From the NCBI GenBank assembly GCA_947498025.1, contig CANMJR010000022.1, positions 1-46,381 of the forward strand: a stretch of 46,381 nt of DNA. The letters are read 5' to 3'. Below the pieces are notes generated by a model. It did not search any database. It was given only the letters and a program-made list of their open reading frames with translations, and was not told the origin of the DNA. The stretch is from Helicobacteraceae bacterium. Lineage in GTDB: Bacteria > Campylobacterota > Campylobacteria > Campylobacterales > Sulfurimonadaceae. Every line of letters begins with the position of its first letter. Within the stretch, counting starts at the first letter, position 1. Shown here in pieces: positions 1 to 46,381 of the stretch. A program made the translations under genes and the position numbers.

Positions 1-129
1 ATCTTTATGAATATTTATGCCTACATTCTGAGCGTTAAAAAGAATGGAATCAATATTATGCAAGCTCTCCTAGATGCTATGAATGGAAAACCTTTTATGC
101 CTCTTGTTTGTAAAAGTCCTACTTTTTAG
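1..129 (+). pseudogene. C-terminal end of a transposase, probably IS66 family
   Basis: An open frame enters from the left edge and ends at TAG 127-129, giving 42 residues ending in NGKPFMPLVCKSPTF. The pattern 'YILSVKKNGIN...ALLDAMNGKPFMP' resembles the C-terminal tail of many IS66-type transposases, but the DDE core lies outside the window. Shortly after the stop, GTGGTTAC at 141-148 would fit an IS66-type right end, because IS66 elements usually begin GTAA and end TTAC. Whether the gene is intact upstream cannot be seen. Family assignment is tentative. Confidence 0.4.
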
Positions 130-148
130 TGGGTAGGTGAGTGGTTAC
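130..148. mobile_element. Possible right terminal repeat of the IS66-like element
   Basis: The 19 bases after the transposase stop end in GGTTAC, so the inverted repeat read from outside would begin GTAACCACTC. This agrees with the GTAA start usual for IS66. The left end is outside the window, so the repeat cannot be matched to its partner. Confidence 0.3.
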
Positions 149-318
149 GTTTATTTAGCAATTGCCGGTGGAAGCTGGATATATGGTACAAAAGAAGTGG
201 TTATATAGGACTTTTTGCTTTCGTTCTTTTTATGATTGTTTCAGTTGGTGTTTTTGTTAATTTATTGAAACTAAGTAAAATAGAAAAAGAAATAGAGGAA
301 CTTAAAAAAGATGAATGA
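149..318 (+). pseudogene. Truncated, frameshifted small membrane protein with coiled tail
   Basis: No start codon or full reading frame is present. One frame reads LAIAGGSWIYGTKEVVI and stops. The next frame reads a membrane helix (GLFAFVLFMIVSVGVFVNLL) followed by a charged coil ending KIEKEIEELKKDE and TGA at 316-318. Layout matches the C-terminal half of the intact 84-aa gene at 637, which has a second membrane helix then a coil ending EEKLDELGKEN. It directly abuts the predicted end of the IS66-like element, so insertion of that element is the likely cause of the truncation. Its stop overlaps the next small gene, as in the intact pair. Confidence 0.45.
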
Positions 319-415
319 TATTATTTCAATCTTATTTCCAATAGGTGCAATCGTAGCTGCGGTTTTCGCTTTTATAGCGTACAAAAATCATTGGAAAATA
401 GCGGATATATTTTAA
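311..415 (+). CDS. 34-aa single-helix membrane peptide
   Basis: ATG at 311 overlaps the end of the preceding remnant (ATG 311-313, TGA 316-318). The peptide begins MNDIISILFPIGAIVAAVFA and ends with a basic and aromatic tail (YKNHWKIADIF): one membrane helix with a short cytosolic tail. The same arrangement, a coiled two-helix protein followed at once by a tiny one-helix peptide, recurs at 637-990 and, decayed, at 3816-3930. No family is recognised. Expression is uncertain because the upstream partner is broken. Confidence 0.4.
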   Translation: MNDIISILFPIGAIVAAVFAFIAYKNHWKIADIF

Positions 416-441
416 AAGGGAAAGGGAAAGAGGAGTGTCAG

Positions 442-506
442 AAAAAGGGTTTCAGGCACCCATTTCAGGCACCCATTTTTGGAAAATGGGTGTCAGGCAC
501 TCTTTT
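442..506. repeat. Cluster of three REP-like units, partly inverted
   Basis: Copies of the TCAGGCAC core occur at 452-459, 465-472 and 493-500. The junction of the last two forms a perfect 10-bp hairpin (CACCCATTTT at 470-479 pairing with AAAATGGGTG at 483-492, loop TGG). Two REP units in opposed orientation are typical of RAYT-associated repeats (REPINs). The matching transposase gene is at 2047. Confidence 0.6.
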
Positions 507-624
507 ACTCTTTTATGTGTTTTCTTACTTTTTTCTTAAACTCATCTCACTTTCTTCCGGTTAACCTAATATGCATTTTCTCAAATAACTTCTCCTTTTC
601 TCTCTATTCTTTTTTATATTTTGG

Positions 625-630
625 TATAAT
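625..630 (+). promoter_or_regulatory. -10 box TATAAT, possibly giving a leaderless mRNA
   Basis: TATAAT ends 6 bases before the ATG at 637 and no Shine-Dalgarno is present. Initiation at the usual distance would place the first base at or next to the start codon. The -35 region shows no clear box. Confidence 0.5.
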
Positions 631-636
631 TTCCTT

Positions 637-891
637 ATGAGTAAAAAAGATAAACTTATTAAAGAAATTGATATATTAAGGGAGAAGCGTAAAGATTGGT
701 TCAATGTCCTCTTTGCACTTTCGTCTGCCGTTATAGTTTTAGTGTATGCAGTTTTATCTGGTGAGAAGCCGATTTTTATTTTAATATTAGGGTTAATAGG
801 GTTTTTTGGGGTAGCGGCTCTCGGTATTTATTATAAGAAAATAGAAACAGATATAGAAGAAAAACTTGATGAACTTGGAAAGGAAAATTAA
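637..891 (+). CDS. 84-aa two-helix membrane protein with coiled ends
   Basis: The protein has a charged N-terminal coil (MSKKDKLIKEIDILREKRK) and two membrane helices at about residues 22-41 and 46-65 (FILILGLIGFFGVAALGIYY). A charged coil ending DELGKEN follows. Its stop abuts the ATG of a 32-aa membrane peptide, so the two are probably translated together. Truncated versions of the pair lie at 149-415 and 3816-3930, so this is the only intact copy in the window. Short coiled membrane proteins of this style are common in Campylobacterota, but I know of no assigned function. A toxin, holin-like or phage-defence accessory role would be speculation. Confidence 0.6.
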   Translation: MSKKDKLIKEIDILREKRKDWFNVLFALSSAVIVLVYAVLSGEKPIFILILGLIGFFGVAALGIYYKKIETDIEEKLDELGKEN

Positions 892-990
892 ATGATAGAA
901 CTATTTGCTTTAATACTGGCAGCATTAACCGTTGCTATTCTTGTGTATATTTCAAAACATGATGCTACGACTTGGAGAACTGAAAAGTAA
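892..990 (+). CDS. 32-aa single-helix membrane peptide
   Basis: ATG follows the stop of the 84-aa gene directly. The sequence begins MIELFALILAALTVAILVYI and ends in a polar tail (SKHDATTWRTEK). It has the same size, position and shape as the 34-aa peptide at 311 and the 25-aa peptide at 3853. Recurrence of the pair argues that it is a real gene. Function is unknown. Confidence 0.5.
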   Translation: MIELFALILAALTVAILVYISKHDATTWRTEK

Positions 991-1002
991 AGAAAGTATG
1001 GC

Positions 1003-1085
1003 ACTCTTTTGAAACTTTTCTTACTTTCCACTTAATCAGTTAACATTATGCTACTTCTCATTAGAAAAGTCATCATTAAAAAAAA
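1003..1085. repeat. Partial REP with conserved tail
   Basis: GGCACTCTTTT (the right half of a REP) is followed by a ~70-base tail containing CTTAATCAGTTAACATTATG and CTACTTCTCATTAGAAAA. Near copies of this tail follow the REPs at 1096 and 1593, and more divergent ones follow those at 484 and 3046. The repeat unit is therefore longer than the hairpin alone. Confidence 0.5.
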
Positions 1086-1095
1086 TAGATATAAA

Positions 1096-1118
1096 AAAAG
1101 GGTGTCAGGCACTCTTTT
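1096..1118. repeat. REP hairpin
   Basis: Arms AAAAGGGTG and CACTCTTTT enclose the loop TCAGG, giving a 9-bp stem with one G-T wobble. Identical units stand at 1982 and 3046. The terminal T run could also make it act as a weak terminator. Confidence 0.7.
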
Positions 1119-1205
1119 ACATTTTCTTATTTGCCGCTTAATTAGTTAACATAACGCTACTTCTCATTAAAAAAATCATACTTTAAAAAAATAAATATTA
1201 TTAGC

Positions 1206-1211
1206 TATAAT
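1206..1211 (+). promoter_or_regulatory. Sense -10 box for toxin copy A
   Basis: TATAAT in the context ATTAGC-TATAAT-TACAG, identical in all three copies. Initiation would fall near 1217-1219, at the start of CTAGTTGG, which is complementary to the 3' end of the transcript. Confidence 0.6.
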
Positions 1212-1278
1212 TACAGTTCTAGTTGGCGGTTATGATTGGTTTGATTGTATTGTGAGGTGTAAGGTGGGACAGGGTCAG

Positions 1279-1292
1279 CCTTTAACAAGGAG
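1279..1292 (+). promoter_or_regulatory. Shine-Dalgarno inside a small hairpin, copy A
   Basis: CCTT (1279-1282) and AAGG (1287-1290) can pair around TAAC, hiding part of the SD AAGGAG (1287-1292) of the 19-aa ORF. CCTTTAACAAGG is unchanged in copies B and C. Hidden SD sites are common in type I toxin mRNAs. Confidence 0.5.
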
Positions 1293-1297
1293 TAACA

Positions 1298-1357
1298 ATG
1301 CGATTAGCCCTCATAATTGTTATAATCTTGATGCTATTAGCAACAAGATTGTATTAA
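1298..1357 (+). CDS. 19-aa Ibs-like hydrophobic toxin peptide, copy A
   Basis: Translated sequence is MRLALIIVIILMLLATRLY: one hydrophobic helix with a basic residue near each end and a terminal Tyr. Length and layout match the E. coli Ibs type I toxins, also 19 residues, hydrophobic and ending in Tyr. A strong AAGGAG lies 5 bases before ATG. Copies B and C have different codons 2-10 yet keep hydrophobic residues, and ILMLLATRLY is invariant, which suggests selection on the peptide. Expected role by analogy is inner-membrane depolarisation when unpaired from antisense RNA. Toxicity is not shown by sequence. Confidence 0.6.
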   Translation: MRLALIIVIILMLLATRLY

Positions 1358-1363
1358 AAGCTT

Positions 1364-1385
1364 ATAGAGAGTTGACGCTCTCTAT
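1364..1385 (+). other. Conserved stem-loop 3' of toxin ORF, copy A
   Basis: ATAGAGAG pairs with CTCTCTAT around TTGACG. Copy B keeps the stem with loop TTTCCG. Copy C has a longer 10-bp stem (ATAGAAGAAG with CTTCTTCTAT), so both arms changed together. That covariation supports a real RNA structure. Confidence 0.65.
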
Positions 1386-1402
1386 CTGTCCCAACTAGCA
1401 AA

Positions 1403-1408
1403 ATTATA
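1403..1408 (-). promoter_or_regulatory. Antisense -10 box, copy A
   Basis: ATTATA on the + strand reads TATAAT on the minus strand. It is conserved in all three copies. A second ATTATA lies at 1415-1420. Confidence 0.5.
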
Positions 1409-1592
1409 TCGCATTATTATAAATAAAAACTAAAACTTATTTAGCTTTTTACTTTTTTAGAAATCAGTCTTTATCTTTCCCACATGCCAATCCTACAACT
1501 TCCCATTTTACACCACATGCTACAAATCTACCCAAACATCCAATTTCTTTTAAACTAAAATATATCTTAAATCACTACAAAAAATGGTGCAA

Positions 1593-1615
1593 AAAATGGT
1601 GTCAGGCACTCTTTT
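1593..1615. repeat. REP hairpin, variant
   Basis: Left arm AAAATGGTG and right arm CACTCTTTT enclose TCAGG, with one mismatch in the stem. It is followed by the same tail (TTAATCAGTTAA, CTACTTCTCATTAGAAAA) that precedes toxin copy A, so copy B begins with the same flank. Confidence 0.6.
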
Positions 1616-1697
1616 ATGTTATTTTCCGCTTAATCAGTTAATATAACGCTACTTCTCATTAGAAAAATCATACTTTAAAAAAATAAATATTATTAGC

Positions 1698-1703
1698 TAT
1701 AAT
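1698..1703 (+). promoter_or_regulatory. Sense -10 box for toxin copy B
   Basis: TATAAT in the same ATTAGC-TATAAT-TACAG context as copies A and C, with the predicted start at CTAGTTGG. Confidence 0.6.
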
Positions 1704-1790
1704 TACAGTTCTAGTTGGCGGTTATGATTGGTTTGATTGTATTGTGAAGGAGAAGGTGGGACAGGGTCAGCCTTTAACAAGGATATAACA

Positions 1791-1850
1791 ATGCAATTAC
1801 TGGTAATAATTGTAATCATCTTGATGCTATTAGCAACAAGATTGTATTAA
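1791..1850 (+). CDS. 19-aa Ibs-like hydrophobic toxin peptide, copy B
   Basis: Sequence MQLLVIIVIILMLLATRLY. The SD is the weaker AAGGA (1779-1783), with AAGG paired in the CCTT-TAAC-AAGG hairpin. Against copy A, codons 2-10 differ heavily at DNA level but stay hydrophobic, while the last ten residues are the same. The Arg near the N-terminus of copies A and C is Gln here. The role is inferred only from resemblance to Ibs and from the surrounding RNA architecture. Confidence 0.6.
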   Translation: MQLLVIIVIILMLLATRLY

Positions 1851-1891
1851 AAGCTTATAGAGAGTTTCCGCTCTCTATCTGTCCCAACTAG
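1791..1891 (-). ncRNA. Predicted antisense antitoxin RNA, copy B
   Basis: Minus-strand TATAAT (1901-1896) would start an RNA near 1890 covering the stem-loop 1857-1878 and the toxin ORF. Its sequence over codons 2-10 and the loop differs from copies A and C, which would limit cross-pairing between loci. The 3' end is not visible. Confidence 0.45.
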
Positions 1892-1942
1892 CAAAATTAT
1901 ATCGCATTATTATAAATAAAAACTAAAACTTATCTAAAAAGT

Positions 1943-2004
1943 AAAAAGGGTGTTAAAAGGGTGTTAAAAAGGGTGTCATTAAAAAGGGTGTCAGGCACTC
2001 TTTT
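1943..2004. repeat. Tandem left-arm REP fragments plus a full REP
   Basis: The left arm AAAAGGGTGT appears four times in a row, three times truncated (1944-1980). The fourth runs into a full REP hairpin at 1982-2004 (AAAAGGGTG, TCAGG, CACTCTTTT). Stepwise truncated copies directly upstream of the RAYT gene could be leftovers of repeated REP excision or slippage. Confidence 0.6.
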
Positions 2005-2035
2005 ATGCAAAAACTTAATTTAAGTTAAAATTATA

Positions 2036-2041
2036 TACAAT
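2036..2041 (+). promoter_or_regulatory. -10 box TACAAT for the RAYT gene
   Basis: TACAAT ends 5 bases before ATG 2047 and there is no Shine-Dalgarno, so the transcript may start at or next to the start codon. Confidence 0.4.
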
Positions 2042-2046
2042 ATTTA

Positions 2047-2790
2047 ATGGCAAGAAAAGAGCGATTAACCGAACCGGGACTTTATCATATTATAAACCGT
2101 GGAGTAGAGAGGAGAGCTATCTATCTTGAACCTGAGGATTATGAGTTTTTTTTAGATCTTTTACTGAAACTCACAAAACAGTCTGATATTATTCTTCATT
2201 CATTTTGTCTTATGACAAATCACTATCATCTGCTACTAGAAACCAAACAGAACAATTTATCAAAATCAATTCAATTTTTAAATGACAAGTATGCAAAATA
2301 TTTCAATAAAAAATACACAAGAAGCGGTCACCTCTGGCAGGGCAGATACAAATCTTACCCTCTCTTTGACGATGCTCACTTTTGGATAGTAGCCAAATAT
2401 ATAGAGAGAAATCCCATCAAAGCAGGTATGGTTAACCAAGTAGATTTATACAAATACCAGTCTTTTTTTCAATTGAAATACAAGCACAACTACTTTGAAC
2501 TTTTAAACAACTCTATGATTTTTAATATGACTTACGATGAGTATGCAGACTATGTCAGTAGTGAGATGGATATTGACGCAATAGACATTGTCTATAAATC
2601 TCCAAAATTGATAATCAAAGAAGATGGTAAATTGAAAGTGCTTAGTAAAAGATTAGAGACTTTTTTTGAACTTGACCGTGATATAAATAGAGATGAAAAT
2701 ATAAAAAAAGCATATGAATATGGCTACACAAAAAGTGAAATAGCAGATTTTTTAGAGTTGAATCCATCTACAGTATCAAGAATTGTTTAA
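2047..2790 (+). CDS. REP-associated tyrosine transposase (RAYT), Y1/HUH family
   Basis: A 247-aa single-domain HUH nuclease related to IS200/IS605 TnpA. The HUH motif is H59-Y60-H61 (TNHYHLLLE) and the likely catalytic Tyr is Y118 in KYIERNPIKAGMV. GHLWQGRYKS at about 94-103 is another RAYT hallmark. Residues ~218-247 (YTKSEIADFLELNPSTVSRIV) look like a helix-turn-helix. All key residues are present, so it is probably active. The window contains many REP hairpins, including one ending 43 bases before the gene, which fits a RAYT acting in trans on its REPs. It lacks an SD and is flanked on both sides by toxin-like units. Confidence 0.9.
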   Translation: MARKERLTEPGLYHIINRGVERRAIYLEPEDYEFFLDLLLKLTKQSDIILHSFCLMTNHYHLLLETKQNNLSKSIQFLNDKYAKYFNKKYTRSGHLWQGRYKSYPLFDDAHFWIVAKYIERNPIKAGMVNQVDLYKYQSFFQLKYKHNYFELLNNSMIFNMTYDEYADYVSSEMDIDAIDIVYKSPKLIIKEDGKLKVLSKRLETFFELDRDINRDENIKKAYEYGYTKSEIADFLELNPSTVSRIV

Positions 2791-2809
2791 AACAATAAAT
2801 ATTATTAGC

Positions 2810-2815
2810 TATAAT
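2810..2815 (+). promoter_or_regulatory. Sense -10 box for toxin copy C
   Basis: TATAAT in the conserved ATTAGC-TATAAT-TACAG context, 20 bases after the RAYT stop codon. Confidence 0.6.
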
Positions 2816-2902
2816 TACAGTTCTAGTTGGCGGTTATGATTGGTTTGATTGTATTGTGAAGGAGAAGGTGGGACAGGGTCAGCCTTTAACAAGGATATAA
2901 CA

Positions 2903-2962
2903 ATGCTTCGACTCATTGTAATTGTTATAATCTTGATGCTATTAGCAACAAGATTGTATTAA
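2903..2962 (+). CDS. 19-aa Ibs-like hydrophobic toxin peptide, copy C
   Basis: Sequence MLRLIVIVIILMLLATRLY. MLRL at the start is very close to the MMRL start of E. coli IbsC as I recall it. The SD AAGGA lies in the CCTT/AAGG hairpin. Codons 2-10 again differ from A and B while the 3' half of the ORF is unchanged. Role inferred as for copy A. Confidence 0.6.
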   Translation: MLRLIVIVIILMLLATRLY

Positions 2963-2969
2963 AAGCCTT

Positions 2970-2996
2970 ATAGAAGAAGTTGGTAGCTTCTTCTAT
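2970..2996 (+). other. Covarying stem-loop, copy C
   Basis: ATAGAAGAAG pairs with CTTCTTCTAT over 10 bp around TTGGTAG. Compared with the 8-bp ATAGAGAG/CTCTCTAT stems of A and B, both arms are changed and lengthened together, which keeps the helix. Confidence 0.65.
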
Positions 2997-3045
2997 ATTG
3001 TCCCAACTAGCAAAATTATATCGCATTATTATAAATAAAAACTAA

Positions 3046-3082
3046 AAAAGGGTGTCAGGCACTCTTTTCTAGGCACTCTTTT
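3046..3082. repeat. REP hairpin with duplicated right arm
   Basis: A full REP (AAAAGGGTG, TCAGG, CACTCTTTT) at 3046-3068 is followed by a second partial right arm, AGGCACTCTTTT, at 3071-3082. The following bases (CACTTTCTTCCGGTTAAC) repeat the tail seen after the REP at 484-506. Confidence 0.65.
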
Positions 3083-3179
3083 CTGCTTTTTCTTATTTTT
3101 TTCTTAAACTACTTCCACTTTCTTCCGGTTAACTTAATACACATTCTATTGAAATAAATATCTATTATATACATTTGGC

Positions 3180-3185
3180 TATAAT
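3180..3185 (+). promoter_or_regulatory. -10 box TATAAT for the DUF4160/DUF2442 pair
   Basis: TATAAT (context TTTGGC-TATAAT) stands 30 bases before ATG 3215, giving a leader of about 23 bases that includes the SD-like GAGG at 3204-3207. Confidence 0.5.
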
Positions 3186-3214
3186 AATATCAATGTAACT
3201 ATTGAGGTTTTTTG

Positions 3215-3481
3215 ATGCCAACTATCAGCATGTTTTATGGGATAATCATTAGAATGTATTGCTCTCCAAATGAACATAATCCCCCTCATATTCATGTTTA
3301 CTATAATGAATATACTGCTATCTTAGACTTAAATAGTTGTGAATTAAGCGATGGCAAATTACCAAACAAACAAAAAAAGCTAGTTGAGGCTTGGGCAGAA
3401 TTGCATAAAGATGAGTTGATGGCAGATTGGAATTTAGCTCAAAACGGTGAATTGCCATTTTCCATAGAGCCATTAAAATAA
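3215..3481 (+). CDS. DUF4160 family protein (putative TA component)
   Basis: 88 aa starting MPTISMFYGIIIRMYC. The first ATG with a suitably spaced SD (GAGG) is 3215; a TTG three bases earlier is unlikely to be used. The family pattern is clear: 'PTIS.F.GI.I.MY..EH.PPHIHV.Y' and a C-terminal 'W...H..EL..NW' type segment. DUF4160 proteins occur mostly next to DUF2442 proteins, as here, and the pair is listed among predicted toxin-antitoxin modules. Which member would be toxic is not settled to my knowledge. Confidence 0.85.
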   Translation: MPTISMFYGIIIRMYCSPNEHNPPHIHVYYNEYTAILDLNSCELSDGKLPNKQKKLVEAWAELHKDELMADWNLAQNGELPFSIEPLK

Positions 3482-3490
3482 GGAAAAACC

Positions 3491-3727
3491 ATGTATTTAG
3501 CAATTAAATCAGTTGAACCACAAAATGATTATAAACTTCTTTTGACTTTTGAAAATAGTGAAAAAAGAGTTTTTGATGTATCTGAGTATCTACATATCGG
3601 TAAATTTACAGAATTAAAAGATAAGTCTATTTTCAACAGTGTAAGGGTAAGTTTTGATTCTATAGAATGGTCAAATCATTTGGATTTAGACCCTGAAATA
3701 CTTTATGAAAAATCAATAAGAGTTTAA
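3491..3727 (+). CDS. DUF2442 family protein (partner of DUF4160)
   Basis: 78 aa with the DUF2442 layout: 'AIKSVEPQNDYKLLLTFENSEKR.FDV' at residues 4-30, then 'LKDKSIFNSVRV' and a 'WSNHLDLDPEILYEKS' ending. AAGGA at 3480-3484 overlaps the upstream stop and sets the start at ATG 3491. The 9-base gap and conserved pairing indicate an operon with the DUF4160 gene. The predicted DNA-binding or antitoxin role comes from family-level prediction only. Confidence 0.85.
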   Translation: MYLAIKSVEPQNDYKLLLTFENSEKRVFDVSEYLHIGKFTELKDKSIFNSVRVSFDSIEWSNHLDLDPEILYEKSIRV

Positions 3728-3742
3728 CAAACCCCTGTAAAA

Positions 3743-3815
3743 GAAAAAAGGTGTAAGGCACCATTACAGGCAAAAAAAGCGATATTATTATAAAAAAGGT
3801 GTCAGGCACTCTTTT
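3743..3815. repeat. Two REP-like units
   Basis: An imperfect unit (AAAAAAGGTGTAAGGCACC) lies at 3743-3761. A near-complete REP follows at 3793-3815 with arms AAAAAGGTG and CACTCTTTT around TCAGG. Confidence 0.6.
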
Positions 3816-3851
3816 ATGGAAAAGCATATTAAAGAATTAGGAGATTTATAA
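3816..3851 (+). pseudogene. Remnant 3' end of a coiled membrane-protein gene
   Basis: Directly after the REP right arm a short frame reads MEKHIKELGDL and stops at 3849-3851. The ending ELGDL compares with DELGKEN of the 84-aa protein, and a tiny membrane-peptide gene follows at once. A REP appears to have replaced the rest of the upstream partner. Confidence 0.35.
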
Positions 3852-3852
3852 A

Positions 3853-3930
3853 ATGGAGCAGTTCCTTATAATAATTGCGTTAATTGCTGTTATTTCTACA
3901 TTTTCATATACTGTTTTAATAGCGAAGTAG
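3853..3930 (+). CDS. 25-aa single-helix membrane peptide
   Basis: Sequence begins MEQFLIIIALIAVISTFSYT and ends VLIAK. It is the third example of a tiny one-helix peptide following a coiled-protein end (others at 311 and 892). GGAG upstream at about 3840 could serve as SD. With its partner truncated, its expression is doubtful. Confidence 0.35.
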   Translation: MEQFLIIIALIAVISTFSYTVLIAK

Positions 3931-3942
3931 TTTTTCTTAAAG

Positions 3943-3999
3943 AAAAAAGGGTGTCATGCGCTTTCTCGCTCCATCTCTCCCGAGGCACTGCCATTAAGT
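3943..3999. repeat. REP-like unit with ~27-base insertion in its loop
   Basis: AAAAAAGGGTGTC is followed by a G+C-richer stretch (about 3956-3981, GCGCTTTCTCGCTCC) and then AGGCACT. This reads as a REP split by foreign sequence, though chance similarity of the halves is possible. Confidence 0.3.
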
Positions 4000-4089
4000 T
4001 AAGGAGAAATCATAAAATAAAGAAGCATATCTTTAAGTATGTAGGTTTATTCTTGATAAAATAAGGTTCATTTTTTGCTCATACGCAGA

Positions 4090-4275
4090 ATGAAATCAAA
4101 AAAGATATTAAGTATAAACACGACTAAGGAGTTAATTCACAGTGATGAATTTAAAAAAAGATATAAAAGTACTCCAACAGCATTTACCAGAAACAGAAAA
4201 CTTTACTTTCCTATATTCATGATTTTACTATTGCAAAAGAGCTTGAAATCACTGCAACTAAAATTAAATGAATTT
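4090..4275 (+). pseudogene. IS4-family transposase, N-terminal fragment
   Basis: In frame from ATG 4090, about 62 residues match the N-terminus of IS4-type DDE transposases: 'NTTKELIHSDEF', 'STPTAFTRNRKL.FP', 'LLQKSLKSLQLKLNEF'. After LNEF the similarity stops and an unrelated frame continues, so the catalytic domain is deleted. A TTG at 4075 extends the frame but has no SD. No terminal repeats were identified. Confidence 0.7.
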
Positions 4276-4431
4276 TACTTGTGTTTGTGTATAATTCCTG
4301 CGTATAAAATAAGTGAAATTAAAGAGATTTTAAATACATTGAGAATTGTGTTATGCCTCTTGGTTGGAGCGACTGTTTTGTTGCTTGGCTCTACGGCTAT
4401 AGGTACTAAAAAAGTGCCACACACTGTTTAA
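4276..4431 (+). pseudogene. Coil plus membrane-helix fragment fused to the IS4 remnant
   Basis: The continuing frame reads an amphipathic stretch (KISEIKEILNTLRIVL) and a membrane helix (CLLVGATVLLLGSTAIG) ending GTKKVPHTV. It resembles the small coiled membrane proteins earlier in the window. The deletion joint happens to keep the frame open for 118 codons, but a functional chimera is unlikely. Confidence 0.35.
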
Positions 4432-4461
4432 TAATTATACTAAAATAAAGAAACTAACCCC

Positions 4462-5673
4462 ATGGTGACAACTCTCAATTCATATAATAATTCTATCTAT
4501 TCTGTTAGCAATAGCAGTACCTTAAACGGAGTGGTTAGAATATCCTCTAACGGCTACTATGGCAGTGGAACACTGCTCTATGGTGGCATGGCGGTATTGA
4601 CTGCTGCACATCTTTTTTCCAGTATCAACGCATCGGCAAATATAGTTTTTGAAACATCTCAGGGGAGAAAAACAGTTGCATCTGATGCCATAGAATTGAT
4701 GCCTCAGTATGATACTCTCAATGATAATAATGATTTGGCTCTAGTGTGGCTTGCAGATGCCGCACCGACTGATGCGCATAGATATGAACTCTTTAGAAGC
4801 AGCGATGAGATTGGGAGACTATTTACCGCGGTTGGCTATGGCAATACCGGAAGCGGCTCTGAGGGAATGAGCAGCACTCTTCCTACAGATATTTTACGCC
4901 AGCAAGCCATGAATAAGTTTGAAACTGATGCAGCCGCTATGAAAAATATACTTGGCAGTAACATGGCTTGGACGCCACAGAACAACGCTATTTTGGTAGC
5001 AGATTTTGATGATGGAACAAGTGAGCACGACGCACTTGGGATGCTGATGAACGATAATAACCTTGGATATGGGCACTATGAGGGCATGATTGCACCGGGG
5101 GACAGCGGAGGTCCGGCATTTATTGACGGTAAAGTTGCAGGTGTCGCCAGTTATGTTGCGAGTCTGCATACTTATGATGCTAATCCGGATATTAACACAA
5201 CAACAGATAGCAGTTTTGGCGAAGTTGGTTTTTGGCATAGGGTAAGTTACTATCAGCAGTGGATAGACCAAACCCTGCGTGAACACTACGCAAACGCCCC
5301 AAAAACAGCATCAGAAGTACAAAAAGAAGTAGTTGAAGGTGCAAGCGGTACGACGACCGTTAACTACTTTTTAGTAGAAGTGAGCGGCATACGTAGCGAC
5401 TCAAATGGATGGCTAAGTGTCAAATACACAACAAGAGACGGCACTGCTCTCTCAAATCAGGATTATATCCCTGCAAGCGGCACTCTTGTGCTATATCCTG
5501 ATGAAAATTACGCAGTTATTCCTGTTGAAATTATAGGAGACAACACGCCAGAAGCAAATGAACTCTTTTATCTCGATATTTTTGATCCCGTTGGAGCCAG
5601 CTTTGGCGACAATCAAATAATGCTTACCGCACAGAGAACTATACTAAATGATGATGGATATTTTTTCGTATAG
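4462..5673 (+). CDS. Trypsin-like serine protease with C-terminal Calx-beta domain
   Basis: 403 aa with no signal peptide or N-terminal hydrophobic segment. The chymotrypsin-fold triad is visible: H50 (VLTAAH), D91 (NNDLALVW) and S215 (APGDSGGPAF). Residues ~295-400 form a Calx-beta-like domain (VKYTTRDGTALSNQDYIPAS, then ELFYLDIFDP, then ILNDDG). Calx-beta domains are frequent in type I secreted proteins. An exporter, adaptor and TolC homologue lie 3.4-9 kb downstream, so this is a likely substrate; no glycine-rich RTX nonapeptides are seen. The secretion signal would then sit in the C-terminus (ending DDGYFFV). No SD precedes the ATG. Confidence 0.85.
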   Translation: MVTTLNSYNNSIYSVSNSSTLNGVVRISSNGYYGSGTLLYGGMAVLTAAHLFSSINASANIVFETSQGRKTVASDAIELMPQYDTLNDNNDLALVWLADAAPTDAHRYELFRSSDEIGRLFTAVGYGNTGSGSEGMSSTLPTDILRQQAMNKFETDAAAMKNILGSNMAWTPQNNAILVADFDDGTSEHDALGMLMNDNNLGYGHYEGMIAPGDSGGPAFIDGKVAGVASYVASLHTYDANPDINTTTDSSFGEVGFWHRVSYYQQWIDQTLREHYANAPKTASEVQKEVVEGASGTTTVNYFLVEVSGIRSDSNGWLSVKYTTRDGTALSNQDYIPASGTLVLYPDENYAVIPVEIIGDNTPEANELFYLDIFDPVGASFGDNQIMLTAQRTILNDDGYFFV

Positions 5674-5714
5674 TTATAAATCTGCTATTAAGTCAAAATT
5701 ATTTGTACCTCTGA

Positions 5715-5720
5715 TACAAT
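5715..5720 (+). promoter_or_regulatory. -10 box TACAAT for the lipoprotein gene
   Basis: Context CTCTGA-TACAAT-CATAAA. It lies 24 bases before ATG 5745, and a strong AAGGAG is at 5734-5739. Confidence 0.5.
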
Positions 5721-5744
5721 CATAAAAAATTACAAGGAGATAAA

Positions 5745-6854
5745 ATGCAAAAGAGAGCAAAAGCTTTTTTATTAAGCCTATTTTTACTGTCCGGCTTTAT
5801 ATTTATAGGTTGCGGCAGCGGCGGTTCTGCTACACCGGACGCAAACAGTACTGTAGATGTCAATACGACGGTTGATTTGAGAAGCGAACTGAGCCAAAAT
5901 ACCTTTTATGCAGTAAAAGATGATATACAAAGCAAGAGTTTATACAAAGTGTCATTTGATACGAATTTAAGCTCATGGGATATTCAAGCGTATGATAATA
6001 ACTACTCTACGGCGATACCAGGGGGAGTTACTGCTGATATCAATGTAACGGCAGATACTTTAAGTGATGCAAGCGGTTCTCTACAGTTGGTTAGCAAAGA
6101 GATGAACTATTTAAGTTTAGTATCTACTGCAAACCCTCTTGTGAAATTAAAGTTTTTTGCAACATCAGCATTGGCTGAAGCGTACTATAACCTCTCTTTA
6201 AGAGATGAGTTGAAAGCAAAGGAGTTCTTTGTAGTTCAAAATAATGCAACCAGCAGATCGCTCTATAAAATTGATTTTACAGATGTGCTGACTCAATGGG
6301 ATGTAACAACTTATAGCACTTCCTACGCAGACACAGCCAGACTCAGTTCAAATTATGGAACGTCCATAGCTGTTACAGATTCAAACCTGACTGATAGCGG
6401 AGGGAACATATTTAGATTTCAAAGTAGAGAGGTCGATTATTTAACGCTTGTTGATGTAAACAGTTCGACATTGACTCTGAAATTTTACTCTTCAGAATCA
6501 TTGGCTCTTGAGTACTTTAACTCATTTGATTTAAGAAAAGAGTTACGCTCTAAAACATTCTATGCAGTAAGCAATAACGGGGTAAACAAGACACTTTTCA
6601 AGTTTGTTTTTACCGAAGACCTTTCATCTTGGAATATCGGTATCTATGCGGGAGATTATCTCTCAGAGCCGACTCAGAGTGCTGATGCACAACAAATAGC
6701 AGTTACAGAAAATATATTGACAGACAGCAGCAGTTCGCTAAAAGTGGTCTCAAAAGAGAGCGACTATATAAACTTGGTTTCAATTAAAGACAGCTCTCTG
6801 ACATTTAGATTCTATACATCTTCAGAATTGGCGCAAACTTATTTTAAAGAATAA
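5745..6854 (+). CDS. Lipoprotein with three ~110-residue repeats
   Basis: The N-terminus is a lipoprotein signal (MQKRAKAFLLSLFLLSGFIF, then IGC) with Cys23 as the expected lipid site, followed by GSGGS. The mature part is three repeats, each opening with a LR.EL motif at about residues 45, 155 and 263. Each continues 'FY/FFVV...SLYK..F...L..WD...Y', then '.L....V..K/RE.(D/N)Y..LV' and 'LTLKFY.S..LA..YF'. The repeat family is not one I recognise. Position between the protease and the exporter, on its own promoter, suggests a surface role, possibly linked to the secreted protein. Confidence 0.7.
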   Translation: MQKRAKAFLLSLFLLSGFIFIGCGSGGSATPDANSTVDVNTTVDLRSELSQNTFYAVKDDIQSKSLYKVSFDTNLSSWDIQAYDNNYSTAIPGGVTADINVTADTLSDASGSLQLVSKEMNYLSLVSTANPLVKLKFFATSALAEAYYNLSLRDELKAKEFFVVQNNATSRSLYKIDFTDVLTQWDVTTYSTSYADTARLSSNYGTSIAVTDSNLTDSGGNIFRFQSREVDYLTLVDVNSSTLTLKFYSSESLALEYFNSFDLRKELRSKTFYAVSNNGVNKTLFKFVFTEDLSSWNIGIYAGDYLSEPTQSADAQQIAVTENILTDSSSSLKVVSKESDYINLVSIKDSSLTFRFYTSSELAQTYFKE

Positions 6855-6895
6855 CATTTAAGATAGGTGAAGGGGATTGGATTGTTTCGCTAGGG

Positions 6896-6972
6896 TGGTG
6901 CCGACACGAGGATTCGAACCCCGGGCCTGCTGATTACAAATCAGCTGCTCTAGCCAACTGAGCTATGTCGGC
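6896..6972 (-). tRNA. tRNA-Thr (anticodon UGU)
   Basis: The minus strand folds as a cloverleaf. The acceptor stem is GCCGACA/TGTCGGC, the D arm contains AGCTCAGTTGGCTAGAGC, the anticodon stem GCTGA/TCAGC encloses TTTGTAA (anticodon TGT), and the T arm contains GGTTCGAATCC. CCA is encoded. It reads ACA codons. It is the only feature clearly on the minus strand among the larger genes and separates the protease and lipoprotein from the exporter genes. Confidence 0.97.
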
Positions 6973-7024
6973 AAATAGTGGAGCAGAATTTTATCTTGTT
7001 AAACTTCAAATAAACTTATTTATG

Positions 7025-7030
7025 TACAAT
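7025..7030 (+). promoter_or_regulatory. -10 box TACAAT, near-leaderless gene
   Basis: TACAAT ends 7 bases before ATG 7038, and no SD lies between (TGCGGTC). Transcription would start at or next to the ATG. Confidence 0.4.
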
Positions 7031-7037
7031 TGCGGTC

Positions 7038-7490
7038 ATGAAAAAAAACATTATTGCAAATACATTTACCCCCTCCTACGATGAACTAGAAGACAGACTA
7101 CGGCTAGTCATTAACTATCAAGACATGCAAAACAGAGTTGATTTTATGATAACAAGAAGTTTTGTACTCAATTTAATTCCTACGGCAGAAGAGTTTATAG
7201 AGAGATATTACACTCATCTTGAACCTCATATAATCCAACAAACACAAAACAAAAATGAAGCAATCTCAAAAACAGATAATGTAAATTTGGAACTGCTGCG
7301 AACAAGTGAAGAGCTTTTGACAGAGGTTACCTTCTCTTTTGATATAAATACAAAGTTAACTATAGTAACCTTTAACTCCAAAAACAGTGTGGCACAGGCT
7401 ACTTTAGATGCTGTTTTGTTGTCGCAAATATTTCAAGTAATAAAATCTGCTATCCCATATATTAAGTGGGGAATTTCAAGCCATTTTTAA
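7038..7490 (+). CDS. Uncharacterised 150-aa protein
   Basis: No family recognised. The protein is soluble, without signal peptide or clear membrane segment. The N-terminal half has 'SYDELEDRLRLVINYQDMQNRVDFMITRSFVLNL', suggesting strand-rich structure followed by a helix. The middle is polar, and the C-terminus ends IPYIKWGISSHF. It lies just before the RAYT-SapC fusion and the exporter on the same strand. A role as accessory factor or chaperone of the type I system is a guess from position only. Confidence 0.5.
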   Translation: MKKNIIANTFTPSYDELEDRLRLVINYQDMQNRVDFMITRSFVLNLIPTAEEFIERYYTHLEPHIIQQTQNKNEAISKTDNVNLELLRTSEELLTEVTFSFDINTKLTIVTFNSKNSVAQATLDAVLLSQIFQVIKSAIPYIKWGISSHF

Positions 7491-7602
7491 TTTATGACTA
7501 TGGCACTAATTAAAAATATATAAATTGGTGTCGTAGTGATTTAATCTTCTTTAAAGCTAAAAAAATATATAGTACGACTTGAATCTAAAAAAGGAAATAT
7601 AT

Positions 7603-8991
7603 TTGGCACGAAAGCTGAGAATTTTTGTTGAAAATACGCCACAACATGTTATGCTCAAAAGCATAAATGAGATGGATGTTTTCATAGATAGCAGTGACTA
7701 TGAAGAGTTTTTAAATATTGTTGATGAAGCGAGTCAAAGACATGGTTTAAAAATACACTCTTATATAGTCACGAAAAACTATTTTGAATTCTTGGCTACT
7801 CCCTCAGATGTTGAGTCGCTGCCTAAATTGATGCAAAGTTTAGGCAGGAGATATGTAGGTTATTTTAATAAGAAATATAATCGTACAGGGACGATATGGG
7901 AAGGCAGATATAAAACATCTATAGTAGAGTCGGAACTTTATCTTTTTGATGTAATGGCTTACATCGAAAAAAAATCAAACGATTTGAACTACAGATACAG
8001 CAGCCTCTCTAAAAATTTGTATGATAACTCTGATAAATTAGTTACCTATCATGAGTTGTATAAAAAATTGGGATTTACTCAAGAAGATAGAATGAGTTTC
8101 TACTCTAAAATCTTTTTTGCAAAAATAGAGGAAGAGAAAAACCGTTTTATACAAAGTTGTCTTGAAAAACAGACCATAACAAGCAGTGATAAATTTATTC
8201 GAAATTTAGAGCTCTTAATCGGAATGACCCTTGGTTCAAAAAAGATAGGTCGTCCGAAAAATGAAAACACACAACAAAGGAAAAAAATGTACACAAATTT
8301 ACAAGTATTAGACAAAATGAAACACAAAGAGTTTAAGATTAATCCGCTTGAAAACCTCAATTTTGCAAAGCAGTCGGCATTTTTACCGGTCGTAGCTAAT
8401 GAGGCGGCACTTATCGGTGCGACATTCCCGGTAGTTTTTACATCGGAAGAAAATGCATCACTCGTTGCATTAGTCTCTCTCGGCGGTGATAGTTTAGCAA
8501 TAAACAGTGAGGGCAAATGGATAACAAGCTATGTGCCTAGTGTTTTAAGAAAATACCCTTTTTCAATGGCGAGCACAAAAGAGAATGCAGATCAAAAAGT
8601 TATTCTTATAGATGAAGATTCACACCTTTTCTCAAAGTCAAAAGGGAAACAGCTCTTTAAAAAAGATGGAGAAAAATCGGAGACTTTAGAACATGCAATT
8701 AATTTTTTAACATCTCATGAGCAGCAAAGTATAGTTACTAAAAACATAGTAAGCGAAATTGTTAAGAGCGGTATTTTAGAAGAGAGAGAGATTAGCGTTG
8801 GCGAAGGTGATGAAAAAAAGGTTCTAGTGAACGGATTTAGAGTTGTTGACAGAGAAAAACTAAACAACCTCAGCGATGACATTTTGGCTTCTTGGGTGAG
8901 AAGAGGGATTATCACTTTTATAGATGCACATTTAAAATCGCTTGAAAATATACAGACACTCTTTAATTTGGCAAACCAAAGACAAAATTAA
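7603..8991 (+). CDS. sapC: Degenerate RAYT-like domain fused to a SapC domain
   Basis: TTG 7603 is chosen: AAGGA lies 7-8 bases upstream and the product starts ARKLRIFVENTPQHVML, aligned with the RAYT at 2047. That gives 462 aa. Residues ~1-130 follow the RAYT fold with GTIWEGRYKTS (96-106). The HUH motif is lost, since H59-Y60-H61 of the active enzyme is N59-Y60-F61 here, and RNP is KKS; the Tyr at 120 remains. Residues ~230-460 are a SapC domain (PLENLNFAKQSAFLPV, EAALIGATFPVVF, GKQLFKKDGEKSETLE). SapC is encoded with the S-layer exporter in Campylobacter fetus, and the same order is seen here. The transposase half is presumably a DNA/RNA-binding or structural module. Confidence 0.75.
   Translation: MARKLRIFVENTPQHVMLKSINEMDVFIDSSDYEEFLNIVDEASQRHGLKIHSYIVTKNYFEFLATPSDVESLPKLMQSLGRRYVGYFNKKYNRTGTIWEGRYKTSIVESELYLFDVMAYIEKKSNDLNYRYSSLSKNLYDNSDKLVTYHELYKKLGFTQEDRMSFYSKIFFAKIEEEKNRFIQSCLEKQTITSSDKFIRNLELLIGMTLGSKKIGRPKNENTQQRKKMYTNLQVLDKMKHKEFKINPLENLNFAKQSAFLPVVANEAALIGATFPVVFTSEENASLVALVSLGGDSLAINSEGKWITSYVPSVLRKYPFSMASTKENADQKVILIDEDSHLFSKSKGKQLFKKDGEKSETLEHAINFLTSHEQQSIVTKNIVSEIVKSGILEEREISVGEGDEKKVLVNGFRVVDREKLNNLSDDILASWVRRGIITFIDAHLKSLENIQTLFNLANQRQN
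8277..8289 (+). promoter_or_regulatory. Possible internal SD and start for SapC alone
   Basis: AAAGG just before a run of A leads to ATG 8287, in frame with the fusion. It would yield a 234-aa protein starting MYTNLQVLDKMKHKEF, about the length of a free-standing SapC. The locus may make both a fusion and a short form. Confidence 0.4.
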
Positions 8992-9017
8992 GGCAAAATA
9001 AAACACCTTGTAATTCT

Positions 9018-9037
9018 CGAAAAACAGAGTTTTTTCG
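9018..9037 (+). other. Small hairpin before the exporter gene
   Basis: CGAAAAA and TTTTTCG can pair around CAGAGT in the 91-base gap. The stem is A/T-rich with no following T run, so neither termination nor attenuation is assured. Confidence 0.25.
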
Positions 9038-9082
9038 TAGCTTTATGGGGTTGTAACATAAAAATAATATCTAAGGATTTCC

Positions 9083-10861
9083 ATGGCACAAGTACAAAAA
9101 AATCAAAAGAGTAAAGTTAGCGAACTCAAAAGTGCGATAATGCAATCTAAGAAATCATTTTTAGTCGTTGGTTTCTTCAGTCTATTTATCAATCTGCTTA
9201 TGCTCGTTCCATCTTTATACATGTTACAGTTATATGACAGGGTTTTGACGAGCAGAAGTATGGAGACGCTTATAATGCTTACTCTGATTGTTCTTGTTCT
9301 TTTCATCACCATGGCTACTTTAGAGATTGTAAGATCTAAAATATTGGTATTGGTAGGAAATAAGCTAGACAATCTTTTAAGCAAAAGAGTCTTCGATTCG
9401 CTCTTTGACTTGGCAAATAAACAGCCGGGGAAAGCATCCTCTATGCCTCTCAATGATTTGACACAAATTAGACAATTTATGACCGGTAACGGACTCTTTG
9501 CTTTTTTTGATGCTCCATGGATGCCTATATATATTGCAGTTCTTTTTATGTTTCACCCAATGTTCGGTTATTTCGCAATTTTTGCCGGAATAGTTTTACT
9601 TATTCTTACTATTTTGAATGAGTACGACACAAAAGAGAAGCTGCTCGAAGCAAATGTAATGAGCAGAGCTTCTACGATGTATGTTGATTCAAACCTAAGA
9701 AATGCAGAAGTTGTAAATGCAATGGGCATGAAAGGAAGAATCCAACATATCTGGAGAGATAAATATTACGCTTTTTTGAATGCACAAACAGAGGCGAGTA
9801 ACAAAGCCGGTATCTGGTCCAATATTTCAAAAAGCTTAAGAATGCTTTTTCAGTCACTCATGTTAGGTCTTGGCGGCTATCTTGCAATAAAATCGGAAGT
9901 AAGCCCAGGAATGATGATTGCAGGTTCTATCATCATGGGTAGAGCTTTGGCTCCTCTTGATTTGATGATTAGTAGCTGGAAAGGTTTTAGCAGTGCTAGA
10001 ACATCGTATGAAAGATTAGAGGGACTGCTCGAGAATTTTCCGAAAGATAAAGAGCACATGAAACTCCCCGCTCCACATGGAGAAATACTCCTTGAGGGCG
10101 TAGTGGTAATTCCGCCAAACGCACAGCAGCCATCCATTCGAGGTATCTCAATGCAGATAAACAAGGGCGATGTTGTTGGAATAGTCGGACCGAGCGCTGC
10201 CGGAAAATCCTCTTTAGCCAGAATTATTTTAGGATTATGGCCACTAGCCGCCGGTAAAGCAAGACTTGATAAGGCAGATATTTATCAGTGGGATAAAGTT
10301 GACCTTGGAAAATATATAGGCTACTTGCCTCAGGATATAGAGCTCTTTGAAGGAACTATCAGTCAAAATATCTCAAGATTTGAAGAAGTAGATTCAGCAA
10401 AAGTTGTTGAAGCTGCAACAAAAGCCGGTGTGCATGAGATGATTTTGAGATTGCCTAACGGGTATGACACAAAAATAGGAGCAGGCGGAGAATCGCTCTC
10501 CGGCGGACAGAGACAGCGAGTAGGTTTTGCCCGTGCTATCTATAACAATCCTGTTTTAGTTGTTCTTGATGAACCAAACTCAAATCTTGATGACCAAGGC
10601 GAAGCAGCTCTTGTTGAAGCTATAAAAACACTCAAAGAGAGTAAAACAACAGTTATAATAATTACACATCGACCGAATATATTGCAGGTTACAAACAAGT
10701 TAGCCGTAATTAAACAGGGATTGTTAGAACTCTACGGTGATACAAATGAAGTTTTATCAAGACTTTCAGCAGCAGCGCAAGGTGCGGCTCCTCAGCCTCA
10801 AAAGCCTGCCGCCAGCCCACAGCCGATGCAAACAATATCGCTTAGTAAACCAAGTAGTTAG
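9083..10861 (+). CDS. Type I secretion ABC transporter (PrtD/SapD-like)
   Basis: 592 aa. The N-terminal membrane domain (~25-300) carries the PrtD-type pattern 'PSLYMLQLYDRVLTSRSMETL' and 'FDAPWMPIYIAVLFMFHP'. The ATPase domain has Walker A GPSAAGKSS (~366), the signature LSGGQRQR (~471), Walker B VLVVLDEP (~492) and a switch His (IITHRP). There is no N-terminal peptidase or CLD domain, which sets it with PrtD/SapD rather than HlyB. It powers one-step export across both membranes with the next two gene products. AAGGA 5 bases upstream supports ATG 9083. Confidence 0.93.
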   Translation: MAQVQKNQKSKVSELKSAIMQSKKSFLVVGFFSLFINLLMLVPSLYMLQLYDRVLTSRSMETLIMLTLIVLVLFITMATLEIVRSKILVLVGNKLDNLLSKRVFDSLFDLANKQPGKASSMPLNDLTQIRQFMTGNGLFAFFDAPWMPIYIAVLFMFHPMFGYFAIFAGIVLLILTILNEYDTKEKLLEANVMSRASTMYVDSNLRNAEVVNAMGMKGRIQHIWRDKYYAFLNAQTEASNKAGIWSNISKSLRMLFQSLMLGLGGYLAIKSEVSPGMMIAGSIIMGRALAPLDLMISSWKGFSSARTSYERLEGLLENFPKDKEHMKLPAPHGEILLEGVVVIPPNAQQPSIRGISMQINKGDVVGIVGPSAAGKSSLARIILGLWPLAAGKARLDKADIYQWDKVDLGKYIGYLPQDIELFEGTISQNISRFEEVDSAKVVEAATKAGVHEMILRLPNGYDTKIGAGGESLSGGQRQRVGFARAIYNNPVLVVLDEPNSNLDDQGEAALVEAIKTLKESKTTVIIITHRPNILQVTNKLAVIKQGLLELYGDTNEVLSRLSAAAQGAAPQPQKPAASPQPMQTISLSKPSS

Positions 10862-10869
10862 GAAAGATT

Positions 10870-12165
10870 ATGGATAATAAACAGATAAAAGTGCCATTAA
10901 GTGATGACACTTCAGTAATTAGATTTGGATTAGCAGTTGTATTTGTAGTATTTGTATTGATGGGCGGTTGGATGACTTTTGCTCCGCTTGCAACCTCTTC
11001 TGTTGCTACCGGAAAGGTATCGGCAGATTTAGGTAAAAAAACCATTCAACATTTAGAGGGTGGAGTTATAGAAGCTATCTATGTAAAAGATGGCGATAAG
11101 GTAAAAAAAGATCAAATATTAATGAAGCTAAGTGATGTGCAGGTGAAAGCACAGCTTGATATTTTAAACGCGCAATATCAAGATAGCATAGCTCTTTTAG
11201 CAAGACTCAAAGCGCAAAGAGATAACTTTAAGAAGATAGAATTTCCTAGTGAGTCGCATGACGCAGATGCGATTAAAAATCAGACGAATATTTTTATTTC
11301 ATCCAATAAATCTATTGAAGACGAAACTGCAATTACAAATAACAGAATTGTGCAGCTTCAAAGCCAAATTGACGGAACTACTTCATTAATCGCCAGTAAG
11401 CAAAATAGACTTGAATCTATTAAAGAGGAGATTTTAGAGTGGGAAGATTTATTTAAACAGAGACTTATTGATAAACAAAAAATCAGAGACCTGCAACGAG
11501 AAAGTAATATGATAGATGGCGATTTGGCAAATGCAAAATCTGAAATAGCGAAGTTAAAAGAGCAGATAAGTGAAGTAGGCACGCAAAAGCTACTAAGAGA
11601 AAAAGAGTTTAAAAATGATATTCTGCAAAAATATGTAGAAGCAGAGACTCGCATTTCAGACCTGAAATCAAAAATAGTTGCAAATGAAGATATTATTAAA
11701 AGAACAACTATAACTTCACCGATTGACGGCACGGTTGTTGGACTCAGTCTGCATACTGTCGGCGGTGTCGTAAGCCCAAGTAAACCAATCCTTGAGATTA
11801 TTCCCGAAGATGCAAAGCTTTTAGTGATAGCGCAAGTAAAAACAACAGATGTTGACAAGGTGAGAATCGGATTGCTAGCAGAGATTAAATTCTCGGCTTT
11901 TAATCTAAAGCATGTCCTTGCCATTGAAGGTAAAGTCGTGCATGTCTCAGCAGATATTTTTATGGATGAGGCAACGCACACTCCCTATTATGAAGCGAAG
12001 ATAGAAGTGACTCAAGAGGGCAAAAAACTACTCGAAGAGAATAAATTCGTACTGGTTTCAGGCATGCCTGCAGAGGTTATGATTAATATAGGAGATAGAA
12101 CGGCACTTAACTACCTTGTTAAACCTTTTGAAGAGATGTTAGGCAGGAGCTTAAATGAAGAGTAG
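10870..12165 (+). CDS. HlyD/PrtE-type membrane-fusion protein
   Basis: 431 aa with a cytosolic start, one membrane helix at about 17-36 and a periplasmic part. The lipoyl/biotinyl half-motif (GKKTIQHLEGGVIEAIYVKD) is followed by a long coiled coil at about 130-265 (RIVQLQSQIDG, ESNMIDGDLANAKSEIAKLK). The second half-motif (ITSPIDGTVVGLS) and a barrel region with PEDAKLLVIAQV close the protein. It bridges the ABC transporter to the TolC-like protein. It starts 8 bases after the transporter and overlaps the next gene by 11 bases. Confidence 0.92.
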   Translation: MDNKQIKVPLSDDTSVIRFGLAVVFVVFVLMGGWMTFAPLATSSVATGKVSADLGKKTIQHLEGGVIEAIYVKDGDKVKKDQILMKLSDVQVKAQLDILNAQYQDSIALLARLKAQRDNFKKIEFPSESHDADAIKNQTNIFISSNKSIEDETAITNNRIVQLQSQIDGTTSLIASKQNRLESIKEEILEWEDLFKQRLIDKQKIRDLQRESNMIDGDLANAKSEIAKLKEQISEVGTQKLLREKEFKNDILQKYVEAETRISDLKSKIVANEDIIKRTTITSPIDGTVVGLSLHTVGGVVSPSKPILEIIPEDAKLLVIAQVKTTDVDKVRIGLLAEIKFSAFNLKHVLAIEGKVVHVSADIFMDEATHTPYYEAKIEVTQEGKKLLEENKFVLVSGMPAEVMINIGDRTALNYLVKPFEEMLGRSLNEE

Positions 12166-13477
12166 CAGCATCTCAAAACTGATACTTTTATTAGCTTTTT
12201 CTATAAGTTATGTGAATGCAGCAGAGGTTCTACTCTTTTCAAAAGCGTATGAGCTTGCTCTTGCAAACACAAATGCAATCAAATCTTCAGCCTATAGAGC
12301 TGAAGCCGAGAAAGAAAAGGTGAATCAGGAGTACTCTAAACTCTACCCGCAAATAAATTTTTCGGCTAATTATGGAAAGTCAGATTATACATACAATCCT
12401 AATTATAATAAAATAGATCATGTGAGACAGGGCATGATTAGTAATACGCTCTCACTCAGACAGTCGGTATATAATGCAGATACCTTCTCAAGAATAGCCA
12501 TGGAGACATCCAGAGGTAAACTCTACGAAATTGATTCTGACTTAAAAAAAGAGGAGTTGGCTCAGAGTGTATTTAAGGTCTATTTAGAGTTGTTAAAGTC
12601 TCATAATAAAATAAAACTCTATGAGTCAAATCTTCAATTTACAAAGTCAAAACTAGATACATTAACGCAACGCTACGATATGAATTTGGCAAACAAAATG
12701 GATTTGCTTCAGATGCAGGTGGAGTACAGCTCTGCTTTGATTAGTTTAGATAAAGAGAAAAAACAACTCAAAGTGAATGAGTTGAAGCTGACTCAATTTA
12801 TCGGTGATGCAGAGTATAAATTGCCGACATTAGAGATAAATAATCAAACGCTAGAGAGTATTAAAGCCATGCAGGCGTCTATAGTGAGCGGTGATACCTT
12901 TGAAAAAAACCTCAAAGTACTTCAGGCAGAAGTGGCATTAAAACTCTCAAAAGAACAAAAAGGGAACGCATGGGATGCGCATCTCCCTCGTTTAGATTTG
13001 CAGGCATCTGCTTCTAAATACAATACGGATGATCCGACAAGTGACGCACCCTACAATAATGTACAGCAAGTGGCACTCGTTTTGAATATTCCAATTTATA
13101 GCGGTGGAATGGTTTCATCTATGGTCGCCTCATCCGAACTGATGAGCAAAGCCGCCAATGAAGATTTGCTAGAGACTAAAAAAGAGGTCAAAGTGCAGTA
13201 TGATGAGTACTTGGCATCTTTTAACACCTCAGTAGATTCGGTGACAATGTACAAAAATGCACTAGCATCCGCTGAACTTTATGTTAAAGCCGTAGAACAG
13301 GGTTATGAGCATGGTCTAAAAAGTATTATTGATTTAAACGAAGCAAACACTAAGTTCTATGATGTAAAATACAAATATCTTGACAATATACATGGAATGG
13401 TTGACTCCTATGTGGGACTGCTTATCGTGAGCAACAACTTTGAGAATATAGGTTTGTTAGATAAAATAGTAGAATAA
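12155..13477 (+). CDS. TolC-family outer-membrane protein
   Basis: 440 aa with a signal peptide (MKSSSISKLILLLAFSISYV, cleavage probably after NAA). The repeated TolC layout follows: 'KAYELALANTNAIKSSAYRAEAEKEKV', 'YPQINFSANYG' and 'LKLSKEQKGNAWDAHLPRLDLQASASK', with the second half ending 'VEQGYEHGLKSIIDLNEANTKFYDVKY'. It forms the outer-membrane tunnel of the type I system. AGGAG inside the end of the preceding gene gives the start. A ~60-base gap separates it from the glycan genes. Confidence 0.92.
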   Translation: MKSSSISKLILLLAFSISYVNAAEVLLFSKAYELALANTNAIKSSAYRAEAEKEKVNQEYSKLYPQINFSANYGKSDYTYNPNYNKIDHVRQGMISNTLSLRQSVYNADTFSRIAMETSRGKLYEIDSDLKKEELAQSVFKVYLELLKSHNKIKLYESNLQFTKSKLDTLTQRYDMNLANKMDLLQMQVEYSSALISLDKEKKQLKVNELKLTQFIGDAEYKLPTLEINNQTLESIKAMQASIVSGDTFEKNLKVLQAEVALKLSKEQKGNAWDAHLPRLDLQASASKYNTDDPTSDAPYNNVQQVALVLNIPIYSGGMVSSMVASSELMSKAANEDLLETKKEVKVQYDEYLASFNTSVDSVTMYKNALASAELYVKAVEQGYEHGLKSIIDLNEANTKFYDVKYKYLDNIHGMVDSYVGLLIVSNNFENIGLLDKIVE

Positions 13478-13538
13478 TAAAGAATAGTTTCAAGGATACA
13501 TGTGAGAAGAATTAAAATTCAGTACAGTGAGGGATTCA

Positions 13539-14582
13539 ATGTCAAATCGTAAAAAAGCAATAATTACAGGTATAACCGGGCAAGACGGAGCCTATCTTGC
13601 GGAGTTACTTTTAGAAAAAGGGTATGAGGTTTACGGAACCTACAGAAGAACATCCTCGGTAAACTTCTGGAGAATAGAAGAGTTGGGCATACAAAATCAC
13701 GAAAACCTTCATTTGGTAGAGTATGATTTAACAGATCAGGCCAACAGTGTTCACATGGTTAAAAATATAGAGCCGGATGAGATTTATAACCTTGCAGCTC
13801 AGAGTTTTGTGGGCGTCTCCTTTGATCAACCGCTCGCTACCGCTCATATTACAGGGCTTGGATGTGTGCATCTGCTTGAAGCGATTCGAATCGTAAATCC
13901 GAAGATAAAATTTTATCAGGCAAGCACCTCAGAGATGTTCGGCGAGGTTCAGGAGATTCCGCAAAAAGAGAGTACCCCTTTTTATCCGCGAAGTCCTTAC
14001 GGTGTGGCAAAGCTCTACGCACACTGGATGGTAATTAACTACAGAGAGTCTTACAATATTTTTGGATGTAGCGGCATACTATTTAACCATGAATCGCCTT
14101 TGAGAGGAAGAGAGTTTGTAACAAGAAAAATTACAGACAGCGTAGCAAAAATCAAGCTTGGCAAATTAGAGTGTTTAGAGCTTGGAAACATGGACGCAAA
14201 AAGAGATTGGGGATTTGCAAAAGATTATGTGGAAGGCATGTACTTGATGCTTCAAGCGCCTAAACCGGACACTTATGTACTGGCTACAAACAGAACCGAA
14301 ACCGTAAGAGATTTTGTGACTATGGCATTTAAAGCAGCTGGTGTAGAGTTGGAATTTAGCGGCAGTGATGAAAATGAGATAGCAAAAGATAAAGCAACAG
14401 GCAAAACGGTTGTGAAGGTAAACCCAAAATTTTATAGACCATGTGAAGTGGAACTGCTCATAGGCAACCCGCAAAAAGCAAAAGATATTTTAGGCTGGGA
14501 ACCAAAATGTACGCTTGAAGAGCTGTGTGCCATGATGGTAAAAGCAGACCTCAAAAGAAATGAGATAGGGTTTAGTTTTTAA
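13539..14582 (+). CDS. gmd: GDP-mannose 4,6-dehydratase
   Basis: 347 aa from ATG 13539, chosen over an in-frame GTG at 13527 because GAGGG sits 5 bases upstream. It is an SDR-type enzyme. Visible features are the NAD(P) motif [23 protein letters not shown], '[12 protein letters not shown]', 'ASTSEMFG' and catalytic YGVAKLY, plus '[16 protein letters not shown]', all classic Gmd signatures. It turns GDP-D-mannose into GDP-4-keto-6-deoxy-mannose. The next gene is a likely reductase of that product. It opens the glycan cluster, and 60 bases separate it from tolC. Confidence 0.95.
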
Positions 14583-14585
14583 GGG

Positions 14586-15464
14586 ATGAAAAAAGTTCTG
14601 ATAACCGGCATTGACAGCTTTACGGGAATACATCTCTCCTCTTATCTTGACGAGTGCGGTTATGAGGTGTTTGGAACCTCTTTTTTTGAGGGAACAGAGA
14701 AAAGATATAAGTGCGACATAACAGAAAAATCCGACATTGCAAATGTTCTAAAAAAAGTGCAACCCGATTTTCTGATACACCTCTCAGGCATCTCTTTTGC
14801 GGCGTATGGAGACCATGAAGCATTCTATAAAGTAAATACAATCGGCACTACAAATATCTTAGAAACGCTTGTAGAACTCGGGCTAAATCCATCCAAAATT
14901 ATTTTAGCAAGCAGTGCTACCATTTATGGAAATCAGGGTTTGGAAGTGCTGGATGAATCACTCTGCCCAAAACCTGCAAACCACTACGGTGCCAGTAAAT
15001 ATGCCATGGAGTGTTTGGCGCAGGGCTACTTTGATAAACTCAATATTCTAATCACCAGACCCTTTAACTATACGGGAAGCGGTCAGGCTGAACACTTTTT
15101 GATACCAAAGATAGTCAAACATTTTAAAGAAAAAAGCCAAATCATAGAGCTTGGCAACCTTGATGTTGAGAGAGAGTTTAATGACATAAGTTTTGTGTGT
15201 GAAGTGTATAAAAGACTCTTAGAGTGCGATAAAAAGAGTGAACTCTTCAATATAGCAACAAATAGAGGAATAAAACTCCTTGATGTCATAGAGAACATGA
15301 ATGAGATTGCAGGGTACAAAATAAAAGTAGCCGTAAATCCTAACTTTGTGAGAAAAGATGAGATTAAAAGTTTGACAGGCTCGAGGGAGAAGCTTTTTGA
15401 TGCCATAGGTACACTAGAGTTAAAAGATTTTAAAGACACACTCAGAGAGATGTTTGAAGCCTAA
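14586..15464 (+). CDS. rmd: GDP-4-keto-6-deoxy-mannose reductase-like SDR
   Basis: 292 aa, with NAD(P) motif TGIDSFTGIHL at the start, 'LIHLSGISF' and 'LASSATIYG'. The catalytic YGASKYAME, 'ITRPFNYTGSGQ' and 'REFNDISFV' follow. The family includes Rmd, which makes GDP-D-rhamnose, and adjacency to gmd (3 bases) favours that role. GDP-6-deoxytalose or another 4-reduced product cannot be excluded. Its 3' end overlaps the following glycosyltransferase by 11 bases. Confidence 0.75.
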   Translation: MKKVLITGIDSFTGIHLSSYLDECGYEVFGTSFFEGTEKRYKCDITEKSDIANVLKKVQPDFLIHLSGISFAAYGDHEAFYKVNTIGTTNILETLVELGLNPSKIILASSATIYGNQGLEVLDESLCPKPANHYGASKYAMECLAQGYFDKLNILITRPFNYTGSGQAEHFLIPKIVKHFKEKSQIIELGNLDVEREFNDISFVCEVYKRLLECDKKSELFNIATNRGIKLLDVIENMNEIAGYKIKVAVNPNFVRKDEIKSLTGSREKLFDAIGTLELKDFKDTLREMFEA

Positions 15465-16566
15465 AATTGCACTTGTGCATGACTGGCTGGTCACAGATGC
15501 CGGCGCAGAAAAAGTACTCAGAGCAATTATAGATATCTATCCGGATGCCGATGTTTTTTCACTTGTTGACTTTTTGAGCGACGAAGAGAGGAAGAGTGTT
15601 TTAAACGGCAAACATGCCAAAACCTCCTTTATTCAAAACCTCCCCTTTGCCAAAAAACATTTCAGAAACTACCTTCCCCTTTTTCCGCTTGCCATAGAGA
15701 GTTTGGATCTAAGCGCGTACGATTTGGTTATAAGCTCTTCATGGGCGGTTGCAAAGGGCGTAAAAACAACTAAAAAGCAACTCCATATCTCTTACTGCCA
15801 CACACCGATACGCTATGCATGGGATCTGTATGATGAATATACTGCAAATCTTAAACAACCAAAAAAGTTCTTGGTAGAGCAGACGCTCAAATATATCAGA
15901 AAGTGGGACATGCGGAGTTTGGAGCGAGTGGACTATTTTATAGCAAATTCTAAATTTGTGCAAAATAGAATAAATAGCACCTATAATAGGGAAAGCGAGG
16001 TAATCTATCCTCCTGTTGATACTCAAAATTTTACTCTATGCGAAGAAAAAGAGAGTTTTTATCTCACCGCCTCAAGACTTGTCCCCTATAAAAAAACAAA
16101 ACTGATAGTAGAGGCTTTTAATGAGATGCCGACAAAAAAACTCTTTGTAATCGGGGACGGGGAGGAGTATGAGGCAATAAAAAGTATTGCAAAAGAGAAT
16201 GTTCACCTTCTTGGCTATCAGGACAAAAAAACAATGATAGAAACCATGCAAAAAGCAAAAGCTTTTGTTTACGCTGCTGTTGAAGATTTTGGAATTGTTC
16301 CCATAGAAGCCTTGGCATGTGGAACTCCTGTTATTGCACTGAATGATGGCGGAACGCATGAAACTATACAAGATGGCATCAACGGTGTTCATTTTGAGCA
16401 TCAGACAAAAGAGAGCATAATGGATGCAGTAGAGAGATTTGAGAGTGTGAAATTTAACTATAAAGAAATTTCAGACTCCGCAAACTCTTACAACTGTGAG
16501 AGATTTAAAGATGAAATGAGAAGATTTATAGGTGAAAAATTAATAACAAATCTTCATAGATTTTAG
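15454..16566 (+). CDS. GT4-family glycosyltransferase
   Basis: 370 aa from TTG 15454, the only start that keeps the usual N-terminus KPKIALVHDWLVTDAGAEKV. GT-B fold with the donor-binding C-terminal half: 'TASRLVPYKKTKLIVEAF', 'LFVIGDGEEYEAI', 'VHLLGYQ' and 'EDFGIVPIEALACGTPVIAL' with the E..E pair. 'SSSWAVAKG' and 'SYCHTPIRYAWDLYDEY' are typical of WbaZ/WbpZ-like mannosyl- or rhamnosyltransferases. It probably adds the GDP-sugar made by the two preceding genes. It overlaps rmd by 11 bases. Confidence 0.85.
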   Translation: MKPKIALVHDWLVTDAGAEKVLRAIIDIYPDADVFSLVDFLSDEERKSVLNGKHAKTSFIQNLPFAKKHFRNYLPLFPLAIESLDLSAYDLVISSSWAVAKGVKTTKKQLHISYCHTPIRYAWDLYDEYTANLKQPKKFLVEQTLKYIRKWDMRSLERVDYFIANSKFVQNRINSTYNRESEVIYPPVDTQNFTLCEEKESFYLTASRLVPYKKTKLIVEAFNEMPTKKLFVIGDGEEYEAIKSIAKENVHLLGYQDKKTMIETMQKAKAFVYAAVEDFGIVPIEALACGTPVIALNDGGTHETIQDGINGVHFEHQTKESIMDAVERFESVKFNYKEISDSANSYNCERFKDEMRRFIGEKLITNLHRF

Positions 16567-16572
16567 TACAAT
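16567..16572 (+). promoter_or_regulatory. -10-like TACAAT before the initiating transferase
   Basis: TACAAT ends 6 bases before ATG 16579, and no SD is present. The same spacing is seen before 637, so an internal promoter giving a leaderless transcript is possible. Confidence 0.3.
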
Positions 16573-16578
16573 AACTTT

Positions 16579-17913
16579 ATGAAAAAAAACAGCTTCAATA
16601 TTGCAACATACCTTTTGGCACTGATTCTAATAACTGTGGATTATTTTGTACTTCTGCTTGCAATAAATATTACAATCTATTTAAGAACTGATTTTTTTAC
16701 AGTGCTCCCAAAATTTAATTCTACGAGCCATGATTACAGCTGGATGATATTAATTATCCTTTTTTTATTTATTTATGAAAAAATATATACTAAGCGATAT
16801 GACTATTGGAATGACACAAACAAGATTTTAAAGGCCTTGTTGTATTCTTTTCTTACCATTTTTAGTTTTATAACCCTCTCAAAAGCGTCAGACGACTACT
16901 CAAGACTTTTTATAGTACTCTTTTTTGCTTTAGCCCTCATATTAGTTCCTTTTGCTAAAAGAATTACAAAAAATTTGCTTTTTAGAGTTGATTATTTTAA
17001 GCTCAAAGTAAAAGTTCTCGCAGAAGATGAAAAGTATGAGATTCTAAAAAAAGAGATAGAGAAGAACTGGTATCTCGGATATAAAATGGGTGACGCAAAT
17101 TTTGACATGGTTCTGATTTCATCAAAAAAATATGATGCGACAGAGCTGCAAATAATTATAAATAAATATATCAATATAACAAAAGATATATATATCATTC
17201 CCTACCTAGAAAATATAGACTTCTCGCATGCCGAGATGATTAGCTACTCAAATATCAGGCTCTCCTCCTTTCATATAGAAAACAGGCTTTTAAACTATAA
17301 AAACATTGTTTTAAAATATCTCTTTGAAAGGTTTTTGAGTCTGCTCATTTTGCCTTTTGTGCTGGTGGTGCATCTTATAATTTCTATTCTAGTAAAGCTC
17401 GATTCCCATGGCAATATACTTTTTAAACAAAAAAGACTCGGCAAAAATTCAAAACTCTTTGAGTGTTATAAATACAGAAGCATGTATGAAAATGCTGATA
17501 CCATGTTGCAAGAGTATTTGCAAAAAAATCCGCAAGAGATTGAAAATTATAAAATTTTTCATAAGTATGAAAGTGACCCGCGAATAACAAAAATAGGAAA
17601 GTTTTTAAGAGCTACTTCGCTAGATGAATTGCCGCAGTTTTACAATATCTTTAAAGGCGAAATGAACTTGATTGGTCCACGACCCTACATGAATGAAGAG
17701 AGCCAAAAAATAGGCGTGTTAAATCAAGAGCTTATCCTTAAAGTCGCTCCCGGAATAACAGGACTCTGGCAGGTAAGCGGAAGAAACGAACTGACATTTG
17801 AGCAAAGAGTGGATTTGGATGTCTGGTATATACGCAACTGGTCGCTCTGGATGGATTTTGTAATATTTTTGAAAACAATCAAAGTGGTTTTATCTAAAGT
17901 CGGGGCTAGGTAA
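16579..17913 (+). CDS. Polyprenyl-phosphate sugar-1-phosphate transferase (WbaP/WcaJ type)
   Basis: 444 aa. There are about four N-terminal membrane helices (residues ~8-120), a soluble middle and another hydrophobic segment near 250-275. The catalytic bacterial sugar transferase domain follows: 'FKQKRLGKNSKLFECYKYRSM', 'DPRITKIGKFLRATSLDELPQ', 'MNLIGPRPY' and 'PGITGLWQVSGRNELTFEQRV'. It loads the first sugar-1-phosphate onto undecaprenyl phosphate and so starts assembly of the repeat unit on the inner membrane. The sugar used cannot be predicted from sequence. Confidence 0.92.
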   Translation: MKKNSFNIATYLLALILITVDYFVLLLAINITIYLRTDFFTVLPKFNSTSHDYSWMILIILFLFIYEKIYTKRYDYWNDTNKILKALLYSFLTIFSFITLSKASDDYSRLFIVLFFALALILVPFAKRITKNLLFRVDYFKLKVKVLAEDEKYEILKKEIEKNWYLGYKMGDANFDMVLISSKKYDATELQIIINKYINITKDIYIIPYLENIDFSHAEMISYSNIRLSSFHIENRLLNYKNIVLKYLFERFLSLLILPFVLVVHLIISILVKLDSHGNILFKQKRLGKNSKLFECYKYRSMYENADTMLQEYLQKNPQEIENYKIFHKYESDPRITKIGKFLRATSLDELPQFYNIFKGEMNLIGPRPYMNEESQKIGVLNQELILKVAPGITGLWQVSGRNELTFEQRVDLDVWYIRNWSLWMDFVIFLKTIKVVLSKVGAR

Positions 17914-17949
17914 GTGAGAGAACGACGAAGTAACCTTGTTAAATAATGG

Positions 17950-18657
17950 ATGATGATGCACAATAAAAATTTAAATATATTTATATTAGCAGGTGGACTC
18001 GGTACGAGACTTAAAAGTGTTGTCTCTGACGTTCCAAAACCTATGGCTCCGATTTGTGATAAACCTTTTTTAGCATATCAAATAAATGAGATTAAAAAAT
18101 ATTTTCCAAGCAGTAAAATATATCTGCTTACTTATTATTTATCAGAAATAATAGAGAACTATTTTAAAAAAGATGCATCTATAATTATTCTTAAAGAGCA
18201 AAAATTACTAGGCACAGGCGGCAGTATCAAAAATGCAATAAATTTTTTAAATTTAGATGTGAATGATTCGCTTTTGATACTCAATGGAGACACCTATATA
18301 AAACCGGATTTCAATAATCTTGTAAGTAACTTTAACGAAATAGTTATATTGGCTTCATTTCAAGAAGATTGTCAGCGATATGGAACACTGCTAATTAATA
18401 ACGGTAAGATTGTCCGTTTTGTAGAAAAAGAAGCCGGATTGAAAAATTCCTACATTAATGCAGGTTGTTACTATTTTAATAATTTGATTTTTTTTCATAA
18501 TATTCAAGAAGAAATTTTTGCAATAGAGGATAAGTTTAAAGAATATCTTTTAAATGATACAATAGAGATACTTAGATACAATGACATTTTTATTGATATT
18601 GGAATACCGGAAGATTATAAAAAAATGATAGATTATGTGGAAAGCCATGAAAATTGA
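17950..18657 (+). CDS. hddC: Sugar-1-phosphate nucleotidyltransferase, HddC-like
   Basis: 235 aa with the nucleotidyltransferase signature 'ILAGGLGTRLKSVVSDVPKPMAPI..KPFLAYQI' at about 12-45, 'LGTGGSIKNAI' and 'LILNGDTYIKPD'. The closest family by pattern is D-glycero-alpha-D-manno-heptose-1-phosphate guanylyltransferase. The HddA-like kinase that follows, overlapping by 11 bases, supports this. Three ATGs in a row (17950, 17953, 17956) leave the exact start open. Mannose- or glucose-1-phosphate specificity is an alternative. Confidence 0.75.
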   Translation: MMMHNKNLNIFILAGGLGTRLKSVVSDVPKPMAPICDKPFLAYQINEIKKYFPSSKIYLLTYYLSEIIENYFKKDASIIILKEQKLLGTGGSIKNAINFLNLDVNDSLLILNGDTYIKPDFNNLVSNFNEIVILASFQEDCQRYGTLLINNGKIVRFVEKEAGLKNSYINAGCYYFNNLIFFHNIQEEIFAIEDKFKEYLLNDTIEILRYNDIFIDIGIPEDYKKMIDYVESHEN

Positions 18658-20014
18658 CAAGTTTATAATAAGTAAAAATGACAGTATAGAACATGCCTTG
18701 CAAAAAATAGATGATAATAGTCTTGGCATTATATTCATAGAAGATAATGGAAAAATCATAGGTTGTTCTACCGATGGTGATATCAGGCGAGTATTGTTAA
18801 TCGAAAAAGATTTGAATGTAAAGATTAGTAGGTGTGTAAATAAGGATTTTATATTTTTATTTGAAACAAAAGTAACAAAAGAGAATATTTTAAAGTTGCT
18901 CGATTCAAGAATCAGAGCAATACCGATTTTAGATCAAAATTATAAGATGATATCTGTGGTATCTCAAAAAAATATTGATTGGAATGAAAAAGAAAAAATT
19001 ATATCAAAAGCTAAATCACCTGTTAGAGTCAGTTTTGCCGGTGGAGGAACTGATTTGACGGAATACTTTTATAAACAAGACGGCGTTGTTTTAAATACTA
19101 CCATCAACAAATTTGCGCATGCTGTTTTAGAAAAAAGAGGTGACGAAAAGATTAAGATTTTTTCTAATGATTTAAATCAAGAGGTCGTATATAATGATTT
19201 GTCGGAGTTAAAGTTTGACGGAAAACTGGATTTAATTAAGTCTGTCATTAAGCTTTTAAATCCTGATTATGGATTTGAACTTTATACATACAGTGACGTG
19301 CCGCCCGGTTCCGGATTGGGAGGTTCTGCCGTATTGCTCTCAGCTATTATCGGAACATTTAATAATTTCAGAGAAAATAAGTTTAATGATTATGAGATAG
19401 CAGAACTTGCATTTCATGCTGAGAGAGTTGAACTAGGGCTAGCAGGCGGTTGGCAGGATCAGTATGCTACAGTTTTTGGCGGTTTTAATTTTATGGAATT
19501 CAAGAATCATGAAAATATTGTGAATCCACTGAGAATACCGGAAAATATTATAAATGAGCTAGAGGATTCTTTAATCCTTTGTTACTCCGGATTAAACCAT
19601 AATTCGGGTGATATCCATGAGGATCAGAAAGAAAATATGAATCAGGAAGAGCAGCAGGAATATGCAAAAATATCAAAAGATATTGCATATGAAATGAAAT
19701 CAAGACTTTTAAAAGGCAGGCTTGACGATTTTGGAGAGCTTCTACATAAAGCTTGGAGTGTGAAAAAGAACTTTTCTTCTAAAATCACAACACCATTTTT
19801 AAATGATATTTATGAATATGCACTGCAAAACGGTGCCTTAGGCGGAAAACTTCTCGGTGCAGGCGGTGGGGGTTACTTTTTATTTTATGTACAAACATAT
19901 AAAAAAATACACTTAATGAACTCTCTCAAAGAGAGAGGGTTGAAAATAGAAACTTTTACCTTTGACAATATTGGATTAAGAAGCTGGATAACTAAGGAAA
20001 AATATGAGAATTGA
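18647..20014 (+). CDS. hddA: CBS-domain pair fused to an HddA-like GHMP sugar kinase
   Basis: 455 aa from ATG 18647, preferred over 18635 because GGAA is well spaced before it. Residues ~1-118 are two CBS motifs (DNSLGIIFIEDNGKIIGCST, then DGDIRR; SRIRAIPILDQNYKMISVVS). Residues ~122-455 are a GHMP kinase: 'KSPVRVSFAGGGTDLTEY', 'PPGSGLGGSAVLLSAI', 'GGWQDQYA' and 'GGKLLGAGGGGYFLF', matching D-glycero-D-manno-heptose-7-phosphate kinase. CBS pairs usually bind adenine nucleotides, so the kinase may be regulated by energy state. Stand-alone HddA lacks this part. The isomerase GmhA and the phosphatase GmhB are not in the window. Confidence 0.85.
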   Translation: MKIDKFIISKNDSIEHALQKIDDNSLGIIFIEDNGKIIGCSTDGDIRRVLLIEKDLNVKISRCVNKDFIFLFETKVTKENILKLLDSRIRAIPILDQNYKMISVVSQKNIDWNEKEKIISKAKSPVRVSFAGGGTDLTEYFYKQDGVVLNTTINKFAHAVLEKRGDEKIKIFSNDLNQEVVYNDLSELKFDGKLDLIKSVIKLLNPDYGFELYTYSDVPPGSGLGGSAVLLSAIIGTFNNFRENKFNDYEIAELAFHAERVELGLAGGWQDQYATVFGGFNFMEFKNHENIVNPLRIPENIINELEDSLILCYSGLNHNSGDIHEDQKENMNQEEQQEYAKISKDIAYEMKSRLLKGRLDDFGELLHKAWSVKKNFSSKITTPFLNDIYEYALQNGALGGKLLGAGGGGYFLFYVQTYKKIHLMNSLKERGLKIETFTFDNIGLRSWITKEKYEN

Positions 20015-21893
20015 AAGTTTTGAAATAGGCAAAAATGATAGAGTTTTCATAATTGCTGAAATTGGCATGAATCATAACGGTGTTTATGAAAATGCCGTAA
20101 AAATGATAGATCAGGCGCAGGAGATTGGTGTTGATTGTGTTAAGTTTCAAATGAGAAATTTAAAAGAGTTATACTCCGAAGATGCTCTTGACATGACAAG
20201 CAGCGATTTGTCCACGCAATATACTATGGGGCTTTTAGAAAAGTTTGAGCTCACTTACGAGCAGTATAAATCTTTGGCTGATTATGCAAAGAGTAAAAAC
20301 CTCATATTTATGTGTACCCCTTGGGACAAATCAAGTGCGGACGCAATTGAGACCATAGGCGTTTCCGCATTTAAAACGGCATCTGCAGATATGACCAACT
20401 TTGATTTGTTGGAGTATTTAGTTAAAAAGAATAAACCGCTTATATTATCAACCGGAATGAGCACAAAAGAGGAGATAGATGAAACTGTAGAGTTTTTGAC
20501 AAGATTAAAAGCAGATTTTGCACTTCTTCACTGTAACTCTACCTATCCCGCCCCATTTAAAGATATCAATCTGAGATATCTAGATAAACTCAGAAAATAT
20601 AATGTTCCGGTAGGATACTCAGGACATGAGAGAGGAATCGCTGTCTCTATTGCAGCGGTTGCCATGGGTGCTAAAATTATTGAACGGCATGTTACCCTCG
20701 ATAGAGGAATGGAAGGACCGGATCACAGTGCTTCTTTAGAATATGATGATTTTAAAAGGCTTGTGGATGGGATTCGCGAAGTTGAACTTTCTCTTGGACA
20801 TGACAATGACAGGGTTGTGACTCAGGGTGAATTAATCAACAGAGAAAACCTTTCTAAAAGTATATTTGCCAAAAAAGATATAAAAGAGGGTGAAACTTTT
20901 TCTAAAGATATGTTTGAGATTAAAAGTCCGGGGCAGGGGCTTAATCCTCAGTATTTGCATAAAATCATTGGATATAAAGCAATTAGAGATATAAAAAAAG
21001 GAAAAGCTCTGTTTAAATCTGATTTGGGCGGGCTGATACGAGCTAAAAAGCACTATAACTTCGGTAGAACATGGGCGCTTCCTGTAAGATTTCATGATAT
21101 CAACTCTCTGATGGAGAACACCAAGCCCGATTCTGTTGAGTTTCATATGAGTTTCAAAGATATTACGGAAGATTTGTCCAGATTTTTAACAAAAGAGTAT
21201 GGTTGTGAATATATAGTGCATGCTCCAGAGCTGTTTGAGGATGATCACCTATTAGATCTTTGTTCTCCCGATGAAGAGTATAGAAAAAAATCAATTGCTC
21301 ACCTGCAAAGAGTGATAGATAAGACTCTGGGGATGAAAAAATACTTTCCTAAAACAGCTGTTCCGCAGATTATAGTTCATTGCGGCGGGTTTACAAAAGA
21401 TGAAACTCTGCCGATAGAGCAGAGACCGCTTTATTATAAAAATCTTGTTGATTCAATTAGCAAATTAAACCTAGACGGAGTAGAGCTGCTACCTGAGAAT
21501 ATGGCACCGTTCCCTTGGCTTTTTGGGGGACAAAGATATCAGAATATTTTTATCGATGCAGATGAGATAATTGATTTTTGTAACAAAACAAATCTCAAAA
21601 TCTGTCAAGATATTTCGCATTCACATTTAGCATGTAATAAATTTGGCTGGAATCACATTGAATACACAAGAAAATTAGCTCCTTATACGGCTCACTACCA
21701 TATTTCAGACGGTACCGGAGTTGACGGAGAAGGTATTCAGATAGGCGAGGGCAATGTAGATTTTGACAATATCTATCCTGTCATAAATGAATTATCTCCA
21801 CATGCCTCATTTATTCCGGAAGTTTGGCAGGGTCACAAAAATAATGGTGAAGGTTTTTGGGTCAGCCTAGAGAGAATGGAGGGCAAAATATAG
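20004..21893 (+). CDS. NeuB-type synthase fused to SAF and TIM-barrel isomerase domains
   Basis: 629 aa. Residues ~15-265 are a NeuB barrel: 'FIIAEIGMNHNG', 'VDCVKFQ', 'LILSTGMS', 'LLHCNSTYPAP', 'VGYSGHERG' and 'ERHVTLDRGMEGPDHSASL'. Residues ~280-345 are an antifreeze-like SAF domain ('NRENLSKSIFAKKDIKEGE..', 'SPGQGLNP'). Residues ~355-629 are an extra TIM-barrel of the sugar isomerase/AP-endonuclease-2 type (VHAPELFEDDH, IIVHCGG, LLPENM, CQDISHSHLACN, HYHISDG, FIPEVWQGH). It likely condenses phosphoenolpyruvate with a sugar to make a nonulosonate. Normal NeuB is about 340 aa. It overlaps the kinase gene by 11 bases. Confidence 0.85.
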   Translation: MRIESFEIGKNDRVFIIAEIGMNHNGVYENAVKMIDQAQEIGVDCVKFQMRNLKELYSEDALDMTSSDLSTQYTMGLLEKFELTYEQYKSLADYAKSKNLIFMCTPWDKSSADAIETIGVSAFKTASADMTNFDLLEYLVKKNKPLILSTGMSTKEEIDETVEFLTRLKADFALLHCNSTYPAPFKDINLRYLDKLRKYNVPVGYSGHERGIAVSIAAVAMGAKIIERHVTLDRGMEGPDHSASLEYDDFKRLVDGIREVELSLGHDNDRVVTQGELINRENLSKSIFAKKDIKEGETFSKDMFEIKSPGQGLNPQYLHKIIGYKAIRDIKKGKALFKSDLGGLIRAKKHYNFGRTWALPVRFHDINSLMENTKPDSVEFHMSFKDITEDLSRFLTKEYGCEYIVHAPELFEDDHLLDLCSPDEEYRKKSIAHLQRVIDKTLGMKKYFPKTAVPQIIVHCGGFTKDETLPIEQRPLYYKNLVDSISKLNLDGVELLPENMAPFPWLFGGQRYQNIFIDADEIIDFCNKTNLKICQDISHSHLACNKFGWNHIEYTRKLAPYTAHYHISDGTGVDGEGIQIGEGNVDFDNIYPVINELSPHASFIPEVWQGHKNNGEGFWVSLERMEGKI

Positions 21894-22744
21894 TGACATG
21901 TTACTTGTGCGGCTCTTCTGATTATAAAGTGAGAGATGGAAAAGTCAGAGATAACGATACGCTAGATGTGCTCGAGTGTAACAATTGCGGTTTGGTATTT
22001 TTATCGAACTTAGGGCATATTGACGAGAGCTATTATGAAGATTCTAGCATGTCCGAAGGGCTTGATGTAAAAGAGTGGCTGAATGAAACATGCGTTGATG
22101 ATGAGAGAAGATTTGAATTTGTCAAAGAGATGATAATCAACAAAGATATTATTGATTTTGGAAGCGGTGCAGGAGGTTTTTTATTAAAAGCCAAAGAAGT
22201 AGCAAAATCAGTTACGGCAATCGAGCTTGACAATAAAATAGCAGAACATTACAAACAAAATAATATTCTCCGTGTTACAGAGATAAACAGTTTAGAAAAT
22301 GAGAGATATGATGTAATTACCGCATTTCATGTGCTGGAACATTTGAGTGAACCGATAGAGATTTTAAAACTCTTGGTTTTCAAACTGAAAAAAGGCGGAA
22401 AGTTGATAGTTGAAGTGCCAAATTCAGAGGATGCTTTACTCACAATTTATAAAAATGAAGCATTTTCAAATTTTACATATTGGAGCCCTCATCTCTTTTT
22501 TTACAACTCTAAAACTTTGCAACTTCTCTTTAAAAAAGTGGATGGAGTTGAGATGGAATTTGTAAAGCACATTCAGAGATATCCTCTTTCTAATCATCTC
22601 CATTGGCTCTCAAACAACAAGCCGGGCGGACATCAGAAGTGGGGCAGTTTTATAGACTCTCCTGAGCTTAAAAAAGCTTATGAGGCACAACTCTCAAGCA
22701 TCGGTGCGACTGATACTGTTGTAGCACAGTTAATAAAGAGATAA
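21893..22744 (+). CDS. SAM-dependent methyltransferase with N-terminal zinc-ribbon
   Basis: 284 aa from GTG 21893, which overlaps the TAG of the NeuB fusion; GGAGG lies 10 bases upstream. Four Cys (CYLC...CNNC, residues 3-32) form a likely zinc knuckle. The class I methyltransferase core follows: 'DIIDFGSGAGGFLLKA', 'VITAFHVLEHLSEP' and 'LKKGGKLIVEVPN'. The C-terminus has LHWLSNNKPGGHQKWGSF. Its closest relative here is the gene at 40035, which shares CxxC...CxxC and HMTWMMDGKPGGQ. The family includes sugar C- and O-methyltransferases; the substrate is unknown. Confidence 0.8.
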   Translation: MTCYLCGSSDYKVRDGKVRDNDTLDVLECNNCGLVFLSNLGHIDESYYEDSSMSEGLDVKEWLNETCVDDERRFEFVKEMIINKDIIDFGSGAGGFLLKAKEVAKSVTAIELDNKIAEHYKQNNILRVTEINSLENERYDVITAFHVLEHLSEPIEILKLLVFKLKKGGKLIVEVPNSEDALLTIYKNEAFSNFTYWSPHLFFYNSKTLQLLFKKVDGVEMEFVKHIQRYPLSNHLHWLSNNKPGGHQKWGSFIDSPELKKAYEAQLSSIGATDTVVAQLIKR

Positions 22745-22746
22745 TT

Positions 22747-22809
22747 ATGAAAAAAAGAAATTTAAAATCATCTGTAATAAGCATAATAAAAAAGGAGTTC
22801 TTTAAATGA
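22747..22809 (+). CDS. Possible 20-aa leader peptide
   Basis: ATG 22747 reads a 20-residue basic peptide beginning MKKRNLKSSVISII. Its stop TGA overlaps the start of the next gene (ATGA). There is no SD for it, but a strong AAGGAG for the downstream gene lies within it. It could be chance in an A-rich gap or a coupling leader. Confidence 0.15.
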   Translation: MKKRNLKSSVISIIKKEFFK

Positions 22810-23516
22810 AAAAAGATTTAAATATCGTTTGTATCATCCCTGCAAGAGGTGGTAGCAAAGGGATACCAAAAAAAAATATTATTGATGTATGTGGAAAACC
22901 ACTTGTTGCTTGGAGCATAGAACAAGCGCAAAATAGTAAATATTTAAAAGGGCATGTCTATGTATCTTCTGATTGTGATGAAATTTTAGATGTTGCAAAA
23001 GCCTATGGAGCAAAAACAATCAAAAGACCGGATGATATTTCCGGCGACAAAGCGAGCAGTGAATCCGCCTTATTTCATGCAATCCTTGAGATTGAAAAAA
23101 ATAGTAGCAAAATCGATTTAATTGTTTTTTTACAAGCCACTTCACCATTGCGTGAAAGTAAAGATATAGATAATGCTATCGAAGAGTTGATAAGTAAAGA
23201 TTTCGATTCTTTGTTTTCAGCCTCAGAGTTAGAAGATTTCTTCATTTGGACTTATGACGAGAACAAAAATTTGACGAGCCTTAATTACGATTTTCTCAAT
23301 AGAAAGCGCAGACAAGATGTATCTGCTCAGTTTGTAGAGAATGGTTCTATTTATGTTTTTAAACCACAAGTTCTCTTTGACCATAACAATAGATTGGGAG
23401 GAAAGATAGGCATGTCTTTAATGGAAAATTGGAAAATGTATGAAATAGATTCATTGGAAGATAAAGCATTGTGTGAGTATTATATAAAAAGTAAAAAGCT
23501 AGGAGATTATAAATGA
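22806..23516 (+). CDS. CMP-acylneuraminate synthetase-like cytidylyltransferase (NeuA family)
   Basis: 236 aa with the family signature 'IIPARGGSKGIPKKNI' (residues ~11-26), 'VSSDCDEIL' and 'RPDDISGDKASSESALFHAI'. 'LQATSPLR' and 'ENGSIYVFKP' follow. It activates a nonulosonate as its CMP derivative, presumably the product of the NeuB fusion 0.9 kb upstream. AAGGAG precedes the ATG. It overlaps the next gene by 4 bases (ATGA). Whether the sugar is sialic, legionaminic, pseudaminic or other cannot be told. Confidence 0.9.
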   Translation: MKKDLNIVCIIPARGGSKGIPKKNIIDVCGKPLVAWSIEQAQNSKYLKGHVYVSSDCDEILDVAKAYGAKTIKRPDDISGDKASSESALFHAILEIEKNSSKIDLIVFLQATSPLRESKDIDNAIEELISKDFDSLFSASELEDFFIWTYDENKNLTSLNYDFLNRKRRQDVSAQFVENGSIYVFKPQVLFDHNNRLGGKIGMSLMENWKMYEIDSLEDKALCEYYIKSKKLGDYK

Positions 23517-24427
23517 AGATGAATCTGGGTGCAAGTAGAAATTGGGTATCTAAAGGATGGGCTGTTTTAGATCATAAAATTGAAAAAACGGAAGAGTTAC
23601 GAATTAGTGGTGATATCGCGGCAATGGATCTTCCGGATAAATCTTGTGATATAGTTTTTTTAAGTCATGTTTTGGAACATATACCGCATATTAAAATGCA
23701 AAATGTTATGGCAGAAATCAATAGAGTTATAAAAATAGGTGGAAGTATTAGATTATTAGTTCCTGACTTAAAAAAAGTTGCAGAGGCATATGTTAATAAA
23801 GATGAAGATTTTTTTAAGCAAGCAAAACTGGAAGATGAAAGTCAAAGAACTGATTTGGGCTATGGTGGAATGTTTATGAATTTTATAGTTAGCCCAGGAC
23901 AGGACACAGTATTATTTAACAGAAATGTTGATGAATTTATAGCAGGTTATGCACATTTATACTCATATGATTTTGAAATGATGAAAAAGATACTAGAAAA
24001 TTTTGGTTTTGGAAATATAAAACAAGTTGGTTTTTGTGAAAGCAAACATGATGATTTTAAAACTCCCTTACATGTATCTCACTTATCTAGTAAATGGCAA
24101 AATTTAAATAAGGACTTTTATATAAAAAATAATCTTATACATAAGTATTCAAATGGATCGTATGATATCAATTTTACAGTTGAAGGTTTTGATAGAGATC
24201 CATTAACTTCATTAATAATAGAAGCAGAGAAGATAAGTGATTTTGAGTTAAGGGAGGACAATAATTATAATCATAAAAATGCAAAAAATTATAATAACTA
24301 TGCTTTTTCTTTACTTGAAGATAAAATAGTAGGCGAAAAAATTGATTATTTAACAAGAGTTTCAAAAAAGTTAAATAACTTAGATTTTAAATTAAAATTA
24401 GATGAACTTCTAAAAAATAACTTATAA
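23513..24427 (+). CDS. SAM-dependent methyltransferase (Methyltransf_11 type)
   Basis: 304 aa. It opens KMNLGASRNWVSKGWAVLDH, a pattern of small methyltransferases in glycan clusters. 'DLPDKSCDIVFLSHVLEHIPH' and 'VIKIGGSIRLLVPDLKKV' follow. The region after ~215 is Asn/Lys-rich and lacks recognisable motifs (NYNHKNAKNYNNYAF), so the tail may be a substrate domain or degenerate. The ATG is coupled to the end of the NeuA-like gene. The substrate is unknown. Confidence 0.75.
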   Translation: MKMNLGASRNWVSKGWAVLDHKIEKTEELRISGDIAAMDLPDKSCDIVFLSHVLEHIPHIKMQNVMAEINRVIKIGGSIRLLVPDLKKVAEAYVNKDEDFFKQAKLEDESQRTDLGYGGMFMNFIVSPGQDTVLFNRNVDEFIAGYAHLYSYDFEMMKKILENFGFGNIKQVGFCESKHDDFKTPLHVSHLSSKWQNLNKDFYIKNNLIHKYSNGSYDINFTVEGFDRDPLTSLIIEAEKISDFELREDNNYNHKNAKNYNNYAFSLLEDKIVGEKIDYLTRVSKKLNNLDFKLKLDELLKNNL

Positions 24428-24444
24428 AAAAGGTGGTTAATAAT

Positions 24445-25422
24445 ATGGAAAGTGGAAGATTAGTATATTTAAATGGAACATTTGTTCCAGAAAAAGATGC
24501 GAAAATATCAATTTTTGATTCAGCGTTAATGTTTGGTGATATGGTTTTTGAGATGACAAGATCATTTAATAAAAAACAGTTTAAATTAAGAGAGCATCTG
24601 GAAAGGTTATATGCAGGTCTTCATATATTGAGAATACCGATAAATTTAACCATTGAAGAGATGGAAGAAGCATGTTATAAAACTATAGAAGTGAATGAAC
24701 CGTTCTTTAATGAGAATGATGAACATAGACTTATGATTAATGTCAGTCGTGGTCCCCTTGGGATTTATGCACCAATATTTGATAATAAAATGGAACCGAC
24801 AGTTGTAATTGCAGATTTTCCATTAAAGTGGACAGTTGCCAGTATGGGTGTTCTATTTGAAAAAGGAATCAATGCAGTTATCCCATCACAAAGAGCAATT
24901 CCCGGTACTTTACTAGATCCGAAAATAAAAAATAGAAGCAGAGTGCACTATCAAATGGCGAATATTGAAGTTTCAAATTATAAAGGTGAAAATAATTGGG
25001 CTTTATTACTTGACCCCGATGGATATGTTGCAGAAGGTACAGGAGATAATTTTTTTATAGTGAAAAATGGAACTATTATAACTCCTGAAGGAAGAAATAT
25101 TTTAAGAGGAATCAGCAGAGCCTATATTTTTGAAATCGCAAAAGAGCTCAACATTCCCTGTGTAGAAAAAAATATTGAGCCATATGATGTATATACCGCA
25201 GATGAAGCATTTATGACGGGGACACCTTTTAGTTTATTGCCGGTAGTTTCATTAAATAGTGAATTGATTCGTGATGGTAAAAGAGGTAAAGTAACAGATA
25301 TGCTGATTAAAAAGTGGAGTGATAATGTTGGATTAGATATTGAAAAGCAGATTATTGATTATTCAAAAGAGGTGTCTGATTATAAAAGTAATGCACCGAC
25401 ACCCTATCAATTTAAAAAATAA
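24445..25422 (+). CDS. Class IV (branched-chain/D-amino-acid type) aminotransferase
   Basis: 325 aa from ATG 24445, chosen over GTG 24433 because AAGGTGG is well spaced before it. Fold type IV pattern: 'VYLNGTFVPEKDAKISIFDSALMFGDMVFEMTR' and 'KLREHLERL'. The PLP lysine is probably in 'DPKIKNRSRVHYQMA', and 'DGYVAEGTGDNFFIVKNG..ITP' and 'FMTGTPFSLLPV' follow. Such enzymes normally act on amino or keto acids rather than sugars. Its presence in a glycan cluster suggests an amino-acid substituent or an unusual keto-acid precursor. Confidence 0.85.
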   Translation: MESGRLVYLNGTFVPEKDAKISIFDSALMFGDMVFEMTRSFNKKQFKLREHLERLYAGLHILRIPINLTIEEMEEACYKTIEVNEPFFNENDEHRLMINVSRGPLGIYAPIFDNKMEPTVVIADFPLKWTVASMGVLFEKGINAVIPSQRAIPGTLLDPKIKNRSRVHYQMANIEVSNYKGENNWALLLDPDGYVAEGTGDNFFIVKNGTIITPEGRNILRGISRAYIFEIAKELNIPCVEKNIEPYDVYTADEAFMTGTPFSLLPVVSLNSELIRDGKRGKVTDMLIKKWSDNVGLDIEKQIIDYSKEVSDYKSNAPTPYQFKK

Positions 25423-25425
25423 CTT

Positions 25426-26253
25426 ATGAAAAATATAGGAATCATGCAGGGAAGGTTGCTTCCGAGATATAAAAACAGGTATCAGGCGCATCCGGTCGTG
25501 TATTGGCAGGCGGAGTTTAACATCGCTAAAGAGTTGGGTTTTAATCAAATAGAATTTATTTTGGACTACAATGAACATGAACAGAATCCTTTGATGTCAA
25601 AAAAAGGGATAAAAGAGATAAAAAAAATGATGGAGCAGACGGGTGTGTTTGTAAAGTCTGTTTGTGCCGATTATTTTATGGAAGCACCGCTGCACTCTGT
25701 GCATCAAAAAGAGAGCGAAGATGTACTGATAAAACTGGTGAAGAGTGCCGGAAAATTAAATATTGTTGATATAGTTATCCCCTGCGTTGACCACTCTACA
25801 CTCAAAAGTAAAAAAGATGTGGACATGTTTGTCGAGTCGATAAACAAAGCAGTGCCTCTGGCGGAGAAATCTGGAATAAACATCAATTTTGAAACAGACT
25901 TAAATCCTAAAGCTTTTAAAAAACTGCTAAACAGATTTGATTCTAAAAATATTAAAGTGAATTATGACATCGGCAACTCCGCATCCTTAGGTTACTCTCC
26001 TAAAGAGGAGTTCAAAGCATACGGTGCGTATATATCAGATTTACATGTCAAAGACAGAGTCCTGGGCGGCGGTTCCGTAAAATTAGGAACCGGTAATGCT
26101 GATTTCAAAACAGTATTTGAGCAGTTAAAGAAGTACAAATTCAATGGAAGTATTATAATGCAAGCAGCAAAAGCGGATGATTATATTGATGATTTGAGTA
26201 TGGTGAAAGAGCAGAAAGAGTTTATTAGTAAATATATTAAGAAGTATTTATAA
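25426..26253 (+). CDS. Sugar phosphate isomerase/epimerase (TIM barrel, AP_endonuc_2)
   Basis: 275 aa with 'GIMQGRLLPRYKNRYQAHP' at the start, typical of a UlaE/hexulose-6-phosphate epimerase-like subgroup. 'QIEFILDYNEHEQNP', 'NINFETDL', 'VNYDIGNSASLGY', 'ISDLHVKDR' and 'LGTGNADFKTVFEQL' follow; the His, Glu and Asp residues in these strands are the expected metal ligands. It has the same fold as the C-terminal part of the NeuB fusion, so the cluster encodes two such barrels. The reaction is unknown. Confidence 0.8.
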   Translation: MKNIGIMQGRLLPRYKNRYQAHPVVYWQAEFNIAKELGFNQIEFILDYNEHEQNPLMSKKGIKEIKKMMEQTGVFVKSVCADYFMEAPLHSVHQKESEDVLIKLVKSAGKLNIVDIVIPCVDHSTLKSKKDVDMFVESINKAVPLAEKSGININFETDLNPKAFKKLLNRFDSKNIKVNYDIGNSASLGYSPKEEFKAYGAYISDLHVKDRVLGGGSVKLGTGNADFKTVFEQLKKYKFNGSIIMQAAKADDYIDDLSMVKEQKEFISKYIKKYL

Positions 26254-26257
26254 GAGC

Positions 26258-27001
26258 ATGAAAAAAAAAGTAGCATTGGTAACCGGTTCTAGTCGAGGCA
26301 TCGGAAAAGGCATAGCCAAAAAGCTGGTTGAGCATAATTACTTGGTCTATATAAACGGCAGAAATCTGGAGAGTTTAGAAAAAACAGCCAAAGAGTTCAA
26401 CGATGAGGTTAAACTTGTTGTCAGTGACTTGTCAGATGATTTGAATAATAAACAAGCAATAGAAAAAATATTTAAAGATGAAGGCAGGCTGGATTTAGTT
26501 GTTGCAAATATAGGAAGCGGCAAATCAATAGCGGGTTGGAATGTTGACATGTCGGAGTATAAAAGAGTATTTGAGATTAACTTTTTCAGCGCAGTCTCTT
26601 TAGCTACGCATGCAGCCGAGGTTATGAAAGAGAGCGGTGGACACATACTATTTATATCATCCATCGCCGGATGCGAATCTTTAGGTGCTCCTATGGCATA
26701 CAGCAGTGCTAAAACAGCTCTGCTTAGTTATGCCAAGAGTTTATCAAAGGCAACTGCAAGCTTAAATATAAGAGTCAACTCCATATCTCCCGGAAATGTG
26801 ATGTTTGATGGAAGCACTTGGGATGAAAAAAGCAAACATGATAGAGAGGCAGTGAAAACATATATTGAAAAGAATGTTCCTCTCAACGGTTTTGCAACAC
26901 CGGAAGATATTGCAAAAGCAGTACTCTATTTAGAAGAGAGTAGTTTTACAACAGGTACAAATCTTGTTGTAGATGGCGGACAATTAAATAAAATAATTTA
27001 G
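26258..27001 (+). CDS. Short-chain dehydrogenase/reductase
   Basis: 247 aa classical SDR with 'VALVTGSSRGIGKGIA' (Rossmann motif TGxxxGIG), 'LVVANIGSG' in place of the NNAG motif, and 'ILFISSIAG'. The catalytic pair is in 'YSSAKTALLSYAKSL', and 'RVNSISPGNV' and 'TGTNLVVDGGQ' close the protein. It probably reduces or oxidises a sugar or keto intermediate of this cluster. Only 4 bases separate it from the isomerase gene. The substrate cannot be assigned. Confidence 0.85.
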   Translation: MKKKVALVTGSSRGIGKGIAKKLVEHNYLVYINGRNLESLEKTAKEFNDEVKLVVSDLSDDLNNKQAIEKIFKDEGRLDLVVANIGSGKSIAGWNVDMSEYKRVFEINFFSAVSLATHAAEVMKESGGHILFISSIAGCESLGAPMAYSSAKTALLSYAKSLSKATASLNIRVNSISPGNVMFDGSTWDEKSKHDREAVKTYIEKNVPLNGFATPEDIAKAVLYLEESSFTTGTNLVVDGGQLNKII

Positions 27002-27009
27002 GACAATTT

Positions 27010-27840
27010 ATGAGCGTAATGGAAAAATTTAATTTAAAAGACAATCTTGCAATTGTGACCGGCGGAGCAGGATTGCTTGGAAAACAGCATATAGAAGCAC
27101 TGCTTGAAGCGAATGCAGATGTAGTTTTATTTGATATTAACGAAAAAGCTTTGGAAGAAGTCAAAATTTTTTTTATGCAAAAATATGATAAAGATGTAAT
27201 GGCTTTAAAAGTAGATATAACAAAAGAGGACGAGATACTTGAGGCAAAAGAGAAGATATTTAAAAAATTTAATAAATATGCGAATATTTTAATAAATAAT
27301 GCAGCCATAGACCCTAAATTTGAGAAAGAGAGTAAAGTTAATAAATCAAGACTTGAAAATTTTGAATTAAATCAATGGAATTTAGAAATATCTGTCGGGC
27401 TTTCAGGAGCCATGCTGTGTAGTAAGATATTTGGAGTAGAGATGGCAAAAAATGGAAAAGGCGTTATTCTCAATATTGCATCCGATTTAGGAGTTATTGC
27501 TCCTGATCAAAGATTATACAAAAAAGAGGGTTTAATCGACAGCGAGCAAAATGTAAAACCTGTTACATACTCTGTTATCAAACATGGGTTGATAGGACTT
27601 ACTAAATATATAGCGACTTATTGGGCAGATAGAGGGGTAAGATGTAATGCCTTCGCCCCAGGTGGTGTTTTCAATAACCACTCCGATGAATTCTTGGAGA
27701 AGATTACCAATTTGATTCCTATGAAAAGAATGGCAAACATTGACGAATACAAGGCTTCAATACTCTTTTTATGCAGCGATGCCAGTAGTTATATGAACGG
27801 AGCCACTTTAAATATGGACGGTGGCAGAAGTGTCTGGTAA
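27010..27840 (+). CDS. Short-chain dehydrogenase/reductase, second in cluster
   Basis: 276 aa SDR with 'LAIVTGGAGLLGKQHIEAL', 'ILINNAAIDPKF', 'ILNIASDLGVIAPDQ' and the catalytic 'YSVIKHGLIGLTKY'. 'RCNAFAPGGV' and 'MNGATLNMDGGRSVW' end the protein. The TGGAGLLG variant of the cofactor motif occurs in SDRs placed beside neuA/neuB-like genes. AGGA 6 bases upstream supports ATG 27010. It is not closely related to the preceding SDR, so the pair probably catalyses separate steps. Confidence 0.85.
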   Translation: MSVMEKFNLKDNLAIVTGGAGLLGKQHIEALLEANADVVLFDINEKALEEVKIFFMQKYDKDVMALKVDITKEDEILEAKEKIFKKFNKYANILINNAAIDPKFEKESKVNKSRLENFELNQWNLEISVGLSGAMLCSKIFGVEMAKNGKGVILNIASDLGVIAPDQRLYKKEGLIDSEQNVKPVTYSVIKHGLIGLTKYIATYWADRGVRCNAFAPGGVFNNHSDEFLEKITNLIPMKRMANIDEYKASILFLCSDASSYMNGATLNMDGGRSVW

Positions 27841-27846
27841 AAAATC

Positions 27847-29592
27847 GTGGTTTTAGTTACTACGGCATTCGAAGAAACATTTCCTAAGGACAGAAATGAA
27901 GAGATTCTATTTTTAGGAGAGTGGTGTAAGATTTATTCAAGAAAAAATATTTACGAACAGTACAGCTCTACAACTTTGCCTTACCACTGGGATGATAGAA
28001 AAAAACTTTACGAAGAGACAAAATATATCGATACTATTTACGAACAATATTTAGAGGCATTAAAAGAGAGTCTGAATAAAATACATGGCGTTGATTTTTC
28101 AATTTCATATTGGAGAATTATAGTAGGACCATGGCTTAGATATTTTATTGAAATGGTGTATGACAGGTACCTCTCAATTGAGGAAGCTTCTCAAAAAAAT
28201 ATTAAATATACAAATACCGTAAAGATAAAAGATGAAGAGATTGCATCAAATAATATGACGGATTTTATAAAATTATATCCAAGTGATTTATGGAATCAGT
28301 TTATTTATCAGAACATACTCGCCTATTTTCCTATAAAAACGAAACAAATAGAGATTGATTTAAGTAGTTTAGTGCTCAAAAAATTCATGATTTCTTTTAA
28401 AGATAAAATCAAAAACATCTTTTTTTACTTCAATAAGTTTAATACAATTCACTTTTTTGCATCCTATATTCATAGTAAGAATCGGTTGCCTTTGCAATTG
28501 TCTTTGTGGCAAATGCCTACATTAGACACCGGAGTATATATTGACTTTAATTGTACATACTCCACTTTAGTTAGAGATTCACTCTTAGTACCAAAAAATG
28601 AATCTAAATTTGACACTATTTTAACTTCTCTTATAAAAAAGCAAATGCCGAAGTACTATTTAGAGGGGTACAAGCAATTCAGAGATGAAGTTCTAAGAAA
28701 ATATCCCAAGAAAGCAAAACTCATTTTTACTGCAAATGCATACTCGGCAGATGATGCTTTTAAGTTTTGGACTGCTGAAAAAAAAGAAAAAGGAGCAAAA
28801 TATATCATAGGTCAGCATGGCGGTAATTATGGAATGAACTTATTTGCCTCACATGAAATACATCAGATTAAATCTTCTGACAAATTTTTTTCTTGGGGAT
28901 GGAATATTAAAAACAATAATCAAGTATTACCTGTAGCTGCAATGAAGTTAGAGAGACAGATAAGTAACAATCCTAACGGAGATATTTTAATCCCCTTAAT
29001 GTGCATGCCAAGGTATAGCTGTCATATAATGGCAATGCCGATTGCCGGGCAAGTTTTAAATTATTTTGATGACCAAGCATCTTACCTAGAACTATCTTCT
29101 GAAAATGTCAAGGATATATTAAAGTTAAGAGTGTATCAGCAAGATTATGGATGGAGTTTTAAAGAAAGATTTATGGAGAAGGGATTTGGAAATTTGATAG
29201 ACAGCGATACAAATCTCAAAAAATCCTTTTATAGCAGGTTGACTGAATGCAGACTTTGCATAGCAACATATAATGCCACAACCTATCTGGAAACATTCAG
29301 TGCAAATTATCCAACACTGCTTTATTGGAACCCTTTGCATTGGGAGTTAAGAGAGGAAGCAAAGCCATATTTTGATTTACTTGAAAGGGCCGAAATATTA
29401 CACTATACTGCTGAGTCGCTAGTAAAAAAACTAGAAGAAATTTATGAACATCCATTCTTTTGGTGGAGTCAAAAAAATGTACAAGCAGCAAAGGATGAGT
29501 TTTGCTCCCGGTACGCTAGAACATCTGAAAATTGGGCAGATGAATGGGTAAAAGAATTTAATAGAACTTTGGAAAAAGATGCAAGAAGATAG
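27847..29592 (+). CDS. LIC12162-family putative transferase
   Basis: 581 aa from GTG 27847. The N-terminus is LVTTAFEETFPKDRNEEILFLGEWCKIY, followed by 'YHWDDR' and 'SYWRIIVGPWLRYFIEM..DR'. These are the hallmarks of the LIC12162 family, first named from Leptospira O-antigen loci and annotated as a transferase. The C-terminal half has 'YIIGQHGGNYGMNLFASHEIHQIKSSDKFFSWGW' and 'ATYNATTYLETFSANYPTLLYWN', consistent with a GT-B-like site. No signal or membrane segment is seen. It probably transfers the nonulosonate-type sugar, but the reaction is not established. Confidence 0.85.
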   Translation: MVLVTTAFEETFPKDRNEEILFLGEWCKIYSRKNIYEQYSSTTLPYHWDDRKKLYEETKYIDTIYEQYLEALKESLNKIHGVDFSISYWRIIVGPWLRYFIEMVYDRYLSIEEASQKNIKYTNTVKIKDEEIASNNMTDFIKLYPSDLWNQFIYQNILAYFPIKTKQIEIDLSSLVLKKFMISFKDKIKNIFFYFNKFNTIHFFASYIHSKNRLPLQLSLWQMPTLDTGVYIDFNCTYSTLVRDSLLVPKNESKFDTILTSLIKKQMPKYYLEGYKQFRDEVLRKYPKKAKLIFTANAYSADDAFKFWTAEKKEKGAKYIIGQHGGNYGMNLFASHEIHQIKSSDKFFSWGWNIKNNNQVLPVAAMKLERQISNNPNGDILIPLMCMPRYSCHIMAMPIAGQVLNYFDDQASYLELSSENVKDILKLRVYQQDYGWSFKERFMEKGFGNLIDSDTNLKKSFYSRLTECRLCIATYNATTYLETFSANYPTLLYWNPLHWELREEAKPYFDLLERAEILHYTAESLVKKLEEIYEHPFFWWSQKNVQAAKDEFCSRYARTSENWADEWVKEFNRTLEKDARR

Positions 29593-31069
29593 CCTCAAAA
29601 AACGCTATGCTATAAAACTCTTCGCAAATATAATAACTGCTCTGTTTGGTGCCGTGCTTGTTGCCATTGTCCCCAAAGCTCTTGGACCTTTGGCGTATGG
29701 GCAGTTTGTGTATTTGCAAGATTTTTTTATGAAATTTATCGGCTTTTTAGACATGGGAAGTTCTATTGCTTTTTTTACTAAGCTGAGTGCTCGACATGAC
29801 AGGAGAGAGTTAATCTCTTTTTACTTTATCTACTCTTTTGCGGTGTTGCTATTTGTTTTTGGGTTTATATTTGCTCTTGTATATTTTGAAGTTGTTTCGC
29901 ATGTGATTCCGAATATTCCAAGCGAGTTTATCTACATGGGTCTATTTTTAGGGTTTTTTACTTGGTTTACGCAGATTTTTATAAAAATTTTCGATGCGTA
30001 TGCCTTGACTGTTTCTGTGGAACTTTTAAAAATAGCGCATAGAGCTGTTTCGCTTCTGCTGCTTCTTTTCTTTGTCTATCAGTTAGCATTTGATTTAAAA
30101 ATTTACTTTTATTTCAACTACATTGCACTGCTCTCATTTTTGTTCATAGCCTCTTGGCTTTTTTTCAAAAAAGGTATATTTACCTCTGCACTTTTTAAAG
30201 TGCAACATTTGCAGTTTAAAGTTTTAACAAAAGAGTTCATAGAGTATTGCCACCCTTTGGTTATTTCCGGCGTGATTGGCATTGTTGCGGGTATCTTCGA
30301 TATTTGGCTTTTACAGACCATGGCGGGGAATGAGCAGACAGGTTTTTATGGCTTGGCTTACAGTCTAGCTGCTATGTGTTTTTTGTTTACAAGTGCTATG
30401 ACTCCCATCATTACGAGAGAGTTTGCAAAGTCTTATGAACAAAAAGATTTAGAGCAGATGCGGAGACTCTTTTACAGATACATCCCCATGCTTTACGGTA
30501 TAGCTGCTTTTTTTGCCGTATTTATCTCCATGCAGAGTGAAAATGTGTTGAGTATTTTTACAGACGAAAAGTTTAAAGATGCGTTTTTGGTTCTCGTTGT
30601 TATGGCACTTTACCCCATGCACCAAACTTACGGGCAGTTAAGCGGCAGTATATTTTATGCCACAGGACAAACGAGGCTTCTGAGAAACATGGCTTTGTTT
30701 ACTATGCCTCTTGGCATGGCAATCTCTTTTGGAGCCATATATATTTTGGATTTGGGTGCTGTTGGATTAGCCTATAAAATGATAGTTGGGCAATTTATCG
30801 GTGTAAATATTCAACTCTATTTCAACTCAAAGTTTTTAAATCTTGAGATGAAATATTTTGTAGGGCATCAACTCTATGCAGTTCTATTTTTTGCAATGTT
30901 AGCTTTCATAGCTTCAAATCTTCTCTCTTTCGAGTCAGCACTCTTGGAATTACTTATCTCAGGTTTTATATATACCGTTTTAGTTACAATCTTTGTCTAT
31001 ATTTTTCCACAGATATTTGCTACAACTAGAGAAGAGATTAAGACAAATTTACGAAGGGTAGTATTATAA
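29579..31069 (+). CDS. Wzx-like polysaccharide flippase
   Basis: 496 aa with about 12-14 hydrophobic helices along its length. The N-terminus 'RYAIKLFANIITALFGAVLV', then 'VPKALGPLAYGQFVYLQDFF', is typical of O-antigen/teichoic acid exporters of the MOP superfamily; 'GLAYSLAAMCFLFTSAMTPIITREF' and 'YATGQTRLLRN' also match. It would move the lipid-linked repeat unit across the inner membrane. Its presence implies Wzy-dependent assembly, yet no polymerase is visible in the window. It overlaps the previous gene by 14 bases. Confidence 0.88.
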   Translation: MQEDSLKKRYAIKLFANIITALFGAVLVAIVPKALGPLAYGQFVYLQDFFMKFIGFLDMGSSIAFFTKLSARHDRRELISFYFIYSFAVLLFVFGFIFALVYFEVVSHVIPNIPSEFIYMGLFLGFFTWFTQIFIKIFDAYALTVSVELLKIAHRAVSLLLLLFFVYQLAFDLKIYFYFNYIALLSFLFIASWLFFKKGIFTSALFKVQHLQFKVLTKEFIEYCHPLVISGVIGIVAGIFDIWLLQTMAGNEQTGFYGLAYSLAAMCFLFTSAMTPIITREFAKSYEQKDLEQMRRLFYRYIPMLYGIAAFFAVFISMQSENVLSIFTDEKFKDAFLVLVVMALYPMHQTYGQLSGSIFYATGQTRLLRNMALFTMPLGMAISFGAIYILDLGAVGLAYKMIVGQFIGVNIQLYFNSKFLNLEMKYFVGHQLYAVLFFAMLAFIASNLLSFESALLELLISGFIYTVLVTIFVYIFPQIFATTREEIKTNLRRVVL

Positions 31070-31119
31070 AATGCGATTGACAAGTCATGAGATAAATGAT
31101 AAATAAAAAAAGAGGGTTG

Positions 31120-31428
31120 ATGATAAATTATAAAAGAATTCAAAAAGATTGTTTTTGGGATGCATCTATTACTGACTCTGAAATTGATGCCATCCTTGGT
31201 GGTAATGATTTTAGAAAAAAAGCCTTTTTATTTGAAAAAATATTGCTCAATAGCACAAAACTATTCTCCGACTTAAATATATTTAAAAAAGATGAATTAG
31301 TCATGCTGATTCAAAATTTCAAAGTTCCTAGTTTTAATAGTAACTATGTCTTTAGAAGAAAAAATATTGCAGAAGTTTATTTTTTGAATAAGCCATTATT
31401 AATAGATGAGTTAACATGGATAGCATAG
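31120..31428 (+). CDS. Putative antitoxin partner of AbiEii-like protein
   Basis: 102 aa from ATG 31120, where AGAGGG stands just upstream; an earlier ATG at 31096 lacks an SD. The content is mainly helical: 'KDCFWDASITDSEIDAILGGNDFRKKAFLFEKILLN' and 'LFKKDELVMLIQNFKVPSFNSNYVFRRKNIAEVYFLN'. It is too short for a full AbiEi antitoxin and shows no clear winged helix. It overlaps the nucleotidyltransferase gene by 13 bases, so it is most likely that gene's antitoxin or partner. Assignment rests on position. Confidence 0.6.
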   Translation: MINYKRIQKDCFWDASITDSEIDAILGGNDFRKKAFLFEKILLNSTKLFSDLNIFKKDELVMLIQNFKVPSFNSNYVFRRKNIAEVYFLNKPLLIDELTWIA

Positions 31429-32084
31429 ATTATAAAAAACTTTATGAAATTCAAGATAAAGTTTTGGCTGTTGTCTTTAAGGTTGAGAATGAGTTTTATC
31501 TTACGGGCGGCACTTGCTTAAGTAGATTTTATGAAGAAAAAAGATATTCGGATGATTTAGATTTTTTTACAAATACTTCATCAAGATATAGCTTCGCAGT
31601 AAAAAACATAAAACTGGCACTTCAAAAAAAGTTTAAACTTACTGTTGAGGTAGAATCAAAAGATTTTATCAGGTTTAAAATAGACGATTTGTTGCAAATT
31701 GATTTTGTAAATGATATATCTTCAAGATATAAAGATGTGATTGTTCTAGAAAATGGTTTTGTAATAGATAATATTGAAAATATATTAAGCAACAAACTAA
31801 CAGCCGTAATAGGTAGAGACAATGCAAAAGATATTTTTGATATATATCTGATATGTAAGTTTTATTCATTTTCATGGAAAAACATACTAAAATCAGCGCA
31901 TAAAAAATCTGAATTTAGCGATAATGATTTAATAATAAGACTTAAAAGTTTTCCAAACGAGTTGTTGTTTAGCATAAATATAATAGATAAAATGTTTTTA
32001 GATAATTTTGAGAAAGATTTTTTAGACATAATTGAAGAGATAAATAATGATTCAGTTCACAATAGGATAGAAAAGGAAATTTAG
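31416..32084 (+). CDS. AbiEii/AbiGii-type nucleotidyltransferase (putative toxin)
   Basis: 222 aa with the polymerase-beta-like signature 'FYLTGGTCLSRFYEEKRYSDDLDFFT' (GG...DDLDF catalytic acids) at about residues 27-52, 'LLQIDFVND' as the third strand, and 'NKLTAVIGRDNAKDIFDIYLI' at about 127-148. AbiEii-family enzymes are toxins of type IV toxin-antitoxin/abortive-infection systems and act on tRNA or other nucleic acids. The pair sits within a glycan cluster, flanked by the flippase and an aldolase gene, where such modules can stabilise variable loci. Confidence 0.82.
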   Translation: MDSIDYKKLYEIQDKVLAVVFKVENEFYLTGGTCLSRFYEEKRYSDDLDFFTNTSSRYSFAVKNIKLALQKKFKLTVEVESKDFIRFKIDDLLQIDFVNDISSRYKDVIVLENGFVIDNIENILSNKLTAVIGRDNAKDIFDIYLICKFYSFSWKNILKSAHKKSEFSDNDLIIRLKSFPNELLFSINIIDKMFLDNFEKDFLDIIEEINNDSVHNRIEKEI

Positions 32085-32125
32085 CTGATGAAAATAAGCA
32101 ATTTTGATTTGAAAAGGGTTTTCAA

Positions 32126-32890
32126 ATGTCATTAAAAAATAAACTAAAAAACAATCAACTCACAATTGGTTCATGGGTGACTATCGGGCATCCGTCTGTT
32201 GTAGATATCATGGCGAGTGCCGACTTTGAGTGGTTGGTTGTAGATATGGAACATACCTCAATAGATTTAACAATGGCGCATAACCTCATTGCGACTATTC
32301 AGGCAAACGGCATGAAAGCATTGGTCAGAGTGAGCAAAAATGAAGAGGTAATTATAAAACGTATTTTGGACATGGGCGCTGACGGCATAGTCGTACCCAT
32401 GATTAAGTCAAAGGCGGATGCACTTGAAGCTATAGATTATGCAAAATATCCTCCTCTGGGAAAAAGAGGGGTTGGACTCTTCCGTGCTCAAAAATATGGT
32501 TTAGGATTTGATGGATATAAAAAATGGGTTAATGAAGAACTTGTAATTATCGCCCAAATAGAGCACATAGAAGCCGTTGAAAATATAGAAGAGATTATCA
32601 CTACGGACGGGATAGACGGGGTAATCATAGGACCATATGATTTGTCCGGAAGTATGGGTTTTCCCGGCGAGTACAATAGAGACGATGTTAAAGAAGCGAT
32701 TGCAAAAGTACTGAAAATTTGCAAAGAAAATAATGTACCTTCGGGTTTTCATGTCATAGAATCAGACCCGTCAAAACTTCAACAAAGAATAGATGAAGGG
32801 TGTACATTTTTAGCCTATAGTCTGGATTTCTTCTTTTTGGGAGACTGTGCAAGAGAAGGTATGAAAACTATAAGAGAGGGACTTAACTAA
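32126..32890 (+). CDS. HpcH/HpaI-family aldolase
   Basis: 254 aa. The pattern is clear: 'IGSWVTIGHPSVVDIMASADFEWLVVDMEHTSID', 'ALVRVSKNEEVIIKRILDMGADGIVVPMI', 'YPPLGKRGVGLFRAQ..G', 'IAQIEHIEAVENIEEI' and 'VIIGPYDLSGSMG'. Glu in QIEH and Asp in GPYDLS are the usual metal ligands. Members join pyruvate to aldehydes or split 2-keto-3-deoxy acids. Next to a KdsB-like gene (TAATG overlap), it may make a 2-keto-3-deoxy sugar acid for CMP activation, which is an inference. Confidence 0.88.
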   Translation: MSLKNKLKNNQLTIGSWVTIGHPSVVDIMASADFEWLVVDMEHTSIDLTMAHNLIATIQANGMKALVRVSKNEEVIIKRILDMGADGIVVPMIKSKADALEAIDYAKYPPLGKRGVGLFRAQKYGLGFDGYKKWVNEELVIIAQIEHIEAVENIEEIITTDGIDGVIIGPYDLSGSMGFPGEYNRDDVKEAIAKVLKICKENNVPSGFHVIESDPSKLQQRIDEGCTFLAYSLDFFFLGDCAREGMKTIREGLN

Positions 32891-33663
32891 TGAATATAAT
32901 ATCGATAATTCCGGCAAGAATGGGTTCAAGTAGATTTCCGGGTAAGCCTATGGCTGATATACTGGGAATGCCTATGATAGGGCATGTGTATAAAAGAGTG
33001 AAGATGAGTACAACTCTGAGCGAGGTGTATGTTGCTACATGTGATAAAGAGATTTATGCCTACATAGAATCTATCGGCGGTAAAGCTGTTATGACGAGTG
33101 ATTGTCATGAGAGATGCAGTGACAGATGCGCGGAAGCGATGCTTAAAATAGAAAAAGAAAGCGGAGAAAAATGCGACATTATGGTGATGGTTCAAGGGGA
33201 TGAACCGCTTACATTTCCTCAGATGATAGACGAAGCTGTGCAGCCGATGCTAGGTGATAAAACGATTAGAATCACAAATCTTGTAGCAGATTTAGGCACG
33301 CTAAAAGAGTTTGAAAACCCAAATGAAGTTAAAGTTGTCATGGATAAATTTTCTAACGCCATCTACTTCAGTCGAGAGCCAATCCCAAGCAGAAAAAAAG
33401 GTGTTCTTGATGTTCCCATGAAAAAACAGGTCTGCGTGATACCTTTCACAAGAGACTTTTTGTTAGAGTACAACGAAATGGAACCGACTCCTTTGGAAAT
33501 AATAGAATCCGTTGACATGATGCGCATCATAGAAAACGGAATGAAAGTAAAAATGGTTCCGACGGTTTATATAACAAAAGCAGTGGACACAAAAGAGGAT
33601 TTGGATAGGGTTTGTGAGATGATGAGAGAGGATAAATTGTATAAGGATTATAACAATGTTTAA
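32890..33663 (+). CDS. KdsB-like CMP-sugar-acid cytidylyltransferase
   Basis: 257 aa with 'IIPARMGSSRFPGKPMADILGMPMIGHVYKR' at the N-terminus, 'CHERCSDRCAEAM', 'MVQGDEPLTFPQMI' and 'NEVKVVMD...AIYFSREPIPS'. 'VCVIPFTRDFL' and 'ESVDMMRIIENG..VKMVPT' follow. These are the signatures of 3-deoxy-manno-octulosonate cytidylyltransferase. The cell needs a housekeeping kdsB elsewhere for lipid A-Kdo, so this copy likely serves a special 2-keto sugar from the upstream aldolase. A decayed 3' end of a related gene lies at 34386-34451. Confidence 0.85.
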   Translation: MNIISIIPARMGSSRFPGKPMADILGMPMIGHVYKRVKMSTTLSEVYVATCDKEIYAYIESIGGKAVMTSDCHERCSDRCAEAMLKIEKESGEKCDIMVMVQGDEPLTFPQMIDEAVQPMLGDKTIRITNLVADLGTLKEFENPNEVKVVMDKFSNAIYFSREPIPSRKKGVLDVPMKKQVCVIPFTRDFLLEYNEMEPTPLEIIESVDMMRIIENGMKVKMVPTVYITKAVDTKEDLDRVCEMMREDKLYKDYNNV

Positions 33664-34387
33664 AAAAAATATTCGAAAAGCTTTTTTACTATTAGGCTTA
33701 GAAATTTATAGAAAGCCTAAAATTCCTATAAAATTTTTTGAAATTGAAGATGATTTTAATAGTTTATATATGAGAGCTCAAGAAAAAACTCAGATGGTCG
33801 CAACTGACAACTTATCTAGGAGAGAAAGACATTACACACTAAATCAATTAGTTAAAAGGGTTAATTCTTTTAGTGGTGATGTTGTGGAGTGTGGATGTTG
33901 GAGAGGATTATCATCGTATCAAATTGCAACTAGATTGAAAAATAGTGAATTTAACGGGAAATTTTATATTTTTGATTCATTCGAGGGCTTATCAAAGTTT
34001 GATGAAGTGGATATCCCTCTCGGCGGACTAAAAGATGAAGAGTCTCGTAAAAAAGAGTTTGCTTGTGGAGAAGATATTGTAAAAGATAATTTAAAAGAGT
34101 TTGATTTTATAGAGTATAAAAAGGGTTGGATTCCAACTAGATTTCATGAAGTAAATAGTAATAAATTTTCATTTGTTCATATTGATGTGGATATGTATCA
34201 ACCCATATTTGATGCTTTTAAATTTTTCTATGAAAGAATGTTACCTGGAGGAATTATTGTGTTCGATGATTATGGCTTTACTTTTTTTCCCGGTGCTAAA
34301 AAAGCTGTTGATGAATTTATGAGCGATAAGGATGACTTTTTTATTGCATTATCATCTGGACAAGCATTTATGATTAAGAAAGAATGA
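33656..34387 (+). CDS. TylF/MycF-type methyltransferase
   Basis: 243 aa. 'RRERHYTLNQLVKRV' and 'GDVVECGCWRGLSSYQIA' mark the SAM site. 'FYIFDSFEGLSKFDEVD' and 'FVHIDVDMYQPIFDAFKFFYERMLPGGIIVFDDYGF' carry the metal-binding Asp residues typical of TylF/macrocin O-methyltransferases. Such enzymes methylate sugar hydroxyls. It overlaps the KdsB-like gene by 8 bases and has AAGGA upstream. Confidence 0.88.
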   Translation: MFKKNIRKAFLLLGLEIYRKPKIPIKFFEIEDDFNSLYMRAQEKTQMVATDNLSRRERHYTLNQLVKRVNSFSGDVVECGCWRGLSSYQIATRLKNSEFNGKFYIFDSFEGLSKFDEVDIPLGGLKDEESRKKEFACGEDIVKDNLKEFDFIEYKKGWIPTRFHEVNSNKFSFVHIDVDMYQPIFDAFKFFYERMLPGGIIVFDDYGFTFFPGAKKAVDEFMSDKDDFFIALSSGQAFMIKKE

Positions 34388-34451
34388 AAATGTAGAAACT
34401 GTTTATAATACCAAAGTTATTGCTACACAAGAACATTTAGATAAGGTGTGA
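34386..34451 (+). pseudogene. Decayed 3' end of a second KdsB-like gene
   Basis: In the 100-base gap after the methyltransferase, one frame reads 'VETVYNTKVIATQEHLDKV' and stops at 34449-34451. It aligns with 'VPTVYITKAVDTKEDLDRV' near the end of the KdsB-like protein at 32890. Similar spacing and residues over ~19 positions make chance unlikely. It marks the scar of an earlier gene arrangement or recombination. Confidence 0.55.
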
Positions 34452-34487
34452 GAGATAAAAAAAAGATAATTTAATGAAGGACTAAAA

Positions 34488-35066
34488 TTGATTGGCATAT
34501 TAAAAAAAATCTTATTTGCAATATACCGTGAAATATTTGGAGTGATAGAATTTATAGCTATATATTCTCCTAGAACAAAAATAGGAGGTTTATTGCGTAA
34601 AGTATATTGGAAATCTAGATTAAATATTGGAAAAAATTTTCAAATTGATAGAGGGTCAATGGTCGAAAATGTAAAATTAGTTCAAATTGGAAATAATTTT
34701 TTAGTTGGCATGAATGTTTGGATTAGCGCAGGAGAATGCAAAGGAATATTTATTGGTAATGATGTTTGGATATCAAAAGATTCTTACATTAGAAGCGCGA
34801 ATCATTCCTTCGATAGAACGGACATACCAATGAGAGAACAGGGACATACATGTGGCTCTGTAGAATTCAATAATAGAGAATATTCAATTGTAATTGAAGA
34901 TGGCTGCTGGATTGCTTCAAATTGTACAATATTGAGTGGCTCACATATTGGGGAGGGTGCTATAATATCTACTGGATCTGTGGTTTCAGGTAAGATACCT
35001 CCGTACTCCATCGTCATTGGAAATCCTGCAAGAGTAATTAGTAATAGAAAAAAAATTAAAGTTTAA
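34488..35066 (+). CDS. Left-handed beta-helix (hexapeptide) acyltransferase
   Basis: 192 aa from TTG 34488, with AAGGA 6 bases upstream. A hydrophobic start (IGILKKILFAIYREIFGVIEF) is followed by hexapeptide repeats: 'VKLVQIGNNFLVGMNVWISAG', 'IGNDVWISKDSYIRSANHSF', 'IEDGCWIASNCTILSGSHIG' and 'GAIISTGSVVSGKIPPYSIVIGNPARV'. The 'ANHSF' His is the likely catalytic base. Such enzymes add acetyl or other acyl groups to sugars. Its place before the ACP module makes an acyl-ACP donor possible. Confidence 0.85.
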   Translation: MIGILKKILFAIYREIFGVIEFIAIYSPRTKIGGLLRKVYWKSRLNIGKNFQIDRGSMVENVKLVQIGNNFLVGMNVWISAGECKGIFIGNDVWISKDSYIRSANHSFDRTDIPMREQGHTCGSVEFNNREYSIVIEDGCWIASNCTILSGSHIGEGAIISTGSVVSGKIPPYSIVIGNPARVISNRKKIKV

Positions 35067-35085
35067 AATCAATAATAGAGGAAAT

Positions 35086-36003
35086 ATGAATAATAAAAAT
35101 ATAGATTATGTATTAAATTATCTTTATAATAGGGCACCTTTGCAAAGAAAAAAAATTGAAATGTTTTTTACAAATCAAGATAATATGTTTTTTCATGAAT
35201 TTGAAGATTTTTTAATTCAATATACTAATTATTTAAATAAAAATGATATGACTATAGAATATGGGATAGATGCATATTTAAAAATGGTGAATGATATGTT
35301 CAAATCTCAGATTAAATTTATGAGGTCAGGTTGCTACCCTGTTTTAAAGACATCTGATGCAGTTAAAAATGTTTATAATGATAAACCGGAAATGCTTTCA
35401 TATATGATAGGGTTGGCTCTATCTCAATATTTGTGGAGTACACATTACGAAATGTTTAATCATTTGAAATCTGAACTTATTAAAAATAAAGAAAATATAA
35501 AAACATATATAGAGATTGGACCTGGGCATGGGCTTTTTTTAAAAAATGCTATTGATATATTGGATGATGATGTTGATATGCTGGCAATAGATATATCACA
35601 TGTTTCTTTGGAAGTTTCGGAATCAATCATAAAATATTTTTACCCAACAAAAAAGGTGAAATTTATAAATGAAGATATATTAAATTTAGACTTAAATTCA
35701 GAATGTGATTTTATTGTAATGGGTGAAGTAATTGAACATGTAGAAAACCCAAAATTATTATTGAATAAAATTGCCAATTTATTAAGTAGTAATGGTAAAG
35801 CTTTTTTATCTACTTGTGTTAATTGCCCTGCAATAGACCATGTCTATCATTTTAGAACTGTTGATGAGATTAGAAATTTGTTTGCCGAATGTGGGTTGAA
35901 AATTGAATCAGAGAAAATTCTTCCTGTCGAGAACTTACCAATGAGTGATATAATTGAACAAAATATTACTATTAATTATTCAGCGATTGTGACAAAGGCT
36001 TAA
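35086..36003 (+). CDS. Class I SAM-dependent methyltransferase
   Basis: 305 aa. An N-terminal helical region of about 135 residues precedes the methyltransferase core: 'TYIEIGPGHGLFLKNAIDIL', 'MLAIDISHVSLEVSE', 'CDFIVMGEVIEHVENPKLLLNKI' and 'SSNGKAFLSTCVNCPAIDH'. GAGGAAAT precedes the ATG. The substrate is unknown; an SD-less ACP-bound or sugar substrate is equally possible. It is the first gene of a tight run with the MaoC-SDR fusion (1-base gap). Confidence 0.82.
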   Translation: MNNKNIDYVLNYLYNRAPLQRKKIEMFFTNQDNMFFHEFEDFLIQYTNYLNKNDMTIEYGIDAYLKMVNDMFKSQIKFMRSGCYPVLKTSDAVKNVYNDKPEMLSYMIGLALSQYLWSTHYEMFNHLKSELIKNKENIKTYIEIGPGHGLFLKNAIDILDDDVDMLAIDISHVSLEVSESIIKYFYPTKKVKFINEDILNLDLNSECDFIVMGEVIEHVENPKLLLNKIANLLSSNGKAFLSTCVNCPAIDHVYHFRTVDEIRNLFAECGLKIESEKILPVENLPMSDIIEQNITINYSAIVTKA

Positions 36004-36004
36004 G

Positions 36005-37189
36005 ATGGGTAGGTACTCAAAAATAAATGTTGGTGATAGCGCAAAGATAAAACATATTATAACCAGTAAAGATATTGAAAAATTCGTTGAGCTGAGTGGA
36101 GATGACAATAGGTTACATGTAGATAAAGAATTTGCTAGCAAAACATCTTTTAAAAAGCCAGTTGCTCATGGAATGATTGGAGCTTCTTTTATATCTACCA
36201 TAATAGGTACAAAAATTCCTGGAGATGGAGCGCTATGGTATGCTCAAAGTCTTGAGTTTCTACTTCCTGTAAGAATAGGTGATGAATTAACCATTACCGC
36301 TACGGTTTTAAAAAAAATAGATAGACAAAATAGCATAGAACTTCAAACGGATATTTACAATCAACATAAACAAAAAGTCACAACAGGAATAGCTAAAGTT
36401 AAAATAATAGAAGATGAAATTATTGAAGAAGATATTAGCTTACTTAGTGAAAAAATTGTTTTAGTAATTGGTGCAACGGGAGGAATAGGTTCTGAAACTG
36501 CAAAAATTTTAGCAAAAGAAAATTACAACATGATACTTCACTATAACTCTAACAAATCTAAAGCAGAGCAGCTTAAAACAGAATTACAAAACTTAACAGA
36601 TAAAAAAATCATTTTAGTTCAAGCAAATCTTTTAAATGAACAAGAAATATCTGAAATGTTTTTTGAAATTAACCGATATTTTATTTCAATATCTGCTTTT
36701 GTCAATGCTTCTACTCTACATTTTGGAAATATTAAAATTAGTAATTTGGAATGGAGTGATATATCCTCTCAACTTGACATTAATATTAAAGTAAACTTTA
36801 ATTTAGTAAAAAAGATTATTCCCCTTATGGAGATAAATCATTATGGAAAGATTGTTTTTATTACAACGCAAGCAACGGAACAATTTAATAGTGAATGGTT
36901 ACATTACATTACTGGAAAATCGGCTTTAAATGGTTTTGCCAAAGCTTTGGCGGTTGAACTTGCATCTAAAGGTATAAGAGTTAATTTAGTGTCGCCTGGA
37001 ATGACAGATACAGAGCTTATTTCAGATATACCAGAGAAGGTTAAACTTTTAACTTCTGCTAAAACCCCTTTGAAAAGATTGGCAAAGCCACAAGATATAG
37101 CGAATGCAATAAGTTATTTAATATCAAAAAAATCTGACTTTTTAACAGGTGAAACTATCAGAGTGAATGGTGGACAGGTGATGATATGA
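36005..37189 (+). CDS. MaoC-type hydratase fused to an SDR ketoreductase
   Basis: 394 aa in two parts. Residues ~1-137 are a hot-dog MaoC/(R)-specific enoyl hydratase: 'SKDIEKFVELSGDDNRLHVDKEFA', 'KPVAHGMIGASFIST', 'QSLEFLLPVRIGDEL' and 'TGIAKVKI'. Residues ~148-394 are an SDR of FabG type: 'VLVIGATGGIGSETA', 'NASTLHFGNI' in place of NNAG, 'YITGKSALNGFAKAL', 'RVNLVSPGMTDTEL' and 'LTGETIRVNGGQ'. The two activities interconvert 2-enoyl, 3-hydroxy and 3-oxoacyl thioesters. The ACP and FkbH genes following it indicate an acyl group built for glycan decoration. Confidence 0.85.
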   Translation: MGRYSKINVGDSAKIKHIITSKDIEKFVELSGDDNRLHVDKEFASKTSFKKPVAHGMIGASFISTIIGTKIPGDGALWYAQSLEFLLPVRIGDELTITATVLKKIDRQNSIELQTDIYNQHKQKVTTGIAKVKIIEDEIIEEDISLLSEKIVLVIGATGGIGSETAKILAKENYNMILHYNSNKSKAEQLKTELQNLTDKKIILVQANLLNEQEISEMFFEINRYFISISAFVNASTLHFGNIKISNLEWSDISSQLDINIKVNFNLVKKIIPLMEINHYGKIVFITTQATEQFNSEWLHYITGKSALNGFAKALAVELASKGIRVNLVSPGMTDTELISDIPEKVKLLTSAKTPLKRLAKPQDIANAISYLISKKSDFLTGETIRVNGGQVMI

Positions 37190-38886
37190 TAAATATGAAA
37201 TTTTCTGAAATAATAAAGGCAAATCATGAACTTGTCAATCGTATAAAAGGTACTGAATATAAGATTGGGATATTGTCCAATATTATGGTTCATCAATCTA
37301 AAGATATTTGTGAATATTCATTAAGACAAAAATCAATAAACGCAAATGTTGAGCTAGGTGATTATGATAATATCGTTCAAGACAGTATGAAATTTCAAGA
37401 TGTAAATGCTATCTTAGTATTTTGGGAAATTTATAATTTCATTGATGGATTACAATATAAAATTGAAATTTTAAGTGATGAAGAGTTTGAAGACATTATA
37501 GAAAAGATTAAAATCGAAATAAACATAGTATTCACAAATTTAGAACAAACCTCATTACTTTTGATTAATAAATTTTCATCTTTAATTTTTAATCAATATA
37601 ATTTAGTTGAAAATAGAATGGATAGGTTGGTAAAAATATTAAATGAATATTTAGAAAGTAAAATGAAAACAAATATGAAATTGATTGATATAGATAAAGT
37701 AATATCTAAAATTTCTATTAAAAATTCTATTGATTTAAGGTACTACTATTCATCTAAGACTCTTTATAGTATAGATTTTTATAAAGAGTATTTTGAATAT
37801 ATTAAGCCAATATTTTTATCTGTAAATGGCAAAACTAAGAAAGCTTTGATTTTTGATTGTGACAATACTTTGTGGAAAGGTATTCTGGGTGAAGATGGAT
37901 TTGACAATATACGAATGTTTAAAGAAGTTCAATATTTGGCTTTAGAATTAAGTAAGGGAGGAGTTGTAATAGGGCTTTGCAGTAAAAACAATCCTGAAGA
38001 TGTAGATGCTGTTTTGGAAAAACATCAAGATATGATACTTAGAGATAAAGATATTGTTATCAAAAAAGTAAACTGGAATGATAAGGTTTCAAACCTTAAG
38101 GCAATTGCTAAAGAATTAAATATTGGGCTTGACAGTTTAGTATTTGTAGATGATTCAAATTTTGAAGTAAATCTTATTAATGTAGAACTACCCATGGTGA
38201 AGGTTCTGCAAGTACCTGCAAAAGAGTATGAATATAACCTTATGATACGAAATGCTATGAACTACTTTTATAATCCGACTCAAACCGCAGAAGATCTAGA
38301 AAAAGTTAAGATGTATAAAGAACAAGTTCAAAGAGTTAGTGCTGAGCAACAAATAGGCAATATAGAAGATTATTTAAAGTCTTTAGATTTAGTTATCACT
38401 ACATATATTGATGATATAGAACAGATTGGTAGGATTTCGCAAATGACACAAAAAACTAATCAGTTTAATCTCACCACTAAAAGATATACGGAAAAAGATA
38501 TAGAATGTTTTATACATGATAAGAATAAAACAGTTATAGCTATCGGTGTAAATGATAAATATGGGGATAATGGAATTGTTGGATTAGCTATAATAAACTA
38601 TAATGAAAATATGGCTACACTCGATACCTTACTTATGAGTTGCAGAGTTCTGGGCAGGAATATTGAGTATAAGTTTATGGATATTATTGTTGATTTTGTT
38701 AAAAATATGACAATAATAAATTCGGAATATGTTTTAACTTATAAAAATAAACAAGTTGAAAATTTATATGATAGATATGGATTTGACATACTGCAAAAAG
38801 ATGAAAGTTGTACAAAATATCAGTTAGATATTTTAAAGTATAGGTCTACAAATATTAATTATATAAAGGTTGAAAATGCAAAATAG
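37186..38886 (+). CDS. FkbH-like HAD-IIIC family protein
   Basis: 566 aa. The N-terminal ~210 residues lack clear motifs. The HAD core has 'ALIFDCDNTLWKGILGEDG' (D224, D226), 'VIGLCSKNNPEDV' and 'SLVFVDDSNFEVNLI'. The C-terminal region, 'QMTQKTNQFNLTTKRYTEKDI' followed by 'DKYGDNGIVGLAIINY' and 'LLMSCRVLGRNIEY', is the GNAT-like part typical of FkbH. FkbH enzymes load glyceryl units from 1,3-bisphosphoglycerate onto ACP in polyketide pathways, and some homologues occur in glycan loci. It overlaps both neighbours. Confidence 0.88.
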   Translation: MINMKFSEIIKANHELVNRIKGTEYKIGILSNIMVHQSKDICEYSLRQKSINANVELGDYDNIVQDSMKFQDVNAILVFWEIYNFIDGLQYKIEILSDEEFEDIIEKIKIEINIVFTNLEQTSLLLINKFSSLIFNQYNLVENRMDRLVKILNEYLESKMKTNMKLIDIDKVISKISIKNSIDLRYYYSSKTLYSIDFYKEYFEYIKPIFLSVNGKTKKALIFDCDNTLWKGILGEDGFDNIRMFKEVQYLALELSKGGVVIGLCSKNNPEDVDAVLEKHQDMILRDKDIVIKKVNWNDKVSNLKAIAKELNIGLDSLVFVDDSNFEVNLINVELPMVKVLQVPAKEYEYNLMIRNAMNYFYNPTQTAEDLEKVKMYKEQVQRVSAEQQIGNIEDYLKSLDLVITTYIDDIEQIGRISQMTQKTNQFNLTTKRYTEKDIECFIHDKNKTVIAIGVNDKYGDNGIVGLAIINYNENMATLDTLLMSCRVLGRNIEYKFMDIIVDFVKNMTIINSEYVLTYKNKQVENLYDRYGFDILQKDESCTKYQLDILKYRSTNINYIKVENAK

Positions 38887-39103
38887 AATAAAAAAAGTCA
38901 TAGCAGATGTGCTCATGATTGATGTTGAACTGCTTAATGATGAATCGTCACCTGAGACAATAGAAGATTGGGACTCGTTAAAACAAATGAATATAATAAT
39001 TGCACTGGAAGAAGAATTTGATATATTACTTTCTGATGATGAAGTTATAGAGATGCTAAATATGGAATTAATATATACTATTTTGAAAGATAAAATATCT
39101 TAA
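38876..39103 (+). CDS. Acyl carrier protein
   Basis: 75 aa from ATG 38876 (AAAGG 6 bases upstream), not the TTG at 38870. Helical ACP fold with 'IKKVIADVLMIDVELL' and 'ETIEDWDSLKQMNIIIALEEEFDILLSDDEVIEML'; Ser34 in DSL is the phosphopantetheine site. It overlaps fkbH by 11 bases and so is co-translated with it. A dedicated ACP beside FkbH and a MaoC-SDR fusion strongly suggests ACP-bound synthesis of an acyl group for this glycan. Confidence 0.92.
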   Translation: MQNRIKKVIADVLMIDVELLNDESSPETIEDWDSLKQMNIIIALEEEFDILLSDDEVIEMLNMELIYTILKDKIS

Positions 39104-40042
39104 ATGATATATTTAGTAACCGGTGGAGCGGGTTTTATTGGAAGTGCAATAGCTAAAAAACTGATAAATCAAGGTAACGAAGTTTATATTATTGATAACT
39201 TGCAAACTGGATATTCAGCTAATATACCTAAAAATGCAACATTTATTGAAGGTGATTTTAGCAAAGATGAAACTATTTCAAAATTAAACAATACAAAATT
39301 TGATGCTATTTTTCACATTGGAGGACAATCGTCCGGTGAGATAAGCTATGATGACCCTGAATATGATTTAAATACAAACACTTTATCCACTCTCAAACTA
39401 CTTCAATACTGTGTAAAAACAGGATGCAAAAAATTTATCTATGCCAGTACTATGTCTGTATATGGAGAAAAAGAAAATCAAGAGCAGTTTTCAGAACTTG
39501 ATGAAACAAATCCAAAATCTTTTTATGCAGTAGGAAAGCTCGCTAGTGAAAAATACATGGATATATTTTCCAAACAGTTCGGTATTGATTGTATTGCATT
39601 AAGATATTTTAATGTTTACGGTCCCGGACAAAATCTTGAAAATTTAAAGCAAGGTATGGTTAGTATTTATTTAAAGCAATTTTTAGATGATACTTTTGAA
39701 AAAGTAATCGTTAAAGGTGACTTGAATAGGTTTCGTGATTTGGTCTATATAGATGATGTAGTAGATATAACAATAGCATCTTCAAATAATAGTAAGTTTA
39801 ACAACGAAATCATAAATATTGGAACAGCCAAAAAAACAACCGTGGGTGAAATACTTACTCTAATTAGAAAATATACAAATATTAACAAAGAGATAGAGAT
39901 AATTCAAGGCACGCCAGGTGATCAATTTGGAATATATGCGAATCATGAAAAACTATTGTCTTTTTATAATAAAGAATTGACAAGTTTTAATGATGGGTTG
40001 AAAAAGATGATTACATGGATAAAGGAAAACAAGAATGCCTGA
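39104..40042 (+). CDS. NAD-dependent nucleotide-sugar epimerase/dehydratase
   Basis: 312 aa extended SDR: 'YLVTGGAGFIGSAIAKKL', 'VYIIDNLQTGYSANI', 'FHIGGQSSGEIS', 'FIYASTMSVYGE' and catalytic 'YAVGKLASEKY'. 'LRYFNVYGPGQN' and 'RFRDLVYIDDVVD' follow. It is closest in pattern to UDP-glucose/UDP-GlcNAc 4-epimerases. FHIGGQSSGE replaces the usual FHLAA. It starts directly after the ACP stop and overlaps the next gene by 8 bases. Confidence 0.85.
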   Translation: MIYLVTGGAGFIGSAIAKKLINQGNEVYIIDNLQTGYSANIPKNATFIEGDFSKDETISKLNNTKFDAIFHIGGQSSGEISYDDPEYDLNTNTLSTLKLLQYCVKTGCKKFIYASTMSVYGEKENQEQFSELDETNPKSFYAVGKLASEKYMDIFSKQFGIDCIALRYFNVYGPGQNLENLKQGMVSIYLKQFLDDTFEKVIVKGDLNRFRDLVYIDDVVDITIASSNNSKFNNEIINIGTAKKTTVGEILTLIRKYTNINKEIEIIQGTPGDQFGIYANHEKLLSFYNKELTSFNDGLKKMITWIKENKNA

Positions 40043-40931
40043 ATGTAGGATTTGTCATGTTAGTGATAAGCAAAAATTAAGAGCTGATTATGTTTTTGGC
40101 GGTAGGGAAGAACATAACTTTTGGGAATGTGATAATTGTGGTGTAATTTATCTGTTTCCTTATTTGTCGGTTGAAGAAGAAAGACATTTTTATAAAAAAG
40201 AATTTGAAAAATTTATGTCCAGTAGAGTTGGCGACCATCGGGATTGGAGTAATGCTCAAAAACATGTAATGTCTAATCAAGACCAAGTAACAAGAAGATG
40301 GAAGTTTCTGGATGAACATATCACAAAAGATAAAAAATTATTGGAGATAGGATGCTCTTCCGGCTTTATGATGGATGCTTTTAAAGATGCTGGATTGAAA
40401 TGTATTGGAGTTGAACCATCTGGAGAGTTTTTAGAATTTTTGCAAAAAAATGGGCATATTGCCTATGAAAGTTTAGATGATTTGAAAAAGAATGAGGATA
40501 TGAAATTTGACATTATTGCTCACTTTTTTGTTTTTGAGCATATTTCTAATCCTTTCGAATTTCTTAAAGAAACATATAGCATGTTAAATAAAAATGGAGT
40601 GATAATTGCAGAAATACCGTCTTCTACGGATGTATTAACATCTGTTTATAATATACCTGCATTTGAAAAATTTTATTGGTCTATAGCTCATCATTATTAT
40701 TACAATCCTAAGTCTTTAGAATTTATATTAAGCAAATTAGGGTACAGATATGAACTGCTTCCTGAGCAAAGATATGATTTGTCAAATCATATGACATGGA
40801 TGATGGACGGCAAGCCTGGTGGGCAAAATAGATTTGATATATTTTCAAGCGAAACTTTAGAATCATACAAAAATGATTTAATCAATCATTGGAAATGTGA
40901 TACAGTTATATTGAAAATATATAAGGATTAA
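40035..40931 (+). CDS. SAM-dependent methyltransferase with zinc-ribbon
   Basis: 298 aa with CRIC...CDNC (residues 4-36) as a likely zinc knuckle. The core follows: 'LLEIGCSSGFMMDAFKDAGL', 'GVEPSG', 'DIIAHFFVFEHISNPFEFL', 'NKNGVIIAEIPSS', then 'HMTWMMDGKPGGQNRF'. It shares domain layout and the N..W..GKPGG motif with the enzyme at 21893, so the cluster holds two diverged copies. AAGGA upstream supports the start. The substrate is unknown. Confidence 0.8.
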   Translation: MPECRICHVSDKQKLRADYVFGGREEHNFWECDNCGVIYLFPYLSVEEERHFYKKEFEKFMSSRVGDHRDWSNAQKHVMSNQDQVTRRWKFLDEHITKDKKLLEIGCSSGFMMDAFKDAGLKCIGVEPSGEFLEFLQKNGHIAYESLDDLKKNEDMKFDIIAHFFVFEHISNPFEFLKETYSMLNKNGVIIAEIPSSTDVLTSVYNIPAFEKFYWSIAHHYYYNPKSLEFILSKLGYRYELLPEQRYDLSNHMTWMMDGKPGGQNRFDIFSSETLESYKNDLINHWKCDTVILKIYKD

Positions 40932-40935
40932 TTGA

Positions 40936-41856
40936 ATGAACATAGCCGTAACCTCCCCATCTTTTTCAAGCAATAAAGTATTGCAAGATGAGATGTATAA
41001 ATATTTTCCACATGCCAAGTTAAATTTAGAGGGAAAAAGATTTAATCACAATGAATTGATTGAGTATATTAAAGATGCAGATGCGGTTATTGTAGGATTA
41101 GAACCTATAAATGTAGAGGTGCTGAATCAATGCAAAAACCTTAAAATGGTTTCAAAGTATGGGGTCGGTTTAAACAATATTGATTTAGATGCATGTGAAA
41201 AAAGAGATATTGCCATAGGCTGGAGCGGCGGAGTAAATAAACTTTCAGTTGCAGAGATGACTTTGGGATACATGCTTATGCTTTGCAGAAATTTGTTTGT
41301 AACAACAAATGAGCTTAAAAATGGCATTTGGAACAAGTCGGGCGGATTTCAACTGAGCGGCAAAACAGTCGGAGTTATAGGAGTTGGATATATAGGCAAG
41401 GAACTCATAAGAATTCTTGAACCTTTTGGCTGTAAGATTTTGGTCAATGATATAGTGAATCAAGATGATTATTATGCAAAAAACAACTTAACAGAGGTTT
41501 CAAAAGAAGAGATTTTTAAGAGTGCAGATATAGTAACAATACACACACCTTATGACGATACAACTCATAATTTAGTAAATAAAGAGATATTTGAGATGAT
41601 GAAAAAAAGTGCATTTGTTATCAATAGTGCCAGAGGCGGCATCATCAATGAATATGATTTAAAAATAGCACTGCAAGAGAATAAAATAGCCGGTGCGGCA
41701 ATAGATGCATATATAGAAGAACCGCCGACAGATGTAGAGTTGCTAAGCTTGCCAAATCTTATCTGCACTCCGCATATCGGTGGAAATTCAAAAGAGGCTG
41801 TTGAAGCTATGGGTATGAGTGCCATAAAACATTTGCGGGAGTTTTTTAAAGTATGA
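40936..41856 (+). CDS. D-isomer-specific 2-hydroxyacid dehydrogenase
   Basis: 306 aa of the phosphoglycerate-dehydrogenase family: 'ADAVIVGLEPINVEVLNQC', 'MVSKYGVGLNNIDLDAC', 'GKTVGVIGVGYIGKELIRIL' (NAD site), 'VTIHTPYDDTTHNLVNKE', 'VINSARGGIINEYDL' with catalytic Arg, and 'ICTPHIGGNSKEA' with catalytic His. It lacks the serine-sensing ACT domain of SerA. With the epimerase and HAD genes that follow, it probably makes or uses a 2-hydroxy/2-keto acid in this pathway. It overlaps the next gene by 4 bases. Confidence 0.88.
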   Translation: MNIAVTSPSFSSNKVLQDEMYKYFPHAKLNLEGKRFNHNELIEYIKDADAVIVGLEPINVEVLNQCKNLKMVSKYGVGLNNIDLDACEKRDIAIGWSGGVNKLSVAEMTLGYMLMLCRNLFVTTNELKNGIWNKSGGFQLSGKTVGVIGVGYIGKELIRILEPFGCKILVNDIVNQDDYYAKNNLTEVSKEEIFKSADIVTIHTPYDDTTHNLVNKEIFEMMKKSAFVINSARGGIINEYDLKIALQENKIAGAAIDAYIEEPPTDVELLSLPNLICTPHIGGNSKEAVEAMGMSAIKHLREFFKV

Positions 41857-42731
41857 AAAAAGTAATTATTTTTGGTGGCAGTGGATTTTTAGGCTCTTAT
41901 GTGGCGGATGAACTCACCAGACGCGACTATCATGTAACTATTGCGGATATAAATCAATCAAAGTATATTCAAAAGAATCAAAACTTTATAAAAGTAGATA
42001 TTTTGGATATAAAAAATATTCAATCAATCATAAAAGATGCAGATATTGTCTATAACTTTGTAGCAATCGCAAACTTAGATGAAGCCATTCATGACCCTAT
42101 AAATGCTATGAACATTAATGTAATGGGTAACCTAAATATACTAGAAGCCTGCAGAAAAAATGGAAATATAAAAAGATTTGTGTATGCAAGCAGCGCTTAT
42201 GCTTTGAGCAATCAAGGCTCGTTTTACGGTATTAGCAAACAGAGTTCGGAAAAATTAACCGAGGAATATTATAAAAGATATGGACTTAAATATACCGTTA
42301 TAAGATATGGCTCCTTGTACGGTGAGCGGGCAAGTCATAATAATTATATCTATAATTTATTGAGCGAAGCTATAGAAATTGGTGAGCTGAACTATAAAGG
42401 CGATGGAGAGGATTTAAGAGAGTATATTCATGCTGCAGATGCAGCGAAACTTTCTGTAGATATTTTAGAAGATACGCAGTATGAAAATGAGCATATTATT
42501 TTAACCGGTATAGAAAAACTTAAAAGAATCGAACTCCTTACTATGATAAATGAGATAATGCAAAATAAGTTAAGCGTAAATCAGATATCAGATGACAACA
42601 TGGGACACTATAAAATAACTCCCTATACCTTTCACCCTACGACGGCAAAGAAACTTGTAGCCAATCCCTACATTGACCTAGGGCAAGGACTGTTGGAGTG
42701 TATTCAAGCAATATTCAAAGAAAAAGAGTGA
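41853..42731 (+). CDS. NAD-dependent epimerase/dehydratase
   Basis: 292 aa extended SDR: 'VIIFGGSGFLGSYVADEL', 'VTIADINQSKYI', 'VYNFVAIANLDEAI', 'FVYASSAYALS' and catalytic 'YGISKQSSEKL'. 'IRYGSLYGERA' and 'REYIHAADAAKL' follow. GGSGFLG and NFVAIANLDE separate it from the 39104 epimerase. ATG overlaps the preceding stop and the gene ends GTGA into the next, so translation is coupled. The substrate is probably a nucleotide-activated sugar. Confidence 0.85.
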   Translation: MKKVIIFGGSGFLGSYVADELTRRDYHVTIADINQSKYIQKNQNFIKVDILDIKNIQSIIKDADIVYNFVAIANLDEAIHDPINAMNINVMGNLNILEACRKNGNIKRFVYASSAYALSNQGSFYGISKQSSEKLTEEYYKRYGLKYTVIRYGSLYGERASHNNYIYNLLSEAIEIGELNYKGDGEDLREYIHAADAAKLSVDILEDTQYENEHIILTGIEKLKRIELLTMINEIMQNKLSVNQISDDNMGHYKITPYTFHPTTAKKLVANPYIDLGQGLLECIQAIFKEKE

Positions 42732-43396
42732 AAGTGCTTTTCTTGTCCTATATTGTTGACACCGATACCCCTACTTATGGCAATAGAAATAAGTTTGAAC
42801 AAGTTAAAAAAAGCAATATTTCAGAGGGTGATGTTGCCAACGATACTTCTATTGCAACGACTCTGCATGTAGGCACACATATAGATATGCCGTATCACTT
42901 TTACGAGCATGGACAAACTATTGAAGATTATAGTGCCGATTATTGGGTGTTTGAGAGCGTACTCTTTGTTACAATTCAACCTGAGAGTTTAGTTATAAAA
43001 GATGAATTAATCTCTAAACTTGAGAGTATAAAAGAGAACAGCTGTGAAATATTGATTGTTAAAACAGGAATTTGTACCATGCGAGGGAGTGACAAATTTT
43101 GGCAAGAGAATTACGGTTTTCATCCTGACATATATGACATGTTAATTAAAAAGTTTCCAAATATAAGAGTATTCGGGTTTGATTCTATCTCTGTGTCGAG
43201 TTTTACCGAGAGAATGATAGGAAGAGAAGCACATAAAAGATTTTTAAATCCGGACAGACCGATACTGCTTTTGGAAGATATGGATTTAACAAGTGTTGAT
43301 GAGCAGACAAATTTTAGCAAAATAATTATCGCACCGCTGAGAATATCCAAGAGCGATGGTCTGCCATGTACGGTTTTTGGATTTTTAAATGATTAA
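42728..43396 (+). CDS. Cyclase-family (kynurenine formamidase-like) metal hydrolase
   Basis: 222 aa from GTG 42728 in a GTGA overlap; an upstream GTG at 42698 would overlap by 34 bases and is less likely. The family metal motif HxGTHxDxPxH is present in LHVGTHIDMPYHF. 'LIVKTGICTMRG' and 'RVFGFDSISVSSF' also fit. Members hydrolyse amide or lactone bonds, for example N-formylkynurenine. In a glycan cluster it might deacylate or open a lactone, a speculative role. Confidence 0.82.
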   Translation: MKVLFLSYIVDTDTPTYGNRNKFEQVKKSNISEGDVANDTSIATTLHVGTHIDMPYHFYEHGQTIEDYSADYWVFESVLFVTIQPESLVIKDELISKLESIKENSCEILIVKTGICTMRGSDKFWQENYGFHPDIYDMLIKKFPNIRVFGFDSISVSSFTERMIGREAHKRFLNPDRPILLLEDMDLTSVDEQTNFSKIIIAPLRISKSDGLPCTVFGFLND

Positions 43397-44006
43397 AACT
43401 ATTTTATGGGATTTTGACGGTGTCATCTTAGACAGCATGAAAATAAAAGGGGATGGATTTAAAGAGCTTTTTAAAGAGTATGATGAAAAGCATGTTCAAT
43501 TAATAGAAAAATATCACTATGAAAACGGCGGTGTTTCGAGGTTTGAGAAGATAAAATATTTTTTTAATTCTGTTTTAGGGCAGGAGATTTCTAAAAAAAT
43601 AATTGAGGAACTTGCATTTAAATTCGCGACTATTATCGAACAAAAGCTTTACGATAAAAGCAATCTCATCGAGGAAACAGTAAACTTTATAAAAAAGAAC
43701 TATAAAAAGTATAATTTTCACATAGTTTCAGGTGCAGAACATAATGAGCTCAATGAATTATGTAAATATTTTGAGTTGAGTAAATATTTTAAGTCTATTG
43801 ATGGAAGCCCGACAAAAAAAGATATTTTAGTGAAAAATGTTTTAAAAAAATATGAGTATAAAAAAGAAGAAACTGCCCTGATAGGGGACGCAATGACTGA
43901 CTATAATGCCTCTGCAGCAAATGAAATAAAGTTTTATGGATTTAACAATAGTGACTTAAAAAAGTTTGGAAACTACATAGATAGATTCGAGGATTTGAAA
44001 TTATGA
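43389..44006 (+). CDS. HAD-superfamily phosphatase
   Basis: 205 aa with 'TILWDFDGVILDSMKIKGDGF' (nucleophile D10 and D12 of DFDGV), 'FHIVSGAEHNELNEL' (motif II Ser), Lys in 'DGSPTKKDIL' and 'TALIGDAMTDYNASAAN' (motif III). The helical cap follows motif I. It likely removes phosphate from a sugar-phosphate intermediate. It overlaps the cyclase gene by 8 bases and the next gene by 4. Confidence 0.85.
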   Translation: MIKTILWDFDGVILDSMKIKGDGFKELFKEYDEKHVQLIEKYHYENGGVSRFEKIKYFFNSVLGQEISKKIIEELAFKFATIIEQKLYDKSNLIEETVNFIKKNYKKYNFHIVSGAEHNELNELCKYFELSKYFKSIDGSPTKKDILVKNVLKKYEYKKEETALIGDAMTDYNASAANEIKFYGFNNSDLKKFGNYIDRFEDLKL

Positions 44007-45505
44007 ATCCGAGAGAGCTGCAGAACTCATATCAAAAAAACAGACAAAAATTTCATGACTATATAGATACTATCAAGAAAAATACCCCTTGGGATATCTA
44101 CACCATAATCAATCCGACTTTGATAAAAAACCCCTATGCAAGTGACTTTCCAAAAAATTATTTTATCAACAGTTCTGAGTTTTCAAATAGAATAATAAAT
44201 TTCACAAAAAACAGTTTTAAGTTTTACATCAAAAATTTGTATCTACTCTTTTCTTATTTTATTGCTTTTGTTTTATACAAGATATATTTCAAAAAACAGA
44301 GAAAAAATGAGACTAAAATTATTATAGATACTTTTGGACTTGTAGATAAAATAAACGAAAGTGGCGAGTTTAGTGAAAATTATTTGAGTGGAATATATGA
44401 AATATTTGAACGCTTTAACACCCAATATTCGATACTCTTAAGACCTTATAGAGTGAGTAAAAATCCTTTTAAAATGGTGAAGTTTTTTCGTATCATCAAT
44501 CAAGATAAAAGAGATTTTATGTTTGAGTATGAGTTTTTAAAATGGAATGATTTTGCTTTGTTGTTCCTTCTTATAGCACTTTATCCCTTTAAAACTTTGA
44601 GACTTTTACAAGATGAAAAAACTTTAGAAGATAAAATCTTCAATAGCTCGCTTTTTGAAGATATAAAACATTTTAGTTTCGACAGTTTGACGCGGTATAT
44701 TCTGGGTAAAAATTTAGCAAAGATTCAGTCAATAGAAAAAATTTACTCATGGAGCGAATTTCAAGTTATTGAGAGGAGCTTTAATTTTGCAGTAAGAAAA
44801 AACAGGAGTGCTATTAAGCTCATAGCCTGCCAATTTTATTTAAACTACGAAACATATTTTAATACTTATGTGGATGACTTAGATTATGAGATGCTCAGCG
44901 CTCCTCATGAAGTTTTGGTAAATGGAAAGCGCTATCTTCTTGATAGAGAAAAAGTTGAATATAATACCGGAGTGTCTCTCAGATATAAAAGCATTTTTGA
45001 CTTTAAAGGTATAAAAGAGGAAAGAAATATTTTACTTCTAGGCTCCTATATAGAAAAAGATACGCAACACATGTTAGAAAGCGTAAAAGAGTTTGACAAT
45101 GTGATATTTAAGAATCATCCGGCAGTAGATATAAAAAAGTTCGGAGTTTTACCAAAAAATGTTACAGTCTCAAATGAAAATATTTACAAGCTTTTTGAAC
45201 ATGCAAAGCTTGTTATAGGAACGGCATCCGGCACATCTGTAGAAGCGGTAGCATGTGGAGTTTCCGTAATAATAATTGCTAGCCGTAATAATCTAACAGC
45301 AAACCCTTTGGTGGCGCATGGGCAAGGTAAAATTTGGGATATTACTTTTGAAATAGGTAATATTGCAGAGATTTATAAAAAACTCATGAAATATAGAGAA
45401 GAAAATATTGATGAAATAATAGAAATATCCTCTTGGTATAAGGATAATTTTTTTGTTTCTTTAAGTGATGAAAATATAGTAAAAACTTTTGGATTTAAAA
45501 AATGA
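44003..45505 (+). CDS. Putative GT-B-like glycan transferase, membrane-associated
   Basis: 500 aa, no confident family. Hydrophobic segments at about 75-97 (NLYLLFSYFIAFVLYKIYF) and 186-200 (ALLFLLIALYPFK) suggest membrane contact. The C-terminal third has 'NILLLGSYIEKDTQHML', 'VIFKNHPAVDIKKFG' and 'YKLFEHAKLVIGTASGTSVEAVACGVSVIIIAS', which resembles the donor site of capsule or CDP-glycerol-type transferases. It is likely a transferase of this cluster. It overlaps the next gene by 4 bases (ATGA). Confidence 0.6.
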   Translation: MNPRELQNSYQKNRQKFHDYIDTIKKNTPWDIYTIINPTLIKNPYASDFPKNYFINSSEFSNRIINFTKNSFKFYIKNLYLLFSYFIAFVLYKIYFKKQRKNETKIIIDTFGLVDKINESGEFSENYLSGIYEIFERFNTQYSILLRPYRVSKNPFKMVKFFRIINQDKRDFMFEYEFLKWNDFALLFLLIALYPFKTLRLLQDEKTLEDKIFNSSLFEDIKHFSFDSLTRYILGKNLAKIQSIEKIYSWSEFQVIERSFNFAVRKNRSAIKLIACQFYLNYETYFNTYVDDLDYEMLSAPHEVLVNGKRYLLDREKVEYNTGVSLRYKSIFDFKGIKEERNILLLGSYIEKDTQHMLESVKEFDNVIFKNHPAVDIKKFGVLPKNVTVSNENIYKLFEHAKLVIGTASGTSVEAVACGVSVIIIASRNNLTANPLVAHGQGKIWDITFEIGNIAEIYKKLMKYREENIDEIIEISSWYKDNFFVSLSDENIVKTFGFKK

Positions 45506-46381
45506 ATATAAAAAAAATATTGAGCAATTTACCCTCATATCCACATTATAAAATGAATGTTTTTAGTGGCACTAATAGTTTTGCAGAAGTGAAAAATATA
45601 TATAGTCAATTGAATTCTAAAGATATTGTCGAGGGTGAACATGTATCAAAGTATCAAGACATATTAAAGTCAAAATTGAATTCAAAACATATATACACAT
45701 TCGCAAGCGGCAGGATGGGATTTTACAGTATTCTTAAGTCTATAGGTATCACAAGTGGCGATGAGGTAATTATTCCCTCTTTTACATGCATCGTCGTGCC
45801 AAATGCTATTTTATACAGTGGGGCTAAGCCTATCTACTGCGATATAAAAGAGGATGACTATAATATCGATGTATCCAAAATTGAAAAATTAATAACCAAT
45901 CAAACTAAAGTTTTGTACGCACAACACACTTTTGGACAGATGTGTGCTATTGAAGCTATTATGGAAATAGCAAAAAAATATAATTTGCTTGTTATAGAAG
46001 ATACGGCATTAGCTCTTGGAGCAAAGAAAAATGGAAAATATGCGGGGACTATTGGCGATTTTGGCTACTACTCCACAGATAGAAGCAAGGTCATCAACAC
46101 AGGGTTAGGAGGATTTGTAAGTGTCAATAACGCGCAATACTTAGAGCCATTCAACAAATTTTACGAACAGGTACCTTATTTAGATGAAGCCATTACAAAA
46201 AAAATTGTAAAAACTTTTATTTTAAATATCCTAACACTCCATCCAAAAATCTATTGGCTAGGCAAATTTGTAAATGCAGTACTGACAAAATTGAAAATAT
46301 TAACTTATTTTTTAGATGAACCTTTTACAAAAAAGGAGCATATAGTAAAATATCCCTATCCTGCAAGATTATCAAATATAG
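45502..46381 (+). CDS. DegT/DnrJ/EryC1/StrS aminotransferase, cut by window edge
   Basis: Open from ATG 45502 to the edge (293 codons, no stop). The sugar aminotransferase pattern is 'TFASGRMGFYSIL', 'GDEVIIPSFTCIVVPNAILYSGAKPIYCDI', 'LYAQHTFGQMC', 'LLVIEDTALALGAKKNGKYAG', then 'YYSTDRSKVINTGLGGF', where the Lys in DRSK is the PLP site. The family transfers an amino group to keto-sugars. The substrate may be a nucleotide-activated keto-sugar from an epimerase in this cluster. Confidence 0.88.
   Translation, partial: MNIKKILSNLPSYPHYKMNVFSGTNSFAEVKNIYSQLNSKDIVEGEHVSKYQDILKSKLNSKHIYTFASGRMGFYSILKSIGITSGDEVIIPSFTCIVVPNAILYSGAKPIYCDIKEDDYNIDVSKIEKLITNQTKVLYAQHTFGQMCAIEAIMEIAKKYNLLVIEDTALALGAKKNGKYAGTIGDFGYYSTDRSKVINTGLGGFVSVNNAQYLEPFNKFYEQVPYLDEAITKKIVKTFILNILTLHPKIYWLGKFVNAVLTKLKILTYFLDEPFTKKEHIVKYPYPARLSNI

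Follow-up and report, generated by a model that had tools for sequence, protein, structure and literature searches.

RAYTs are widespread transposases that occur in single copy; their benefit to the cell is debated, and known RAYTs bind single-stranded hairpins. TldR proteins, in turn, are transcription factors that are guided by RNA and were domesticated from TnpB nucleases. TldR control of flagellin has been described (PMC13418256). Within the 46,381-nucleotide stretch of DNA analyzed here (the window), a single gene shares features with both groups and with a third system, the sapCDEF-type secretion loci. It resembles TIRYT/RAYT (TnpAREP) proteins in its Y1_Tnp homology, its TnpAREP fold and, less certainly, a GGGGWSAS-like tag about 75 nt upstream (PMC3733652), but differs in that it is HUH-dead, has lost the RNPxKAG loop, carries an attached SapC domain and has its tag as one arm of a single-copy hairpin. 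As in sapCDEF-type loci such as the C. fetus S-layer locus (PMC4943207), the SapC domain lies directly upstream of ABC, HlyD and TolC genes; unlike SapC there, the fusion has a transposase domain and a second start, and no S-layer substrate has been shown. Like TldR it is transposon-derived, and whereas TldR regulates surface or secretion-structure genes, RAYT-SapC is here proposed to do so. It differs from TldR in being a Y1 transposase rather than a TnpB, in its fusion to an exporter component, in having its own upstream hairpin as candidate target and in the absence of a guide RNA. We found no literature naming SapC, a transposase and Sulfurimonas together.

A Y1 transposase domain and SapC share one conserved reading frame

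The fusion gene comprises two parts:

7603 to 8286, + strand: RAYT/TIRYT (Y1 transposase) domain with a TTG start, HUH-dead, assigned by Pfam and structural match
8287 to 8991, + strand: SapC domain, also a predicted separate product from an internal ATG, assigned by PF07277 and AF2

Positions 7603-8991 (+) form a single open frame, running without interruption from TTG 7603 through the stop at 8991. A Pfam search of the fusion protein assigned the N-terminal ~230 residues to the Y1 transposases (PF01797, E 1.4e-8) and the C-terminal 234 to SapC (PF07277, E 1.3e-57). The original prediction of a one-frame RAYT-SapC fusion is borne out by the uninterrupted frame, both Pfam domains and 28 fused homologues, and its assignment of the C-terminal half to SapC is confirmed by the PF07277 match. 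Its RAYT part was likewise correctly identified but, at ~130 residues, drawn too short, as the domain extends to GRPKN at residue ~219 and is full-length at ~230 aa. Comparison of a predicted structure with RAYT had also been proposed, and the AlphaFold N-terminal domain indeed matched TnpAREP, the top structural match being 4er8, a complex of TnpAREP with a REP hairpin (Z 14.6, 152 residues, 3.0 A). The model has two domains with a disordered linker between them (residues 211-227) that ends just before internal Met229. SapC modelled alone (8287-8988) reached an AF2 pLDDT of 92; because a fold search among solved structures gave no convincing match, its mechanism stays unknown, and we found no assigned mechanism for the role of SapC in type I secretion.

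The suggested search for the same fusion in homologues recovered it at 28 loci in Sulfurimonas and several other Campylobacterota families (43-95% identical). A sequencing error, or homologues with separate genes, had been named as grounds for refutation, and with 28 fused homologues this objection fails. That assembly or a frameshift artificially joined two separate genes is already refuted by these homologues and can be considered practically impossible: a stop inside the RAYT part in one MAG (L048/L007) would fit such an artefact, but the fusion is in frame at all 28 loci, including genomes assembled in one contig. That stop codon lies at 10325-10327 of L048, with SapC and the internal start intact. 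Across 100 Sulfurimonas genomes, 18 had sapC together with the exporter, 1 the exporter only and 81 neither (Fisher p 6e-19, uncorrected for relatedness); every one of the 18 sapC genes was part of a fusion, one of them interrupted by a stop in its RAYT portion. Phage records, when searched, yielded a single distant match only.

The fusion heads a PrtD-type exporter operon

The neighboring genes are as follows:

4462 to 5673, + strand: trypsin and Calx-beta protein with C-terminus NDDGYFFV, probable exporter substrate (substrate role inferred)
7038 to 7490, + strand: conserved 150-aa protein of unknown family, adjoining the fusion
9083 to 10861, + strand: PrtD-type type I secretion ABC permease/ATPase (TIGR01842, E 2.1e-230)
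10870 to 12165, + strand: HlyD-family membrane fusion protein (TIGR01843, E 3.7e-103)
12155 to 13477, + strand: TolC-family outer membrane protein (PF02321; TIGR01844, E 1.5e-56)

SapC thus lies in an operon with PrtD-type ABC, HlyD and TolC genes. All complete fusion loci have PrtD-type exporter genes, which in L100 come after a divergent stand-alone sapC, and no such exporter was found nearby in 19/20 stand-alone SapC loci for which wide flanks were fetched. Of the S-layer-type exporter originally described, the exporter stood, as a PrtD-type system (TIGR01842), but the S-layer link was only an analogy to sapCDEF. The probable cargo here is the trypsin/Calx-beta protein, a homologue of which lies near the fusion in many loci; no S-layer protein has been shown. 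Most fusion loci have the 150-aa protein, in one orientation or the other, and it also occurs beside unfused SapC in L101 and L194; it has no match in Pfam or NCBIfam.

The RAYT domain lost its HUH site and remains under selection

In the window protein, Y60-F61-E62 (7780-7788) stands where the HYH of the RAYT at 2047 aligns, with both HUH histidines lost, and in place of the RNPxKAG stretch there is an 8-residue deletion plus KKS. The replacement of HYH by NYF and of RNP by KKS had been predicted; the HUH loss and KKS hold, but the register was off by one. Tyr120 (7960-7962), a catalytic-type tyrosine, is retained, and a GRPKN motif lies near 8248. Among the HUH-dead members, Tyr120 is present in 21/23 (91%) and Glu62 in 22/23, the former HUH strand now reading as a conserved Y-F-E-F, and most lack the RNPxKAG loop. 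Comparison bears out the predicted catalytically dead domain insofar as both histidines are gone; the loss of catalysis, as in transposase-derived transcription regulators, is read from the missing HUH residues and not from an assay.

The RAYT part has a dN/dS of about 0.08-0.15 in most close pairs and up to 0.29 in more distant ones. Together with the near-invariant Glu62, this argues that the lost HUH site is not in free decay, and by these estimates the domain is under strong purifying selection after HUH loss, only somewhat weaker than that on SapC. The alpha-3/beta-4 region, which is equivalent to parts of E. coli TnpAREP that contact DNA (PMC8266576), is among its best conserved stretches.

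In the RAYT tree, the fused domains group together in a single clade (SH-aLRT 94). Proteobacterial stand-alone genes lie next to it, and the nearest stand-alone relatives found are Proteobacterial TIRYT-type genes. HUH is intact only in fusions L049, L088, L092 and L100, which are early-branching members of the fused clade, and domestication therefore appears to have been caught stepwise. The other members, with both histidines lost, form one clade (SH-aLRT 96), and L091 is half-lost separately. Local RAYTs such as that at 2047 fall apart from the fused clade, in a different subgroup, and by this tree descent of the fused domain from the RAYT at 2047 is rejected.

Several further RAYT remnants and tags were observed. 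The local, active-looking RAYT at 2047 is preceded by repeated tags of the AAAGGGTGTCAGGCACTC type (window about 1917-2046), and the tag variant seems to differ from one RAYT subgroup to the next in these genomes. One genome has a second RAYT copy that is broken and preceded by a hairpin (G041:C7:44700-45361). In L095 (6616-7716), the RAYT-like N-terminus of SapC is strongly reduced, the internal Met is missing and the hairpin survives only as a weak remnant.

Two conserved starts predict two products

Each part of the gene has its own translation signals:

7591 to 7605, + strand: Shine-Dalgarno AAGGA and the weak but conserved TTG at which the fusion starts, from start-codon conservation
8276 to 8289, + strand: internal Shine-Dalgarno AAAGG (8276-8280) and ATG for SapC alone, from conservation

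The start codon of the fusion is TTG in 27/28 members, GTG in 1/28 and ATG in none (0/28). The in-frame ATG at 8287 with AAAGG, noted in the original prediction, is present, and an internal Met with a Shine-Dalgarno sequence at the SapC border is conserved in 27/28 fusions, the exception being L100, which has another sapC beside it. The AAGGA bases are kept at this border even where the residues differ (RKK versus GKK), and AGG makes up 16/17 Arg codons in the Shine-Dalgarno column versus 4.7% elsewhere. The internal SapC start is thus supported by conservation, and a separate SapC product is predicted.

A covarying, single-copy hairpin lies upstream of the fusion

Two elements precede the gene:

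7491 to 7543, + strand: conserved hairpin with arms 7491-7507 and 7527-7543 and the RAYT-family tag GTGTCGTAGT in its right arm, proposed RAYT binding site (covariation, single copy)
7550 to 7573, + strand: probable promoter, TTTAAAGC at 7550-7557 and TATAGT at 7568-7573, downstream of the hairpin (conservation in orthologues)

Across 25 sequences, hairpin covariation was 0.304, as opposed to 0.195+-0.019 in shuffles (0/500) and at most 0.124 when slid. Wobble pairs comprised 51 G.T versus 13 A.C, favoring the + strand, as expected for a strand-specific hairpin. The tag lies 74-76 nt ahead of the start codon in most members. The right arm of the hairpin resembles GGGGTCAGAGT, found upstream of the Proteobacterial relatives with matching spacing (72-79 nt in 5/6). 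The window tag is GTGTCGTA and that of three HUH-intact members GGGTCAGA/GGGTCGGA with the same spacing, as compared with the TIR tag GGGGWSAS; a downstream copy was not systematically sought. The GGGGWSAS tag of TIRYT-type transposase genes is already published (PMC3733652), and the tag itself is not new. What is new is that it is maintained as a hairpin next to a transposase that is dead and fused, in the form of a conserved, covarying, single-copy element just upstream of a promoter that is inferred.

The hairpin occurs once per genome, at the fusion locus, except for a second copy at a degenerate fragment in G041, none in G103 and a weak remnant in G129. It is absent from 28/28 stand-alone SapC loci; at L091 its left arm is missing and at L095 only a weak remnant persists. 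Since the hairpin model was built from fusion-locus sequences, only its absence elsewhere is informative. In the window's genome, the model had no match with E <1 apart from the fusion locus and the tag pattern occurred at chance level only; in 17 other fusion genomes nothing fell below E 0.001 outside fusion loci, the second copy in G041 being located at a broken RAYT fragment. With no second site found, regulation beyond the fusion's own operon is unsupported. Readings of the hairpin as a terminator or a known RNA family were rejected, with no terminator and no Rfam family at threshold. The probable promoter at 7550-7573 is inferred from conservation only and was not among the sites listed by an E. 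coli-type consensus promoter scan.

In genome G070, a stand-alone sapC with exporter has no RAYT part but has retained its promoter, its Shine-Dalgarno sequence and the tag at -74. This sapC nests inside the HUH-dead fusions in the SapC tree (91/97), and it is faced by a divergent, HUH-intact RAYT-SapC gene without an internal start. The simplest reading of a tag kept beside such a gene, albeit in one genome, is that RAYT-SapC can act on the tag in trans.

A proposed autoregulator and its alternatives

We propose that a TIRYT-type Y1 transposase, captured together with its own promoter and upstream tag, became fused to SapC, the accessory component of a type I exporter of the PrtD type, and lost its cutting chemistry while keeping its nucleic-acid-binding fold. 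The RAYT domain would bind the conserved hairpin that precedes the start codon of its gene by about 75 nt, and the fusion protein would thereby regulate its own operon, most likely by negative feedback. The weak TTG would yield little of the long regulator, and the strong internal ribosome site would supply the exporter with free SapC. Within the fusion, the state of the exporter or its substrate could be relayed from the SapC half to the DNA-binding half. That the domesticated, HUH-dead TIRYT-SapC now binds this hairpin and regulates its own operon is a reading toward which we lean with reserve, as both binding and regulation are inferred and there are no binding or expression data. We count in its favor selection on the RAYT part, the TnpAREP-like fold, Y-F-E-F, hairpin covariation and spacing, the likeness of the tag, G070 and exporter co-occurrence. 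The fusion, purifying selection, HUH loss, internal start and tie of the hairpin to fusion loci are established by sequence comparison, whereas hairpin binding, the sign of regulation and SapC sensing are inferences. The earlier hint at regulation of these genes thus gains comparative backing, with the hairpin at 7491-7543 as candidate target, but nucleic-acid binding and regulation remain inferred. Against autoregulation, the position of the hairpin ahead of the inferred promoter would require binding as an extruded single strand or as duplex. The hairpin may also in part be left over from the end of the element, although covariation argues for upkeep. The fuller version, an export-coupled transcription switch in which RAYT grips the promoter hairpin, SapC senses exporter or substrate load and the long and short products are made unequally, is tentative, and we would sooner doubt than accept it.

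The RAYT part might instead be passive and serve SapC merely as a folded extension at its N-terminus or as a protein-interaction module, with the hairpin a relic or another factor's site. Lost catalysis, the strongly reduced RAYT part of L095, the stop inside that of L048 with SapC intact and the possibility of making SapC alone from the internal start all fit this explanation, but it must contend with strong purifying selection on RAYT, a putative DNA-binding region among the best conserved, a hairpin that covaries and keeps its spacing, and the G070 tag, which outlasted the RAYT part there and has a second RAYT-SapC gene next to it; we consider it unlikely, if still a serious contender. An RNA target is improbable in our judgment: RAYT would bind an mRNA hairpin, arising from readthrough of the upstream gene or in exporter-substrate mRNA, and control translation or bring the mRNA to the exporter. 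Here the wobble pairs favor the strand that would be transcribed and the stop of the 150-aa gene (7488-7490) directly adjoins the hairpin in the window; however, the hairpin is kept in L038 and L045 despite an oppositely oriented neighbor gene, a conserved promoter lies downstream of it, and neither an Rfam family at threshold nor a terminator was found. Retention of Tyr120 in 21/23 dead members and intact HUH in four early-branching fusions could point to a single-strand nuclease or transposase still working by altered chemistry at its own hairpin, but with both metal-binding histidines gone, the RNPxKAG loop deleted in most dead members and the hairpin still single copy, we give this very little credence.

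Returning to the proposed autoregulator of these Campylobacterota sulfur bacteria, the lost DNA-cutting site and a hairpin retained over a very long time suggest that a former transposase is now a self-acting switch for a secretion operon. Living lineages preserve the path from an active-looking enzyme to a fused protein that is dead and under selection, together with the likely target site, such that RAYT domestication becomes directly testable and a handle on SapC is gained.

Follow-up and report, generated by a model that had tools for sequence, protein, structure and literature searches.

Gene content of the locus

The window, by which we mean the whole stretch of 46,381 nucleotides analyzed, contains a surface-sugar gene cluster. 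Within this cluster, a MaoC-SDR fusion, an FkbH protein and an acyl carrier protein (ACP) are encoded by three overlapping plus-strand ORFs that form one operon. These genes and the two that precede them are as follows:

34488-35066, + strand: hexapeptide (left-handed beta-helix) acyltransferase, WcaF/WbbJ-like, candidate acyl-transfer enzyme (Pfam Hexapep, 46.9 bits)
35086-36003, + strand: SAM methyltransferase, termed MT35 (Methyltransf_23, 50.6 bits)
36005-37189, + strand: MaoC-SDR fusion, proposed glyceryl-ACP dehydratase/pyruvyl-ACP reductase (Pfam/NCBIfam)
37186-38886, + strand: FkbH-type glyceryltransferase/phosphatase (TIGR01686)
38870-39103 (TTG start) or 38876-39103 (ATG start), + strand: acyl carrier protein (PP-binding)

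The ORF coordinates confirmed the consecutive and overlapping order of the last three genes given in a preliminary description of this DNA, with spacings of -4 nt between MaoC-SDR and FkbH and of -11 nt (or -17 nt from the TTG start) between FkbH and ACP. The beta-helix acyltransferase that it placed 1 kb upstream is present and ends 938 nt before the MaoC-SDR start, but this interval is occupied by the methyltransferase gene, which lies 19 nt from the hexapeptide gene and 1 nt from the MaoC-SDR gene. The methyltransferase had been omitted from the gene set, although it is part of the set in several relatives.

In the 394-aa fusion protein, Pfam and NCBIfam searches detected a MaoC domain (67.8 bits, residues 18-115) and an SDR domain (152 bits, residues 156-390), which extend over residues ~1-140 and 147-394, respectively. 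The best PDB match of the MaoC domain was the (R)-specific enoyl-CoA hydratase 5cpg (E = 1.6e-26), and the SDR domain was closest to 3-oxoacyl-ACP reductases. Asp33 and His38 were kept in 21/21 aligned MaoC domains, and the S/T288-Tyr301-Lys305 residues in 17/17 aligned SDR domains. MaoC domains above the Pfam cut-off are rare in the phylum of the window (21 of 150 genomes), and that of the module is the only one in this genome. An AF2 model of the fusion built from three rows had a pLDDT of 50.1 and was too poor for use. The enoyl-CoA hydratases, as the best solved relatives of the MaoC domain, fit CoA substrates too, which counts against the lactyl pathway considered below.

The FkbH protein scored 264.8 bits with TIGR01686 (curated cut-off 146.65) and comprises an N-terminal domain, a HAD core and a GNAT-fold C-terminal domain. 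It carries the HAD motif DxDxT and the conserved SCR cysteine expected of the family. Residues D224, D226, T228, K300, D323 and R487 were present in all 87 aligned FkbH proteins and C486 in 86 of them; the cysteine of the CSKN motif, kept in just 47, was rejected as the catalytic cysteine. C486 would carry the glyceryl group. The PDB entry 3slr is a sequence match of FkbH, and a Foldseek search with a model of modest quality (pLDDT 64.7) retrieved 3slr and GNAT folds, a result to be read as a coarse statement on the fold. FkbH proteins form glyceryl-S-ACP from 1,3-bisphosphoglycerate, and the earlier proposal of glyceryl as a likely input was supported.

The ACP matched PP-binding with 21.4 bits, just above the cut-off of 20.8. 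As read from the sequence, the serine of its WDSL motif is numbered Ser36 with the TTG start and Ser34 if translation begins at the ATG at 38876; WDSL plus 18 other positions were invariant across four homologues.

A search of the window with a home-made profile found no ketosynthase, as the preliminary description had stated, and no KSIII, the enzyme that adjoins FkbH and ACP in loci of the C. jejuni type. Across the whole genome, there is a single KSIII gene, next to a PlsX-like gene, a single KAS gene, next to an acpP-like gene, and a single AcpS. Because these ketosynthases are all housekeeping enzymes, dedicated chain extension is unlikely. The module is neither fused to nor located upstream of a polyketide ketosynthase in the window or the genome and, since the window has no ketosynthase and the genome only housekeeping ones, it was not classified as a polyketide synthase (PKS) loading module. 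Home-made profiles for MBOAT, AAC(3) and ANL proteins gave no match in the window, which therefore does not contain the DltB-like MBOAT that characterizes Dlt-type operons. The best NCBIfam match of the hexapeptide protein was WcaF (76 bits, under the cut-off of 192), and no acyltransferase was found to be uniquely tied to the module of the window, which also weighs against the lactyl pathway considered below.

Recurrence in other genomes

The gene order MaoC-SDR, FkbH and ACP was observed in nine genomes, including the present one, across three phylum samples. Since both order and composition recur in other phyla at 42-63% identity, the arrangement goes beyond chance. Of the 29 other FkbH loci fetched from the window's phylum, 11 had MaoC next to FkbH, as did 5 of the 26 fetched from the Bacteroidota-phylum sample. 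In the sample around locus L037, where FkbH was present in 58 genomes and 30 loci were fetched, the corresponding number was 5, or 7 when wider regions were counted. On a tree of 57 FkbH proteins, the MaoC label required 5 changes, a pattern that may reflect either recurrent coupling or repeated loss.

The composition of these loci varied. Genome G577 contains one FkbH, two carriers and several MBOATs, with MaoC and SDR in only one branch, whereas its near twin G565 (FkbH 84% identical) has neither MaoC nor SDR; from this contrast, MaoC-SDR looks like an optional tailoring of the FkbH product. Two loci (L117 and L119) have FkbH, ACP and MBOAT without MaoC. In L071, a 394-aa protein initially taken for a MaoC-SDR fusion was shown by Pfam to combine MaoC with an AAC(3)-like domain. 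SDR is absent there, and the product therefore cannot be lactyl, barring help from another reductase.

Acyltransferases adjoining the module in relatives were DltB-like MBOAT, GNAT-like or AAC(3)-like proteins. A DltB-like MBOAT was present in 9/10 loci of the separate-gene clade; in relatives from the window's phylum, the MBOAT matched TIGR04091 with 162 bits (under the cut-off of 375), and a protein for which Pfam gives no match often occupied the DltD position. The beta-helix protein, suggested earlier as the acyl-transfer partner, thus stands as a candidate but is just one such candidate, because relatives appear to use these other enzymes instead.

Homologues of MT35 were located immediately upstream of MaoC-SDR in L032 and L069, between ACP and MaoC in L109 and L110, and close to FkbH in L078 and L025-L030. 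They occurred in FkbH loci of both the KSIII and the MaoC type. These two types were disjoint within about 1.5 kb in the 29 fetched loci of the window's phylum. Absolute mutual exclusion was nevertheless rejected: L069, which also has a sugar aminotransferase nearby, and L154, two relatives of the module, have a KSIII in the vicinity, and G059, whose MaoC is disrupted and lies close to an FkbH locus of the KSIII type, is a probable third case. The KSIII of L069 and L154, the situation in G059 and the missing SDR of L071 also count against the lactyl pathway.

Proposed acyl pathway and alternatives

The preliminary description interpreted these genes as a self-contained module for ACP-bound acyl groups within a glycan locus, and our data support this view. 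We consider it probable that the module makes a C3 acyl-ACP, namely lactyl-ACP, for glycan acylation without chain extension. AcpS would arm the ACP serine, and FkbH, following the chemistry of its family, would remove the phosphate of 1,3-bisphosphoglycerate and pass the glyceryl group to the ACP. The MaoC domain would then dehydrate 2,3-dihydroxypropionyl-ACP to enol-pyruvyl/pyruvyl-ACP, whose alpha-ketone the SDR domain would reduce to lactyl-ACP. We infer these two steps from two precedents, the DH-KR proteins and a polyketide loading module whose four domains match the present set in kind and order. An acyltransferase, perhaps the upstream hexapeptide protein, would transfer the acyl group to a sugar, at an amino or a hydroxyl position. 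More tentatively, MT35 may O-methylate a hydroxyl of the ACP-bound acyl group or of its precursor. Given that there is no dedicated ketosynthase and that MaoC and SDR are repeatedly found beside FkbH-ACP, the simplest route is one in which the glyceryl unit itself becomes lactyl, and chain extension is then unnecessary. The conservation of the catalytic residues of MaoC, SDR and FkbH, the rarity of MaoC in the window's phylum, its repeated occurrence beside FkbH and the contrast between G577 and G565 favor this pathway.

For the same two reasons, the 3-hydroxyacyl product named as an option in the preliminary description is disfavored, and we place it second to lactyl. According to this unlikely alternative, crotonyl-/acetoacetyl-CoA or intermediates of housekeeping fatty-acid metabolism are the substrates from which MaoC-SDR makes (R)-3-hydroxybutyryl or a similar group; the ACP delivers this group to an aminosugar, and the part of FkbH is separate or accessory. 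The nearest relatives of the MaoC and SDR domains point in this direction, but similarity to fatty-acid enzymes is a common trait of these superfamilies. The KSIII genes that L069 and L154 have close to the module would also fit, as would the 3-hydroxybutyryl amides described in bacterial glycans (PMC9912281), yet FkbH, the most constant partner, is left without a role, and the separation of KSIII-type from MaoC-type loci in the window's phylum argues against it. Improbable as well, and third in our ranking, is a glyceryl or O-methylglyceryl donor. FkbH-ACP would here act together with the methyltransferase to produce (methyl)glyceryl-ACP, in the way inferred for the flagellar glycan of C. jejuni, and MaoC-SDR would serve a side step, for instance as a recognition or editing unit. 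Di-O-methylglyceric acid is present on pseudaminic acid of C. jejuni flagellin (PMC3068675), and O-methylglycerate has been proposed to arise from FkbH and an adjoining methyltransferase in suomilide/varlaxin (PMC10143770); the MT35 homologues in both locus types and the MaoC-free loci L117 and L119 agree with such a donor. However, idle MaoC and SDR domains are unlikely, because their catalytic residues are present in every aligned copy and several clades of FkbH repeat the pairing.

The methoxymalonyl-ACP pathway (fkbG-K) uses 3HCDH-type and acyl-CoA-dehydrogenase-type dehydrogenases. A scan of 40 ORFs of the window detected neither type, and a methoxymalonyl-like oxidation, in which the SDR would oxidize C3 of glyceryl-ACP and the methyltransferase would act on C2 to give an extender-like unit, was therefore rejected as very improbable. 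The window shares FkbH, ACP and a methyltransferase with that pathway (PMC7489565), but MaoC has no place in it, and a polyketide synthase that could use the unit is lacking.

Returning to lactyl-ACP, we give an even chance to the broader proposal of an undescribed, horizontally spread pathway that taps glycolysis at 1,3-bisphosphoglycerate. Free-standing FkbH, MaoC-SDR and ACP would supply lactyl-ACP, or its O-methyl ether, to interchangeable acyltransferases (hexapeptide, GNAT-like, AAC(3)-like or DltB-like MBOAT) that lactylate cell-surface glycans in several phyla. Bacterial polysaccharides do bear N-lactyl groups on Rha4N, Fuc3N and Pse (PMC9912281); these groups and the sugar aminotransferase near L069 speak for a lactyl product. 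Among open-licence papers, we found no account of FkbH, MaoC, SDR and ACP as a glycan module, which is weak evidence of absence, and no description of the source of the rare N-lactyl sugars. If correct, the proposal would join polyketide starter-unit chemistry to bacterial surface glycans and offer a possible route to these sugars. The signature of FkbH, ACP, MaoC and SDR without ketosynthase would then predict lactyl-type acylation, and attention would be drawn to a Dlt-like operon of this phylum. As to the MBOAT form of the pathway, it would correspond to D-alanylation with lactyl as the group transferred.

Comparison with known systems

The pairing of FkbH-ACP-MaoC-SDR with a DltB-like MBOAT in relatives from the window's phylum resembles the dlt operon (DltA-D). 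The donor is provided there by the DltA ligase, whereas here it would be synthesized on the ACP by FkbH, MaoC and SDR, and the window has no MBOAT. In the C. jejuni flagellin-glycosylation genes, which run in the order acpP2-methyltransferase-FkbH-fabH2-acpP3, FkbH, an ACP and a methyltransferase homologue adjoin each other in a glycan locus, as in the window (compare L078). That system has a KSIII and no MaoC/SDR pair, while the window has MaoC-SDR and no KSIII. The wfp genes for the F. psychrophilum O-polysaccharide share a dedicated ACP, predicted to feed an aminosugar acyltransferase; two ketoacyl-ACP synthases and a reductase build 3,5-dihydroxyhexanoyl there, and FkbH is not named in the available text (PMC6519341). 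Suomilide/varlaxin AerB (OMT-FkbH-PCP) likewise has a methyltransferase adjoining FkbH-loaded glycerate, but it belongs to a non-ribosomal peptide synthetase, and the available text describes no MaoC/SDR (PMC10143770).

The closest parallels are found among polyketide lactyl loaders. For FR901464 and lankacidin, bifunctional DH-KR proteins turn glyceryl-S-ACP into lactyl-S-ACP, the polyketide starter (He et al. 2014, as summarized in the review PMC4765723), and the functions described there are like those proposed here. A PKS encoded on the Streptomyces anulatus plasmid NZ_CP109126.1 contains, in one polypeptide, MaoC (residues 9-99), SDR (288-472), FkbH (690-1031) and ACP (1137-1202), followed by a ketosynthase. 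The order is that of the window, but identity is only 28% for MaoC and 19% for SDR, and the window fusion, at 394 aa, falls short of the ~480 aa that MaoC and SDR span in the PKS; these differences count against the lactyl pathway. A lactyl-ACP loading module is characterized by the joint presence of a hotdog dehydratase, a ketoreductase, FkbH and ACP. All four are present in the window, but as three separate genes in a sugar locus, with no PKS fusion and no ketosynthase. Taken together, these comparisons suggest, as the best explanation, that the module is a polyketide lactyl-loading module divided into separate genes and recruited to glycan decoration.

Organization of the module and its genomic setting

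The preliminary description had placed consecutive, overlapping genes for a MaoC-SDR fusion, FkbH and an ACP in the window, and all three were confirmed as open reading frames with domain matches. The window is contig 22 of a 2.93-Mb genome (G000), and the operon comprises the following genes.

34488-35066, hexapeptide acyltransferase, preceding the module in a continuing operon
35086-36003, SAM methyltransferase, between the hexapeptide and MaoC-SDR genes
36005-37189, MaoC-SDR fusion, overlapping the FkbH gene
37186-38886, FkbH, overlapping the MaoC-SDR and ACP genes
38870/38876-39103, ACP (two possible starts), overlapping the FkbH gene

The methyltransferase gene lies 19 nt from the hexapeptide gene and 1 nt from the MaoC-SDR gene, and an NAD-dependent epimerase gene begins at the first base past the ACP stop codon. 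The G+C content is 28% in 34488-39103 versus 34% in the window. The module's ACP was over the Pfam cut-off when scored as a protein; in the genome-wide PP-binding search it fell below the threshold, and two ACPs scored there.

The absence of a ketosynthase from the window, also claimed previously, was borne out by a KSIII profile search, and the profiles built in this analysis for MBOAT, AAC(3)-like and AMP-ligase proteins likewise gave no match in the window. The whole genome contains one KSIII, adjoining a PlsX-like gene, and one KAS, adjoining an acpP-like gene, so that only housekeeping chain-extension enzymes are seen. There is a single AcpS in the genome, and thus one enzyme that could arm the module's ACP.

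Elsewhere in the window, an HpcH/HpaI-type aldolase gene is directly followed by one for a KdsB-like cytidylyltransferase (32126-33663; 317.9 bits, subfamily cut-off 255); the aldolase possibly makes a 3-deoxy-ulosonic acid that is then CMP-activated. This locus also harbors a NeuB-like synthase and a PseF-like enzyme. Matches to surface-carbohydrate families include an LIC12162-family transferase (27847-29592; TIGR04331, 475.5 bits) and a weak TIGR04326/PseG-like match (44003-45505). An AbiEii-type nucleotidyltransferase, preceded by a 110-aa ORF, is encoded within the polysaccharide locus (31096-32084); in type IV toxin-antitoxin systems, AbiEii acts as the toxin. Genes at 20004-27840 encode, in a row, a NeuB-like protein (629 aa, synthase part up to residue ~335), a methyltransferase, a PseF-like enzyme, an IlvE-like aminotransferase, a sugar isomerase and two SDRs, with a faint likeness to the Shewanella sfm flagellin-modification operon, as described in excerpts of PMC3765264.

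Fused and separate forms in other genomes

A search for the fusion across genome contigs retrieved seven loci, three of them full-length (L032, L033 and L034), with 63%, 55% (with a frame break) and 50% identity to the window's protein, respectively. All three maintain the order MaoC-SDR, FkbH, ACP, and their FkbH proteins are 42-55% identical. Among 395 genomes of Bacteroidota, the phylum of L034, the full-length fusion was found in three (E < 1e-149), including L034's own genome, and the remaining matches listed were essentially the SDR part alone. In both additional loci (L069 and L070) the FkbH gene is next, followed by an ACP that is a clear ORF in L070 and was found by profile in L069. 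In another 398 genomes, sampled around L037 (an alphaproteobacterial MAG, phylum taken as Pseudomonadota), FkbH occurred in 58, and 3 of the 30 loci fetched (L124, L125 and L127) had fusion, FkbH and ACP in succession. Including the window, the fused form thus occurs in the same order in nine genomes.

FkbH was present in 44 of 298 genomes of the window's phylum. The 29 loci fetched, excluding the window's, had MaoC (11), KSIII (10) or neither (8) beside FkbH; none had both within ~1.5 kb of it. Ten of the 11 MaoC-type loci form one FkbH clade in the tree, and nine of these show the order FkbH-ACP-(methyltransferase)-MaoC-SDR-MBOAT, mostly ending in a protein at the DltD position; in the tenth, L111, MBOAT was absent from the fetched stretch. 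The sole NCBIfam match of the clade's MBOAT was DltB, with a score under the cut-off. MaoC over the Pfam cut-off is rare in this phylum (21/150 genomes). In a Bacteroidota-phylum sample, FkbH was detected in 26 of 296 genomes, and MaoC adjoined it in 5 of the 26 loci.

Several small genomes from the window's phylum carry operons of this separate-gene type, with or without a DltD-like gene (L072 8468-14531, L080, L108-L110 and L112-L115); these operons resemble a Dlt-type acylation system that produces its own donor. Split or stop-bearing MaoC/methyltransferase genes in otherwise intact-looking operons (L108 9971-10404, L110 10927-11839 and G059:C7:107392-107685) could reflect decay, phase variation or assembly error. 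In L155 (1825-10943), L156 and L157, the place of sugar genes beside FkbH-ACP is taken by genes for a response-regulator-like protein and for a protein of ~1700 aa that resembles a kinase at its N-terminus; MaoC-SDR accompanies FkbH-ACP in L155 and L157, and the methyltransferase does so in L156.

Coupling of MaoC-SDR to FkbH and candidate transferases

The FkbH tree comprised 57 proteins, of which the six from fusion-type loci formed one starred group (support 100). The trait "MaoC beside FkbH" required five changes on this tree versus a shuffled mean of 16.1 (0/500 as low), indicating that the link was gained or lost several times. Genomes G577 and G565 share FkbH (84% identity) and ACP (79%). 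G565 encodes FkbH-ACP-MBOAT, the counterpart of which in G577 is ACP2-MBOAT (82%); G577 has an extra branch, ACP-MaoC-SDR-MBOAT, with a different MBOAT (45%). Two carriers and different transferases thus appear to share a single FkbH, with MaoC-SDR marking one branch, as predicted by a tailoring step on the FkbH product. Conservation was high: MaoC Asp33/His38 in 21/21 aligned domains, the SDR S/T-Y-K in 17/17, and FkbH DxDxT, K300, D323 and R487 in 87/87, with C486 in 86/87.

The nearest candidate transferase in the window is the upstream hexapeptide protein, although none is singled out; acetyl-CoA is the usual donor for this family. In relatives, the acyltransferases near the module vary; besides the MBOATs described above, they include a GNAT in L069. 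A ~300-aa family near the module in L034 and L070, with a homologue adjoining the MaoC-SDR protein in L159, looks GNAT-like by eye and had no Pfam match. One protein of L071 (7551-8735), near FkbH and ACP, combines MaoC with an aminoglycoside 3-N-acetyltransferase-like domain, and the order AAC(3)-FkbH-ACP was found in L131, L147, L149 and L151. Sequence reading placed DegT-type aminotransferases around L032, L033, L034, L069 and L070, that of L069 being confirmed by a family match. According to excerpts of PMC9912281, three bacteria have polysaccharides with N-lactyl groups on the sugars Rha4N, Fuc3N and Pse, and glyceric acid is also reported on Qui4N.

Proposed chemistry and the polyketide parallel

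The preliminary description had envisaged a glyceryl or 3-hydroxyacyl group on the ACP that is passed to a sugar. We infer the product, its methylation and its acceptor; the observation of the module in the window is sound. The dehydratase of the fusion would remove water from glyceryl-ACP to yield the enol of pyruvyl-ACP, and its reductase would reduce the alpha-ketone to lactyl-ACP. This conversion would call for one dehydratase and one reductase, just what the fusion appears to provide. Counting against this reading are the lack of an SDR in L071 and the resemblance of the module's MaoC domain to enoyl-CoA hydratases. Furthermore, L069 and L154 have a KSIII close to the fusion, so that chain extension, or a transferase role for KSIII, is possible in some versions. 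The lactyl reading is favored over that of a 3-hydroxyacyl factory awaiting a ketosynthase.

The module is most likely a split, ketosynthase-free form of a polyketide lactyl-loading module, providing a glycan with a C3 acyl group drawn from glycolysis. For FR901464 and lankacidin, a review (PMC4765723) attributes the step from glyceryl-S-ACP to lactyl-S-ACP to bifunctional DH-KR proteins. Searching plasmids for FkbH (117 records) brought up a PKS encoded on a Streptomyces anulatus plasmid, the N terminus of which comprises MaoC (9-99), SDR (288-472), FkbH (690-1031) and ACP (1137-1202), followed by a ketosynthase. Free-standing MaoC + SDR proteins of 482-543 aa beside FkbH in L118, L158 and L159 are 25-29% identical to its MaoC-SDR part over ~480-500 residues. 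The S. anulatus PKS thus has the domain order of the window's operon, there within one chain.
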